Assembly (NCBI RefSeq): GCF_000204055.1
Contig: NW_006768776.1
Coordinates: 1,549,391-1,613,390, forward strand
Source of the DNA: Melampsora larici-populina 98AG31
Lineage: Eukaryota > Basidiomycota > Pucciniomycetes > Pucciniales > Melampsoraceae
Length of the DNA stretch: 64,000 bases
Direction of reading: 5' to 3'
The position numbers were made by a program, and so were the translations under genes. The notes under the pieces are model-generated. The model saw nothing but the letters and a program-made list of their open reading frames with translations, was not told the origin of the DNA and ran no database searches. Positions 1 through 64,000 of this stretch are shown here, piece by piece (positions within the stretch are counted from its first letter, which is position 1; each line of letters starts with the position of its first letter).

Positions 1-116
1 ACAGTTGGTTCTCGTAAACCAACTTGTTTGGGTCGGCCTCGCCCTGGTTCGGTGGGTGGGGTCTCTATTACGATTTGTTATGCTTACCTATCACAACTGC
101 TCGGGTGGGCGGGAGG

Positions 117-329
117 TCAACAAAAATTTTAGGTGTTGAGGATTATTCCCGTGAGATAATCTGAGTGCAGCTGTCGGTAGTCTGATGTGGAATACAGGAG
201 GAAATTTTTCCTGCTATGATATCCTTGCGAGCTCATTCCACGGATAGCGGTACCGTCTCCCGGTACCGGAACTACCTCCGCTGCTACTCGTGGGCTTAAG
301 AACCATTTGTGCCTCAAGGTTCTTTCAAC
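117..329 (-). repeat. Split direct repeat A2 of the DIRS-type element
   Basis: About 213 bp that match 6067-6279 in the same orientation with only a handful of differences (for example around 221-231 versus 6171-6181). It includes a short inverted pair of GGTACCG-type motifs around 249-268. It lies between the two B copies, as expected for the internal A copy. Confidence 0.9.
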
Positions 330-499
330 CCACTCTTTCCACAGCTATGTGATAGTTGGTGGTGGGTTTTTATCTTCTGGGAAGACTGGTCTTCTCGACC
401 GTGTGTGGTCATGGAGTCGATAAAACCCCACCTCTGCTACTTCTTACCTCTTAGGTCAGAAGTAGCGGGTTTGCGTGAGCGGCGAAGCCCCGGCCCCTA

Positions 500-545
500 A
501 CAGTTGGTTCTCGTAAACCAACTTGTTTGGGTCGGCCTCGCCCTG
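500..545 (-). repeat. Split direct repeat B1, matching the window's first 46 bases (B2)
   Basis: Bases 500-545 are identical to bases 1-46. Because the match is still running at base 1, the B repeat is longer than 46 bp and B2 continues outside the window. B1 probably spans 330-545. Confidence 0.85.
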
Positions 546-974
546 CAGACCCGCCCGCCCTACCTAGGTGGATGCCGTCTTGCTCTGATGTTTTGGGGTA
601 GCCCGAGCCCCCATTACTCGGCACCCGGGTTTGGCGCTGAGCCTCTCGGGCTCCCCCCAACACGTCCGAGCACCGGCCTGTGCATGCCCTCTGCGCTATC
701 AGGAAGTAAAAGAGGGGGGGAACTGCATGAGTGCCCCCCGTTTTAAGGTTCTTGCTTTCCTTACGCCACTCAGTGGCTTGCTCATCTCTCTGTCGATCCC
801 TCTTTCTCACTTTGGGGAGGGGAGGTGTCACTCTCTTAAACTTCTCCTCTGGTATCATATTGCATCTCTGTTTTACTCTCTCCTTTCTGCTCTGTCCTTT
901 CTTTCGTCGATGATCTCTAGGAAACGAGTGGTATCTTGGACCTCTTCCTCGCTGTACGTCTTTAAGTACCGCAG

Positions 975-1940
975 TTAAGTCAAAGACTTCCACCTGCCTT
1001 GTCTGGCTATGCTCTTCATTGGTGTTCCCAGGTTATACCTGATTGAAGCCCCTCCTACCCGGAATGAGTGTCCCGACCAGGTTCCGATCGACGCTTTTCC
1101 CCATACTTCTTCGACCAATTTGATGAATCTCGCCTTCGACAGCGGTTTTGCACCTTGAGGGCTCTCCCAAGTGAATAGTAAGTCATCCCGGTTTTTCCTC
1201 CTGTTGCCTTCTAATACTCTCTCTAGAGCAGCTACCGGGTCTAACACGTTGAATTGTTCTGGTAGGTGGATTGTCTGGCTTTCGCCGTTCCGTGCCGTTT
1301 TCGCTTTTCTCAGCTGCAGAGATGTGAATCTCGCTCCTTTCCTCTCTCCGAACTCCACGTGTCTTCGGAGTAGCGCTCCTTCGCTCGCTTTACCTCTCAG
1401 CAACTCGCCTAGTCGCGCTACCCCCCAAAAGGCTATTAGCGCCACCGACGCCGTGAGTTCCAGTTCCGGGGATTTACCATGAGCGTATCGCAGGAGCTTG
1501 TACAATTGTCGAATCATGATGGGTTGTTTGTTCGTCACTAATGCTGCTTCTTCTTCATTTCTCTTCGTCGCCGTAATTAGGACTGAGACTACCTCTTGAT
1601 CTACGTTCGGTCTTGCCATGTGCTTTACAATATGCCAGGCTCGTATGCCATCTAGATATTTCTTTATGGTCACCGCCGAGATTTCCTTGTCTGGACCGTT
1701 TTCCTTTTCCGACTTCGATGGGCCTGCCCACGCGATGAAATCGTAAATATCCTCATCTGTTATAGGTACGTCTTCGTCGAATCCTCCTGCCATCTTGCTC
1801 TTGAATTCTATGAATTTTGACATTCCGCTTGAGTAACCTTTCAGTGTCGACCCAGCCCAACCACTCAGTGCTACATGCTTCCCTGCCTTTGATGTTGATT
1901 TGTCCTTCGCTGCTTCGAAGTGTTTTGGTAATGGTGGCAT
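975..1940 (-). CDS. Tyrosine recombinase of the DIRS-type element, stopped just before its nucleophile
   Basis: A 321-residue open frame starting at ATG 1940. It shows the tyrosine-recombinase signature: an arginine in a WGVARLGELLRG context (about residue 175) and the H-x-x-R pair in GHSFRVGG near the C-terminus, followed by the conserved G-R-W. The frame then meets TAA at 975-977. Translation beyond the stop continues in the same frame as LRYLKTYSEEE, so the expected catalytic tyrosine (codon 968-966) lies just downstream of the stop. Family knowledge: without the tyrosine the enzyme cannot cleave DNA. Either this copy is dead or the codon is read through. It lies 75 nt after the RT frame, as in related elements. 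Confidence 0.85.
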   Translation of the reverse strand: MPPLPKHFEAAKDKSTSKAGKHVALSGWAGSTLKGYSSGMSKFIEFKSKMAGGFDEDVPITDEDIYDFIAWAGPSKSEKENGPDKEISAVTIKKYLDGIRAWHIVKHMARPNVDQEVVSVLITATKRNEEEAALVTNKQPIMIRQLYKLLRYAHGKSPELELTASVALIAFWGVARLGELLRGKASEGALLRRHVEFGERKGARFTSLQLRKAKTARNGESQTIHLPEQFNVLDPVAALERVLEGNRRKNRDDLLFTWESPQGAKPLSKARFIKLVEEVWGKASIGTWSGHSFRVGGASIRYNLGTPMKSIARQGRWKSLT

Positions 1941-2014
1941 CGAATGACTTTTGACGTTCAGGTAAGTGCTTTTGGTCGCCTTGATTTTGGGCTTGGTGTC
2001 TCAATTCTTTGCAA

Positions 2015-3763
2015 CTATTCCTGGACAATGAATCGTTCCAGATCACGCGGAATTCGTATCTTTACCAGATCTCTAACCTGTTTCGTCGAGTCGAAACCTC
2101 TCGACAGCCGGTCGGCGGCATTGTCTTCCGAACGTACTCGTTTCTGCATGATCCTACAGTTAAGTCTGAAAGTCTCATCTTGACACTTAATCCACTCCCG
2201 GTTGACCCATCTATTACGTGATTTCCCATTTCGTACCGCTCCTTCTGTCACTACGTTGTCTGTTAGCACTAAGAATTCGGAGCCTCCCATGTCCATCAGC
2301 GTCTCCATCATCAGCAGGCCTAGCCTAAGAGCCACTGTCTCGGCCCATGCTATCTCCCTCCTCGAACCGTCACTTTCCACTTCATCCCAACCTCGCCTTA
2401 GCCTGAAGCGGGACCACTTCTTACCGACAATTATCCCTATACCATACGACGACGATGCATCGCCGACCCAGCCAACATTACGTACTCCTGGTCTTGGGAT
2501 CAGTCGTCTCGGTTCTGCGTGTGTTAGTACTCTCTCCCAGGTGTCGAGGTCCTCCATGATCTCCTCGGGAATATCGCGTAAGGCCATCCGATTCTTCCAT
2601 TCCGCTAACCAATGGTAAATCGCCATGCAGTGGCACTTAAGCTGTGGGTATACCAGTGTTAAGTGACTGAGCTGTCCCACCATCTTCTCTGCTGCCTTGT
2701 ACGATTCCCTCTTTTGACCTCGGAAGTGCCTGATTTGCTCCAGCCTCTCTGACCTCTTCTCTTCTGGAACTTGCACCGTTTTGTTTAGACCATCCCACAG
2801 GAACCCTAGGTATTTTTGTTTGTAACTAAACTCACGCCATTTCTTCGCGTTTGTGGCCACGCCTAGTTCGTCGCTGAGGTTCACCACGTCTCTCATGGTG
2901 TAGGGATTCGAGCCATCTGCTGGTTTTGCGAACAGCGTGTCGTCAACCCACCGGAATGCCTCCAGGAAACCAAACCGACTCGTTATGATAAGTTTCCACG
3001 TGTCTGCCACCTGGCCAAAAACTCCACAACCTGCCACGCCTCCGAACGTGATACGGGTGTCCAGGTACACCCCTCCTTCGAATCCTAGTACCATTAGATA
3101 TGGCCACTGGCTCATCATCGTCGGGATTTGTCGGTATGCATGGGCCCAGTCATAAATTCCTAAGAGGACCGGGCCGTCTGAGCTGAGCAGGAACAAGGCT
3201 ACCTTTTCGAAGTTGTCCCACGACGTTTCAAATTCATCTTTATTTACTCTGGCGTTGACTGAATTTATGAGTGAGTCGTTTCTCGGGAAAGAAAGATCGT
3301 TTATTGGCCGAAGAGACCCGTCTCCGTTTGTAACCGCTCCTAATGGACTCGTCTGAAAGAACCCCAGTTCTTCGTACACTTCCTCCTTTGTGAAGGGGCC
3401 GTACATCCGCCCTTCTTTTAACTCTTTTTCCATACTCTCTTCTATCTTCTGTCTTGTGGATAAAGCTGATGAATGATTTGGCGGGCAAAAATATTTCTGG
3501 TTTCTTATTGCCTCTTCCGGGATTCCTTGGTGAAAACCCCGTACAAAGCCTTCCAGGATTCGCCTGTTCTCTTCCAGGATGCCTGCCCGTCTGAGCTCTC
3601 GTTCCCAGACCGGGATCTTCATTTCACACGTCACGTGTGTTGGCCACCGCCCCATCAGCTTCCTTTCGGGTTTCTCTCTCTGCTGAGTACTCGGTTCGCG
3701 CTCTTTCAGCTTCTCACGGGGGGATAGTGGCATTAGGCAGAATCTCGGTGGTTTCTCTGGCAT
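2015..3763 (-). CDS. Reverse transcriptase / RNase H of the DIRS-type element
   Basis: The open frame runs 3820-2015 (601 codons). The first ATG is at 3763, giving about 582 residues. Visible RT motifs are the first catalytic aspartate in LLGIYDWAHAYRQIP, the ITFGGVAGCGVFG block, and the active-site box as FRWVDDTLF (WVDD in place of YxDD). An RNase H-like segment follows, with VGWVGDASSSYG and later LVLTDN. The frame is uninterrupted. It lies between gag and the recombinase on the same strand. A T18G8 run (on the + strand) separates it from gag. The way it is translated, separately or via the preceding ORF, is not visible. Confidence 0.85.
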   Translation of the reverse strand: MPEKPPRFCLMPLSPREKLKEREPSTQQREKPERKLMGRWPTHVTCEMKIPVWERELRRAGILEENRRILEGFVRGFHQGIPEEAIRNQKYFCPPNHSSALSTRQKIEESMEKELKEGRMYGPFTKEEVYEELGFFQTSPLGAVTNGDGSLRPINDLSFPRNDSLINSVNARVNKDEFETSWDNFEKVALFLLSSDGPVLLGIYDWAHAYRQIPTMMSQWPYLMVLGFEGGVYLDTRITFGGVAGCGVFGQVADTWKLIITSRFGFLEAFRWVDDTLFAKPADGSNPYTMRDVVNLSDELGVATNAKKWREFSYKQKYLGFLWDGLNKTVQVPEEKRSERLEQIRHFRGQKRESYKAAEKMVGQLSHLTLVYPQLKCHCMAIYHWLAEWKNRMALRDIPEEIMEDLDTWERVLTHAEPRRLIPRPGVRNVGWVGDASSSYGIGIIVGKKWSRFRLRRGWDEVESDGSRREIAWAETVALRLGLLMMETLMDMGGSEFLVLTDNVVTEGAVRNGKSRNRWVNREWIKCQDETFRLNCRIMQKRVRSEDNAADRLSRGFDSTKQVRDLVKIRIPRDLERFIVQE

Positions 3764-3865
3764 TGGGTTGTAACCTAGGGTTTGGCTAAAGGGGTTGGAC
3801 GGGACAACGGTGTAAATCACTCAGGTTAGGGCATTGGTCTCACTTTCTGGAGCTGGTCACTGCAG

Positions 3866-3891
3866 TTTTTTTTTTTTTTTTTTGGGGGGGG
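3866..3891. repeat. T18-G8 homopolymer tract between gag and RT
   Basis: On the + strand eighteen T are followed directly by eight G. Read on the coding strand this is C8A18, placed between the gag stop (3946) and the RT frame (3820). Tract length may be unreliable in an assembly. Confidence 0.9.
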
Positions 3892-3945
3892 AACTAAGGT
3901 CTGCGCCTTCTTCATTTCATTTCACAATGGGATTACCGCTACTCA

Positions 3946-5995
3946 CTAGCTCCTTTTCCCGTAACGGTCATTTTTCTTGGCACCATAGCCTTTATCTATG
4001 CTCCGACTACGCTCTCTACGGCGGTCTTCTCTCCGCTCATAGCTTCGGTCTGGACTCCTCCGCCTTTCTGGGCTCCTTCCTCTATGGTTCCTGCGGTCTC
4101 TGGTGACTTGCCTCTCTGCTGCTCTCTTCGCCTTGTACTCGGCCTTCGGAAGCCATGGTTCGCCGTTCCGGTTCGTGGCTGGATAGGATGGTGTTGTGGT
4201 GTTTCCGTAGTGTGAGGTACTGGCCATCGGGCCTGACTCAGATCTGCCGTATGTTGCCATTGTGGTCTTTCTCATTGGCGGTGCTAAGCCGGTCTCCGGG
4301 TTCCAGCTTTCCCGGGGGCCTCCTGGTGCATAGGGGTTTGATCTGAATGCTCGCTCTCCTTGGTTTTCGCAGATCAACTTGACTTCGTCTAGAATTACGT
4401 TTTGGACTTTTGTGATGTTGTAAATCTTCCGGTCAACCGTCGCTCTCATTAGGCCTTGTCGTACACGTTGGCAGTACCTGAGTGCCACCATCCACCCTAC
4501 GTTCTCTCGTAGGTCCATCACTATCAACTTGTGTCCTTCGAACCTCTCAGCTTGGGTTTGCCACTCCGCCTGCTTCACATAACGTATAAAGAGGGTTATC
4601 GCGTCTAACCATTGCTCGTATTGCATTGTTAGCTCGTCCATCGGGGGATCTCCGCCATACACTCGTGTTCCGTTTCCTTCAAGGATTTTCGTGGCTGTCG
4701 GAGCCTTCTTTGTGCTCCACCCCTTCGCGTCTTCTCTCAGAAAATTCCGCTCAAAAACTGACAGGGGGATGTATGCTTTAAATGTTTGCATATAGACGGT
4801 CAGGACGGGGGATAACTCTGGTAAGGATTTCTCCATTTGGGTCGAATCGTCTAGCACTATTAATCTTCCGTTTTCAATGACATCGCCGTTTGACAGGACC
4901 ATCCTTCCCTTCCGGGACATGAGCATGGTTTTGGCTCGTTCGGCTTCGGTCTGGTCGACCCTTGCCGATTTCGATTTTGACGTCTGATCTTTCGGGGATT
5001 GGGAACGTTGCGCTCTAGGTCGTTTAGGGAGGTGATCTTCTACTCCTTCTGGTTGCTCGTATGAGGCTTTGGTGAGGTTGTCTTGGATCAAACCGTGTGT
5101 CCTCCTGGTTGGAGCTTGTGCTGAGACCTCTGTCTGCCGTGGTGGAGGTTGTGCTACTCTCGCTGGTTCTTGGTTTTGGATCTGTTGGCGTCGACGTTGG
5201 GGGCTTTCTTGTCTCGTGCTCACGCTTCCGTGTCTCGTCGATGCCCCTTGATTGGAGTTTGGGCGTTCCATGAAGGAGTCGATCAATTGGGCGAGTAAGG
5301 CTGCTCCGTCTGTGTGATCACCTCTCGCATAGGGCTCGTTGATTTGTGATTGGATCACTAGGATTCGGTCCCCTTCAACTCCTGCGGGTTGGGATCGTAG
5401 AGGTGTAAGTCAGCGACTGTTCTCTCCTCTTCTGTGTCTTGAGCAATATCCGCTGAGAGGACTTCTTCTCGCAGGCCACCCCAGGTTGGGGATCAAGCCT
5501 CAACGTCTTAGGACCATGATTACCTCGTGTAACATGTCTGTCTCGACTGTTCTCGTGGAATGGGATATTACCCTCATCACGTTGTCTCGTCGTGGTTTCC
5601 CGCCCACTGCCTTTTGGACCGGTTATTGATGGATCCTGGGGGTTGGAAAGAGAGAAATACGAATCAAATTGGATTTAAACTGGAAGCTTACCTTGACTAC
5701 TGTCTCGTTCTTCTTCTAATTCATCCTCCTCCTCGTCGCTCAACTGGCCTGCACCTGGTTGTGGTGGTGCCCAGGAATCATCGTCTGACTCTGGTAATAG
5801 GTTTGCATCACCGGCCTTCATGGCGTTTGGGTCGTCTTCCGACTCGCCTTCTTCCTCGCTTGTACCTTCTCCGTCTTCTTCTTCGATTCTCGGTACCCTC
5901 TTCCTTTTCTCAGGTTCTACTCGCGGTTGTGCGGCCAAGGCTGCTGATCCAGCTCTTGTCACCCGTGCATCTGCGTTTGCCAATCTCTCGTCCAT
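3946..5995 (-). CDS. Gag-like ORF1 of the DIRS-type element, spliced
   Basis: Two open segments, 5995-5692 and 5381-3946. The first begins with ATG at 5995 and is very acidic (runs of E and D). The second carries basic and S/R/D-rich stretches at its end and no recognisable catalytic motif. They join cleanly: CAAG/GTAAGC donor at 5691 and CGCAG acceptor at 5382 remove 310 nt and keep frame, giving about 579 residues. The position upstream of RT is that of a DIRS gag. The splice is inferred from sequence signals; an unspliced product would stop shortly after residue 101. Confidence 0.65.
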
Positions 5996-6066
5996 CTGAA
6001 TTTTGAGAATGTGATTGAATTGCCTGGGAATGTGTATCTTGAATCTTCAAGGTTTCTTGTTTGACA

Positions 6067-6279
6067 ATCAACAAAAATTTTAGGTGTTGAGGATTATTCC
6101 CGTGAGATAATCTGAGTGCAGCTGTCGGTAGTCTGATGTGGAATACAGGAGGAAATTTTTCCTGCTATGATTTCCTCACAAGCTCATTCCACGGATAGAG
6201 GTACCGTCTCCCGGTACCGGAACTACCTCCGCTGCTACTCGTGGGCTTAAGAACCATTCGTGCCTCAAGGTTCTTTCAA
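6067..6279 (-). repeat. Split direct repeat A1 (5' terminus of the DIRS-type element)
   Basis: Same sequence and orientation as 117-329. Identity stops abruptly at 6279/329, where the flanks diverge, which fixes the element's 5' end on the minus strand. Confidence 0.9.
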
Positions 6280-7194
6280 GGTAACCCTGCATTTTTGGGT
6301 TTTTTACTTTTGTGGTGGATGTGCAAGGGTGTGAATATGAGATATTTAGTGAAAGTGAGTGTTTTCTGATGTTTAGACTGATAGCTTGAGTCAGGCAGAG
6401 GCTAATATGATTGATTACTTGCATGTGTGTACTTTACCAGTCCAGGAATACCTGGATAGGAAGTTTGTCAGGTGACATATATTTGATGGTTGTTCAACAT
6501 ATTGGTAAACAAGGATCCTGGTTAGTCCCTATTTGAATCAGAACTTACTATACTTTCTCACAATTCAATTTTTAAAGAGGGTCTTAGCATAAGAGTTGTT
6601 CATGGCCAGTTATCACCCAATATGAGAGTGGGTCAGGGAAAAGAATTATGTAGTAAAGCATCAAGTTGTGACATATAATTCTTTTGATTATTGGATTAAG
6701 GTACTAAACAGATGTTTCAGCTCAATTGTAGGATGTTTTGGGACATCAGGGATATTTTCAATCAAAGTTCTTTAACTGCCCACATGGAGTTTTTGTCCAA
6801 ATTGTTTACCTCTTCTTCAAATTATTTAACACATCTTCTACATTAACTTGCAAACAATTGTATGTCTCATAAAACATACCCTTGTTATTTTATGTTTTCC
6901 CAAAATGTCAAACTTTGCCCTACCCAAATGGTTTGAGGTGTTAGGCATCTTTGTGTAACTCATATAAGATTCTGATTGGGTCCAACAGGTGGAATTGTAT
7001 ATGGGAATAGAAACCATTACATTAGAAAACGTAGCAATGCTAGGCGGAGTTTGATATACGTAGAACAAGCCTTTGTTAAATTTATGTCATTATTGACATA
7101 GTAAAATCCTGGATTTGAGGTTCCCATGCAGGAAATTTTATGGGTGGCTTTACAGGATTTTTATCCCTGTTACACTATGCTGGTTGTGTCCTAC
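6280..7194. other. Gene-free AT-rich flank of the DIRS element
   Basis: I see no ORF with coding character and no recognisable repeat boundary. Short frames on either strand have no protein-like motif. Confidence 0.5.
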
Positions 7195-7740
7195 CAAAAT
7201 CATTGATATAAGCAAGTTGGTAATTGAGGATATGCACAAACGTCAGGGAGAACTTATCAAACATTATTTTAAAATTCAGAAAGCCCAGGACAATGGCTTG
7301 AACATTTCAATAGATTTGCAGATTAAAATTATAAGAAATCAACAAGCAACATTATCTTGCCTGACATCCATATTCCGTGATGTAAGGTTTTATTGCCCTA
7401 CCCTATGACACCAAAAAAAAGTTGTGAAGTTATGTGTTCAAAGTATTGATATTACCAAGTTGGGCATTGAGGATATGGAACAACATCAGGGAGAACTGAT
7501 CAATCATCATTTTCAAATGCAGAGCTCCCAGGATCATGGCTTGAGCAGTGTAAAAGAGTTTCAGATCAAACTCTGAGGAAATCAACAGTATCTTTCCTGA
7601 AATCCAGCTTGCAAAAGAATTACTTGCATGTGATTTGAATGGGTTGTACAATTACAATGCACAGAACCACAGAGCTGACATCAGAAACCAATATTCTGGT
7701 ATGTAAGTTTTCATTGCTCTACCCTACCACATCAAAAAAT
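7195..7740 (+). pseudogene. Decayed tandem duplication of a coding-like segment
   Basis: Two diverged direct copies, roughly 7195-7410 and 7435-7735. Copy one reads IIDISKLVIEDMHKRQGEL and copy two reads SIDITKLGIEDMEQHQGEL in the same strand, and both continue with a similar Q-rich stretch. Both end in a similar segment (AGTTTT/GGTTTT, CATTGC/TATTGC, CCTACCCTA) that looks like a shared intron start. Copy two has in-frame stops. The protein of origin is not recognised. This looks like a duplicated exon plus intron of a degraded gene. Confidence 0.45.
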
Positions 7741-7780
7741 TGAGCAGTTATTTGTTTTATAGTCTATCAGTCACCAGATT

Positions 7781-8397
7781 ACACTACGGGAATGATTAAG
7801 TTCAAAACCCGATTGAGCAAAGTTGCGGTGTCCAAGTCGGCAACTTTTCTCAATCAACGATCTGGTTCACATCTTGTTCACATCTCGTTCACAGGTTTCC
7901 CTTGAGTTGTACTCTCCCTCGTACACAATCAAATTTCAATTTGTCCGCACCGAGATCCTTTCTTTGTTGATCAATCATCTGGATCACAACCAAAGGTCAT
8001 ATTTTCCATCGCACCATCCACCAATTCCCTGTCCGTATCTCAAAAGGTCCATCAACTTCATTGTTGTTTAGCATCAGCAATGAGTGACCTAAAGAACGGT
8101 GTCGGGACAATGCTTCTTGCAGTGTGACAAAAGCACTGCAATGAAACCTGGAAAGTAAGACCAGAATACATAGTAGCAAGGATGATGCCTGATGACTTGA
8201 AAGGGATTCTATGTATGTACTACATATGACCACGTGTCAAGAATAGAATGAGATTGGGGTAGCAGAGGATAGCTCGAGGGAAACTTGTAAACAAGATGTG
8301 AACAAGATGTGAACAAAATCCGTGATTGAGCAAAGTTGCGGACTCGGACACCACAACTTCGCTCAATCGGGTTTTGAACTTAATCATTCCCGCGGTG
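7781..8397. mobile_element. 617-bp CACTA-like MITE with long terminal inverted repeats
   Basis: The left end CACTACGGGAATGATTAAG pairs with the right end (inverted CACCGCGGGAATGATTAAG). Similarity extends about 120 bp inward, including repeated TTCACATCTTG motifs. The flanking triplets are TTA (7778-7780) and TTG (8398-8400), close to the 3-bp duplication expected for CACTA elements. There is no transposase. Each arm contains its own hairpin (7811-7855 and 8324-8368; stems of GATTGAGCAAAGTTG type). Confidence 0.75.
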
Positions 8398-9187
8398 TTG
8401 GAAAGCTTCATTTGCCTTGCAGATTTCTCTTCAAATGAACCTTACATTACTGAGGCACTGGAACATTCAATAGAGGAGGGTGTCAACAAAGATGATTTTT
8501 TTCAAGTATGTGCTATGTTTCTTCACAGATATTGAAGCTGGGTTGCTATGCTTTCCTAATATGGTCCATATGGTTTACATAGGGACATCAAGAATAAAAC
8601 TGGATTTCATGTGGGATCTCATGTGGCAACTTTCAAAAGTAGAGAAATATTGTTAATGATTGGGTTGCACTTTGGTGTGATTTTCCTGGTGTGGAGATCA
8701 CTGTGTTTGAGTTAAACAAATTCTGTATTTGTTCTTTCCATGTTTCCATTGGCCTCATTAATATGGCAATTTAGGTGCCTCGAAAGGAAGTTTTGGAAAC
8801 ATGATGATAAGAGCTTGATACATTGTATAAGCAATACAGAGTATACAGTGATGAGAGGAGGAACCGGGTTGAGTCATTATTCATTGTTAAGTACAATAAT
8901 TGGATACAATTGTAGCATAGTTTCCCTGTTGCGGGCATGCCCGCATAGTCTCTAGTGAATTCAAAAGTCTAGATTGCTCACTCTTCTCAAATGGTATGTT
9001 GACAGTGAAACTGGATTTTTGAGTAACCCTAATGAGGCCTCACCATTACAGCAAATCCAAAAATTCCGCTTCATACCCTGATATATAAAAAAACTCTGAA
9101 TATGTATACAAAGGACGGTAGAGGTCAACTTATAAGAAAATTGCATATATATTTTTATTTTTTGTCTAGTGATACTAGACAAGTACT
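8398..9187. other. Intergenic, nothing recognised
   Basis: AT-rich, with no ORF showing protein character. It contains the downstream flank of the transporter gene, whose stop codon is at 9188. Confidence 0.5.
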
Positions 9188-11443
9188 TTACACTTTATGT
9201 TCTCTTTTCTTCAAAAAGTAACAAACCACACCAAACGAGCTAAGGAGCATGAGTGCCCCGCTGTAGTACATCAGAATACGGTAACCATTGGTTTCAGAGC
9301 TAGCAGAGCTCAAGAGTGTGCCTGAAATCGGACCTGTTGCAATATTGGCAATACCTCTGCATGTTACAAAGATGACAATCAGATTAGCCGGATTTGAGTC
9401 CTCTGGATCAATCAAATTGACAAAGCGTTGCCAGAGGCAAGAATAACCACCGGCAGTTAGACCATCTTTTCAAAAGAGTGGGTAAGGATTCAAATGGAAA
9501 ATCTTTAGTTTCAATCTTACTATTCTTGGAAAGATATGGACATGGGTCATTTCAAACTCACAAATTGTGGTGAAGCTTGCCAGCATCAAAAGCCCGTTAC
9601 AAAATCTCCATAGGCCAAGTATACTGGCTGCACTGGTAATTGAGGTGATTCCGATGAGCCAACTGACATCCCAGTAATCACTTAGTGTTCCGACGACCAT
9701 TTGCCCAAAGATACTTGTTCCGGAAAAGATACCAAGATATATTCCTCCGTCGTGCCCGATGGATTTTGCAAAGGAAGGGATGTATAGTATTGGAACAAAG
9801 AAAGCCCTAGATTAAATGCGAATATCAAAACATGAGCATCAAATCATTGATTGAATGAGCACGAGCGCATCCGGTTTTTGTATCAAATTAGCATTAGTGT
9901 ATTATGGACTCCCAGATACTCACAAGCTTTGTAGGAACTAAGCACCATGTATGATTTCAGAGAGAGTGCCTCAGTAAAAAAATTAAACATTCAAAAATAA
10001 AGTTCAAAAAGCGTTTACATTCGATAGCAGCAAGATCCACGTGATTGGACGACTGAGATAGGTCATCATTCTCGTTTTTTTCTGTTTATCTGGCGTTGAA
10101 TGAGCAAGACGGCCACTAGAATCAAAAGTTCGATTAGAATAGATGAAGAAAGGCAAATCAGCTTTGAATTATATAGCCTTGCTCAAGTAATCTAATGCCA
10201 GAGATGATCAAGGTGACACACTGACTGATAGAAGGGTAATATAGGTACAACACATATAAGCCAAGCTAGTGTCATAGCCCGAAAAGTGAACGGCATGCCA
10301 TATCGACCAAGGGCCCAATCCATTATGGGCGGGTAGATGAGCCCAAACACAGAGGCGCCTATTTTTGAAATCAAAATCAGTAATTATTCTTGGGAGAGTG
10401 ATCCATAGCAGTGATCCAGATGTGTACCAGTGAACATCACGCCTCCAGCAAACCCTCGTCTTTCAATCCACCATTCGGACAAAAATATCAACCCTGGATA
10501 GCTGTTGTCGCAAATTAGTTCCTGTGCTGGAAGTTGCAAACTGAAAAGATGTGGCTCACTATGCAAGTGCTAATCAAAAAAACACTGTCAAAAATTCAAT
10601 CTGAAACAGCTGAAACACTTCAAGCTTACAGCTACCAATGCTATATAGAATCCCTTGCGATAAGAACAGCTGCCAAGCCTGCAATTTCAAAAACATGACT
10701 TAATTCCTTGACATAATTCTTATGCGCTGAGATTACTTTCCTTACTAGCGTAGCTTGACAGCAACAATGACCCAGCACACATCACGATCCCTAGTCTAGG
10801 CCCCCAGGTTATTAAATGGGGATATCTGCTTATAAGTGGAGCAAGAATTGAACCGCTACAGTACATGATGCCCGTACATATGGTCCCTAATAAAGCAAGG
10901 CAACAAGAAAAAAAGTTGGCTCGACGATTCATGAGGTAAGATAACAGTGAACACGATACCTGTTGATGCTGCTGCTGCCGGATTCATATTTGTGTATGGC
11001 GGATAAGTGAGTAGCACACTAAATGATAACGCAGGGCCTGTCACGAGCGCAGGAATAACAGGAATGAAGTTGATAAGCCACGACGTCAAAGTACTTAAGC
11101 AGGCGTGTGTCTACATCCGCTGTAGAAGCTTTTTTTCAGCTTGAAAGGCGACGTTGTGCATACCCCAAAAAAGGGCATCCACCCAGAATATCACAAAGAG
11201 AAATCGCCAAGCTAAGAATCCCTTATCAGCTGGTGGCAAGTTGGGTATCTCATTCATGAGCTTCATGGGTAGCACAGAGGCCTCCGTAACATTCGGGGTC
11301 AATATCGCGGGATGTATCTCTGGAATACTCTCTTGTTCTTGTTCCAAATCGTGAGCTCCATACATAACTACCTTTGTGGCGGAGCTGAAAGTTGAGCCGA
11401 GTGTATGGTCAAATTTTTCGTTGTGAAATTCTGCCGAAGTCAT
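9188..11443 (-). CDS. MFS monocarboxylate-type transporter, multi-exon
   Basis: A membrane permease of the major facilitator superfamily, closest in pattern to fungal monocarboxylate-permease-like (MCH/MCT) proteins. ATG is at 11443. A hydrophilic N-terminus leads into the first membrane helix (GFLAWRFLFVIFWVDALFWG). Later exons show GTICTGIMYCSGSILAP, WQLFLSQGILYSIGS (10678-10632), the family landmark LSEWWIERRGFAGGVMFTG (ending near 10427), then VFGLIYPPIMDWALGRYG, THAT-like loop residues, ITWILLLSN, and a C-terminal half with YLGIFSGTSIFGQMVVGTLSDYW and GTLLSS. Introns are short, for example about 10426-10358. The splice between the first two exons (11100-11030) is uncertain: an in-frame TAG at 11111 lies in what is probably intron. 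Substrate cannot be read from sequence. About ten exons; stop at 9188. Confidence 0.75.
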
Positions 11444-13447
11444 GATGGTCGAGCGTTATGGAAATTCTAATCGCAAATGGAAGCAGACCCGAAGAATGCT
11501 ATAAATCTTGGAAGCAGACCCTAAAATCCAAAGGTCTTTCAGACGTACTTACTGAGCAGTCTTTCGGACGTGTCACACCATAACTGATAAGCTTTGAGGG
11601 GATATCAGCTCCTTTTCTGATCCCAAAAAAGTGGCAACGGACTTTCTAACGAGTTTTATCAATGCCATCCTCTATAGCTCATCAATTTCAAGCGGTTTGA
11701 AGTAACTCACAGAGCCGATGCGAGGTATCTCCGAGGTGGACTTGTTGGGGAGCCCCTCAAAAAAGGCTCTCATTAACATATTAGCTGACAATCAAGGCTC
11801 ATTCATAGATGAACACAAACATGTTTCTAAATTTGTGCAGCGATAGCCGCAATCTATCTTAAATCTGACTCCCGAGACATCTGGAAGACGATCCGTCAGG
11901 TTGTACAAACAGTTTTTATTCTGCGCCCGTTTGGTGACCATGTATGGACATCGGGCACCAGATAAACGATTCACGTCTAGAAGTTGCTCGCCAATTCATC
12001 AGCTTGCCCGTGGACTGCTCATCCCGTGGCTCTTGGCTACCAGAAAAGGTAACCTCTGATACACTTGGCGTTTGTAAGCTCCAATCGTCTATATTGGTTG
12101 TGGGGTATGTTTGAAGGCAACGACATTGAACGTCAGTAGCAATGAGATCGTGAAGTACTCAACTTTCAAGCAGAGACAATCGGAGAGAAAAATTAAACTC
12201 CACCGTGAACGTCGCGCACTTCGAGCAACAACAAATGAGGAGAGTTCAGCCGTCAAAACATAAGGAATGGCTTGAAATTCCGACTTAGACATTAAAACAG
12301 ATCAGCATCGACTAAGATCTCAATAAGACAAAGAGGTATGATGATTGAGAGAACAACGGTTAAACATGTATATATTGAGATACTGACCAGGATATCAAAA
12401 ATCGCGAGTTTGATGAGCGTACGAGGTATGTAGCCTCATTTAGCCTCCTATCAACCTTATAATTTTATCTTGATGCACAGGAAACACCATGGACAATAAT
12501 TCAATGAAAAAACATGACCAAAAATGGATTTTGAGTTTGATTCTTCTAAAATAAGACATTCACTTGAAACACAATCTCAAAACTGATCTTAACCTGCCAT
12601 TTCAGCTTCCAAGTGTATGAATCATGTTCTTTGCACAGAGCAAGACAAGCACAGTCGTAATTCTTATATAATGGACATATGTATACGCAGGAAATTGCTT
12701 CGAGGGTCACATTTTGACAAGCTTTACATCCAAATAGAGACTGAAGGTTCCAAGGACCAAGATGGGCTCACATGACCCAATTCTATCTGGTCAACCTCTC
12801 AATCCTCTGGAGTCTGAACTATGTGGAAAATTCAAGTTACGCAAAACTCAGATATTTATCATGCATAAGTCTTGGGCAACAAAAGCGTTCTCATGCTTTG
12901 AAGGAAGGAATGTGAATACATATGCTACCTTGAAGTATTTTTATTGATTATCTTCAGGTAAATATCTTTGGGTCCATGAAAAGTGTTTTTGGAGAGTGGA
13001 CAAAGAAGGATGGCTTGAAGACACCCATCTTGACTCATTGGACCATTGATAAAGGACCCATGTCACATCCATCTAGTCAATGAGTCAATCAAAGTTGGAA
13101 ACTGACTCACAACAATAGAATTAACTGTCCAAGAATTAGATATCTGCTGATCTTCCAATACTCCCTACATATTATCCCAAATCTCAAAGATAAATTTATC
13201 AAAGTTTACAAAGAAATAACAAATTACATCGGGCGCATAGAACTACTGGTAGCAAAGAGTAGATTGAATGGGATGTTTTTTTATATTTAGTGAAGCTTGG
13301 TTGTAGTAATCTAAATCTAACGTTGTAACCACACTAAATTATTTTACAATAACATACTTGAATCCATGCTGAGATCAGTATGTCCCCTGGGATGTTACTA
13401 CACGGCACGGTACCACGATCAGAGGAAGCCTAAGTCACGATAATTAT
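11444..13447. other. Two-kilobase intergenic region between divergent ends
   Basis: Upstream region of the transporter gene and downstream region of SEC6. Short ORFs at 12762-12947 and elsewhere lack any protein signature. No repeat with termini and no RNA gene were recognised. Confidence 0.45.
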
Positions 13448-16199
13448 CTATTTACCCAAGCGGCTGAAGATTGTCGGCAATTCAGGTTCTACCAAGTCTA
13501 CCTTCTTCTTCTTGATCGATTCCATGATCTCATTAACAGCCGACTTATCCAAATCATCCCTCGCTTTCAATAAACCCTCAGTGAACCCAACGACCTGGGG
13601 GCCATATTCCTTTGCAAAAGAATGCCAATCCAAGAAAAACATTGTTTTACTAGCGCTCATCACTCCAAGAATGTGTTCGATGACCTTGAAATATACTTGA
13701 AGTTCAGCTCCTGACTTATAGGTGACGAAGAAACCGTAGGATAGTTTCACATCGGATCGGATTCGATCGATAGCAGCTGGAATCCGCAGTTTGGAACACT
13801 TTCGGATCGCATTGAGGTAAGCGATCAGGAAAGTATCGACCATGTCTTCCAGCAAGAGATCAAATAAATTCGGACTCAGATGAACTTGATAGTCGGCCAG
13901 GTAATCTTTGAAGGTCGCCACGATCAGTATCATGGGGTCGTCATCTTCATTGACAGTGTACCAGCTGTTGCTGAGTAATGACTTGATGGCTGGTTTGAGG
14001 TCATTGAACACAGCCTCGATCAACACCTGCACACACCGTTTTGCAACTTCCAAATAACCGTCCATCGCCTGTGACAACTTGTCATTGATCACTTGTCGAT
14101 ATTTCTCACTCACAAGACCTTCAAGTTTACCTAACAACCCTTCGACATAATCAGCCGACTTAACCTGGTCATTGGCCAGACTGATGGTGTATTCTACCAG
14201 TCCACCCGGTAGGTCGTCATTTGCTTTCGAGGATGTGTGTTTCTTGAATTCTTCATTTAACAGAGTCGTCCACTGAGATTGGGTTGATAACATCACCTTT
14301 GCTGATTCCTCTACAACCCTTGATAACACTGCCCCCTGCCCACTGTCGATGGCAAAGTCGATCTGAGCGTTTACCTACACAAGCAATTCAACATCAGCCG
14401 CCGCGGGACTCATAAGCACTGAGATATTTGCAAGCGAGTCACGACAAACCATCTGGAACATGATACTCGAGCCTTGCATGGTGTACATCTGATCGGCATC
14501 CTCTTCAGGTGGCTCAGTACGATTCACAAACAGTTGCGTTTCTCCCGTCATCAAATTCTTCGTCCATTCCTCCATTTTGACTTTGATCAATTTCAAATAT
14601 TCATCTACCAAGCCTTGGATATCATCATCTAGCAAGGGAGGTTCGATAAGTTCGGCTGGGATATCAAGTTCTTTTGTCATGTTTTTCTTGTATTCTTTAG
14701 TGAAAGTGGCGAGAGCAAGGAGAGCACCAGCCTCAGCGTCAGTGGAGGTAGCGTACGCCTTGGTGAAATTGTATAGTGCTTTGTGATAAGCCTTGATGTA
14801 GGCATGATATATCTAGAAACCGACAAGAGCAGGTGGTGAACTGATCAATCTTAGAGATCACAATCTAAAGCGGGTCAGAAGATGGAGCTCACCTTCCAGT
14901 CTTGAGGAAACATATCAATCAAAGTCTCCTCTACTAAGAGCAAATCCTGATAATACCAGTCAAAGTTCTCCCCTTCGAAGAACGCAGCCGGGTTATCCTT
15001 AGATTTGGCGAATTGACGTTCAATGAGGTTTTTAGCGCTGGCCCGAATGGAATCCATGACCTTTGCTCGATAATGTTTGATGACTCGAGCTTCAGCCCTA
15101 ACAGATTGAAACCGAGCGCCGATATCTTTCTAAATTCGATTTAGAGAAAGGGGTCAGTGAGGAAGCGAATCAGCATCGATCAAAAAGAGCAAAGGTCACA
15201 TTTTGTCTTTTGACCAACCGAATGGCGATTGCCTTCTCGTCGCGTTGTCCTTCAATCTCCGCGATCTTTGCAATCTTGATCGCCACCTTTGCATGACCCT
15301 TCCTGACTATATCCAAGAGGCTACTGGCAAGATGTAGGTAATGCGATTCAAAAGCCTATAAGTGGATATCAGTATCATGGATTTCGATGAGATATCATTC
15401 ATGGGCATACTTCCAAAGTACCAGCTAAACGTTCGCAGTAGCCTTCCAAAGTTTTGATCGTTGATGCTTGACCGTCTCGAGTAGCCTGTAACATGGTCTC
15501 GTTTCTGCAAATTTTGTATGCAGATCAGCATCGCTTTCATTGACCCCTTACAAGATATATAACCCTCCAAAGGTGATGGAAATAGCACCAAATACCTACC
15601 GAAAGGTCTCCAACTCACTCAGACAATAATGAATCGCAAGTAGGTTTGGCGCCTCACCCAAGGGTGTCGCTCGATCCTTAGCCAACAGTTTTTCAACACT
15701 TTCAATCTTGAGACTCATTTCTCTCAACTGCTCCACCATCTTTGCCGTTGCCACAAAGTTTCGATGAATCCTTGAAACAGCTGCGATCTCTGTGAGGTTT
15801 ATCGCGTAAGTGAATAGGCTTGCAGTGACCGGATCCTCGATGGTAATATGACTCAACTTCCAAATCCTTCAACCCAGACCCTTGGATCTTCACAAGCTTT
15901 CTCAATAGCGATCATGTCCTCCTTGATTGTTCCAATTTCATTCTTGGTTTCTCGTAATCGGACTAATGCATCTCTCGTTGCGTCAAGCTGAAATCACATC
16001 GAACATGAGTTGACGTTTCCCATCTGGTGGCCTTCAAATGTGATCTACGAACCTGAGCTTTGGCACCCTCCTTTAGTTTCGCATCAATACTGGCCTGTTC
16101 GCGTTGGAGTTTCTTGCGCGTTTGAGAGAGTTTGACAAGATCATCGGGGGATTTGAAGAATTCGGCTACGGCCCTTGCAGCGGTGATATCTTTTTCCAT
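13448..16199 (-). CDS. SEC6: Exocyst complex subunit Sec6
   Basis: Sec6 (EXOC3) is a core subunit of the exocyst, which tethers post-Golgi vesicles to the plasma membrane; in filamentous fungi it acts at the hyphal tip. ATG at 16199 gives AVAEFFKSPDDLVKLSQ, matching the family's N-terminal pattern. Further exons give SRIHRNFVATAKMVEQLREM, a Sec6 hallmark, then ESHYLHLASSLLDIVRKGHAKVAIKIAKI-type helices, FDWYYQDLLLVEETLIDMFP, and a long last exon (14360-13448) ending in LPTIFSRLGK. I count eight exons; the first donor is at 16053 (CAG/GTTCGT) and exon 2 begins at 15987. The junction near 15870-15790 is the least certain. No disrupting stop was seen in the exons. The protein is all helical, with no catalytic site. 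Confidence 0.88.
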
Positions 16200-17113
16200 T
16201 TATTCAAAGACTCTTGATTCGAAGTTTGCTGAGTTCTGCAAGGCGTCAACGGTCATGAGCCCAAACTATCGACTTCAATCTGAATGAATCACTTCGGTCA
16301 TCTGACACAGGCCTGTCAGGACCCTTGTGTACGATTTCACCCGCTGTAAAGGCCTCGATGAAACCCCTGTGACACCCCATCAAAATCAGTCAGCTCCATC
16401 AGGCTCACATCTCAAGTGCAGAGTCCAAGATGATGTTGTAGACTGAGGACCTCCAGGCTTCGGCCATTGGTTCAGTGTGTTGATTTTCAAAATCCACCCG
16501 GAGGCACAGAAGCTCTCAAAGAGCTTGCATCACCCATTAGTATCAAATGGGCCTAAAGCTGGGCACAAATTTGGTATAATGTTGGGCGTCTGGGGTGCAC
16601 ATAAAGGTATTGCTGTTCCACTTTTCAATATGTTTGGTTTTACTCAAATATGCAAAGTAGGCCTTGCCTTAGTTATTCCTCGGATGATTGTATTGAATGC
16701 ACGCAAATTAACTTATGTAGATGATCTCACTTCTAAGAGCTACGGTTCAAAGACAAAAAGTGTGTGGGGTACATTGCGAATTACAAGATCTAACCTTCAA
16801 ATAGATACCATTACAGTGAAAGTTAACCACTTTCATCTTCCTGATGATTTTAGATCATACAGCACCATCTCACCAGTTGAGTGTGGAAGAGTCCAAAGAT
16901 GCCATCGCTGAACACTAACCTATGGCTATACCCTGCAAGTAAACCCATGTTTTCTCTTTCCGTCAATTGTATAGTTGGGACATCATGAGGCTTCAGTGCA
17001 ACAGCCGAAAGGGTTGATAGCGCACTTTTCCTCTCAAGTTTTGAAAAGATGCCGGAGATCCATGTAGTTGGCTGATGATTAGTCCTATGCTATGTAAGCA
17101 AGTGGTCCGAATC
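16200..17113. other. Region between SEC6 and NOSIP genes
   Basis: Contains the SEC6 promoter side and one 144-codon frame at 16477-16911 (+). That frame has no recognisable motif and is probably not a gene, although it is longer than most chance frames here. Confidence 0.4.
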
Positions 17114-18314
17114 CTATCCTTGAAAGGCCACGTCGAACTTGGTAGCTTCAGCTAGACCACCAGCTGCAAATCCTGTGCCTTCTCGCTCAAGTTCAATAGT
17201 CTCTTCAACTTCTTTATCGCAACTAGGGCATCGATTTGGTGTAGTACCTTTGATGAGCGTAGTAACACAAGTCAAGCATACGACATGTCCACAAGGTTTT
17301 GCGACTGACAACATTAAATTGATTCATCAACTATCTTGTAATGGTTTTTTTAGGTCGGATGGTACGGTAGGAGAGAGAGCTTACCTGCCATCTTAGTGTT
17401 CTTGTTAAATCCTTTACGACAACCAGCGCAACATTTACGTTTCGTCGCGCCTGAGCTACTACTACTCTGTGGTTGTGTATCGGCTGATGACTCGGCAAGA
17501 AAATGTACTGCTACTAAATCAGTGAGTCGAACCGGATGGGCACGATTGTTACCATCTCGATTGCTAACCCGGCAAAGCGGTTTGAGTTGACCTGTGGGTG
17601 CTGGACCAGGTCGAGTAGGAGCAGCTGATGGTGTAAGTGAAGGAAGCCAAAAATTAGGGAGTTTAGCTCGTTTCGCAGCGGCAGCTTCACGTTCAAGTTG
17701 ACGAAGGGCTGCCCATTCTGCTTCAGTAGTAAGTGTAGCGAGTTGATCGAGTTCTGGTCGAAGTGGCGCCGCGTCCTTTTCCACTGGTACAGGTTTTGAA
17801 GAAGTAGAGATACCAGCTTGAGCACGCTCAAAATCATGAAGAACACGTTGACGAGCAGCTTGTAGAGCAGTTTCACGTTGAGCTGCATCTTCAGCATGCA
17901 TGCGTTCCAATATAAGTTTCTGGCGTTTCAGATCTTTCTTTTGACTAAGAATGTGTTCCAAGATGCATTCCTAAAAAGAAGATCCAAATGCGAAAGATGG
18001 TTAGGCGGTGTTGAATGTGGCTGAAATGATAACCCGAGCTTTGTTTACGTGACAAAAAAGATGACCTTCGCCATCGACCCTTGGATCCCGAGCAGTGTGA
18101 AGACAGAGTCGGCAAGAATCGAATTCAGCCATAGAATGAGCCGTGAACCGTTGTTTCTTCGAGCCATTTCCTGTCATGAGACGCTCAGCATGGGTGAAGA
18201 CAGAAGAAGCCGTATTGTTCTTGCCATGTCGAGCTGATGATGGTCCAGAGTAGAAGACAATTAAAGTTCTGAAGCTCGCACCATAGGTAGAATTGAAACA
18301 GAAGACTTACTCAT
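17114..18314 (-). CDS. NOSIP: NOSIP-type U-box protein (nitric oxide synthase-interacting protein homologue)
   Basis: NOSIP homologues are nuclear U-box/RING-like proteins associated with the spliceosome and ubiquitin ligation. Four coding exons fit the family end to end: 18314-18311 (ATGA only), 18233-18049, 17970-17385 and 17304-17114, totalling 966 nt or 321 residues. The joined start reads MTRHGKNNTAS, the conserved NOSIP N-terminus. The middle has ECILEHILSQKKDLKRQ and LPNFWLPSLTPSA, both typical. The second U-box has CGHVVCLTCV and CPSCDKEV followed by the family ending GTGFAAGG. Introns have GTAAGT, GTAAAC and GTAAGC donors. The ordinary start search misses the first exon because it is only 4 nt long. 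No disruption seen. Confidence 0.9.
18234..18310 (-). other. 77-nt intron following a 4-nt first coding exon of NOSIP
   Basis: Donor GTAAGT at 18310-18305 and acceptor CAG at 18236-18234. The preceding coding sequence is just ATGA (18314-18311). Joining to CTCGACATGG gives Met-Thr-Arg-His-Gly, as expected for NOSIP. Confidence 0.8.
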
Positions 18315-18863
18315 GTTGGCGGTTTAAGTGTTGATCGTGAAGCAGAAGTAATGAACTCGTTGAGCTTGTTTCGTGATCGAGAAGTTGGTCTGGTGGTGAA
18401 GTGAGATTATCACTGATAGTGGAGCTCGGTACTGGCTGGTACGGGGCTGGAGCTCGAGTCCCAGATTGAGCGTGAAGGCTCACGAGTCGGACTCTTGCAG
18501 GGACCAGAACCCGGCAGACAGCAAGGAGTCACAAGCTTAACATCTGTAACCCGCATCTTTCACTGAAAAGCTGTACAGTTTTGAGCAAATAATAAAGAGA
18601 ATAGAGATGATTGGATAAGAATGGATGAAAAGAAATGGCAAATATGTGCAAAGGGCACAAATTAGTGAAAGATAGGCATTGACCAATTCCAGCCACATGA
18701 TTACAAAAAATATCACAACATTTTTACTTAGTGGAATCTGTTGAATTGTAGCAAAAGTGAGAATCATTCAAACTAACGATGCATAAATCATACAATCAAT
18801 ACTGAGAATAAAGAGAATCATGATAAGGAGAAGTTGATCACGAAATGATATAGGAAGGACGAA
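18315..18863. other. NOSIP upstream region
   Basis: No ORF with protein character. Putative promoter region of NOSIP; no specific element can be named. Confidence 0.4.
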
Positions 18864-19052
18864 TTGGAATGGTAAAATTTCACACAAGATTCACGGATTG
18901 GCTCGATGGAAGGAGGCCCAACTGCCAAAACTTGGTTCCTCTACTAAGAGTTTTCAGTAGGCAGCGGGGGGAGCGGACAGTCAGGTGGTGCCAGGCCTGG
19001 CCTCGATTTGCTGAGCCTTCAATCTTAAATGGATTGGATCCATACCACTCAA
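18864..19052 (-). repeat. Diverged inverted copy of the 3' end of the eight-exon gene (27812-28003)
   Basis: On the minus strand this begins IEWYGSNPFKIEG, matching IEWYGSDPFEIEE in the last exon of the gene at 26578-27931. DNA similarity continues past that gene's stop codon into its 3' flank (CCATCGAGCCAATC versus CCATTGAGCCAATC). Indels break the reading frame. It is either a dispersed repeat that supplied the gene's C-terminus or a partial duplicate of the gene. Confidence 0.7.
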
Positions 19053-20362
19053 TCTATTAGCAACGTAGATATGAAGAGAAATTTTTGCCTTCTCGATCAG
19101 AGATCACAAAAATCATAGCCTAAATATAACTAGTATCATTTGATTTAAAATATCTGCAACTATCAAAAGTAAGACTCGGTGCATTTAAGAATTTAAACAA
19201 AACAAAAAAAGACATGGCATATAAGGAAGGGGTAACACAAACATGATTTGAAGTTCGACACACTAACCAACTACAACAACCGTGAGGGTGAAAAACGTTT
19301 CGGACCGTGATACGTGATGTGATTCATGAGACAAAGCAGCGGACGAGTTCGGAGTCGGAAAAAAAAATCCAACATTATCATTGAACCTGCTCTAGTAGTT
19401 TAAAGACTCTCAAGCAAGACTGCAAATGAGTATTACACCATTTGTGACAGGTAGCCTGGTAGGGAAACGTTTCATTCTTGCGCCAATGAATTCGTGCCAG
19501 AGCTATCGATGGGTCTCAGACCAAGTGATGAAGTTCATCCCTATCCCCTTTTACATGCTCGATTTTTTCAATTGAAGACTGTGTCAAGTTGATGAATCAG
19601 TCGAAAATGCGGTCATAGTATACAGAAATTTTTTGGGGGATCATGGTCCGTACAATTGAATGCAGAGAGATGGAGAAAATATGAAGCTGCGAGACAAAAA
19701 AGTTAGTTTGGAAGTTTGTTTGAGTGTTTCATTTCCGTGATGAAGATTTGCTGGGTCTGATGGAGTTTGACTATATGTATCTCTCCTTCAAAGTCAATGG
19801 GTCGGCATCGTCTCCTCTCAGCAATTCACCCGGCCAGGCGCTCTGATTGATCCTTACAATTTTCTTTTCAATTTTTTCAATAAAATCACCGCAACTTACA
19901 CGGATTAGCATAACCTTCACATCTTCTCGACTTTTCACCTACTCAAATAAAATATCACATCATAATAATCGTATCCCTGTCCTACTTCAGCCTTTCATAA
20001 CCTTCAAACTTCGGCCTGGCAGGACCGCAGAAGGTAATTTCAATTACATATTCTCGCCGTACCCATCGCTTTCTCTTTACCTCCCCTCATCGGCATTCGG
20101 AAATTCCTCTTACACCTTTTTGGCGTTCAGATTCCTCGATTGATTCGAAGCATCAAACCACTCGTCACGTCTTGGAAGCCGATTTTTTGACGACGCAAAG
20201 TGCTGGTCACGCTACGCTCTCACCTTTTCTACACGCGATCATCGAATCAATACTTCTACAAACCATATACCGAAGATTTGCAGGTCCAAATCTCTCAACA
20301 TAGAACCTTCAACCCAGTCTCCTACCTTCATTCCCTGGCCGCTGTTCTGAATAAAGGATAGT
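19053..20362. other. Intergenic, promoter side of the 20363 gene
   Basis: AT-rich with pyrimidine-rich stretches from about 19840 onward, typical of a fungal 5' region. A 98-codon frame at 19847-20143 has no motif. No RNA gene recognised. Confidence 0.4.
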
Positions 20363-20890
20363 ATGCCTCTCTTGACGAGAGCCAGATACCCAAACATATA
20401 TCTCACTATCCATATCCGCCCTGCTTCTTTTCCACCTCGTTATCATTGGGGAATCTTTATTCCTCACCCTCCTAGTAATTCAACAGGCATTGAAAGGGGG
20501 ACAAATTTCCACATGGTAGATCACGTTCGGCCACCATATTGGCGTTTCGAAGCGGATTTCAATTATAATCTAAATGATTCAGCTTACGTTGCGGCTGCTA
20601 TAGTGATTGGTCAATTAAGAAGAAGTTCAATTGAACAAATCCATCGACTATTATATCGAATTCCTATAAATGTTGTACCTTTAGAGGATATTGATTCAGA
20701 AAATACTTTCTCATGTCGAGTTTGGATCAGAGAAGCCATTAGAGTCTTACATCGAGCTGGGATCATTACATGTAGTAGTGTTGACGACTTAGAATGGGAA
20801 ATGAGAGGCTACGGTGAACGGGCGCGTTACTTTTCTGATCATGGTTATTTTCAAGGCGCTTATGTGGATATGTCTAGATTCTCATTCTGA
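20363..20890 (+). CDS. Conserved fungal hypothetical protein, single exon
   Basis: 175 residues from ATG 20363 to TGA 20888. Landmarks are an N-terminal RYHWGIFIPHP, an MVDHV / WRFEADF core, IHRLLYRIPI, and NTFSCRVWIREAIRVLHRAGII. This layout (a YHW strand, a WRFE strand, then FxCRxWIxEA) resembles a family of small fungal proteins of unknown function that I associate with DUF6914; the family name is from memory and unverified. No signal peptide or membrane helix. It stands alone on its strand, with no operon-like context. Function unknown. Confidence 0.6.
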   Translation: MPLLTRARYPNIYLTIHIRPASFPPRYHWGIFIPHPPSNSTGIERGTNFHMVDHVRPPYWRFEADFNYNLNDSAYVAAAIVIGQLRRSSIEQIHRLLYRIPINVVPLEDIDSENTFSCRVWIREAIRVLHRAGIITCSSVDDLEWEMRGYGERARYFSDHGYFQGAYVDMSRFSF

Positions 20891-23207
20891 TCAAAATTAC
20901 ATAGAATCTCACAAATCAAATTGTCTACAATAGTGTACCTTTCTATCTTGACTTACACTCTCGTGTTGGTGGACGGCTACTTAACACCCTTTGTGGATTG
21001 GGCGGGGACAATTCACACTAGGATAGACTCAGCCTGGAGCAAGAAGACTTATCACTGGGGTGAAAGTATTTCATTTATAGATCAATGCAATCATTTTCTA
21101 TCCTTCGACGTTGAAAATGGATACTGGAGAGGGAGAGGACTATTGATCATGAGACCTATCTTGCTTTACTAGTGAGTGCGTGGGGGTTTTTTTACAATTG
21201 TCTTATCTTTCCAAAGAGTTTAAACAGCCCACCTATAAAGCGCTCGAATCAAAGCAATCAGGATTTGAGGAAACTCTAAACAGCGATATTTGTATCTGGA
21301 ACACCCCTGAGTGTCTTGATGGTGAGACTTTTTGGCCATGTGTGAGAGCAAAACCCCGTGGTTTCACCATACAAATGGGAAGTAAAAGTTATATGGCCCA
21401 CTTCCTGGGCCACTAACAAAATCCGAACTATATGTATACATATGCATTTTTTGCGTGGGGTGGGAGGGGCCTGAAAGTTCAAACATAGCTATTAGTATTA
21501 GTAAATTGTATGAATACTAAATGGGTATTGTAGGAAACCATTATGCCAATGTGGTTAGGATAAGTCTACTGGTAGAGCTGGATCCAATATTGAGAAAGCA
21601 GAAAGTGAGCATGATCAGATGATAATTACTGCGCTGGTCTGGTATTATGTGAGCTGATACGTAATGATTTTGTTTCTCTTTCCACTGCTCATTCCGAACC
21701 CCATCTTTCTTTCCTAAAATATTTGTTGCCTTGGAGCAATGGATTTCACTTTCCGAACGTTGAAGAACAGGTCTCCCTGATGCCCAACATGTTAACTTTT
21801 CATCTTGTCAATCTTTCTTTTTCTCTTACGTTTCATTTCGTTTTTCAAGCTTCATCTACCGTCATCGGATCTGCTCATAACGTTCTTACCTTTCTAAGCG
21901 TATCCAGAAATTTAATCAGAACTGAAGAAAAACTGAGTTGAACTTCAGAAGTCAACACACAAGGAAAGAAAGCACTCACGGAGTAGTTTATGTCATGGCA
22001 ACAAATATGATACCCAGTCAGTTTACTGTTCCAAAAGCTTGACCAATTTTGCCCGGAAAACTCGAGCAAAAAGGTTTTTTAAATTGACTGTATCAATGGT
22101 CCAATCCTCAAGATATTATTAGACATTTTGATCAACAGAAGACCAAATATCCAGGAGGTCACCCTGAAGGTCTATGTATTTATATCTTTCAGGTTTTGAT
22201 TATCATTATTTTCATAGTCAAAAATCTTTTTATAAACTTGATCACAAGCGAGAATAAATTAAAAAAACATTGTTTGCTCATCTCCAACTACTCGGTCACC
22301 TTCAGACCATTGTATTGTTGGAGCTATACGCGCGTTACATGATCCAGATGGAGGTACGTTAACTAAGTCACTCCTCAAATGGCGGGCACTTCCTTGGGAG
22401 CGTGCTCCAGAGGATGTATGCGCTTTGAGGCGTGGAAAGTCAGCAAACAGCTCTTTCAAGTTTCAAGCGTCATGATTAAGCATGATTATCACTTCAAGTC
22501 TTATTGTAGAAAACAAAAGAAGTTCCAAGAAGATGTGAATACCTAAATCTTGAAACCCTTAAACAGCCTTAAACCTTAAAACCCACTGGTCAGGCGGGTC
22601 AAGCATCAATGACCACGTATGACGACATCGAGAGTGATTCAACGAAGTCCAAACTACCATGAAATCAAAGAGGTGAAGCTGAAAGGACGCGAACTCCAAT
22701 CAATCACAGGATATCAAGCTCATCTAGCTGTAAACTCATCACGATCAAAATGCGCAAATGTACGGTAAACAAATGCCTCGACAGTGAGCATCAAATTGAC
22801 AAAAGGTTTCGTGTCTCAACAAGCGGTTTCAATTGAATTGACTTTAAAAGATAGCGCATATAACCAGGTCAAGGTAAGGACCAAGGTACTTTGGGGAGCA
22901 ATCTGGTACAAGAGTTCACTGGGTCGCGTTCGATTGACACATAAGAGAGCAAGAACAGATGAGTTAAGATAACAACAGCAAGTGAAAAGGTGCAAGTATA
23001 TAGCAAAACAGTCTCGACAAGTCATCAGTCATGAATCGAATGAGACGAGACGAGGAGAAAGAGATAGGTAGAGAAGAAGAAGAGAATAAGAAATCATTCA
23101 ATTCAAAGGTGATCGTTCAAAAAGAAAACAAAAAAGACTTGGTTCGTAAATCATTGAGCTTTAGTTTTACATGTCTTAGGATCAAATGAATCGAGTGTGC
23201 AAGGCGA
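20891..23207. other. Intergenic region between the 20363 gene and PMP3
   Basis: Several frames of 60-85 codons (20921-21172, 21180-21416, 21723-21941, 22259-22459 on the minus strand) have no recognisable motif and no splice partners that I could join. The 22259-22459 stretch is locally more GC-rich and protein-like (LFADFPRLKAHTSSGARS) and may be a gene remnant. Confidence 0.4.
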
Positions 23208-23527
23208 TCAATACTTGAGAATGATGTAAAGGGCGTGGATGATACCAGGAATGTAACCAAGGATGGTAAGAAGGATGTTGATCCCTGGTGAATGAAATCC
23301 AAGTGTTAGTACGATGAAGTGATTTTCAGAATAGATCGATCAGAAACTCAACAGAAATCAGCACCGCATCCACGTTCAAGGAAAACACCAAGAGGTGGAA
23401 GGACGATGGCCAAGAGGATCTTGCAGATATCGGACTGTATAGAGTAGCATGATTAAACGATATGAGATATGGTGACGATAGAACTATTATTATATCAAAG
23501 ATGGAGACTTACGGCTGTGAATGGCAT
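23208..23527 (-). CDS. PMP3: Plasma membrane proteolipid 3 (PMP3/UPF0057 family)
   Basis: A 57-residue two-helix membrane protein; PMP3 proteins influence plasma membrane potential and cation tolerance. Three exons: 23527-23513 (MPFTA), 23434-23353 and 23284-23208, totalling 174 nt with TGA stop. The product has DICKILLAIVLPPLGVFLER and then WINILLTILGYIPGIIHA, which is the family signature over its full length. The first donor is GTAAGT. The second reads GTTGAG, a weaker donor, but it gives an exact frame join (T/GG making tryptophan). Full length and apparently intact. Confidence 0.95.
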
Positions 23528-26500
23528 GATGGGTGGATGTGTGATTGAGATTGGTTTGATTGGTGATTGATGTGTTTTAGGATGGATGTTGGATGAATTG
23601 AGTTCTGTGAATCAAATTTACAGTGGGATGTTGGAGAGAAAGGAATTAGAAATAAAGCAAGGGGGCGGTCTTTATATATTGGAAGTTAAGTCTGAGTGGA
23701 TTAAACTTGATTGTTAGGTTTTGTATTTGACTACTCTGACTCAAGTGAAATTGTAAGTTGAAGCTTAAAATCGAAGCTGAGTTTCAAGTGATTAATGAAT
23801 TGGTCATCTTGTTTTGGATCTCTTCTCTTTCAGAATCTATGGTCCTGTGACGAAACTGTGCGTAGTGGCTGTGCTATCCTATTCAAAGGGGTCCAATACC
23901 CAAGCCAAGGGTCAAGATCAAATGAAGGGATGACTTTCTGCCAAAGAGAGATGACGTAATAGCCATCATATTTCGGGGCTGTGAGACTTTGTGTCAGGAG
24001 TCACGATCTGTTACATCCAGCCGTATGTTCACCGGAGTGACTGCGAGCGCGCTCGCGATGCGTGACATCGAGCAACTCGAGTCTCAAAGCTGAAGCTCAG
24101 AGGCATATTCTTGCCTGCAAGTATCTGGAAAGATGCTCCAAAGAATTACAAGATTGTATGTCAAATCTTGACTCGTGAGCTGATCTTTGTTTCTTTTTGA
24201 GCTCACCGATGAGTCAGCATTACTATGAGCTTGAGACGGCTAGCGAAGAACTTCAATGACGCAGTTAATGTGATCATCAGTCTCGTCATCACAACTCTTC
24301 ATTGTCCCTTCATACTGTTTAAAAGGGGTTCATGACATAGCGTGTATCCCCTTTTTCGAGTGAGTCTGATTGATCCCGTCATACTTGATTGCCAAGGCTG
24401 AAAGGGATAAATCCATGTAGTAATTTCCTTCCAGCCAACAGTTACTCTTCGTTACCTAGGCCCCGTATGATTGGTCATGGATGACGATTTCTTGCTCATC
24501 ATATCGTGTACCAAAAGAGATGAACAAAAACGCGTCTATTCATTAGACATCAGCTATATTTTCTTGGGGTTGAACCCAGGTAGGTCGATGTTTTCATCGC
24601 ACGTCATATTGCTGATTCTTCTAAGCTTTTTGTATACACAAACACATAATTACTCTTGTTGAAAGAAGGCCAATGGTAGAGCTTTTGGACATCCGCTTCT
24701 TCAGAATTGCTACATGAGTCGACCAATCCATAGATCAGCAAATGTAGACTAGTTTCTGAAAAAGATGAAACAAATGCCCTCTTCTTGAATTTGCGAGCAA
24801 TCATGTAAGTGAGCAAGCTATTGTGGATATCAGGAGATATCCTCGATGATAGGAATTTAGTTTTTCCATTCGGAAATCATGCTAACAATTGGGTATTGAA
24901 AATAATCTCAACAAACCCTGCAACTGATGTGACACATGGGGGAGGCATCAAACGTCCCAATAGAACCGCCGAGCCAAACCGAGTTGCTTGACAAATGTGA
25001 TGAGCTCGCCGGCGTCGTTGCGGGGTGTCGGGTTAAGCTGAACTGAGCTCAGACACATTCAAAGTGCCGGGTGGTCAGTAATGCAGTTTTCCACGTGTCT
25101 TTATATCGCGTCATGTTGTGTTTTTTCGTCACCCGCTCTCCCAAATGTTGAACTTTCTTTTTTTAACTTCACCACATGCATAGCTGGCGGTTAAAATGCA
25201 TTTTGGGCACAAGTATTGACCTGAGTCAGCTTCCTAGACTGGTGCTGAAAAGGTGGTAAATTAGGGCTTGACCACGTACTGGGTGGTACAAGAGGCAAAA
25301 GTACTGTGGCAATCCCAAATTGATTGCTCATGCATATGCCGTCATATGCTTGAATTCATAAGCGTGTCATGGCACTTGAAGACTTGCTACCGCACACAAA
25401 GTTGTCTGTAACATTCACTGAAAATTATTTTGGGCCCACAATTTCACGTACGGGAGTCTCTCGTATGCAAAGAAGACTTGAAGCGCAATCAATTTTGAGA
25501 CAATTGAAGAATGTGGCCCTTCTCCTTTAACTCCTTGAAGAGAAAACAAAACATCTTTGACATAAACACACTACCATGTAGTTACTAACTGTGATACGGC
25601 AAAGATAACAGCTTTGATCATGAGGCTATTCTCACTACTGTCAGAAATCCAGAGATACCCTGGTATCAGTGTCACTGGTGGTGTATGTGAGCCAATGATG
25701 AATCCTCCAAGAGAAATACCAATGCTTGTTTTCCATGAAGAATATCTATGCTATGAACACATCAACTCATTGAACAACACAAGATAAAATTCAGGCAAAT
25801 TTCTGAGGCCCGTGAGCGCGACTTCAATGACACCTCGTGATAGGAAATCTAATGTCACCACATTCCTCGTGGTCAAACATGTTCTGCTTCACAATGCACT
25901 CATTGGTCAAGTGTCATGGCATCTTGCAAAAACAAGCAAATCGGGCGCACATACATGAACGTTGGTCTAATGACACCGCACTGTCCTTTAATAAGGTCTC
26001 AACACCTCGCCGGGAAGGCTGGATGTCTCACTTTTCAGGGGCAGGAATGATATCCCAGTCATTTAACAAATCTTTTCCGAATTCTTTAAATAATTTGGGT
26101 CCTGTTGAGGATAACTTCCACGATCCCGGAGAAGCATTTGATCACACCTCCATTAGCTCAGTCCAAAGCTTCACATCAAGGAACCTCGCCGACCATTAAT
26201 GATGAGTTAACAGGATTTATCCAGCAAGACTTCAAGGATGGTGTAGAAGATTGATCAAACTTCATTTTGAATTTCTTATGCCAATGATGCTAAGCTTTTG
26301 ACCTCCGAATTTCCAGGCGCTAGTTACCTATAAAATGCTGCCTTTTGTGAACTTTCTTCTTCTCCAACTCATCTTCCAAATCTTACACACAAACACCACC
26401 GATTCAACCTTTTCTTGATATCACCTTTTCTCTTGAACCGCACACTTCTTTATCTTTAAGTTTGGCTTAGTAGATTTGATTTAGATTATTGTATTCTTTG

Positions 26501-26577
26501 CGTACCACCTCTATCTAAATCGCTACACAGATACCATAACATTTCTTGATAAATACCTCCAGACCAACTCAAACACC
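23528..26577. other. Three-kilobase intergenic region
   Basis: Upstream of PMP3 and of the 26578 gene, which are divergent. It contains a short perfect palindrome GCGAGCGCGCTCGC near 24046. A membrane-protein-like stretch lies on the minus strand near 25740-25560 (SLGGFIIGSHTPPVTLIPGY), which I could not join into a gene. The 120-codon frame at 25837-26199 has no motif. From about 26330 to 26577 the sequence is pyrimidine-rich and likely promoter/5' UTR. Confidence 0.4.
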
Positions 26578-27931
26578 ATGTCTTCATCTTCCACCACCGA
26601 CAAGGTTTTGAGTCACACGTTTGGCCTCTCATCGCCATTTACTTCTCCAGTGAATATCTCTAGTCGATTATCTCTTCTTCTTCTTCATATATTTAATGTT
26701 TGTTCATGTTTTATTTATAGGCTCCACGTGGCCAAGACACTTCCTCAAGAAAGGTAATTCTTCAGACTACATCAATGACTGATTTCTGAGATACTTACTC
26801 GAAGTGATTTAATCTAACATCAGCAGAATCATAGTGAATATTGCTTGGATGAGCCTAGTTTGTCTGTCACCAAAGCGGTGAATAATTTGGCTGGCCTACA
26901 ATCTCCGTTTTCTTCTCCTGTAAGCTGTTTCCATATTCTTCCCCATGAGAGTATCTTCTTACATTGTGTTTTGCTCTATTTCTTATCAGGTATCAACAAG
27001 AGCAGGCAAGGTGAACGGATCCTCTCGACGCTTGGTATGTTTACATCTTGATTATTGTACGATCCAATCATTGATATGTTCATTAACCTTAATTTTTATT
27101 GCAACATAGGTGGAGCTCTCATCAGAGTTCACTCTGGCATACTCAACTCCAGTTCGGTACCACCTACCTACTCGGATGCGTACCAAACCGGAGATCTCAT
27201 GCTTTGAGTCTGACGATGAGGATCACAAGGATCACACGAGTGTTAAGAAAGTGAGAAAACATCTTTTTAGATCATCATCAAGTCTTGTCCTATTTTTTAA
27301 TCTTTGGCTTTTTTACCTTAACTTAGGCATTAACACTGGCAAGTGATGCACTGGCATGGTGCACAAGGAAACGTGCCAATTCCTCGATCACACTCAAGGT
27401 ATGTTAATCTGTGTGTTTGATTAGGCTCGCTTCCGTCTCTAACAAAGTTCTTTACAAAACTAGGCATTCAAACACACCGATAACAAGGTGCAAGGTCATG
27501 AGGTGCCTGACACTACCCAGATCAAGGTGAGCGAGTTCCAAAACTTATTCCTTACGGGTTTTATCTGATCTTCGATGATTTCATCAACACCATTGAATCG
27601 ATAGACTCGGACGGTCATTGCGGATCAGCAGCACAAAGTTCAATGGTCTGGAAGTACATTGAACTCTGTCACGGAAGCCCACACATCTTTGGTCCCGATG
27701 TGTAGGCTGACAAGAAAGTCAAGGACTTTCAAGAGATCTGGACAAGCCGTGGACTTTGGGTCTGGGGACAAAGAGGCGAAGATGGCACAAGGAGCCTCGA
27801 CCTCAAAATGGATTGAGTGGTATGGATCCGATCCATTTGAGATTGAAGAGGTCTCAAGGCTCAGCAAATTGAGGCCACCAGGCCCGCCGCCTAACTGCCC
27901 GCTCCCCCCGCTGCCTACCGAAGTTTCCTAG
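26578..27931 (+). CDS. Eight-exon gene of unknown function with all introns in phase 0
   Basis: Exons: 26578-26649, 26721-26753, 26824-26919, 26990-27034, 27110-27250, 27327-27398, 27464-27526 and 27605-27931, giving 282 residues. Each exon length is a multiple of three and each intron has a clean GT-AG pair. The acceptor of exon 3 is CAGCAG, so one glutamine may be optional. Exon 1 ends GLSSPFTSP and exon 3 ends GLQSPFSSP, an internal duplication. Exon 5 has an acidic patch (ESDDEDHKDH). Exon 8 ends in a proline-rich tail and shares its last part with a repeat (see 18864). No known domain, signal peptide or membrane helix is visible. Function unknown; likely lineage-specific. Confidence 0.65.
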
Positions 27932-28003
27932 GACAGGAAGCGGAAGTTTTGGTAATCGGGTCTCCTTCCATTGAGCCAATCTTTGGGTCCGGTGTGATAT
28001 TTT
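27812..28003 (+). repeat. Repeat unit overlapping the 3' end of the eight-exon gene
   Basis: About 190 bp, matching 18864-19052 in inverted orientation. It covers the last roughly 40 codons, the TAG stop and about 70 bp beyond, so the end of the protein coincides with the repeat. Confidence 0.7.
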
Positions 28004-29136
28004 TCATTCTTCATACATTGTTTCTTCAAAGTTTTTCTTATTTTTTATTATCAGTTGGATGTTTGTGTTTGTACAGTTTATGTAAGATTAGTTAATGTTC
28101 AATCAATTCTTGAGACTCAGACATTTTTGAAGATCACTTCCATTGCAGTTGATACAACTGAAGAGTTTTTACTAAGTTTAGAAGCGTTGTATTTTTTTGT
28201 AATGTCAAAGCCAGCATGTTTGGGTGGCTGAAATTGGCCAGCACTCATCCTTTACCACTTGTGCTCTCAAACGTGTATCTCTATTTTGTCATTTGCTGGA
28301 ACATGCAAGACATCTACAATAACAGACTTGCTGAGTCCTAGTTGGATTTTTCAGACTGTCGTGCAAATCTCATGTGGGAATAAGACTTCTATCATAGTGT
28401 CTCTCAATTCATCTCCGAGCTCAATGAAGTTGAGAGCATCTAGAAACTCTGGCTTTGTCTATAACTTTTAAAAGATCTCTCAAGACCAATGCATCTGGTC
28501 ATGATTTACCAGAATCTGATAGGAGACTCGACGAGGCAGAAATAACCGCATCATACTTCTCGTCCTATACATGCTGCCTTCAGAACCCCTGAAATCTGTC
28601 GACGTGCGCAGCTGGGAATGCGAAGTAAAACAGATATCTGAACAACTCCCACTGGGGCCATAAAACCCAACCAATGAAGAATGCCAAAGGAACTTCATAC
28701 ATATCTTCATTCCACTTACTGCAATTTGCTCAGCTCTTTATGAACTGCCACAATTCTATCACTCGTATATATCTCGCTATGAATTATATTGACATCTTTC
28801 CTTTTCATATGATGTCATCCATAATTAACTCTTAATTTGCTCTTTGCATATATCCAGCGAACTTTTCAAGGCTCCAGCGATACGGTGACGACAATAGCGT
28901 TGTATGCGAAGGTACAAAATTGACGGCTAGAAGGGTTAGGTTTCAGCTCGAGGTTTTGACCCCTGCATTATCCGATCCTCCTCGTCCAGCCGTGTTTTAA
29001 CTTTTGCATGAGCGGTTTCTAGATTTCAATCGAGTGACAGGTGTCGGTAGTGCATTAATCGCTCAAGCTTCGATTACCAGTTAGCAATAACCACTCAATC
29101 TCATCATCAAACAATCAACTCGTCAAACTTCTCAAG
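28004..29136. other. Intergenic, promoter side of COX4
   Basis: No gene recognised. The short frames at 28259-28471 and 28480-28710 have no motif. The last 100 bp carry the CA-rich leader preceding the COX4 ATG. Confidence 0.45.
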
Positions 29137-29958
29137 ATGTCATTCTCAAAACTCATCTCAAGACAATCTACTCGACTCTTAACCAAATCAATCACTTCTT
29201 CTAAACCTACTCAACTCGGGGCTCGTTCTAGACTCTTTACTTCTTCATCTATCCAATCCGGAGCCGATCATCACGGTTAGCCTGCTAGGCCTTGACACCA
29301 TCGATACCTATGTGGCTGACTCTCTTATCCGCTCTCTCCCGAAAAAAACTAGATGATCACCATGACGCACGCCCTCCGATCATCCAAGGTGTTGGTGCCA
29401 AGCCTGGTACCGTGCCTACCGATCTCGAACAGGCCACTGGTATCGAACGTTATGAGATCTTAGCTCGAATGGAAGGTCTTGAACCCTTTGACAACAAACC
29501 TCTAGCTGTACCTCACATGGGTACACTTGCTGACCCAGTCAAAGTGTTTTCACTTGTGAGTCACGTTCATAAGTTTCATTCTGGTTTTATCTTCTTGAAC
29601 GACTTATTGAAATATTTACTCAAATGTATTTGTATTCAGGAAAGAACTAGAATTGTAGGTTGTACTGGATTCCCAGTTGACTCTCATGATACAATTTACA
29701 TGAAAGTCTCAGACTCTAGACCTCGTCGGTGTGGTGAATGTGGCTGTGGTATGTTTTCCTCTTCCTCTACAATGATCGAAAACCCTTTCGACTCACGTTG
29801 TTTTCTTTTGATTTGTAGCATACGTCATTGATTATCACGGTGAACCAGATGCTCCAAAGCCTAAACTCTCCGTTCTTCATGAACATCCAGGAGAGAAACC
29901 AAGATTGAAATGGGGTTGGGGTGATATGACCACTCATACTGGTGGTAATCAACGTTAA
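29137..29958 (+). CDS. COX4: Cytochrome c oxidase subunit IV (COX4; mammalian Vb/COX5B)
   Basis: A nuclear-encoded, zinc-binding subunit of mitochondrial complex IV. Exons 29137-29275, 29353-29555, 29640-29748 and 29819-29958 join in frame to 591 nt (196 residues). The N-terminus (MSFSKLISRQSTRLLTKS) is an amphipathic basic presequence for mitochondrial import. The body has GAKPGTVPTDLEQATGIERYE, then GCTGFPVDSHDTIYMKV, and the zinc site with RRCGECGCAYVIDYHGEP, including the CxxC pair; a further cysteine lies in GCTG. The C-terminus is extended by about 35 residues beyond the zinc site. Donors GTTAGC, GTGAGT and GTATGT. Intact. Confidence 0.95.
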
Positions 29959-30211
29959 ATCTGAACATCAAGACTTTCTCTTTAATTGTTTGTCTTTTTG
30001 TTTCTTTTAACTCATTCACTACCATATATTTCTCAGAGTATCAAAATTTCAATTCAAAAGAGTTATTGATCTGCCTTGATCTTTGGCAAGATCTGCTTTC
30101 ATGATCAGTGGGAAATGCGCCAGCTGCCTTTATCCCTTATATAATTATGTCGTGAAATTGCCTATGATGGAGATTATTGTGTGGTGACAGGATAAGTGAG
30201 CTTGTCAATTG
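29959..30211. other. COX4 downstream flank
   Basis: T-rich 3' flank; nothing else recognised. Confidence 0.4.
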
Positions 30212-30366
30212 CGGGATACAAAGTAGAATCCGGGCACGTGCCCGGAATTATTTTGGCAGTAAATTTTGATTTTCTGGGCAAAAGTACCGGCCCAGAATTT
30301 GAATTTACCGCCAAAAAAAACTGGGCACGAAGCCGGGCACGTGCCCGGCTTCTACTTTGTATCCCG
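30212..30366. mobile_element. 155-bp foldback MITE, palindromic over its whole length
   Basis: The ends are CGGGATACAAAGTAGAA and its exact inverse. Each is followed by CCGGGCACGTGCCCGG, itself a palindrome. The inner arms (GTAAATTTTGATTTTCTGGGC and the partly matching inverse) also pair, leaving a loop of about ten bases. It is too short to code. No convincing target duplication seen. Confidence 0.75.
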
Positions 30367-30803
30367 TAAATGTCACTGTTACATCTGTTTTACAAACCTA
30401 TGACTCAACACATTCTACTGCTCCAAAATGGGTGGGAAGCCATCTGTTGAAACTCTCACTAAAAGCTGACTTGATCCTAAAGAGTTGTAATCAGTGGTGC
30501 TGAGAGCATCCACAGCCGTGTGGTGTAAACCATGTTGTACGGAAATTTAGGGCAAAATCATCCACAGCCAATGCCCTAAATTTTTACGTAGCTAAGGGAA
30601 TTCCCTCTGTGCAAGCCAAAATAGGCCAAATATGTTTTTTTTTGTTTTTAAGCATTGCTTTAAGTGCCTCCTGAGCTAAAGGCTATCAGGCACTAAAACT
30701 ACTTGTGCTCCACCCCAGTAAAAACCCCTGTGGGGAAAAGGTCATGTGCTGGCTGTTTAAAGTATTACAAGTGTTTTGTTTGGTACATATGGTGGTGCTA
30801 AAG

Positions 30804-32780
30804 CAACCCTGGGCCAGCAACGCAGCTGTTGCGCGCTGCGCTGCTGGTGCGTTGCGGAATTTACACGCCGCAATGTCGCACAACTTTTATATAAGTGTTG
30901 CGGGCCACCCCGACACGCAACAAAGCCCTTGGGACAACGCTCGGACCTCAGCGTGGTGAAAACGGGAAACGGCACGTTACGGCACGGTCTAGACCGTAAC
31001 GTGTTGGCCCGTTGCACAGTACGGTACCACCGTACCGTAACCACCTGTAGGGAAAAGTGGTGACGGTACACATAACAATCACACTGTTAATTCACAGCGG
31101 TGACCGTACCGAAACCCGTAGTCATTACGGTTGACTACGGGGTTTTCCCCAAGCGGAGCCAAACCCTCAAGCCCATGCGTCGAGGAGTTCTACAACGTAC
31201 TCCATGGCCCCCGATTTCAACGCAAGGGACCTAAAAGTCCTGATTCGATCATCGCTTCCCTGCATTGTTTACGCAGGTCATGGTCAGCTAATCATCTGGT
31301 GGTAAGTCCGACCTTTCTCTTTCCTCCGCATCGGGAAGAAACTTGAAACATTCAAGGAGGCCTCCACGTTCCCTAGTATCAACCAAGCACTTGAAGAGAT
31401 GCTCTCCTGGCTAAAGAAATACCAGGACGAGGCTTTAGACACCGAAATTATCCTCATCGCCACAATTCTTAACCCTCGCAGACAATTGAAGTTCATCCAG
31501 GACTTTTATCCAAATGCGGTCGATTCGGCAAAGGACGCTGTGCATGAGGTTTTTGGAGATTGGGTGTGTGACTGGAAAGCCAAAGTGGCCGAAGATACGA
31601 TAATTATCAAAACAACAGTCCCTACTGTGATTGATGAATTTGACATGTTTGCCGCTGGGTCTGATCATATTGCACCAACATCTCAATATGAACATGAGCT
31701 GGTGGATTATTTGTCAGGGAAGTTTGGCATTTTGCCTGATGAAAAACCTTTGGACTGGTGGAGAGTAAGTCTCTTTCTTTGATTGGACACTTGAGTCTGA
31801 GAGTGATAAGCTAAACTTACTATGTAACTGCCTCAGAAACACAAGAAGTCCTTTCCTGTGCTGGCTTCGATGGCACGGGACTACCTGTCCATTTCGGCAA
31901 CTACTTGTTGCGTTGAGCGCTCCTTCTCCTCGGCGGCAGATGTCGCTGCACCGGGTCAAGGTTCCATCCTTCCAAACACTATCACTTGGAAGGTGGGATG
32001 TAGAGAGTGGATTAAGTCCGGTGTCGTACCCACGGATAAGTTTCAAGATGCGGTTAAGTACCTTAAAGAACACGAGGCTCAGCTGAAGGAGAAGGTCAAG
32101 AAGTAATTGATCGTTTCATATTTTTGTTTGTCATTTTCTGTTTACAATTGTTAAGAACAACTTTAACAAATTTTTTTTGCTTGTCTCTCTATCGCGTCTT
32201 TTTCTCTCTACTCTTGTTCATCTACTTCTTGTCTCTCGTTTATCTATTTCTTGTCTCTTGTTTAAATTCCATTATAACTATATGTGAAATTTTAACTTCT
32301 TGTACATTTTTTTAAAAAATTCCACCGTTATGACCGTTATTTGAGCCAAAAATCGCAGTTGCGGTACGGCGCGTTACGATGAGACCGTACCAAAGTGGAC
32401 TTCTGAATACGGTGGTCTGCACTTAACGGTACGGCGCGGTAGGCACTTACAACGGTCTACCGTAGCGTTATGGAACTTCCACCACGCTACAGTAGATTAT
32501 GTTGAGGTCCGAGCGTTGCTTGGGATCAGAAATTTTTTCCAACCACAACATCACTCTTTGTGTTGCGGTCCACAAAAGCGTTGGTTTTTATGGGTTTTTG
32601 GCGCTGTTGCGTGTGTTGCGTTGCGCGACGGGTGAGCCGGCGCGCAACTTGGCTTACCTATCCTGTGTTGCGGTGCTAGGCGCAACGTAACACAGGTTGC
32701 GGCATGTATGCTGCGTGTTGCGGAGAAACGCAGCCGGAAATGCCTTTGTTGCGCCGCGCTGCGTTGCTGGCACAGGGTTG
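30804..32780 (+). mobile_element. 2.0-kb hAT element remnant in the LINE 3' UTR
   Basis: The ends CAACCCTGGGCCAGCAACGCAG (left) and its near inverse (right) are flanked by a 7-bp direct repeat GCTAAAG (30797-30803 and 32781-32787). Subterminal regions are packed with CGCAAC/GTTGCG motifs, and further inside with ACCGTACCG-type motifs, as in hAT elements. A second inverted pair (around 30949 AGCGTGGTG and 32481 CACCACGCT) may mark a further nested element. The transposase is 5'-deleted. Confidence 0.7.
31190..32106 (+). pseudogene. hAT transposase C-terminal remnant
   Basis: Coding-like from about 31190. A clear segment at 31399-31764 (ATILNPRRQLKFIQDFYP, ending LDWWR) splices by GTAAGT near 31765 to an exon at about 31837-32106. 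That exon carries the hAT dimerisation motif (FPVLASMARDYLSI, CVERSFSSAADV) and ends in a lysine-rich tail. The N-terminal BED finger and the first catalytic aspartate region are missing, so the protein cannot be active. Confidence 0.75.
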
Positions 32781-32799
32781 GCTAAAGGATGTGGTTTTT

Positions 32800-33769
32800 T
32801 TATAAAGAGGGGACAGGGAGGTCGACAGGAGTTCTCTCGTCACTGATTTTTGCCCATACCCATTGACTATTGAGTCGCCAGGTAGAGTTGCAATATTTTG
32901 ATATGGATTCATAAGCTTTTGGTATCTTGAGGATGTCAGTTGACTTGTTGAGTTGTAGCTCTTGGATAGCTGCTGTGAGTTTTTGACATTGTTTTTTGTA
33001 TCTGTGGCATACAAATAGAAAGTGTTCAATTAACTCCACACCTTGTTGACACTCACAAAGAGGCTCAAAACGCTGTTGATGCTTGAATAAGTATGAGTTG
33101 AGATGAATATGGTTTGATCTGAGCTGAATGATGGCTGCGCATTTGTGTTTACTCAAGTGGCTGAGAGCTTTGAGGTGTTTGGCTGGAAGCGGTTTGTGTC
33201 CAAGTCTGGCGATGTCCGCATTGCTGTAGTTGTTCTTGTCAAGTTTTGTCCAGGCTTTGATTGCTGTGACAAAGCCTGCTAACGTGGGAGTAGATGTGAA
33301 GGTACTTGGCAGATCTTTCTTTGCTAGACCGTTAGCTATTTTGTCTACCACTTCATTACCTGGGATTCCCTCGTGGCCTGGGCACCACCAAATCACGACT
33401 CTTGCGTTGCTAAAGGTTGCTGCCAAGTAATTGAGGATCTTAGAAGTTTCTTTCCTGTCGGAAAGTGATGTGATTGAAGGTGGGCAGTTGCCTAGGTCCT
33501 TGATGACCAATTGGTTGTCGAGGATGACCGAGATTCGTCTGGTGTGGATTGTAGCCGTTCTGAGTGCCATTGTGAGTCCTAGATGGACTCCCTTGTACTC
33601 CGCTTGGTATATGGCGTGTAGCCACGCTTTTCCTAAGTGTTGAGCTATTGATATGTTTGTGTTTTGGCACCACGTAGCAGCTGCAGTGTTCTTGGTGGGT
33701 ATTTGTGATCCGTCTGTGTAAATTATTAGATGTTCTCTTGAGTGTTTGAGTAATTTGATGCCTTGAATG
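32800..33769 (-). pseudogene. LINE ORF2 RNase H and C-terminal domain (interrupted copy)
   Basis: The frame continues from the 45265 piece after removal of the 11.5-kb hAT. The RNase H residues are all present: IIYTDGSQIP, YQAEYKGVHLGL, ILDNQLVIKDL and CPGHEGIPGNE. The C-terminal cysteine/histidine motif (CECQQGVELIEHFLFVC) matches the intact LINE nearby. Amino-acid similarity to ORF2 at 47718-51620 is high throughout, but the DNA is clearly diverged, so the two are separate subfamilies or old relatives. Confidence 0.85.
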
Positions 33770-33785
33770 CAACGTTGGGCCGATG

Positions 33786-33827
33786 CGATGCGATGTGTGC
33801 AACGGGGCTGTTGCACACATCGCATCG
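33786..33827. repeat. Perfect 18-bp stem hairpin in the left end of the large hAT
   Basis: CGATGCGATGTGTGCAAC, a six-base loop (GGGGCT), then the exact inverse complement. It lies 8 bp inside the terminus, where transposase-binding structure is expected. Confidence 0.85.
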
Positions 33828-34009
33828 AGTTTTTTGAGGGGCTCAGAGGTGCATCGCATCGGCATCGCAAAATCTTGATGTGATGTGATGCGATGCGCGT
33901 AAAGCATCGCAGGCTCAGCTTGATTGCAAGTCGAGAAAAAACACTTTAATTATTTTAATATCATATTTAGAGATACAGCTTTTCGTATTGATATTTTATA
34001 TTCGCCTTT

Positions 34010-37000
34010 TTACTTCTCCTTTTTGCCACCAAATGCCAGAATGGCTTCGTTTACCTCGGTATATTTATGTGCCAGAGGAACTCCCTGTCGTATCCAAAGA
34101 CGTGAACCAACACAGAACTTGATTGTGCGTGGAACCAGACGGACCCGATCAGATGAACAAATATCGGCTGCCGCTGAAAAGGATCGTTCGACTATGGCTG
34201 AGCTTGCTGGGAGACTCAAAAAGTCACTTGCAAGCGATGCAAGCACTGGAAATGCACCACTATTGACCTGCAAATACAACAATTAGGTAAACAATAGTAG
34301 TATAATGTAAACTACAGGAAGCACGTACCCTCCACCAGGGTAGAATAGCCTTATGTTCTCGTGCATCGTCAGTGATTCCATCGGATGTGCTCCCTTAAGA
34401 TAGGCGGCAACTTCATCAGGCTGCACTGAGGGCTCTTGAGCTTTGAATAACTGAAAGACATTGGCGGCTACAGATCTTGTTGGTGGAGCAGTAGGTGGCG
34501 GAACTGTAGGATTAATGATTGATGAGCCAAGCTCTGCCTTTTGCTCGTTGAATTTGGTTTGAAAGAGATTTCGGGCTCGGATAGTGTGTTTGTGTTGTGA
34601 ACCAAAGGCTTGTTCATAAAATTGAAGTCGAAAGAAAGGGTTCAGGAGACTAGCCATAACCGTTGTGTCGCATCTTAATGCTTCGTCTAGGTACTTGTCC
34701 ACACGAGCCTGCATCGAAGCAATCATGGGTAGAAGCGCATCACCCAATAAAAGTTCGCTGGCACGAGCGGCGAGATGCATCTTGAGAGCGTAGAATTCGG
34801 GGATGACCATCGATCCAGTCGGTCCATCGCCCTCCATTCTCTTGGTTAGATCCAAGAAGGGCTGTTCAAAATGTTAGCTCTTGACCCATTCAATCGACTT
34901 CAATAGGAACACTTACAGACAGTTCATTGGTCAGTTCTTTGAGAGAATTCCAGTCGTCTGGAGCAAAAAAGATCTCGTGGAAGTATCCACGAGGCTTTTT
35001 AGTCGTTTTCGTACGTCTTTTCTTAGACCTGACACGCTCAAGGTCCTCAGCAAGAAGCTTGTCGATAACCTAAACATAGATATGAGAAGTAGCAAATGAG
35101 ATCACAGACAGTGTGACAAAAGGTATCGTATTCGATCACTCACCTTTCGTGCTTGAACCAACCGATTGAGAGAGTCAAACTCTGAATTCCAACGAGTTTG
35201 ATTGTACCCCGGTATTAAAGGTAATAGCTTCAGGTTCATGCTCTTTGCAACTCTTGCAAAATGTCGCCTCCAAGCGGCAGAACAAGCCACCCGGCGGGAT
35301 ATAAAATTGGCCTGATTAAGTTGAGAGGACATGTCAAACTTTGAGAACAACATTAACTGAAAAAGACATATGTACCTTAGAGATCAAATCATTGAGACGA
35401 TTTGCGTGCTTCCGTGATGCACTATTCTGGAACACTTTGGTCGTACTAGTTTCGGAAACCTCGGGATCCTCCTCATCGAGTCGTGCTTCATGATCCTCGT
35501 CGTAATCTGGAGCATTGAGATCCAAATCTTCACCTTCGGAGTCATGATCGGTCTCCTCCTCCTCAGGTAAAGGTAAATCATTTTCTTCATCTTCTGGGTC
35601 TATGACAAAAACTTCTGTTGATTTGCTGTCCTCTTCTTCGGCAATGACTGGTAACGTTCCAGAGATTGGAAATACACCGAGTAAAGATTCACGTTGCTGA
35701 GCTCGTGATGGAGTCGTACGCCCTAGCTCCTGAAGGCCACCCTTGACAGTTGAGGAAACCTTGTGAAGGAAACACCTCGCGTAGTCGGTATCTGGGTTCC
35801 ATGTGTAAGATGGGAGCTTGGCGGCTGGATTGGGACTGGGTGAGGTTGGATCAGCTGCTGTGTTGAGGTTGGCTTGAGATCGCTGCACCTCCTGCTTCAG
35901 AAACTGTGAGTGCATTTCCTTTGCCATCGTGATATTGTTTGATCCCGAATCGGTCACCTGGGCGAGCATGTAGATAAATAAGACTAGCCAAATTGCGGCG
36001 GGTGCCGCTTTAGCGGCTGACGCCGCCATCATTATGACATGTGTAACCAGTGTCAAGTTGCGGGCTTAAGAGGTCTGATCACACTTTTCATATAAGGCAG
36101 TATGCTGCTTAAGCTGGACTTCAAAAAAATTGACTTCAAATTTCATGTCTTGAAATAATTTGTTTTAAGATGGCCAGCAAGAAGTCTATGCTGCAAGCAG
36201 ATCAGCAGCAGGCCATGCTGAATACTCATTCTTCTTCTAATTCCGAAAGATGATTGTTCCCATCCTCTTTTGGTTGGCTACAAGTAGAAGTCAGTAATGG
36301 TTTTAATTTTTAATCATAATAGTTTGGAGATGTGTCCTAAATTTGAAAATGCTTCATGATTTTGTTGCAAGGAAAATTTCCCTCAGAAGGTTGTGATTGC
36401 CTGAGATACTCACACAAAACCCAATCAAATGCAAATCAGATATTTTGACCTGAGTAAAATCTTATAATAAGTAAGCAAAATGACCTGATGAAATTTTGTC
36501 AAGTTGATGAAATCTATATCATGCAACACCTTTCTCTTCATTCAATAATGAAAAAGCTTTTCAGATACAATTAGGATTTTTGATCAAGGAATATTTGAAC
36601 TTCTGTTGTGGAGCAGTAGAAGCAAGCAATGAGATTTGATAACTAATGACAATTGATTATCATGGGTGTTCTTAATTCAAGTCAACTTGAGCTGTCGCAA
36701 ACTGAGAAGTCAGGAGAAGGATCTTCAATTTGATAATATGATAGCTTGATGAGAAAGTGATGAATTATATGATGATGATGATGGTGATGATAAGACCATG
36801 ATTTTGATTGAGGGATTGAGGTTTGAATTTGGTTTGTTTTGACAGTAGTTAATTTTGATTGGACATCAATCAAAGTATGCATCAGAGTTTTGTTGATGTT
36901 GTTTCAATGTATGTCAAATCAAATTGAAGCAATTAAATGAAATTATTCATGTATCATCAGAGGGATTTTGTAGAGGAATAAAGATTGTTTTAGATTTTCG

Positions 37001-40000
37001 TAACATTTTTGAGAGTCCTAGTTCATGTATGTTGTATGTTTTGGTTACTGAACGCTGTAAGATACCAAACAGCAATATAGGACCATTAGTTTTGAATTTT
37101 GACTTGACTTCAGCTCTTGGACTCAATGACTCTGCGGTGTCAACTCACAAAATTTCTGGGACTGTTTGCCTGGTATAAAAGTTGTCAAATTCCATGTTGA
37201 TTTATTGAAACACCAGCAAGCAGTTAGTCTCTCCAATAGATTTAGCCTTTCAAGTGGGTAAAAGCTTGGAAAATATAGGTCCAGAAGCTTGACTGGTACA
37301 TACATTGTCATTTGCAGCTGTAAGTGCATGTAAACCTCATCAAGTAGTTCCTTCTATGTACATAATCTTCAAGTTAATGTTTGACTTTATTAGTTAATGA
37401 ACCTGAATGATGATGATTTGGTTGTGTTAAAAGCATGTTCTTATTCAATGAGGTTGTAGAAGAACTTTGATCAGCTGATGATGAAGCAGTGATACATTAC
37501 TATTACTTGAATTAGGTATTTCAGGTCTTGGAATTGTAGTAGCATTAGTACGTAAGATTGCATTTGATGTCACTCCATCTATTGATCATCTAGACCTACA
37601 CAATTTTCTTTTAGCTACTGCTTCAGGTCCTTGATCATGACTCAAAGTTAAACCATGATTCACAGTTTCAGAAGAAGAAAGTTGTTCTCTTAAATACATT
37701 CAATCATTAGTTGATGGTGAATCTGTTCAAGTTCATCTTTTGTTGCTCCTCTCCGCTACTATCACCATTAAAATATCTTTCTTCTCTATTTGCTTGTTGA
37801 TAAACTTGTGGTGATCTTGGTTGTGTCGATTTGGGACTTAAGGAGGCTGATTTGATCATATTAGATAAACCTAATCTCCTCTATGATGATTGTACTCAAG
37901 GATGACCTTGACCAATCTAGCTATGTAGTACAATGTGATTCTTGACAAGGTGTATAAATTGGATTTGACATCTTACAAGCTCTTGGTGTTGTTTTATCTG
38001 AAGTTTGGAATTCATTGTCTGCCATTGTTATGATGATGGATGGTGCTGGTAACAAGATAGGCTGCGGACAAGAGTTCTCTGGAGTGGCTTCGGAAAAAGA
38101 GAAAGAACATGTTATTGTACCAGAAGATGATGTATATTTGGGTGGAAGTAATCGTCTGAGGGTTGTAGGATTTGATCAATTATAGGTTGAGTTTATGTCC
38201 AGGTTTGGTGTTAAGCTTTGATGATGATTTAGATTTAAAATGTTTATAATGATGAATAGGATTGTGGATTGGTTTGATTTGAATGTATCAAAAAAGGTTG
38301 ATCATAGCTATTTGACAAATGCCTTCCTTGGTTTGAATCATGAACATCTGGAGTTTGTTGTTGGGTATGCAAAGGGCGAACTCAAGGTCAGTCAAAGTTA
38401 TAAAAAAGATTGTAAGAATCAATAACTCACCATGATGAACTTCGATTGTAGAGATGATTGACTTCTAGGTTAGTTGAATGTCTTGAATCTGGAAGTAGAT
38501 GAGATAAAGATGAAGATGTGATGATTTTAGGATAAGGTCTATTATCCTCAAGGGGTGAACCATGATTCAGTAGATGGCGATATAGGAGAAGATGAAAACG
38601 AGAATTCTTCAAATATTTTTTTAAAACCCTTGCAACGAAACAAATTTAAGAGGGATGATTCATTTCAACAACATGACTATCAGAGAAACAAGTCATTTAT
38701 GAAAAACGACGGTTTTCAAACCGACGGATAAAAAAAGAGATGTCGGCGGTTTTGGAAGGACAAATCCCCAACACCTTATCAGTGGAACGATAAAGCAAAA
38801 AACCCTGTAAATAAAGGGAAACAAGCGTTAGTCAAATTTGATATTGGTTGAATTTGATATTGTTGTGAAAGTGTAACTACTGATAAGATAAATGTATATT
38901 GACCATTCATTTGATTCGGGTTCTGATGTATTTGGAGTAGGAGGTGCAAATTTCAAGATCGAATGATTTGCTATTGTTGAAGTGGTATTAGTGTTACTAG
39001 CATATCAGCGGCGGGCGCCGCTTCCAAAATATCACATTGCAGTCAAACCCGTGCAATTGCATACCTGTGCAACTGCATGATCAGCCTTTTTGCATAGGCC
39101 AGGACTTCCCCCGACTTGGTGTGGGCTAAAAGTTGGATTTATTCCATAATTTTGTCAAAAATGATAATGCATAAGGCAAAATCCAAAAAACAGGTCTTGG
39201 AAGCCCAATTGCATAGCTTTTACTCCAAATACAGGATAAAAAGTACATAATTATGCATAAATCTTGAGACCTAAGTCTCAAAGCCTAACTCAAAACTTGT
39301 GAAAATGCATAATGTTACGTATTTTGGCCTATTTCCGCATATATGAATAACTTTATGCATTGTAACCTATCCTGTATTTTACCTCACTTTGCATAACCCG
39401 TGAAATTGCATAGGCCAGATGTTCCCCCCAAATTATACAATTGCGCAGGTTTGACTGTATGTGGATGGCATATGTTGGATGCCTTCTAGGGAATACAATA
39501 CCCTTCATGATTGATCTTGTGATGACTCTTCAAGAAATCACTTTGACAGAATTCATATGAATCAGCAAAGATGGAGTTTTATGATTGACTTTATTAAAAC
39601 CTTACTTACCAATGTATATCAACAACCCACCTATCAATGATTGTGAATGACAGATATACACACTCAACACTTTTTTAACATAATACCAAGGTTTATGTGT
39701 CACCAATGTGAGAGGAAATACTGGATGCACTTAGGTACCTGGTTATTGAATAGGTTCCTAAGCCACATGTATTGGATCTATGATTCAGAAAATATGCAAG
39801 TCCCACCATGGATCAGCCTTGTATGTTCAGCTTTATTTTTTTCTAGAAATGGAATAAGAAGTTGGATAAGAAGAAAATGAATCTACTTTGATCAGGGTAA
39901 AGTTTGTATAGGTACAGTAGTATCAATAGTCCCTCTCAACCCTAAAGCTACTTCCTGTGTATGTTCTATATCATTTTGGTTTTCAATCAAGACTTCCAAA

Positions 40001-43000
40001 AGTCTCCATTGCCAAATTACTTCCCATTTGCTTTCTCAATAGGCTGATGGGGTTTGAATAATAATCAGCTTAAGTTTTGAAATTACTCACTTTCAAGGCA
40101 ATGATGGCATCTGCTGGAGGAATTAAATGGGTCCGCATACAGCTCAACACCTCATCTGCAATCACTTCTTATTTGTATGAATGGTGTTGACAAATTGTCT
40201 CAGCTTACAGTTTCAGAATGAAAAGCACAACTGTGATGAAGAAAATGATGTGAAGTCATTGCATCATCTACTTTTGTGCTTGTTATTTCAGAGAGACATC
40301 CATTCACGTCTATTGTTCTGAGGTGAACTATGACAGTTCAACTGGGTTAAATTAAGAAAGGTAACTGAGTAACAGCTTATGGATCCTAATTTTGTAAATT
40401 TCATATTTTGGATTTGAGTTTCCCATGGTCTTGAAAGCATATTGACCGTTGCTGAGAAGAGTTGATGAAAGTTGTTTGGTGTAACACCTGTCTAGCCAAA
40501 GAAACCCATTTGTACAAAGTATGAGAAAGGAGGTCAAAATCAATCATATCAATGTCATAGAACCAATGGAAAGTTTCTTACCATCAATTGTAAATTCAGG
40601 TAAAACTTTGGCTGATGGGATCAAGATTACATTTAAATCTTCTGGTGATGATTCTTTTGAATTAGATGCTACAGATCCTTTTATCTGGATATCTTTCCAC
40701 CATTAATGCATAAGCAAATTTTCATTGATGGTTAACTTTAAATTTCCTGAAATGTTGCCTAATCCAACTCCTGCAATCACCACTTCACCTGATGAACCTA
40801 ATCCTTGTCCGAATGGAATTTACTTTGATTTCATCTGATTGTAAGATGTATAATGCCACTCTTGTGATTAAATTTTGATATGGATCTTGGTTCTTCATTT
40901 GATCCTAAACCTTCATAAGTTAATTTACTTTTGATGTTAAGTTTGAATCAATTTGTCAGTTGATAGTCAAATGAAATGATATAGCTAATCCTAATACATC
41001 AAAACCCGGTCCTATATTTGCAGAAGTTAATGGAACTCGTATGATCCACTGTCAAATCAAATCTAAATCTCAAGTTAGATTCCATCAAGATTCCAATGAT
41101 GAATTGCTATGAGAGCTTAAAGAGAAGTCTACTTTACAAATCGATTTCATTGGTTCTTCTTTGAATGTTGTAGCTTGTCAAGTTGAGATTGAAAAGAACC
41201 TTTACAATCCGATTTGATTTAGTTATAATTAATAGGATGGTGTTTTCCATCTTGAATCATTTACAACATATTTAACAATCTTAAGTCTATCTTTTGATTT
41301 TAAATTTCCAATTTCTAAAACCTAATAACCAAAACCAACATCCAACCAAATCGAAAGAACAAAAAAATCAGTTTCAAAATCAAGAAGAGAGAAAAAAGAG
41401 AAAGTCAACAAACTCCTCCATGATTAGCAGTTTCTTCTTTCCAAACCGGTTCAACACCTTCATCATTTGATTTATCCAATCCTTGATTCTTTAATTCATT
41501 TTCCACAAACTCTTCTGCACTTTTATACGGTTTATCTGTTACTACATTAGTCACGAGTGATCAAGTTGATACTCTTAATCCTATATGTCTTCACGCAGTT
41601 ACTTCTGGTACTGTACTACAAAAAACCCAAACAAAAATAATGATTTAGTGTTTTTTGGTGAGTTTTGTTGGAGTTGAGAACTTGAGACTTACGACATTCG
41701 TACTACATCTGCTCGTGTACTTCTTATAAATTTTCCTTCTGCTCTTGTTTCATAAGTCGGACCTGAAACCTACAAAATTAAATCATTCACTCAAAGAGAG
41801 GATGAAAGGAAAATCCAATTTGTTAGTTCACTGAATAATAATTAAGTTGAACTTCATAGTGTGATAATTTCCCAAGCATAAATTCCTTCTATCACATCAC
41901 CCTTTTCTAATCCGATTTCGGGTAACGATCCAAACACTGATTTCCTAAGTTCAAGATCACAAGCTATTTAAAATAGATTCAAGAGGTTTTTTTGTTTGGT
42001 CAAGTTAGTTTGATCAGATTACAAAAATTGATTTTTTATGAGAATTAGAAAACGCTTAAGAATTTACCATCTGACATGGGTGGAAGAAGAGGACCAAGTG
42101 TATCTATATTAGGACCGATTAAAGGATTCCAAGAAGTCTGATTCAAAAATGAGTTAAAAAACAATCCAAAAACAAATTGATTAAATAAATCAAACAATTT
42201 GTTAAAAACTTACAATGGTAATGCGAGATGATCATCAAGTGCAATGATTTGTCCAACTTTTAAATTCGGATTCACTGCTCCTGCAGCATTGGTTACTATA
42301 AAACAAAAACAGAATGATTCAAGTGTTGATGTTAAAGATTAATTTTTTGAATTATATGATTTGGTTTAAATTGAACTTACCAATTACTGCTTCACAACCT
42401 AATGATTTAAAAATTCTGACTGCAAAGACTACATCTAAAAGTGGATAACCTCTAATTGAACAAAAAAACTTGGTTTAATATGATTATCTTGGTTTTTGGT
42501 CAAGGATTAAGATTACTTACTCGTAATCATGGAATCTATAATCGGGACCAATCAAAAGATAAAAAAATCCAATCCGAACAAAATCGTGGGATTCGGCTTC
42601 AGCATGCAACCGCTTACTTTTGTAATTGTGGAAACCGTGCATATAAAAAACTCCTGCCATTGTCCACTCATACCCGTCAGTTCGGAAATGATAGCATTGA
42701 TTGCTTTCAAATCGGGCATCTCGTTATCAATAGCAGCAGCGATTACATTTGAGGTACCAGACATTGCGCGCAGGGAAGGCTGTAGATTATAAGTGCGTTG
42801 AACGTTTCCCGCAAAAGATCTCAATCAACTTTGAAGTCCAATAGGCGAGTTGATTGAGGATGTTGCATATGAAGTTCTTGGAGTAGAAACATTGAGGTTG
42901 AATATGATCGATCTTGCTAGAGGGTTGTGAATCGTAGTGCCAGTAGTAAGAAGTTGAATGAGTGCTGGAAATGAGTAATTGGTAATCTTGTTCAATTTGT

Positions 43001-44900
43001 GTTGAGGTTGACAATCTTCTTCCTAACCCTAACCCTATCCTGTTAGCATTCCGATCTAGTTCCATATTAAGTCGGGTAACAACAGTGACCATCAATCAAG
43101 GACCATAATACTTGTCTGTCATTGGCTGATGTTGATTGATGATTAGAGCCAGTTGTTGGAAGGGTGAAGTCAGTTGAGGAAGACATGGTTTAGGTTGTGA
43201 TGTCCCTGTTCCCGTTGGTCGAGGAAGGCTGATAAATGTTTGCACAAAATTGGAGTGAGCTGCTAAACCAGCCTCACTGAGTGAAAGCCTTCAAGACGAT
43301 TCCAGTTAGTTGATTTGTATCTTATAAGAGGAATGACAAACATATTTTGGGTGAGGTGCGTGGAAATCAGATTAAACTGTGTTAGACGTGTAAACCTTGA
43401 AATTGGTAGTAGGGATTGGGAGTTTAATCAGGTTTTGCCGGCGAACACGGTTTACCTTTAACTTGAATGATGATGTGAGCATCCGAGTGGTTTGGTCCGA
43501 AAAAAAAAAGAGTTACTTATCTTATGTTGAAGCTTATGCTTTTTCATGAAGTGCACAAGTGGCTGTGCAAGCCATTCACCGTTGTGGTGCCAAGCTACAA
43601 GTTTAAGAGTAAGATGGCGGACTTGGTAGTCCCAATTCTTGTCAATGAATGTGACAGCAGCGCCTAAAAACGCATGGATGTTGTTATGTGTCGTCCAACC
43701 GTCGTGGATGAGGGTAAAGCGGCCCATGTTTCCCTTTTGAATTGAAAAACTAAATCAGTAACAAACAAATCGTTTCACACACTTTAAAGCCTCACTTAAC
43801 AAATGTTTTAAATTACTTACGGTGATTTCCTTCAAAACGGTGTCTTGGAACGACACATACATACCAGCAGCTTCCCTGCTGACCCATGTGCGGCCAAAAA
43901 TCTTGGCATCACGTCTAGCGTACCGAAAGGCCAGTCGCAAGTGATAGTCCTCGATCCGATTCCACGGAAGAGCTTGCCCAAGTATCCAAACTGCCAGTAT
44001 TTGATTGAGGACTTCGTTTTTGAAACTGACTTTAGACTCAAAGAATTCAGACATCTGTTTCTGATTATCATCGACTTTCTTTGCTTTGGCCTCGTGAGCT
44101 GAAGGAGGCAGTTTGGCGCCAGCATCGATAGCGTGTTGTCGCCCCTTACATGGGTATCGATTTTGTTTACCTGAAGATCCATCGCGATGTATCTTCAAGT
44201 TACCCAGTGAGTCATACGCAGCACGAACCGCCTTCTTAGTACACCAATGGCAGGGGTAGGCGATGGCCGGCAGCGATCGATCCTGTCATTGTCAAATGAA
44301 ACATGTAATAGATATCAGCAGCTAATAAAAGGCTTCAAACAAAATAACCTAAAGAACTACATCATCTCCCTCATAAATAGGTTCAGCAAAGTAATCGGTC
44401 ACATCATCATACTCGTCCTCCGATACAGCTTCTTTGAGAACTTTGGCCTTTTTTGCTGCCTGTCGGTAATTCAGGTTGTCATCGGAGTCCTGGTTCATCT
44501 CGGCCTCTGATGGGGCATTCTTCTCGGATCCCTATTGTTAGAGTTTAGACACTCTCATCAGCCTTAAGAAAAATGGACAAGATGGGGATCATGAAGATTG
44601 GCTCGCCACCTGTGAGTCCTGTTTCGATGATCCTTCTCTGGCCCGTTTTGATTTCACCGTTTGTTGATTTTTCTTTGGTTGTTGGTTTGTCTTTCCTGTG
44701 CTCTGATTCTTCAAAGTCTTACCATTTTTGCGCGAAACACCTGGAAGTGGTATAGTAGCCCGGCCATCAGACGAAGGCTGAACCATTCCAGGTACATTCT
44801 TGCGAGGTGTGGGTGGACGTGAAGAGCGACGAAGTGGAGTCGAATTGACTTCAGGCTGGGATTGTGGCACACCCGCTGATGAAGCTGAGGTGCTTGCCAT
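34010..44900 (-). CDS. hAT transposase, nine exons, split by a 7.6-kb intron
   Basis: Exons: 44900-44610, 44531-44361, 44282-43821, 43733-43521, 35957-35376, 35311-35144, 35069-34917, 34861-34329 and 34267-34010. Joins are phase 0. Exon 3 holds the BED-type zinc finger (YPCHWCTKKAVRAAYDS). Exon 4 has GRFTLIHDGWTTHNNIHAF, the first catalytic aspartate block. Exon 5 begins VTDSGSNNITMAKEM, the second block. Exon 6 has YNQTRWNSEFDSL. The last exon has the dimerisation domain (FPVLASLASDFLSLPASSA, VERSFSAA). There are two defects. The donor after exon 4 reads AT instead of GT (ATAAGT at 43520-43515). A frame change near 34390 is needed to reach the conserved LPWWR before the last intron. Confidence 0.75.
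36061..37379. other. AT-rich cargo segment, no gene recognised
   Basis: It includes a (GAT)n-like run near 36770-36800. The frame at 36924-37178 has no motif. Confidence 0.4.
37380..38620 (-). pseudogene. Degraded serine/proline-rich protein gene, unidentified
   Basis: On the minus strand, coding-like patches follow one another in changing frames: SPLEDNRPYPKIITSSS (about 38560), TMADNEFQTSDKTTPRACKM (about 38020), SASLSPKSTQPRSPQVYQQ (about 37850) and LREQLSSSETVNHGLTLSHD (about 37690). They are separated by stops and frame changes. The composition is that of a disordered fungal regulatory protein; the family is not recognised. Confidence 0.45.
39040..39457. mobile_element. 418-bp mariner/pogo-like MITE in the cargo
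   Basis: The ends CAGTCAAACCCGTGCAATTG and inverted CAGTCAAACCTGCGCAATTG form about 22-bp TIRs, starting with CAGT as in pogo-type elements. The right flank begins TA, the left flank TG (expected TA). The interior repeats TTGCATA/TATGCAT motifs many times. Non-coding. Confidence 0.6.
39458..40719. other. Cargo segment between the MITE and the homoserine kinase fragment
   Basis: Possible downstream remains of the homoserine kinase on the minus strand near 40700-40540 (DLNVILIPSAKVLPEF), too decayed to assign with confidence. Otherwise no gene. Confidence 0.35.
40720..41050 (-). pseudogene. THR1: Homoserine kinase fragment (GHMP kinase)
   Basis: Homoserine kinase phosphorylates homoserine in threonine synthesis. 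Visible on the minus strand are VPLTSANIGPGFDVLGLA (41040-40985), NLITRVALYIL and the ATP-binding GHMP motif GQGLGSSGEVVIAGVGLGN. These are the first and second family landmarks in the right order and spacing. In-frame TGA and TAA codons and frame changes break the frame between them. The C-terminal half is not recognisable, so this is a dead N-terminal fragment. Confidence 0.65.
41405..42620 (-). pseudogene. Purine nucleoside phosphorylase (inosine/guanosine type), degraded
   Basis: Exon-like blocks in order on the minus strand are RFHDYE / GYPLLDVVFAVRIFKSLGC (about 42560-42385), VTNAAGAVNPNLKVGQIIALD (about 42297), SWNPLIGPN, then VSGPTYETRAEGKFIRS (41765) and VPEVTA (about 41617) followed by SLVTNVV and a stop at 41405-41407. 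These are the PNP substrate-binding signatures. Introns with GTAAGT-type donors remain visible. Two in-frame TGA codons lie between VPEVTA and SLVTN, and the N-terminal phosphate-binding loop cannot be found. The copy is therefore non-functional. It shares its strand with the transposase. Confidence 0.7.
42621..43514. other. Right part of the cargo intron
   Basis: No protein assigned. It includes two adjacent copies of CCTAACC (43022-43036), too few to be telomeric. The transposase donor region lies at its right end. Confidence 0.4.
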
Positions 44901-45264
44901 GATGAAAAAAAAACTTGGGAGCTCAGAAGCGGAGCCCCTAATGTTTGAGATGGGAATTAGAAAGCGAGCTCAAGCCTCACCCCATAGTTTGGAAAGGGGT
45001 AAGCAAGGAGCGGAGAGATGATGATCTCAGATGGTCAATAGATTCCTGGATGACCCTGCCTGAAAGCAGACATCCTCCGTTGCACCGTTGCATTTCACGC
45101 AACGGCCGTTGCGATGCAGTGCAACGGTATTTACCAAGCACCTTCAGCAGGCATCGCAGCGTGTACCGGGCCAAGCCGATGCCTTGCGATGCGTTGCAAA
45201 AGGCATCGATGCGATGCGTTGGCGATGTGTTGCCCCCTTTTAGCAACGTATCCGCCCAACGTTG

Positions 45265-45690
45265 TTGAATGGCCACTTTTTTGTCTTGCAGTATTGTTGA
45301 GTAGTTTGGAGGCCGTATTAGGACAGCTGTCGGGTCGATTGGAAGTTGAGTAGTGAATTCGTCGAATTCTTTACCTAACTTATGCTGGAAGAACTTGTGG
45401 AAGATGTTCCTGTGATCCCGAGGTTTTGATACCTGTGCATTTTGAATAATGGGGAAAAGAGGGTGGTAACTAGGCTTTGAAAGTGATTTTGTGATAAAGT
45501 TTAAAATCTTAGCTTGTAGCCTAGTTTCTGGGTGTGTCACGTTCATGTCATGTTGAAGGAACACTTTGGGTGTCGTGTTGAGTGCTCCAAGTGCTTATCT
45601 TGCGCTAGTATTGTCAATTGTTGAGAGGTTGTTGAGGAAATATTTAGGTGGATCAAGAGGTAGCCACGCTGTGATTCCCTCTCTCCCTAA
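45265..45690 (-). pseudogene. LINE ORF2 middle fragment (upstream part of the interrupted copy)
   Basis: Matches the intact ORF2 segment between RT and RNase H: ALGALNTTPKVFLQHDMN here, ALGALSTTPTIFLRHDMN in the intact LINE. It ends YSTILQDKKVAIQQ at the hAT junction. An in-frame TAA at 45595 and loss of everything upstream of about 45690 mark it as 5'-truncated and dead. Confidence 0.85.
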
Positions 45691-46011
45691 ATTCATCTGT
45701 ACCTCGCTTCTCCCATAACTCCCACTTCCACGACTGCACTCCCTGCAGAATATCTCCCTCAATGATCAACTAACCCATGACTCACTTCACAAAATATGCT
45801 ACAAGCCATACTGTACGACACCACGGCTGTGCATCATTTGAGGGGAGGATTCTGTCTCGAACCAAATTTTAGTAATTTGTCACGTGACCCCCTCCGTGAC
45901 TGCGCAAGTAGTCATCCACTCCATTCTCCTAACTTTTCCCTCAATCGTCTTCACTTTTTCTCAATTTTTTCATCACTTCTCTCGATCTTTCCCTTTCCGT
46001 CGCGCTCACCG

Positions 46012-47724
46012 ATGGACGAAGGACCCCCGGACCCCGATATTCAGGACGGTTCGGCCGTTCGAGATGACGCGTCGATGTATGATGACGCGATGGAGGCCGA
46101 GATCGCGACTGACCTGACGGGTCAGAAGCCGACGACCACGCCTCAAACGCGTCAACCGACCTCAAAGACCATCGATAAGGTCACCCTTCCCTCCCAAGCT
46201 CTCATTGGCCCGGTATCGGATCCTCCAGCCTTGCTGGAGGGCTCGAGAAAGCGACACCGACAACGAGCACCCTCGCAGAGCGGCCTAGACGAATCTGAGG
46301 ACATCACCGGTACCCCACGATCGATCAGAGTCGCTCGTCTGTTCCCAGGTGGCTCATCCAGACCACTCGGTGCCCTGGTACAGAAGCTGCTTGATATATC
46401 AAAAGCGGCTCTGGCGCCCAAATCCAAACGCGCGAAATCAGTCAACGTCGATATAGAATCAGCGGCTGACCTCCTCGTACTAGCTGGCTTGATCCAAGAC
46501 CAAGCAAACATAATGGAGGCACGACGTGTTGTGTTTGATCCACATCGTCCTACAGCCCCCACCCCTTCATCGCTTGCTTCGAATGCTCAGTTCGAATTCC
46601 GACACGAAGCGTTGTCAGAGAAAGTTGACACGCTCGCCGATCAAATGGCCAAGTTGGTGGCTGCTATTATACCAAACCAGCAGCAACAACAACAACAAGG
46701 CCAAACACAGCCAGGCCAGCCTAAGAGCTCCTACGCCTTAGCAGCATCAAAACACGCACCGGGACCATCCAAAGCTCCCAAACAAAACCAACAGAGCAAC
46801 CGTGCTCAACCAAAACAGAGCTCTCGCCCTAAATCGGAGGCTTCACTCACGCTCAATCAGCAGGACCCAAAGAATATCGCTGGCGCGGGAAAGACCATCC
46901 CTGAGCTAATCAAAATTCTCAACGAAACCCTTAAGACCAATAACATTAAGGTCGATACGGAAGACAAGTCAACCATTTTGGTTCGGAATATACACCGTCA
47001 CCCATCGGGAGACTTGGTGCTTTATCTCGAATCACAAAAACAAGTCCAGGCTCTGCGAAACCAAGCCGCAAGCTGGCTATCAAAAATCTCACCTAACCTC
47101 GCGATCAAGCAGGAGGTGCACTCAGTCATCGTACACGGTGTCCCCACCACCTTTAACCCCACTCGACCAGAAGACATTGAGCTCCTAAAGATATGCAATG
47201 GAGATCTCCTTGACGATGTCCTCTTTGTGAGGTGGCTTAAGAAAGATACGGCCGACGACACGGCAAAACGTCACTCCTCCCTTTTAATAGGCTTCAAAAC
47301 ACTCAGTCAAGCCACTCTAGCAGTGCGCACAAAAGTCTGGCAAGGGAGAGGCCGTCACAGAACGGAATTGAGCGGTCCCCCCCCCATGCGATGTTTCAAT
47401 TGTCAATGTGTAGGCCACACAGCGCCAGCTTGTAAAATAGCACCCATGTGTCCCTATTGTTCAGGAGAACACCACTCACACAATTGCCCAATAAAAGGCT
47501 CAACTGCAATGAAATGCACTTCATGTGCTCGTGGCAAAGTGAAAGCTGACCCGAGTGCCAATCTGACACGGCTCTTCAAAGAGAACCATGCAGATTTTCT
47601 GCATCATCCATTCTCGCCAACGTGCCCTGTGAGAATCGCTGGCCAGTTTCCCCCTCACAACCCTAGCTCCTCACCATATATTGAGGTGGTCAACGAAGCG
47701 GAATCATCTCGTACTCAATGTTAG
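46012..47724 (+). CDS. LINE ORF1, gag-like RNA-binding protein
   Basis: 570 residues from ATG 46012. The frame is open further upstream, to 45796, but the element itself starts at 45842, and 46012 is the first in-frame ATG inside it. The protein has an acidic N-terminus and a glutamine run (QQQQQQQ) near residue 220. At the C-terminus it has zinc knuckles: CFNCQCVGHTAPAC (CCHC), CPYCSGEHHSHNC, then CTSC. Such proteins coat the LINE RNA. It ends with TAG 47722-47724, overlapping the ORF2 start codon (ATGTTAG). Confidence 0.88.
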   Translation: MDEGPPDPDIQDGSAVRDDASMYDDAMEAEIATDLTGQKPTTTPQTRQPTSKTIDKVTLPSQALIGPVSDPPALLEGSRKRHRQRAPSQSGLDESEDITGTPRSIRVARLFPGGSSRPLGALVQKLLDISKAALAPKSKRAKSVNVDIESAADLLVLAGLIQDQANIMEARRVVFDPHRPTAPTPSSLASNAQFEFRHEALSEKVDTLADQMAKLVAAIIPNQQQQQQQGQTQPGQPKSSYALAASKHAPGPSKAPKQNQQSNRAQPKQSSRPKSEASLTLNQQDPKNIAGAGKTIPELIKILNETLKTNNIKVDTEDKSTILVRNIHRHPSGDLVLYLESQKQVQALRNQAASWLSKISPNLAIKQEVHSVIVHGVPTTFNPTRPEDIELLKICNGDLLDDVLFVRWLKKDTADDTAKRHSSLLIGFKTLSQATLAVRTKVWQGRGRHRTELSGPPPMRCFNCQCVGHTAPACKIAPMCPYCSGEHHSHNCPIKGSTAMKCTSCARGKVKADPSANLTRLFKENHADFLHHPFSPTCPVRIAGQFPPHNPSSSPYIEVVNEAESSRTQC

Positions 47725-50700
47725 AGAACCAGATGAAAGAAAAGCTCAATATTGACAATTCAGCTGGTATTCTTCAATTGAATAGCTGGCACAGCAAACA
47801 CGTTACACATTCTCTTTTCAATTCAGACCTCACTAATTCATTTTCCATCATTGCTCTTCAAGAACCTTATGTAAATCCTATTGACAACTTACCGCTCAAC
47901 CATCCTAATTGGACTCTAGTCTGTTCTTCTCCACGATCACTGAGTGAGGAGGACAGACCCCGAGCCTGTCTTTATATCAGACAAGACCTAAACGCCATTA
48001 TCAACCCCATACATTCATTATCCAGAAACCTCGCAGCGTGCACGGTTACTATCACTGGCTTCACTATCCTGATAGCCAGTGTTTATAACCCATGCAAAAC
48101 GCTCTCAGGCTTTGAAGCCTTCACCGAAATGCTCCACACGGCGCCGCTAGACACCCAGTTGTTACCAGCGGTGTGCGTCACTGACTCTAATCTTCATTCT
48201 CCTTTATGGAACCCAAGCCACAGCACCGTCGCCGACAAAGACTCAGAAAAATTAATCGAAATGATGACCGAATGGGGTTTTACCCTACGATCACCTAGAG
48301 GGATACCAACATTCGGAGTCCGCTCAACAAACACTCAAGGAACATCCATCGATCAAGTCTGGGTAAACGAAGATTTTGATGATGCAACACTGACATGTTT
48401 CATAGATGAGAACGACGTCCTAAACCACAACTCCGATCACCAAGCAATCGTAACCTGCTTCTCGACAATACTAGGAGACAAAGACACTGCTAAGTCTCAA
48501 TCCACTGAGAAAAAGAACTGGAACAAAGTTGACCGTATTTTATTGTTACAGCAACTGAAAACCACTTTACCAAAACTCAAACCACTTCCGACAAGAGAAG
48601 ACATTGAAACATTCGACATGGAGCTTCGAACAGCGCTACTGAACGCACTGAATGAGAACTCGCCACGAAAAGCAACATACGGCAAGCATAAGGCTTGGTG
48701 GAGGCCCGAAATTCTTGACCCACTCCGAAAAGAGGCTTCGCGACTTCGACGACGTGCCAAAAAGCTCGACACCGACGAGTCACGTGCCGACTACAAAAAA
48801 GCACGCAACATCTTCAACCAAGCAATTGACAAAGAAAAAGAAAATTCCTGGAGACAATTTCTCTCCAAAGTCGACCACACCAATCTTTTCCAGGCCAAGA
48901 GAATCGCATCAGGACGGAAACCATCCTCACTAGTTAGCACTATCATCACCCCTGATGGGAAGACGTGCTCAACAAATGATGAAAAGGCGAAAGCACTTTT
49001 CTTAGCCACCTGCGTGGCAACAGCACCATGCAGGTTGGACGACACTAACCACCTTGAATTCCCCCTCCTCGAGGATCAACGTCCGACAACCGAACTAACA
49101 CCCCCCTTTGTAGCATCCATCACGAAGGACACAATAGCGGCAGTCATCAACGATTGCCCGCCCAAAAAAGCACCCGGAATGGACGGAATCCAAAACTGGG
49201 TGTGGAAACTTGTTTGGGATCAAGTCAAATTACACGTAACGTTACTTTTCAAATGTATTGCACTCACAGGATTCATACCACACTCATGGAAAACAGCAGT
49301 GACGGTGATGATCCCCAAGCCAGGCAAGCCAGACTACACACAAGCATCGGCATACCGACCAATAGCGCTCCTCGTCACACTCAGCAAAATCTTTGAGAAA
49401 CTCCTCACGATCCACCTCTCAGCTTACGCCGAGAACCTCGGCATGCTCCACGACGGTCATTATGGTGGCCGCCCCGACAGATCCAGCCAGGAGGCATTAG
49501 TCCACCTGGTATCGTGGATCAAACGAGAATGGGCTAAAGGTAAGGTAGTTGGCGCTCTCTTTGCAGACGTCAAATCTGCCTTCCCATCGGTCCATCACCC
49601 TAGACTCCTCGACACCCTTGAGAAGAAAGGCATCAACACGCAGACGCTCAACATCTTACACGACTTTCTCGAATCCCGGTCAACAACGCTCACATTTAAC
49701 GGCTACACATCTCAACCCTTTCCCCTCGACCATGGACTTCCGCAGGGCTCCCCTCTGTCCCCCCTCCTTTACCTTCTTTACAATTCCTCCCTTCTTGAAA
49801 TAACTGACAACATTACTTCGGCCTCGGCATTAGGCTTCATTGACGACGTTGTTTTGTTGTCAACCGCAAGCGACACACATCAGTTGAAATCACAGATGCA
49901 AACACTGTCTTTTCGCCAACAACAATGGGCCAAAAATCACGGCGCGATTTTTGACATCAAGAAAACATTTTGGGTTCTATTTGGCTTACAAACACCTGCT
50001 TTCATCCCTACAATTGACTTTGCCGACAGGAAAATGATCGAACCGGCCCCTTTTGCAAAATGGCTGGGCATCAAAGTCGACAATCAACTCACCTTCAAAC
50101 AACACCGACTCGAAGTTATTGCAAAAGGACAACAACGAGCCGGTTTCCTAGCAGGTCTCTCGAAGACCGGCTGGGGCATCCCCCCTCACCTTATGAGAAT
50201 TCTCATAACAACCACGATCCACGCAGCGACCGATTATGGAGCCATGGCCTGGAACCCTACAGAGCCGTCAAAATTTCTCATTGACAAACTGACACAGATA
50301 GACAACACCTGCGCCCGAGCGGCGCTTGGAGCACTCAGCACCACACCAACAATCTTTCTCAGGCATGACATGAACCTCGTGCCCGTGAAAATACGCCTAC
50401 AAAGCAAAACTTTGAGCTTCATGGCACGCTCTTTAGCTAAAGCTAAATCACACCCCTTTTTCTCTCTTATCCAGCAGGCTCAGCATTCGAATCCGAAAAG
50501 CCACCGTAACCCTTTTCATCATTTCTTCCAACACTCTCTTCACACGCAATTCGAAGAACACGTGGTCCAACTGCCGGTGGACCCAGCCTCGACGCTAATC
50601 AGGCCGCCTAATTACTCAACAATCCTCCAGGAGGATGAAAACACCGCCACAAATGGGACGCTACGGCTTAAACCAAGCGGCCATCACATACTAATTTTCA

Positions 50701-51620
50701 CCGACGGCTCTCGTATCCCAAACAAAAACACGGCAGCGGCAGCATGGTGCGCTAACACCACGACTTCGACTGCAGACCACCTAGGCCCAGCACGTTTGCA
50801 AGGCATTTACCAGGCAGAGTACCGTGGCGTCCAACTGGGGCTGAAAATGGCCCTAGAAATGGCGACTCAAGCCACACACAGGACATCCATTATCCTTGAT
50901 AATCAGGGAGTGGTGAAAGACTTGAAATCTAACTCATCCTCCGTCTCCTCCTTAGATAACAGACAACAAACGTTTAAGATACTTAAATGCATTCATCAAA
51001 GCTTCCCCTTAATGAAAGTCACAATACGATGGTGCCCAGGACACAAAGGAATCCCGGGAAACGAAGCCGCCGACAAACTAGCCAACACACTTGCAAAAAG
51101 TGATCTACCCAGCACATTCACAAATACACCCAACTCAGCGGCATTTATCTCAGCCATCAACGAATGGAAACTCACACAAACCGAATCCTTCACCGACACA
51201 GAAATAAAAAGACTCGGCCACAAGCCCCAACCGAAAAAACACCTCAAGGCCTTATCAGAACTTCTCAAACATGAAGTCGCAACCATCACACAATTACGAT
51301 CAGGTCATATACCACTTAACGCATACCTGAACAGATTCAAGCAACCGATAGATCCACTTTGTGAATGCCAGGATGGCATCGAAACAGTTGACCACTTTTT
51401 ATTCATTTGCCAGTCACACGAACAACATCGAAATCAACTCGAACACAACCTTCTCAACCACGCTACAAGAAAAATGAACAAACAAATTCTCTCCGAACCC
51501 AAAAGTTTCAAAGCCATTGCCACTTTTTGCAACTCCACATGGAGATTTGCGAATCGCTGGACCTGGGCTAAGGCCACCAATGAACCCCGCCCCAAGAACA
51601 AACCCCAACCCCTAGAATAA
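47718..51620 (+). CDS. LINE ORF2: endonuclease, reverse transcriptase, RNase H
   Basis: 1300 residues. The N-terminal APE-type endonuclease has IIALQEP (residue 49), TDSNLHSPLWN, IDQVWV and NSDHQAI (about 239). The reverse transcriptase has FADVKSAFPS (about 615), GLPQGSPLSPLLY (673) and the active site FIDDVVLL (706). The RNase H has LIFTDGSRIP (about 993), YQAEYRGVQLG, ILDNQGVVKDL and CPGHKGIPGNEAADKLAN (about 1105). A C-terminal CECQDGIETVDHFLFIC motif may bind zinc. Every catalytic residue I can check is present and there is no stop. The ATG overlaps the ORF1 stop by 7 nt, suggesting termination-reinitiation. Confidence 0.95.
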   Translation: MLENQMKEKLNIDNSAGILQLNSWHSKHVTHSLFNSDLTNSFSIIALQEPYVNPIDNLPLNHPNWTLVCSSPRSLSEEDRPRACLYIRQDLNAIINPIHSLSRNLAACTVTITGFTILIASVYNPCKTLSGFEAFTEMLHTAPLDTQLLPAVCVTDSNLHSPLWNPSHSTVADKDSEKLIEMMTEWGFTLRSPRGIPTFGVRSTNTQGTSIDQVWVNEDFDDATLTCFIDENDVLNHNSDHQAIVTCFSTILGDKDTAKSQSTEKKNWNKVDRILLLQQLKTTLPKLKPLPTREDIETFDMELRTALLNALNENSPRKATYGKHKAWWRPEILDPLRKEASRLRRRAKKLDTDESRADYKKARNIFNQAIDKEKENSWRQFLSKVDHTNLFQAKRIASGRKPSSLVSTIITPDGKTCSTNDEKAKALFLATCVATAPCRLDDTNHLEFPLLEDQRPTTELTPPFVASITKDTIAAVINDCPPKKAPGMDGIQNWVWKLVWDQVKLHVTLLFKCIALTGFIPHSWKTAVTVMIPKPGKPDYTQASAYRPIALLVTLSKIFEKLLTIHLSAYAENLGMLHDGHYGGRPDRSSQEALVHLVSWIKREWAKGKVVGALFADVKSAFPSVHHPRLLDTLEKKGINTQTLNILHDFLESRSTTLTFNGYTSQPFPLDHGLPQGSPLSPLLYLLYNSSLLEITDNITSASALGFIDDVVLLSTASDTHQLKSQMQTLSFRQQQWAKNHGAIFDIKKTFWVLFGLQTPAFIPTIDFADRKMIEPAPFAKWLGIKVDNQLTFKQHRLEVIAKGQQRAGFLAGLSKTGWGIPPHLMRILITTTIHAATDYGAMAWNPTEPSKFLIDKLTQIDNTCARAALGALSTTPTIFLRHDMNLVPVKIRLQSKTLSFMARSLAKAKSHPFFSLIQQAQHSNPKSHRNPFHHFFQHSLHTQFEEHVVQLPVDPASTLIRPPNYSTILQEDENTATNGTLRLKPSGHHILIFTDGSRIPNKNTAAAAWCANTTTSTADHLGPARLQGIYQAEYRGVQLGLKMALEMATQATHRTSIILDNQGVVKDLKSNSSSVSSLDNRQQTFKILKCIHQSFPLMKVTIRWCPGHKGIPGNEAADKLANTLAKSDLPSTFTNTPNSAAFISAINEWKLTQTESFTDTEIKRLGHKPQPKKHLKALSELLKHEVATITQLRSGHIPLNAYLNRFKQPIDPLCECQDGIETVDHFLFICQSHEQHRNQLEHNLLNHATRKMNKQILSEPKSFKAIATFCNSTWRFANRWTWAKATNEPRPKNKPQPLE

Positions 51621-51950
51621 CAATATTCGCATCCCTACCTCACCGCCTTCTTTTCACAATTTTAAAAAACAAACATGTAACTTAGATGAAACAGCCAACA
51701 GCAACCCTTTCCCCTGACACAGCCAGAGGGGTTTTACCGGTGCTGGACATATTACATAGTGTTTGATAGCCTAACGGCTCAATAAACACTTAAAGCAATG
51801 CAAAAAAAAAAAAAAAAAAAAAATCATTTGAAACTTATGCCTCAAACACTTGCCTAAACGATCTGTGCAACGCTCTGTACAATACAAATTTACGACACAG
51901 CTGGGGATGCTCTTTGGTAGCAGACCGTCTGATGTGGTAGTCCTAGCTAA

Positions 51951-52263
51951 GGGCCCGTTTGGCTGGATTTTGAAAAAATTGTTACACAAAAACAATTTTT
52001 TGATCTGACCCTTGAAAAAGGGGCAGATTGAAAAACTCAAAATTTGGCTTTTTCATTTACCAAACAGTCGACCAATTTTTGGTCCCAAAAACAGCCTCAG
52101 GGCTGTTTTTCAAAATTGAAGATCTTTTGATCAAAAACCGTTTTTGGTTTTGATCAAAGACCATTGCCAAACACTGCTCTTTTTGTCAAAAACCAAATAC
52201 AGTTTTTGGCTTCGGTGGAGTATTTGGCCAAAAACCGTATTTGGTTTCCAGCCGAACGGGCCC
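51951..52263. mobile_element. 313-bp MITE with TAA target duplication
   Basis: The ends are GGGCCCGTTTGGCTGGA and inverted GGGCCCGTTCGGCTGGA, flanked by TAA on both sides (51948-51950 and 52264-52266). The interior is built of short inverted motifs (TTTTTGGT/ACCAAAAA). A 3-bp TAA duplication points to PIF/Harbinger-type mobilisation. Non-coding. Confidence 0.75.
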
Positions 52264-52833
52264 TAAGAACAGATGATTGGGGATTCTTGTGAATATTATC
52301 AACAGCCGACAGTTTAAATTGCCCTCTCTTCAGATCTTCAAAAGTTACAATAAGATCATATTAATATAGAAGGATGTTCATCATCCACACGCAAAAACAA
52401 GTCAGAAATGACTCGAAATCATGCTTGCCTAAGTGATGATCATATCTCAAACCCTTTTGTTCTTTCCCCACAATGCCTAAAGTATCAGTAATATAGTAGT
52501 GGTACATGTAAAAATAATCAACACAAGAAGGACAAAGATCTGGATTTGGCACTTCAATAATCTGTAGGACGAGAACAAGACCCGAGGTTGAAATTAGGGG
52601 TGGAAACCATTCTGATCAGTTCGTGGTATCACGGGGCAACAAGTGCGATTGTAACAAGAACTTACATGGGGACCAGCCTAAACCAATAGCAACGTAAATA
52701 GATATGCCAAACAAAAACCACAAGAGCAAGATACAAAGGGTTGTCATCAGCTCTTTATATTCATATTAAAGTCCTTTTGGCAAAGAAATCACACATAAAC
52801 GTACCACAATATATTGAACCTAGATTATTCATA
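52264..52833. other. Downstream flank of TEL1
   Basis: Nothing clearly coding. If TEL1 has another 3' exon carrying the end of FATC it should lie here; I could not identify one securely. Confidence 0.4.
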
Positions 52834-55800
52834 TTAGTTGCCTGATATCAGTTGATTTACCATTGTTTCCACATTCAAATTATCTGATAGTTTTTCTTTT
52901 ACTGAAGCTAAAGCTCTAGATGCACTTTCAGAAACCTTTGATTCTTCTTCTTTATTCTTTTTCTCTTGTTGACCTGTAAGTGGATAACACAATCCTGTTC
53001 CACCTTCATTTGTATCAGGATCATGTGATTCCTGTAGTTTTCTCGCTCTCTCTTCGGTAATCACCCTAAAAGCAGCAATTATAGTTTGATCAATATTCTC
53101 GTATGCTACTTTAACATCAAAGCATCAGAGACTCACCAGATTTGTAGTGGATCATGCTTCAGTACATCAATTATAGTCATCACTAGGTCCTTGTTTTCTC
53201 TTAACACACTTAAAGTGTGTTCACAACATCTCCTGAAAACGCCTTCAGTCTTTGTTGTTCCAAAACCATCAATTATATCTTGAGTTAATCAAAATGGTAC
53301 TTTCTCATGTGTTGGCAAGTGCCGACCCTACATTTTCATTACGACATACAACAAATTCATTAGAGCAGTTTCAATGGTAGTAAACCGTTTTGGCAATGTC
53401 CAACTGAAATCAATTAATGAAAAATGGATGAAACTCACCGCATCAAGAGCTATTCCCAAATCAATCTGAATCATATTGCCCGTTTCTTTATCCAATAAGA
53501 TATTAGACAAATGTCGATCTCCTAATCCTAAGATATGTCCAACAATAGAAGCAGTGGTTGTCGTCCTCATATAATTTAATCTCATTTTGTACCACTTCTG
53601 ATGACAAGTTTGTGATTCCATAAACCAGAACCTCATTGCTGGACGGATACATTTCATGACTTCTTTGAATGAGGCGATTCTTTTAGATTCAGATGCATTC
53701 CTTTGAAAACCTAAGTAACTTTGGGCGCGCTTCAAGTCCCAGTCTGGGAGTTCATTGTATCTAAACATATGTCAAAAGCAATGTAGAAGTAGTCGGCTAT
53801 CAACATCAAAAAAATGTTTTGCGGAGTTTCAATCCCTCAAGATTGAAACTCACTTTGCGTGAAGAGGAGTCAGCGTAGCCCCTAGCGCTGAAGTGTTAGT
53901 CACAAATTCTATCAGGCCGGCTTCCTCAGCTAATGGTATCACCTTGTATGTGTGAAAGTTCAAGCGTCTTTTTCAACACTCTCCATCGCGTGTCAAGACT
54001 TGATTGACTAGGTCAAATACTTGCTCCATGACCGCATCCTGTCTTATGTCGTCACCACCTTTGAACTGTAAGAGATGAAAACCAACTCGTTAAAATATCA
54101 CGGTGCTCTGAATAGCTCATCAAACGGATCCTGATAGATTCAATAAATCGCTCACCAATTGTCTGTAAACGCGTCCGTCTGATCCTCGACATTCGGTGAT
54201 CTTGGGTGCATGAAGACCCTGGGCAAGCTTGAATTCAAGTTGATATCCTGTGATGCAGACCATAGAATCTGGATTATATTTGCAAGTAAGGTCGATTGGT
54301 AGATGAGCAGTTGAGAATGGTATAGCTTTGTTCTTGATCCCAATCAGTTTGATTCTTGAAGGAATTCGAAGTGATCCACTCTGTGACTTTGTTTCCATGT
54401 TACGTTTTACATCGTACTGCGCCCATTCCGTATAAGCATCAAAAACGTCTATCAAGCTTACCACAGTTGCTTGACGAAGATAATGATTATGTACAGCGGT
54501 CAGGACGCCATTGGCAGCTTTTGCACGCGATAATTGACTAGGCGTCAAGTCATTGGGTACGGGATGTTGTTGAGACGTACGTCGGAGGTGTGTATTTGAT
54601 TCTGAGCCACTTATCGCGGACTGAATACCTTGCCGTAACAGTAATATCTGGGGTAAGCAATGAAACGGATGCTGAAAATACATTCGCGTTACCAATTTGA
54701 TCAAGACCACTTGGAAGTTGGATTTGGTCTCTATGCTCAGCCGCGCTGATAGCTGGTGGGCTACCCGTACAAATTTATGCATAGGGACTTTTGTGATGGG
54801 GTTTGAGAGAACTTTGTTCAGTTCATCATCATCCGAATGATCGAACCAAAGTGATACAAAGCTAAAAACCACATCATCGTGTTGATCCCTGAATGCCAGT
54901 GAATTGAGATACATCTGTAAAGCACCATGGAGATACCCTCTTTGCATACAAGAATATCTTTCTAGTGATTTACAGTCTTCATCATAAATCCTTTGTTTCC
55001 ACTTGAGAGCGTTTCTGTCAGCTCTATTGGAAGCCTTGTACTTCACCGATGCCGAAAGCCGTATGGTGGATTTTGTCAATCAAGCGACCTCTCCAGAAGC
55101 AACCACATCACGATACTGTTTATCAGCAAATGTGGCATATGTGAATGAGACCTGACCAAATGCAGCTGGATCTGATTCTCAATCTAGGACACTGATTGCT
55201 TTCTCAAAGTACCGTTCAATGATTTCTTGGGGTGTATATCTCCTCTCAGCCCCCATCCAATTGCCCTGCAGAGTACAACAACCGTGCATGAGCAAGAAAT
55301 GTAGGCAAAATGATCCAAGATGAACCACTTACAAGGAAAGCTAGCTGAATTGCAGCTTGAGATGTTGAAGTCTGCTGTGATTGTACGTCTTCCAACATAT
55401 TCAAAGCCATCGAGTGTTTTCCTTTCATCCACAAGACTTTGGCAAATTCTTCTTTGGCCTCTAAAGCAATTTGTGTCATATCTTCACTTCCCATCATCTT
55501 GGTCGGAACAATGATGTTGAGAGCATTCTGAATGCGACCAGACAGTCGCGCCTCTTGGGACGTCTTTATTCGCATCTTCTGTTCTATCTGTTGTGCTATA
55601 CGGAATGTAGCATTTGGTTCATCACCAATCATGTTTTGCATTTGCTTATCCATTTCGGTCTGGAGCAAGCTCCTTTGAACCACTGATATCAGTTCAAGGC
55701 CTTTGTAACTGAAGCAAGACGATGATCATCAGTATGAGGACATTGCTACGTGTTCCGCACTTCATCAGAAAACCGAGCACTTACTTGCAACCTTGTGGTA

Positions 55801-58800
55801 GATCAATAAGAGTCTCCATGTACTTCTGTCTTTAGACTGCACCATTGTTTTTGAGCCAGGTCAAGATTTCTTCAAAGGCTAATTAAGGCAGTCCCGATAA
55901 CTTTGGCATCTGGTTGGAAAAACACTACCGGGCTATTGACCAGGTCTTTGAACTGGCCGATAAGACATTGGTTTACAATTTCTGATTGAATCCGTAAACC
56001 TCTTTGACGATTGACTGCTTGCAGAGCTCCATACAAGCGTGCAGAGGAGTCAAAATCAGGTTGGTCCGCTTGAGGAAGGTCCCACTCTGACGCTTGCCAA
56101 GCCAATTCAAAGGGTAAACTGTAACATTCTTTCTCCAGAAGATCTCGAGCAGGATGTGCTGCCTCCTTTGAAGATGCTGTTTGAAGCACCTGATACGCGA
56201 GTTGATCGAGCCCACATCCAGAGTGTGACTGAGCGAGTGTGTGAATTGTTTTAGCTCGATGCGAAAGGTCCGAACCCTTTCCCTGTAGCTGATACCAAAC
56301 ATGGAGTCCCACTCTCCCTCATGAGAGCTTTTTTCCAGTAACCAGTAAGATGGGTCGCGCGGAGGAAGACTGTAGAATGCATCTGGATCTAGTGATGACG
56401 AGTAAAGGAGATGAAAAACGTCTTGAAATTCTTTTTCAGTGCTACTTATCAGACTAGTTATTTCATCTCCTTTGCGTGCAATTTCCAGGAATAAGAACCC
56501 CATAGATGGCATACCCAGACAGGTTGCTTGCTTAACTAAGAGCCGCCAAGGTACATCCAACCATCTATTGCAGCCAAGGGGATCTCCGTCAGGTGTTGGA
56601 CTCAAGCGTAGATAAGTGATTAGATCGAGAAGTCTATGAATGACTGATTCTGATGTCGAAGCTGATTGAAGTAGTGCACAGACATGCTTGGACAAGTCAT
56701 TCTTGAAAGAAGCTTGGGGTGAGACCAGATCTTCGAGGAGACAAGCGTGTACAACACATGGTAAGACGTCTGACGCAATAGTATCATCAATCTCTAAAAT
56801 ATGAGAGAGTTGAGCAAAAAAAGGCCTTTTGCGCAATCAATCAAAGATCAGTATCTTCAAGATCCCTACTGTCCACTCGGGAGCTTGATTGGCGATTGCG
56901 ATAAGTGAGGAAAAATCAGACCAAGACTTGATCAAATGGGGTATGTATAGATCATGGGTACGATAGCAAGATGAGGAGAGTATGAGATTTGTTCTGTCGT
57001 GAGACAAGCGCGGTAGTTGAGAATGATATTGTTCAAACTCTGAGAGCTTCTCACACACGCCCGCCCTCCGAATGAATTCTGTTAAGCAAAACAAAAGGTG
57101 CAAATCCTCAGTTTCAAGACGCGAAACAACCAGGGCAAAAATTTGATGAATTGTGTTGTGGCGGCTATCAAGATATTTCGATCGACCAGTCAATATTGGA
57201 CCCCACGGAGTACGCTGCCCCAGAAGCGGTGGATTCAGGTTGCCAGAAATTTTTGATAGCAGCTGAAAATACAACACGGTATTCTCTAGCAAAGGCTTCA
57301 CACACAACTCGCGGGCCAAGACAAGAAGGGTAAAGAGCAGCTGACCAGCTTCAACTCTATCTCCAGGTAGTCCGGATGATACAATGTGTTTGATGAGCTT
57401 GAAGTTGAAGGATGACGCGCTCTCCACACACCTTCTACTTAATAAATCTTTCACATCGGGGATTTTACACTGCAGCATTGACACATCCGGCCAATACAGT
57501 AGCAAAGCATTTCCTATCAAATGCTGCGGATGATTGGCTGAATCACATATCAAATTGACCTGGGCAAGAAGCCACTCATTGAACTCCTTTGCAATAGAAA
57601 CATTGCGGTCTTCCGGCGTCCCTGAATTAGCAACGATCAAAACTTTTTTGACGCAGGCGATTATCAATCTCTGAGTAAAGGTATTCTGCTCTTGATGGCC
57701 AATCTCCGGGGGACGTTCCAGTTGGATTATCTTCTCGATGATCCACTTTGCAAGTGTGCACACAGGTACAAATGTAACCTCTTCTGAGAAAAGATGTAAG
57801 AATCCCTGGAGGAGTAATGTAAGAATGGCTTCAGATTTTTGTACTACTTCATGTGACAATGCAATAAAAATCGTAATTGTAAGCAGATAGCGGAGATGGT
57901 CGTTCACAAAGGGCGAGGCGGAGATTTCGGACAAAATGTTACTGATTACACTGTACACCACAGTGGGTTCATGAAAAACAGGATATAATTCATCAACCCA
58001 TTTTATTGCTCATACATTGGAGAGAATTGGGCAGAACGGCAAGGCGGGTTCAGTCAAATAGCAAGTTTCTAGTGTTGAACTGAGAGCTGAATATAAGTCC
58101 TGAGCTTCTGGACCCAACGTATCAGCAACCATCTTTGTATCAGCCAGAGTTGCAGATGACGTTAACATCAAGTAAGTAGCCACACAATCTCTCTCAACAC
58201 TGAGCATATCGATCTCGAGCTCACATTGGGAGGTGGCAAGTTTAAGCATTGGTAAGATGATCTGGCCGGCTTGCTCTTTTCCTCCACCATCATGACTTTG
58301 AAAAGTCCGTGCTATCAATTCGCCAGCAACTCGAGGAAAACACAGACGCAACACTTCCCTTGTGTTCATGCCAGCGAGCTGAGCACAAGTTTGAAATGCA
58401 GATGTGTCGTCATTGAGATAAAATAAGGGTCCGACAGCATGAAGATTTGCGCGGATGACTTTGAGCTTCTTGAAATCATTCAGATCTCTGCCGATGAAGT
58501 TGTGTTGTGGATGCAGTGGTTCTTTGTTCATAGTATGCCGTTCTGCAGCAATATGAGCAGCATACAACTTATAAAGCTTGTCAGGCCCCGAAAAGCCGAG
58601 GCAATGAGAAGCACATTTCAACAGTGTGTATATGAGTGAACGACAAAGCACCTGCTCCGAAGTCTCCGCCTTCTCCGTCACGTTACTGATCAACATCTGG
58701 TACGCTTGTGGTCGCGATTCAGCGCTTACTAGCAAGACGTTGGCGAAGAAAAGTGATGTGGTAACCGAGTATTCATAATCAAAAGTATGTGTCAAATCAA

Positions 58801-61800
58801 TTGCAGTTGACCAATAAGATGCGACCCGATCCCACACGTTGATGGAGTGCAAGACTTCAAAAGCATGAGGAATTAAGAATGCGGCAGCATATCGAACTTG
58901 AATGTTATCATGTTGAAGATGATCTATGAGGAGGTCAATAGGTAGCCTCAGGTTGCCTTGTAAAGCCTTCAGAAGATATGTGGTGGACTTCTTATTCCAA
59001 ATTTCTTGGGATGGATCAAATTCTAAGTAAGCGTCAAGCAGCAGGGCCAACTCAAGCTGAGCCTCTGAGTGCATTGTATTTTGAGACAGTAGGCCGAGAA
59101 AATGCGAAAAAAGCGTCCAAGCATGATGATCTAACTGAAGTTGTTTGGTCTGCTTTCCCAAAGCCCAATGATGTAAGCTGACGCGCAAGAGGCGGATTGC
59201 AAAGATTTGAATGTACATATTGTGCGAATACGCGTAAGGCACCATGTATCTTTCACCCACATATTGAATTAGCTGATCTGATTGGACCTCTGTCAGTGAC
59301 ATCAGGCTGACATCAATGCACTCTATGACCCGCAGTCCAATGAGCTCAATAGCTGTACCTGAGCACTCTGTGAGGATAGTAGCAATGACAGGTATGTCTA
59401 TCGTATTTGACATATCACTGCCGACCTGCACGCTAGCTCCGGTCATGAGCACACGAACGCACACATCGACAATTGATTTAATCGTTCTCTTCATTCCAGA
59501 CCCTCCCAGCTCTGTTTTGAAGGAACACTTTCCATCCAAGAAGTCCCGGCAGTTGACTTGCATGTCGGTGTCAGAGTTGTCATCATTGTTGTCATCAAAT
59601 CCTACTGCCCTTTCCCCTATTTGGGTACTTGTAAGGTTGACTTCGGTGGCGCCCGGGGCTGAGTTGACACTGCGTAATATACGTTCACAAATTTCAGAGA
59701 AGTTGAGAAACTGAGCTTGAAGGTCGGCTGAAATAGTCCAAATGGAAGTGATCAGGCTGCGGTCAGGGAGCATGGGCAAAAACCGCTCAGATGCCAGAGT
59801 TGTGCGAGTTGAACGGGTTGCTTTTGAATCGGCGAGCTTGTGACGAGGTAGACCCAAGGCCAACCCAGGGGATAGAAGACTATGTTTTGATACTTGATTG
59901 TTGGATTCTGGAGAGAGAAGGAGGATAGGCTCAAAGCACGATAACAAAATCACCAATTGAGTAATGGACCAAGTGTGAGCCTCGAGAGCCTCATTCACTA
60001 TAGAAAAAAGCTTTCCAGCTGAATCCAAGGTTTCATGATGAGGTCTGATCCCAGATGAGCGTCAAGAATTCTCAAACAAGATTCCAGCCATCATTACACC
60101 AATTGCTACTTGAATGCTGGTCACAGAACCGGAAGCAGAATTCAGTCGCTGCGGTTCAGTATCAAAGATTTGACCAATCACACTATCAATAGATTGGGCC
60201 AGTATAACGGAGATTCTGTTCTGGATTTCTGACCCCGGAAGTAGATCGGCTACGTCGCGTAAATCGGATAAAGGAACTCGCAAGCTCAACAATGACTCTG
60301 ATGATGGTATAGATGACGAGATGTGATTGAAATCAACCACTTCTTGATGATTTGATAAGGCTCTAATCGCCCGAGTGTCATCTCTGTAGATGAGTGATTC
60401 AACCAGTGGACAATTGAGGACCATGCAAGAGTAACCAAGCCGAGGTAATCTCTTCATTTTTGTCAAGCATAGTAGAAGGGCCATTGCTGACTCTGGATGA
60501 AAAACAGTCATAACCGCCTTTTTGGATCTTGCACCAGTCGAGGCGCTCTCGACCGCTGTGGTAGAGTCGACTTTCCGCCATGTCTTTGATAACCAAATGA
60601 GCACCTTTTCTTCAAAAAGAAATCCAGAGAAGGCCATATCCCCAGCTGTCATTGACAAACACTCCGAGACCAACAAACAAACCGAGTCATTCGGGAAGTT
60701 TGGACCTTGTACGCATAAATCACTGAAGAAAGTTTTGATGCCGTCATACATCAAATGATTAGGAAGATGTCCGTTTTTTAAGATCAGCAAGGCTGCGTAG
60801 CTCGCCGTACGACTGCATTGTGGAGTGGAGGTCCTGCGGATCGCACATTTCCACATATCAAACCATTGGTCAGACGTAGGGCCCCCATCTTGGAGTAGAT
60901 TGGTCTGTGATCCGTTGGAGGAATTATTGACTATTTCATGTGTCTGCAATCAGAAATGTTCTTTCAGTAAATTTGATGGTGGTTGAAGATGAAAGCTCAA
61001 ATCTGACTCACAAAGGAGAGGTTGGTGATACATAGAAAGACCCAATCTAGAATTTCCGTATTCTCCGAGTTCATCAGGTCTAGGATGGAGTGGATGATTT
61101 GCGACTTGGCGCTTGCGTGAATTGTAGTCCAATTCAAGTCGATAGCGAATATCACAAGTTGAAGTCGACGTATGATACTTGGTGACGAATGACCTTGCTT
61201 CATTGTTTGAAGGAACATATCGAGATTGTCTTCAAGCTGTTGACTCAAAGCTATTAGATCATGTTGAAATATCTGAAATGTTGAATCATTGTATCATTCC
61301 ACGCACCTTTCAACGTTTCCTTGGACTCAGAACGCTTGGTTCTATGCGGGCCCTATTGTTGAGATTGATAATACATTTCAAAGCAGCAGCGCCCAGTTGT
61401 AGCGAAGCCCACGAAGTAACTCGATGACGTTGAGCAATATCATCAGAAGGATCAAGTGAGACCCAAGCCCAAGTCTTTGTACTGAGTGGCGTCACTTTCA
61501 TTCCACTGAGCGCTTCTGTGAAGCGAAGTTGTGAAGATGAGAGAGTATTGAGTCCAACTCTGTCCGTATCATTTACAACAGCATGGAAAATTTTTCTCGC
61601 AAGTGTTTCGGCTATTGCAGAAGCTTCTTCAGATTCATCGGAGCTAGGTTGTTTGATGATCCAAACGATGAATGGGAAAAGGTAGGTCAGGGCAAGTATG
61701 ATCCTTTCTTTGCATTCAGAAGACTTTGTAGTCCAGTAATCCATCACGCAGTTCCACAAATCGGTGGCGAAGTGGGTCAAATCGGAAATCTGGTTGCACT

Positions 61801-62557
61801 CTAGTTCTTCCAACATTGCACATAAAGCAGAGATCAAATGGAAATGTGATGTAGAATTTTCAGGATAGGTTTGAAGAATAGACTTAAAGTGATGGAGAAG
61901 TGTCTTAGAGTGCGTGATGGTCAGATCTGTTGGCGATTTGGTGATGAGTGATAAAAGCCAAGTGCAATCAGCCAACATGGTAGGGACTGGCCGTGACGCG
62001 ACTCTCACTTCTTCATCGTTGAATTCAGAATTTGGAACCAAAAGAAGTGTTTTGGGTATCTTCTTGCCCAGTAACAATGCAAAACACAGACAAATCAATG
62101 TTGAACATTTTGAGATATTCAAGTGCGCAAAATGATAGGAGTGAGAGAAAAAATCACGCATAATGCGGATACAGTCTATGGTGGTGGGTTGGAATTCTTT
62201 CAGCTGATATATGATAGTGATGAGGTCGATGACTCGAGGAAACAGTAGCTTCGAAGTTTTTGCGCCCATTGCTGATTTATGTTGTGACACACATGTTTGA
62301 AGCAGGCCCAACATCTGATCGAGACAAACCAAACAAGCAGACCTAGTGGATGTGCTCTTCGCGGTCTTGGAAGGCTTGTGGTATGCCAATCTTTCCACTT
62401 CCATCGTGTTGAGAAGCTGACACGTTATCCAAGCCCAGGTAGAGTCTGAACATTTTTTAAATTTTGAAGGGTTTGAGAGTAAGTCGCTAAATTCTTTAAT
62501 CCCTTTGTTTCTATCTGTGATTGTGGCAGAGCTCAAGCGATAGAGCGCCTCATCCAT
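52834..62557 (-). pseudogene. TEL1: TEL1/ATM checkpoint kinase gene with eight in-frame TGA codons
   Basis: Tel1/ATM is the PI3K-like kinase for DNA double-strand breaks and telomeres. ATG 62557 opens with LSSATITDRNKGIKEFSDLL, a TAN-type motif. Long helical-repeat exons follow (62557-61305, 61272-61012, 60943-55790), then the FAT domain (LAWQASEWDL, YFEKAISVLD, YATFADKQYRDVV) and the kinase domain: GSDGRVYRQL / FKGGDDIRQDAVMEQVF, GHILGLGDRHLSNILLD, IQIDLGIAL and [17 protein letters not shown]. It ends in a short FATC-like tail (LNVETMVNQLISGN). In-frame TGA lies at 61310, 60062, 58010, 56837, 55179, 55080, 53973 and 53289 (left coordinate of each). There is also a TAA at 55832 and two frame changes near 56270 and 55890. 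The last two TGA replace arginines conserved in TRKRKL and VPFRLT of ATM. Identity as Tel1 rather than Mec1 rests on these motifs. Confidence 0.82.
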
Positions 62558-62918
62558 TGAGTCAAATCAAATTGGTTTTTGAGTTCCAATCACCGCTGTT
62601 GAAGTTGTTTATCATGCGTTGACCACTTTGGTGGACCTGTTGATGTAAGTTTTGATGGTCACATTCATGGATAAAGCGACTGAATTTGTAGAACGAAGAA
62701 CATTGTAAATATATAGCAATATATGTGTTGATTTGACTTTTGAAATCTTTGAAGTGATCAGTTGAGAAATGTGTGTTGATTCAGATTGAGATTTGAGAAG
62801 GGAATTACAGAAGGAAAACACTATTTGGGAACCGGCTTTTTAAAACCAAAGCCCGGCGTTTTTTCAGTACTTACCCGCACATTTGTTGTGGTTTTCTCAC
62901 AAACCCAGACCTCCTGTA
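62558..62918. other. TEL1 upstream region
   Basis: Nothing coding. It contains the putative TEL1 promoter. Confidence 0.4.
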
Positions 62919-64000
62919 AGAGCATCCGCACTCGTGCGGTAAATCGAGTGCGGTAAGGTTAAATTTAACGCAACCGCGGGGTCTTTTCCGCACCGGTGAA
63001 CAATTAGCCCCGCGGTAGTTAATTTTTCATCAGTTTGCGTTAGCGAATCGGTAAGAGCATCCACTATCATGATGGTGATTTATCGTAAGTTTTGCGTTCC
63101 TGACCGCGAAATTTAATCACGCGTGTTTTACCTAAGTTGGTAACCGCATGAAATCCACTACGGATTGATGTAATGTCTGATTTAACTACGATAAATCACT
63201 GTGAATCAACCAGATCCACAGTGGTTTGATTTTGCGATGATTTATCATATCTTTCTCACAAATCCCATCCGAAAAACCATCCATCAGATGCCCACTACAA
63301 GTTCCTTGAAGAGACACATCGACTGTCTTTTGAAGTCTTCAAACCACAATGATGAGGAACATCAAGAATTTGAGCAACTTGTCTAGAAATCTTGTTTTAT
63401 AGGCTTCACACACCACCTTCACCATTTCAGACTCAATTCCAAACAGATTGAGCTCGAGCTCAGCCTACTCAGCAATTGACTATTGTGCACCTCAATTCTT
63501 AAGGTGTCTCGCAAAAGATTAAGATATAGGGTGATGTTGTGATTGAAATCGATTCAATTCAAAGTGCAATGTTCCGAGATGTGATATCTCGAAGTTGAGA
63601 TTTGAGGATGAAGTTTGAAATTTGAAGTTCGAAAGTGAGGTTTTGATGTTTGAAGTTTGAGAAATGAAGTTTCATATGCAGTTTGAAGTTTTGGGAACAG
63701 TAGTTTCGACTTGATTTCCTACGATAAATCAAGTCGTAGGCTTGCGTAGATTTGAACACACGGAGAGCAAGATTTGATGCAGTCGTACGGACCGCAAGTC
63801 TAAAACAGGTCCATAGTGGACCTGTGTATAATTTAGCGTTAAAGTTACGATAAATCACTTGGTTACCGCACCCATAGTGGATGCTCTAAATCTACCAATT
63901 GGCTAACGCATGCGGTAGCACACATCACGACCTGTTCACAGCAACTACAACTCCAAAAACTCAACTCAGCCCAATCTCCAATACCAAAGTCAACAACAAA
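62919..64000. mobile_element. Possible outer TIR element around the MITE, right end not found
   Basis: Starts TAA-GAGCATCCGCACTCGTGCGG. TTGCGTTAGCGAATCGG (63035-63051) and the inverse-like CCAATTGGCTAACGCATGCGG (63895-63915) flank the inner MITE, as expected if the MITE landed inside a foldback-like element. The right end is beyond or near the window edge. Confidence 0.35.
63055..63886. mobile_element. 832-bp MITE with GAGCATCC termini and TAA target duplication
   Basis: The left end GAGCATCCACTAT and the right end (inverted GAGCATCCACTAT) are flanked by TAA on both sides (63052-63054 and 63887-63889). GTGATTTATCGTAA-type subterminal motifs occur in both arms (63069 and inverse at 63844). 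No transposase; the small frames inside lack motifs. The target type again suggests PIF/Harbinger mobilisation. Confidence 0.7.

What the first reader, a model, noticed from the sequence alone, without database searches (positions are those of the whole stretch)
53289..61312. TEL1/ATM gene broken by eight in-frame TGA codons with a TpCpG mutation signature
The gene is otherwise recognisable end to end, yet its long frames are separated by TGA only: left coordinates 61310, 60062, 58010, 56837, 55179, 55080, 53973 and 53289. Seven of the eight are preceded by T, so the parental codon would be CGA in a TCGA context. Two align with arginines that are near-invariant in ATM/Tel1 kinases (before KRRLNFHTYKVIPL and in VPF-R-LT). 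RIP-like C-to-T change at TpCpG is known for transposable elements of Pucciniomycotina. Here it would have struck a single-copy DNA-damage checkpoint gene, perhaps by leakage from the flanking transposon cluster. Alternatives are allelic loss in one nucleus of a dikaryon, or stop readthrough.
Basis: partly seen in the sequence, partly recalled or inferred. Interest (0 to 1): 0.88.

Follow-up and report, generated by a model that had tools for sequence, protein, structure and literature searches.

The report
Rust-fungus TEL1 gene, dead and hypermutated
In this rust-fungus genome assembly the only copy found of TEL1, the fungal version of the human ATM DNA-damage checkpoint gene, is a dead gene whose mutations are concentrated at one three-letter DNA motif, which suggests that a mutation process best known from transposons can also wear away an ordinary single-copy gene.

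Summary
The window (a rust fungus, 98.3-Mb assembly, species not established) holds TEL1/ATM on the minus strand, about 62557-52665. All eight reported in-frame TGA codons are real; seven follow a T and seven align with arginine in the closest open orthologue (P0036, 83% identical). One TGA (55179) aligns with proline, and the arginine at 53973 is not invariant. No second copy was found in the assembly. Nine other rust-type records hold full-length TEL1 models. With Cronartium to polarise changes, 46.5 of 155 single-step changes on this lineage are CpG transitions, against 2 of 87 on the P0036 lineage. Detectable TpCpG sites changed at 33%, other CpG sites at 9%, non-CpG cytosines at about 2%. 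The TpCpG/TpTpG ratio is about half that of gene stretches in the same genome; other CpGs are nearly normal. Conclusion: a recent unitary pseudogene with a RIP-like TpCpG signature. Whether the mutation process killed TEL1 or arrived afterwards is open: other non-genic DNA here is as depleted or more. The adjacent LINE-like element is not depleted, so leakage from that side is unlikely; the low tract runs the other way, past a MULE-like frame. TGA recoding or readthrough is very unlikely.

The parts
52665..62557 (-). TEL1/ATM locus, unitary pseudogene; start codon at 62557, FATC end approximate
62108..62554 (-). TAN domain, still open
   Evidence: PF11640 E 2.1e-26; only TAN match in the assembly
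53136..54068 (-). PI3/PI4-kinase domain, interrupted by two in-frame TGA; the GDRH...N and DLG stretches still match P0036
61310..61312 (-). in-frame TGA, preceded by T; one codon before an intron
   Evidence: column R in 10 of 12 orthologues with a residue there
60062..60064 (-). in-frame TGA, preceded by T
   Evidence: column R in P0036
58010..58012 (-). in-frame TGA, preceded by A (the exception)
   Evidence: column R in P0036
56837..56839 (-). in-frame TGA, preceded by T
   Evidence: column R in 11 of 13 aligned orthologues
   Evidence: column Q in P0036
55179..55181 (-). in-frame TGA, preceded by T; column not arginine in P0036
55080..55082 (-). in-frame TGA, preceded by T
   Evidence: column R in P0036
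53973..53975 (-). in-frame TGA, preceded by T; column R in 5 of 13, Q in 8 of 13
53289..53291 (-). in-frame TGA, preceded by T; column R in 12 of 12 with a residue
56270..56300 (-). frame change in the FAT region
   Evidence: homology to P0036 continues in another frame
55870..55895 (-). frame change
52838..52848 (-). frame change inside FATC
   Evidence: two overlapping alignment pieces in different frames
63054..63887 (.). recent 834-bp MITE-like element about 500 bp upstream of the TEL1 start
   Evidence: 14-nt perfect terminal inverted repeats; at least 8 near-full-length copies elsewhere at 99-100% identity (40 of 345 candidates scored)
52001..64000 (.). stretch of low TpCpG, continuing to about position 70000 in window numbering
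   Evidence: 2-kb bins over window + L011 + L012

Best explanation
This is a unitary pseudogene of TEL1 (ATM) in a rust fungus. Shown: it is the only copy found in the assembly, it carries nonsense and frame-changing lesions, and its amino-acid changes show a strong C-to-T bias at TpCpG on both strands. Inferred: TEL1 evolved as a normal gene for most of the time since the split from the P0036 lineage, lost function recently, and has been exposed to a RIP-like, CpG-directed deamination process that prefers TpCpG. CGA arginine codons are the only codons that CpG transitions turn into stops, which explains why TGA dominates the lesions. A MEC1/ATR-like kinase gene is present and would have to carry the shared checkpoint functions (inference).
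For: Single copy: pieces 58013-60061 and 53000-57900 each hit one place; one TAN domain. Lesions: 8 TGA, 1 TAA, 3 frame changes. Nine other rust-type records hold full-length models of 3026-3090 aa, P0028-P0036. Polarised with Cronartium: CpG transitions 46.5 of 155 single-step changes here against 2 of 87 on the P0036 lineage, p = 2e-8; with five outgroups 44 of 151 against 3 of 96. Rates: TpCpG 0.33 (95% 0.24-0.42), other CpG 0.087 (0.046-0.14), excess of all non-CpG changes 0.006 per site (-0.001 to 0.0135). Nonsense change at TpCpG is not rarer than missense change: 2.5 of 9.5 against 31 of 93, weighted, p = 0.71. TCG/TTG ratio 0.34 in TEL1 against 0.57-0.87 in 8 gene stretches, p = 1e-15; other NCG 0.47 against 0.38-0.72, p = 0.03.
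Against: The 8 control stretches were chosen by availability and their end-to-end intactness was not tested; a wider Sec6 stretch with introns and flanks gives 0.49. One TGA column is not arginine and one TGA follows an A. Non-genic stretches of the window are as TpCpG-poor or poorer, so the signature may be the fate of any unprotected DNA here rather than a targeted hit.
Confidence: 0.85

Rival explanations
1. The RIP-like process itself killed TEL1: a hypermutation burst spread from the upstream MULE-like side, or followed a transient duplication, and hit the working gene; frame changes came later.
For: TpCpG change (0.33) far exceeds the excess of other changes since loss (0.006 per site), which suits a burst. 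TpCpG is low from about 52 kb to 70 kb and lowest at 66-70 kb, around and beyond a MULE-like frame (65876-66694 in window numbering), recovering over NOC3.
Against: The frame changes and the TAA cannot be ordered relative to the TGAs. The adjacent LINE-like element and the MITE are not visibly hit, although they may be younger. No duplicate is present now. Other non-genic bins are as low.
Confidence: 0.35
2. TEL1 was lost first by an ordinary lesion; the unprotected locus then decayed by 5-methylcytosine deamination with a TpC preference, as other unprotected DNA in this genome does.
For: Bins at 6-10 kb and 36-42 kb are more depleted (0.04-0.15) and 22-28 kb about equal (0.33-0.40). Non-TGA lesions exist. 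A partial MEC1-like copy shows a milder bias of the same kind: 17 of 138 TpCpG, 10 of 151 other CpG, 40 of 1128 non-CpG.
Against: The contrast between TpCpG and other change is steeper in TEL1 than in the MEC1 copy or the LINE pair (22 of 137, 30 of 271, 129 of 1516); those pairs are not polarised, which inflates their non-CpG counts.
Confidence: 0.45
3. The lesion is allelic (one nucleus of the dikaryon keeps an intact TEL1) or the lesions are assembly errors.
For: No reads could be inspected and the assembly holds one version of the locus; how haplotypes are represented in it was not tested.
Against: A clean context bias over 9.7 kb is not a sequencing-error pattern. The protein search that reached full-length rust TEL1 listed nothing nearer than P0036 (best 120 of 2323 listed).
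Confidence: 0.2
4. TGA is read as an amino acid here (recoding or readthrough), so the gene is functional.
For: Most lesions are TGA and kinase motifs are still recognisable.
Against: A TAA and three frame changes. Other long frames in the genome are uninterrupted (691, 920, 1164 and 1311 aa).
Confidence: 0.01

Closest known systems
RIP-like TpCpG hypermutation of transposons in Pucciniomycotina (Horns et al. 2012, not held; cited in PMC5381629, passages)
   Same: C-to-T (and reverse complement) preference at TpCpG, both strands
   Different: Here the target is a single-copy host gene in a rust; no repeat of it exists today
RIP leakage into genes beside repeats in ascomycetes (papers, listing only)
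   Same: A gene near repeats carries repeat-type transitions and stops
   Different: Rusts lack RID and DIM2 according to PMC12210899 (passage); the nearest LINE-like element here is not depleted
Loss of cell-cycle and DNA-repair genes in Hanseniaspora yeasts (PMC6528967; title and start of abstract only)
   Same: Loss of conserved genome-stability genes in a fungal lineage
   Different: Here one recent pseudogene with its mutation signature still visible, with MEC1-like and MRE11-like genes present
Tel1/ATM kinases (PDB 6sky, 6jxa, 5np0)
   Same: TAN, kinase and FATC regions recognisable in order
   Different: Reading frame broken at 12 places (9 stops, 3 frame changes)

Membership tests
TEL1/ATM | N-terminal TAN domain | tested here: met
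   PF11640, 93.4 bits against a cut-off of 27.1
TEL1/ATM | PIKK kinase domain closest to Tel1/ATM | tested here: met
   best PDB matches are Tel1, then ATM, ahead of MEC1/ATR, SMG1 and TOR
TEL1/ATM | FAT domain | tested here: inconclusive
   below cut-off in one piece (21.3 against 24.2 bits); the region aligns to P0036
TEL1/ATM | FATC domain | tested here: met
   aligns to the FATC end of P0036, with a frame change inside it
TEL1/ATM | continuous reading frame | tested here: not met
   8 TGA, 1 TAA, 3 frame changes
Unitary pseudogene | no other copy in the genome | tested here: met
   limited to this assembly, in which some stretches read N
Unitary pseudogene | open orthologue at the same locus in relatives | tested here: inconclusive
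   full-length models in 9 rust-type records, 6 named and 3 unnamed; synteny not tested
Unitary pseudogene | fixed in the species, both nuclei | not testable with these tools
   no reads or second haplotype
RIP-like TpCpG hypermutation | C-to-T excess at TpCpG over other CpG and non-CpG | tested here: met
   0.33 against 0.087 and about 0.02
RIP-like TpCpG hypermutation | both strands affected | tested here: met
   22 G-to-A and 11.5 C-to-T at TpCpG, read on the coding strand
RIP (repeat-induced point mutation) proper | target is repeated DNA | tested here: not met
   TEL1 body is single copy now
RIP (repeat-induced point mutation) proper | RID/DIM2 methyltransferases | not tested
   reported absent from Pucciniales in PMC12210899 (passage)
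RIP (repeat-induced point mutation) proper | composite RIP index above 0 | tested here: not met
   -0.69 to -1.00 over the six bins 52001-64000 and negative in all 42 bins; the index is built on other dinucleotides

The most novel reading that the evidence does not exclude
Rust fungi have an active TpCpG-directed hypermutation process, without RID or DIM2 and invisible to the usual composite RIP index, that can spread along a tract into a single-copy gene; in this species it destroyed the ATM-type checkpoint kinase, which left the cell relying on the ATR-type kinase.
Probability: 0.25. Interest if true: 0.78.

Novelty: new variant of a known kind. Interest (0 to 1): 0.56.

Why it matters
A 2025 comparison of rust genomes reports almost no RIP-like signature in Pucciniales (PMC12210899, passages), while earlier work on transposons describes a TpCpG signature for Pucciniomycotina (PMC5381629, passages). 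A dead single-copy gene with open orthologues is a cleaner test bed than old repeats: the direction of change is known, and here the TpCpG bias is clear while the composite index stays negative. It also makes loss of the ATM branch in a rust testable by resequencing.

Tried and rejected
Rejected: TGA recoding or readthrough (TAA and frame changes). Rejected: stops lying in introns; at eight of the nine stop columns homology to P0036 runs on both sides in the same exon, and at 61310 the exon goes on for one matching codon before an intron (and by eye). Rejected: a retrocopy; nine candidate introns with GT...AG ends are still present (read by eye). Rejected: simple leakage from the LINE side. 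An in-frame TAG that I first suspected in the MEC1-like gene sits in a plausible 66-nt intron (read by eye) and was dropped. Corrected on checking: an earlier comparison of stop and missense rates (6 of 17 against 27 of 85) mixed two column sets; one search replaces it, with the same conclusion.

Led nowhere: a protein search with the 683-aa piece found nothing at E <= 0.001 among the 7996 candidates scored. The RAD50 zinc-hook family gave no match and the full RAD50 family did not complete, so RAD50 is undetermined. Species identity is not established. Literature: no held paper has both 'Melampsora larici-populina' and 'Tel1'; the titles and abstract starts listed (20 of 24; 10 of 49) show no TEL1 loss in a rust. 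Horns et al. 2012 is not held.
Full report
What is there. The minus strand from 62557 to about 52665 encodes a TEL1/ATM kinase: the first piece carries a TAN domain (E 2.1e-26), and a downstream piece a kinase domain whose best solved relatives are Tel1 and ATM. The window belongs to a 98.3-Mb, 243-contig assembly. Its relatives place it among the rusts: over the mapped codons TEL1 is 83% identical to the unnamed P0036, 52% to Cronartium quercuum (P0035), 36-42% to the Puccinia, Austropuccinia and Phakopsora proteins and the unnamed P0001, P0031 and P0032, and 25% to two other basidiomycetes. The species was not established.

Checking the finding. All eight TGA codons are at the stated places and in the TEL1 frame, and seven of eight follow a T. 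Codon-by-codon mapping of P0036 covers 3001 of 3033 residues and shows ten stops: the eight TGA, a TAA at 55832-55834, and one at 53133 that is an exon edge at an intron and was dropped. There are also three frame changes, near 56288, 55885 and 52843. So the claim that TGA alone interrupts the gene is wrong. Seven of eight TGA columns are arginine in P0036; the one at 55179 is proline there and varies elsewhere. In the 13 aligned orthologues the 53289 column is R in 12 of 12 with a residue, the 56837 column R in 11 of 13, the 61310 column R in 10 of 12 with a residue, and the 53973 column R in 5 of 13 and Q in 8 of 13.

Copy number. The pieces 58013-60061 and 53000-57900 each match one place in the assembly, and the TAN family matches once. 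The piece 60100-64000 matches elsewhere only through sequence at or beyond 62914, upstream of the start codon; 40 of its 345 candidates were scored. No haplotype copy was found. Nine other records hold full-length TEL1 models of 3026-3090 aa, P0028 to P0036: six named rusts and three unnamed. The C-termini of P0033 and P0034 look irregular (by eye); P0001 is partial and P0002 ends inside the kinase domain.

Mutation spectrum. I polarised amino-acid differences with Cronartium: if P0036 and P0035 agree, the change is on this lineage; if this sequence and P0035 agree, it is on the P0036 lineage. Changes that need more than one step (8 and 11) were set aside; where several single steps were possible they were weighted. 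On this lineage 163 changes give 155 single-step cases: 59.5 transversions, 46.5 CpG transitions, 21.7 other C-to-T or G-to-A, 27.3 reverse transitions. On the P0036 lineage 98 changes give 87: 48, 2, 17 and 20. The two lineages are similar except for CpG transitions (p = 2e-8). With five outgroups the result is 44 of 151 against 3 of 96. The P0036 count uses contexts from this CpG-poorer sequence, which lowers its opportunity somewhat (69 of about 102 detectable TpCpG sites remain).

Context. Among sites where a C-to-T would change the protein, 33.5 of 102.5 TpCpG sites changed (0.33), 13 of 149 other CpG sites (0.087), and about 22 of 1133 non-CpG cytosines (Fisher tests on rounded counts). 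The TpCpG to other-CpG ratio is 3.7 (bootstrap 2.2-7.1). Both strands are affected (22 G-to-A, 11.5 C-to-T), and hits are spread over the gene. Arginine has another codon one step from TGA, so each TGA counts only half in these weighted figures. Stops arose at TpCpG no less freely than missense changes: 2.5 of 9.5 against 31 of 93 (p = 0.71), or 3 of 14 against 49.5 of 147.5 over all columns (p = 0.55); counted without weights, 6 of 17 in-frame sites at arginine columns preceded by T are now TGA and 11 are still CGA. So selection no longer acted visibly against stops when these changes accumulated, or they came in one burst. The numbers are small.

Composition control. The ratio (TCG+CGA)/(TTG+CAA) is 0.34 in TEL1 against 0.57-0.87 in eight gene stretches of the same genome (MEC1-like L024, TRA1-like L015 and L029, NOC3 in L011, the long frames of L032, L033 and L030, and the Sec6 frame), p = 1e-15; the ratio for other NCG is 0.47 against 0.38-0.72, p = 0.03. 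These stretches hold long open frames, but their intactness was not tested end to end, and a wider Sec6 stretch (12000-17000) gives 0.49. Sec6 and NOC3 are Pfam matches and the MEC1-like gene bears a UME domain; the other labels are my reading. In 2-kb bins over the window and the next 20 kb, the ratio is low from 52 kb to 70 kb (0.11-0.39), lowest at 66-70 kb (0.22, 0.11), around and beyond a MULE-like frame (PF10551 in L011 1876-2694), and rises over NOC3 (0.40, then 0.79). The LINE-like element next to the 3' end (45781-51620) is not depleted (0.71) and holds a 1311-aa frame; the name LINE is my reading. Against a targeted process: 6-10 kb and 36-42 kb are far more depleted, in all CpG contexts; 22-28 kb and 74-78 kb are about as low as TEL1.

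Comparison with other DNA. A partial second copy of the MEC1-like gene (C70) differs from the main copy by TpCpG loss at 17 of 138 sites, other CpG 10 of 151, non-CpG 40 of 1128; in the opposite direction the counts are 4, 10 and 54. The LINE-like element against its nearest copy gives 22 of 137, 30 of 271 and 129 of 1516, both directions added. These pairs are not polarised, so their non-CpG figures are inflated; still, TEL1 shows the steepest TpCpG contrast of the three.

Timing. The excess of non-CpG changes on this lineage over the P0036 lineage is 0.006 per site (bootstrap -0.001 to 0.0135), so TEL1 was constrained for most of the time since the split and died recently (inference), while a third of detectable TpCpG sites have gone. 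The TpCpG rate is about 24 times the upper bound of that excess. This is more than slow decay alone would suggest to me, but cause and aftermath cannot be ordered with one genome.

Other checkpoint genes. A MEC1/ATR-like gene is present on C39 (UME domain in a 691-aa frame; kinase match). MRE11-like exons lie in order on C52; the DNA-binding matches pass their cut-off, the full-length model is matched exon by exon below its cut-off, with stops listed inside some stretches that may be introns. The RAD50 zinc hook was not found and the full RAD50 search did not complete.

Literature. TpCpG RIP-like mutation is described for Microbotryum and, citing Horns et al. 2012, for Pucciniomycotina (PMC5381629, passages). 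A 2025 study finds RIP-like signatures in under 0.5% of Pucciniomycotina genomes by the composite index, RID and DIM2 absent, and DNMT1 and DNMT5 present with one exception (PMC12210899, passages). Over the TEL1 bins that index is -0.69 to -1.00, below the threshold of 0 used there, so it would not see this signature.

Verdict.

Noticed in passing
window 63054-63887: A very young 834-bp MITE-like element with 14-nt perfect inverted ends; at least 8 near-full-length copies elsewhere at 99-100% identity and many older ones. It sits about 500 bp upstream of the TEL1 start.
   Followed up: partly
L026 (C70) 2166-5570: A partial second copy of the MEC1/ATR-like gene, 89-92% identical, with a milder TpCpG loss.
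   Followed up: partly
L027 and L028 (C52): A 5.3-kb segmental duplication at 99.9% identity next to the MRE11-like gene, with a second match to one MRE11 segment.
   Followed up: no
L011 6559-9001, L012 4631-5266, window 13448-14374: Neighbouring genes NOC3, RAD51 and Sec6 keep long open frames with Pfam matches.
   Followed up: partly
window 6001-10000 and 36001-42000: Stretches almost free of TpCpG (ratio 0.04-0.15) and poor in all CpG, contrasting with 1-6000 (0.94-1.28).
   Followed up: no
window 45781-51620: LINE-like element (my reading) with a 1311-aa open frame directly 3' of TEL1; nearest copy 85% identical.
   Followed up: partly
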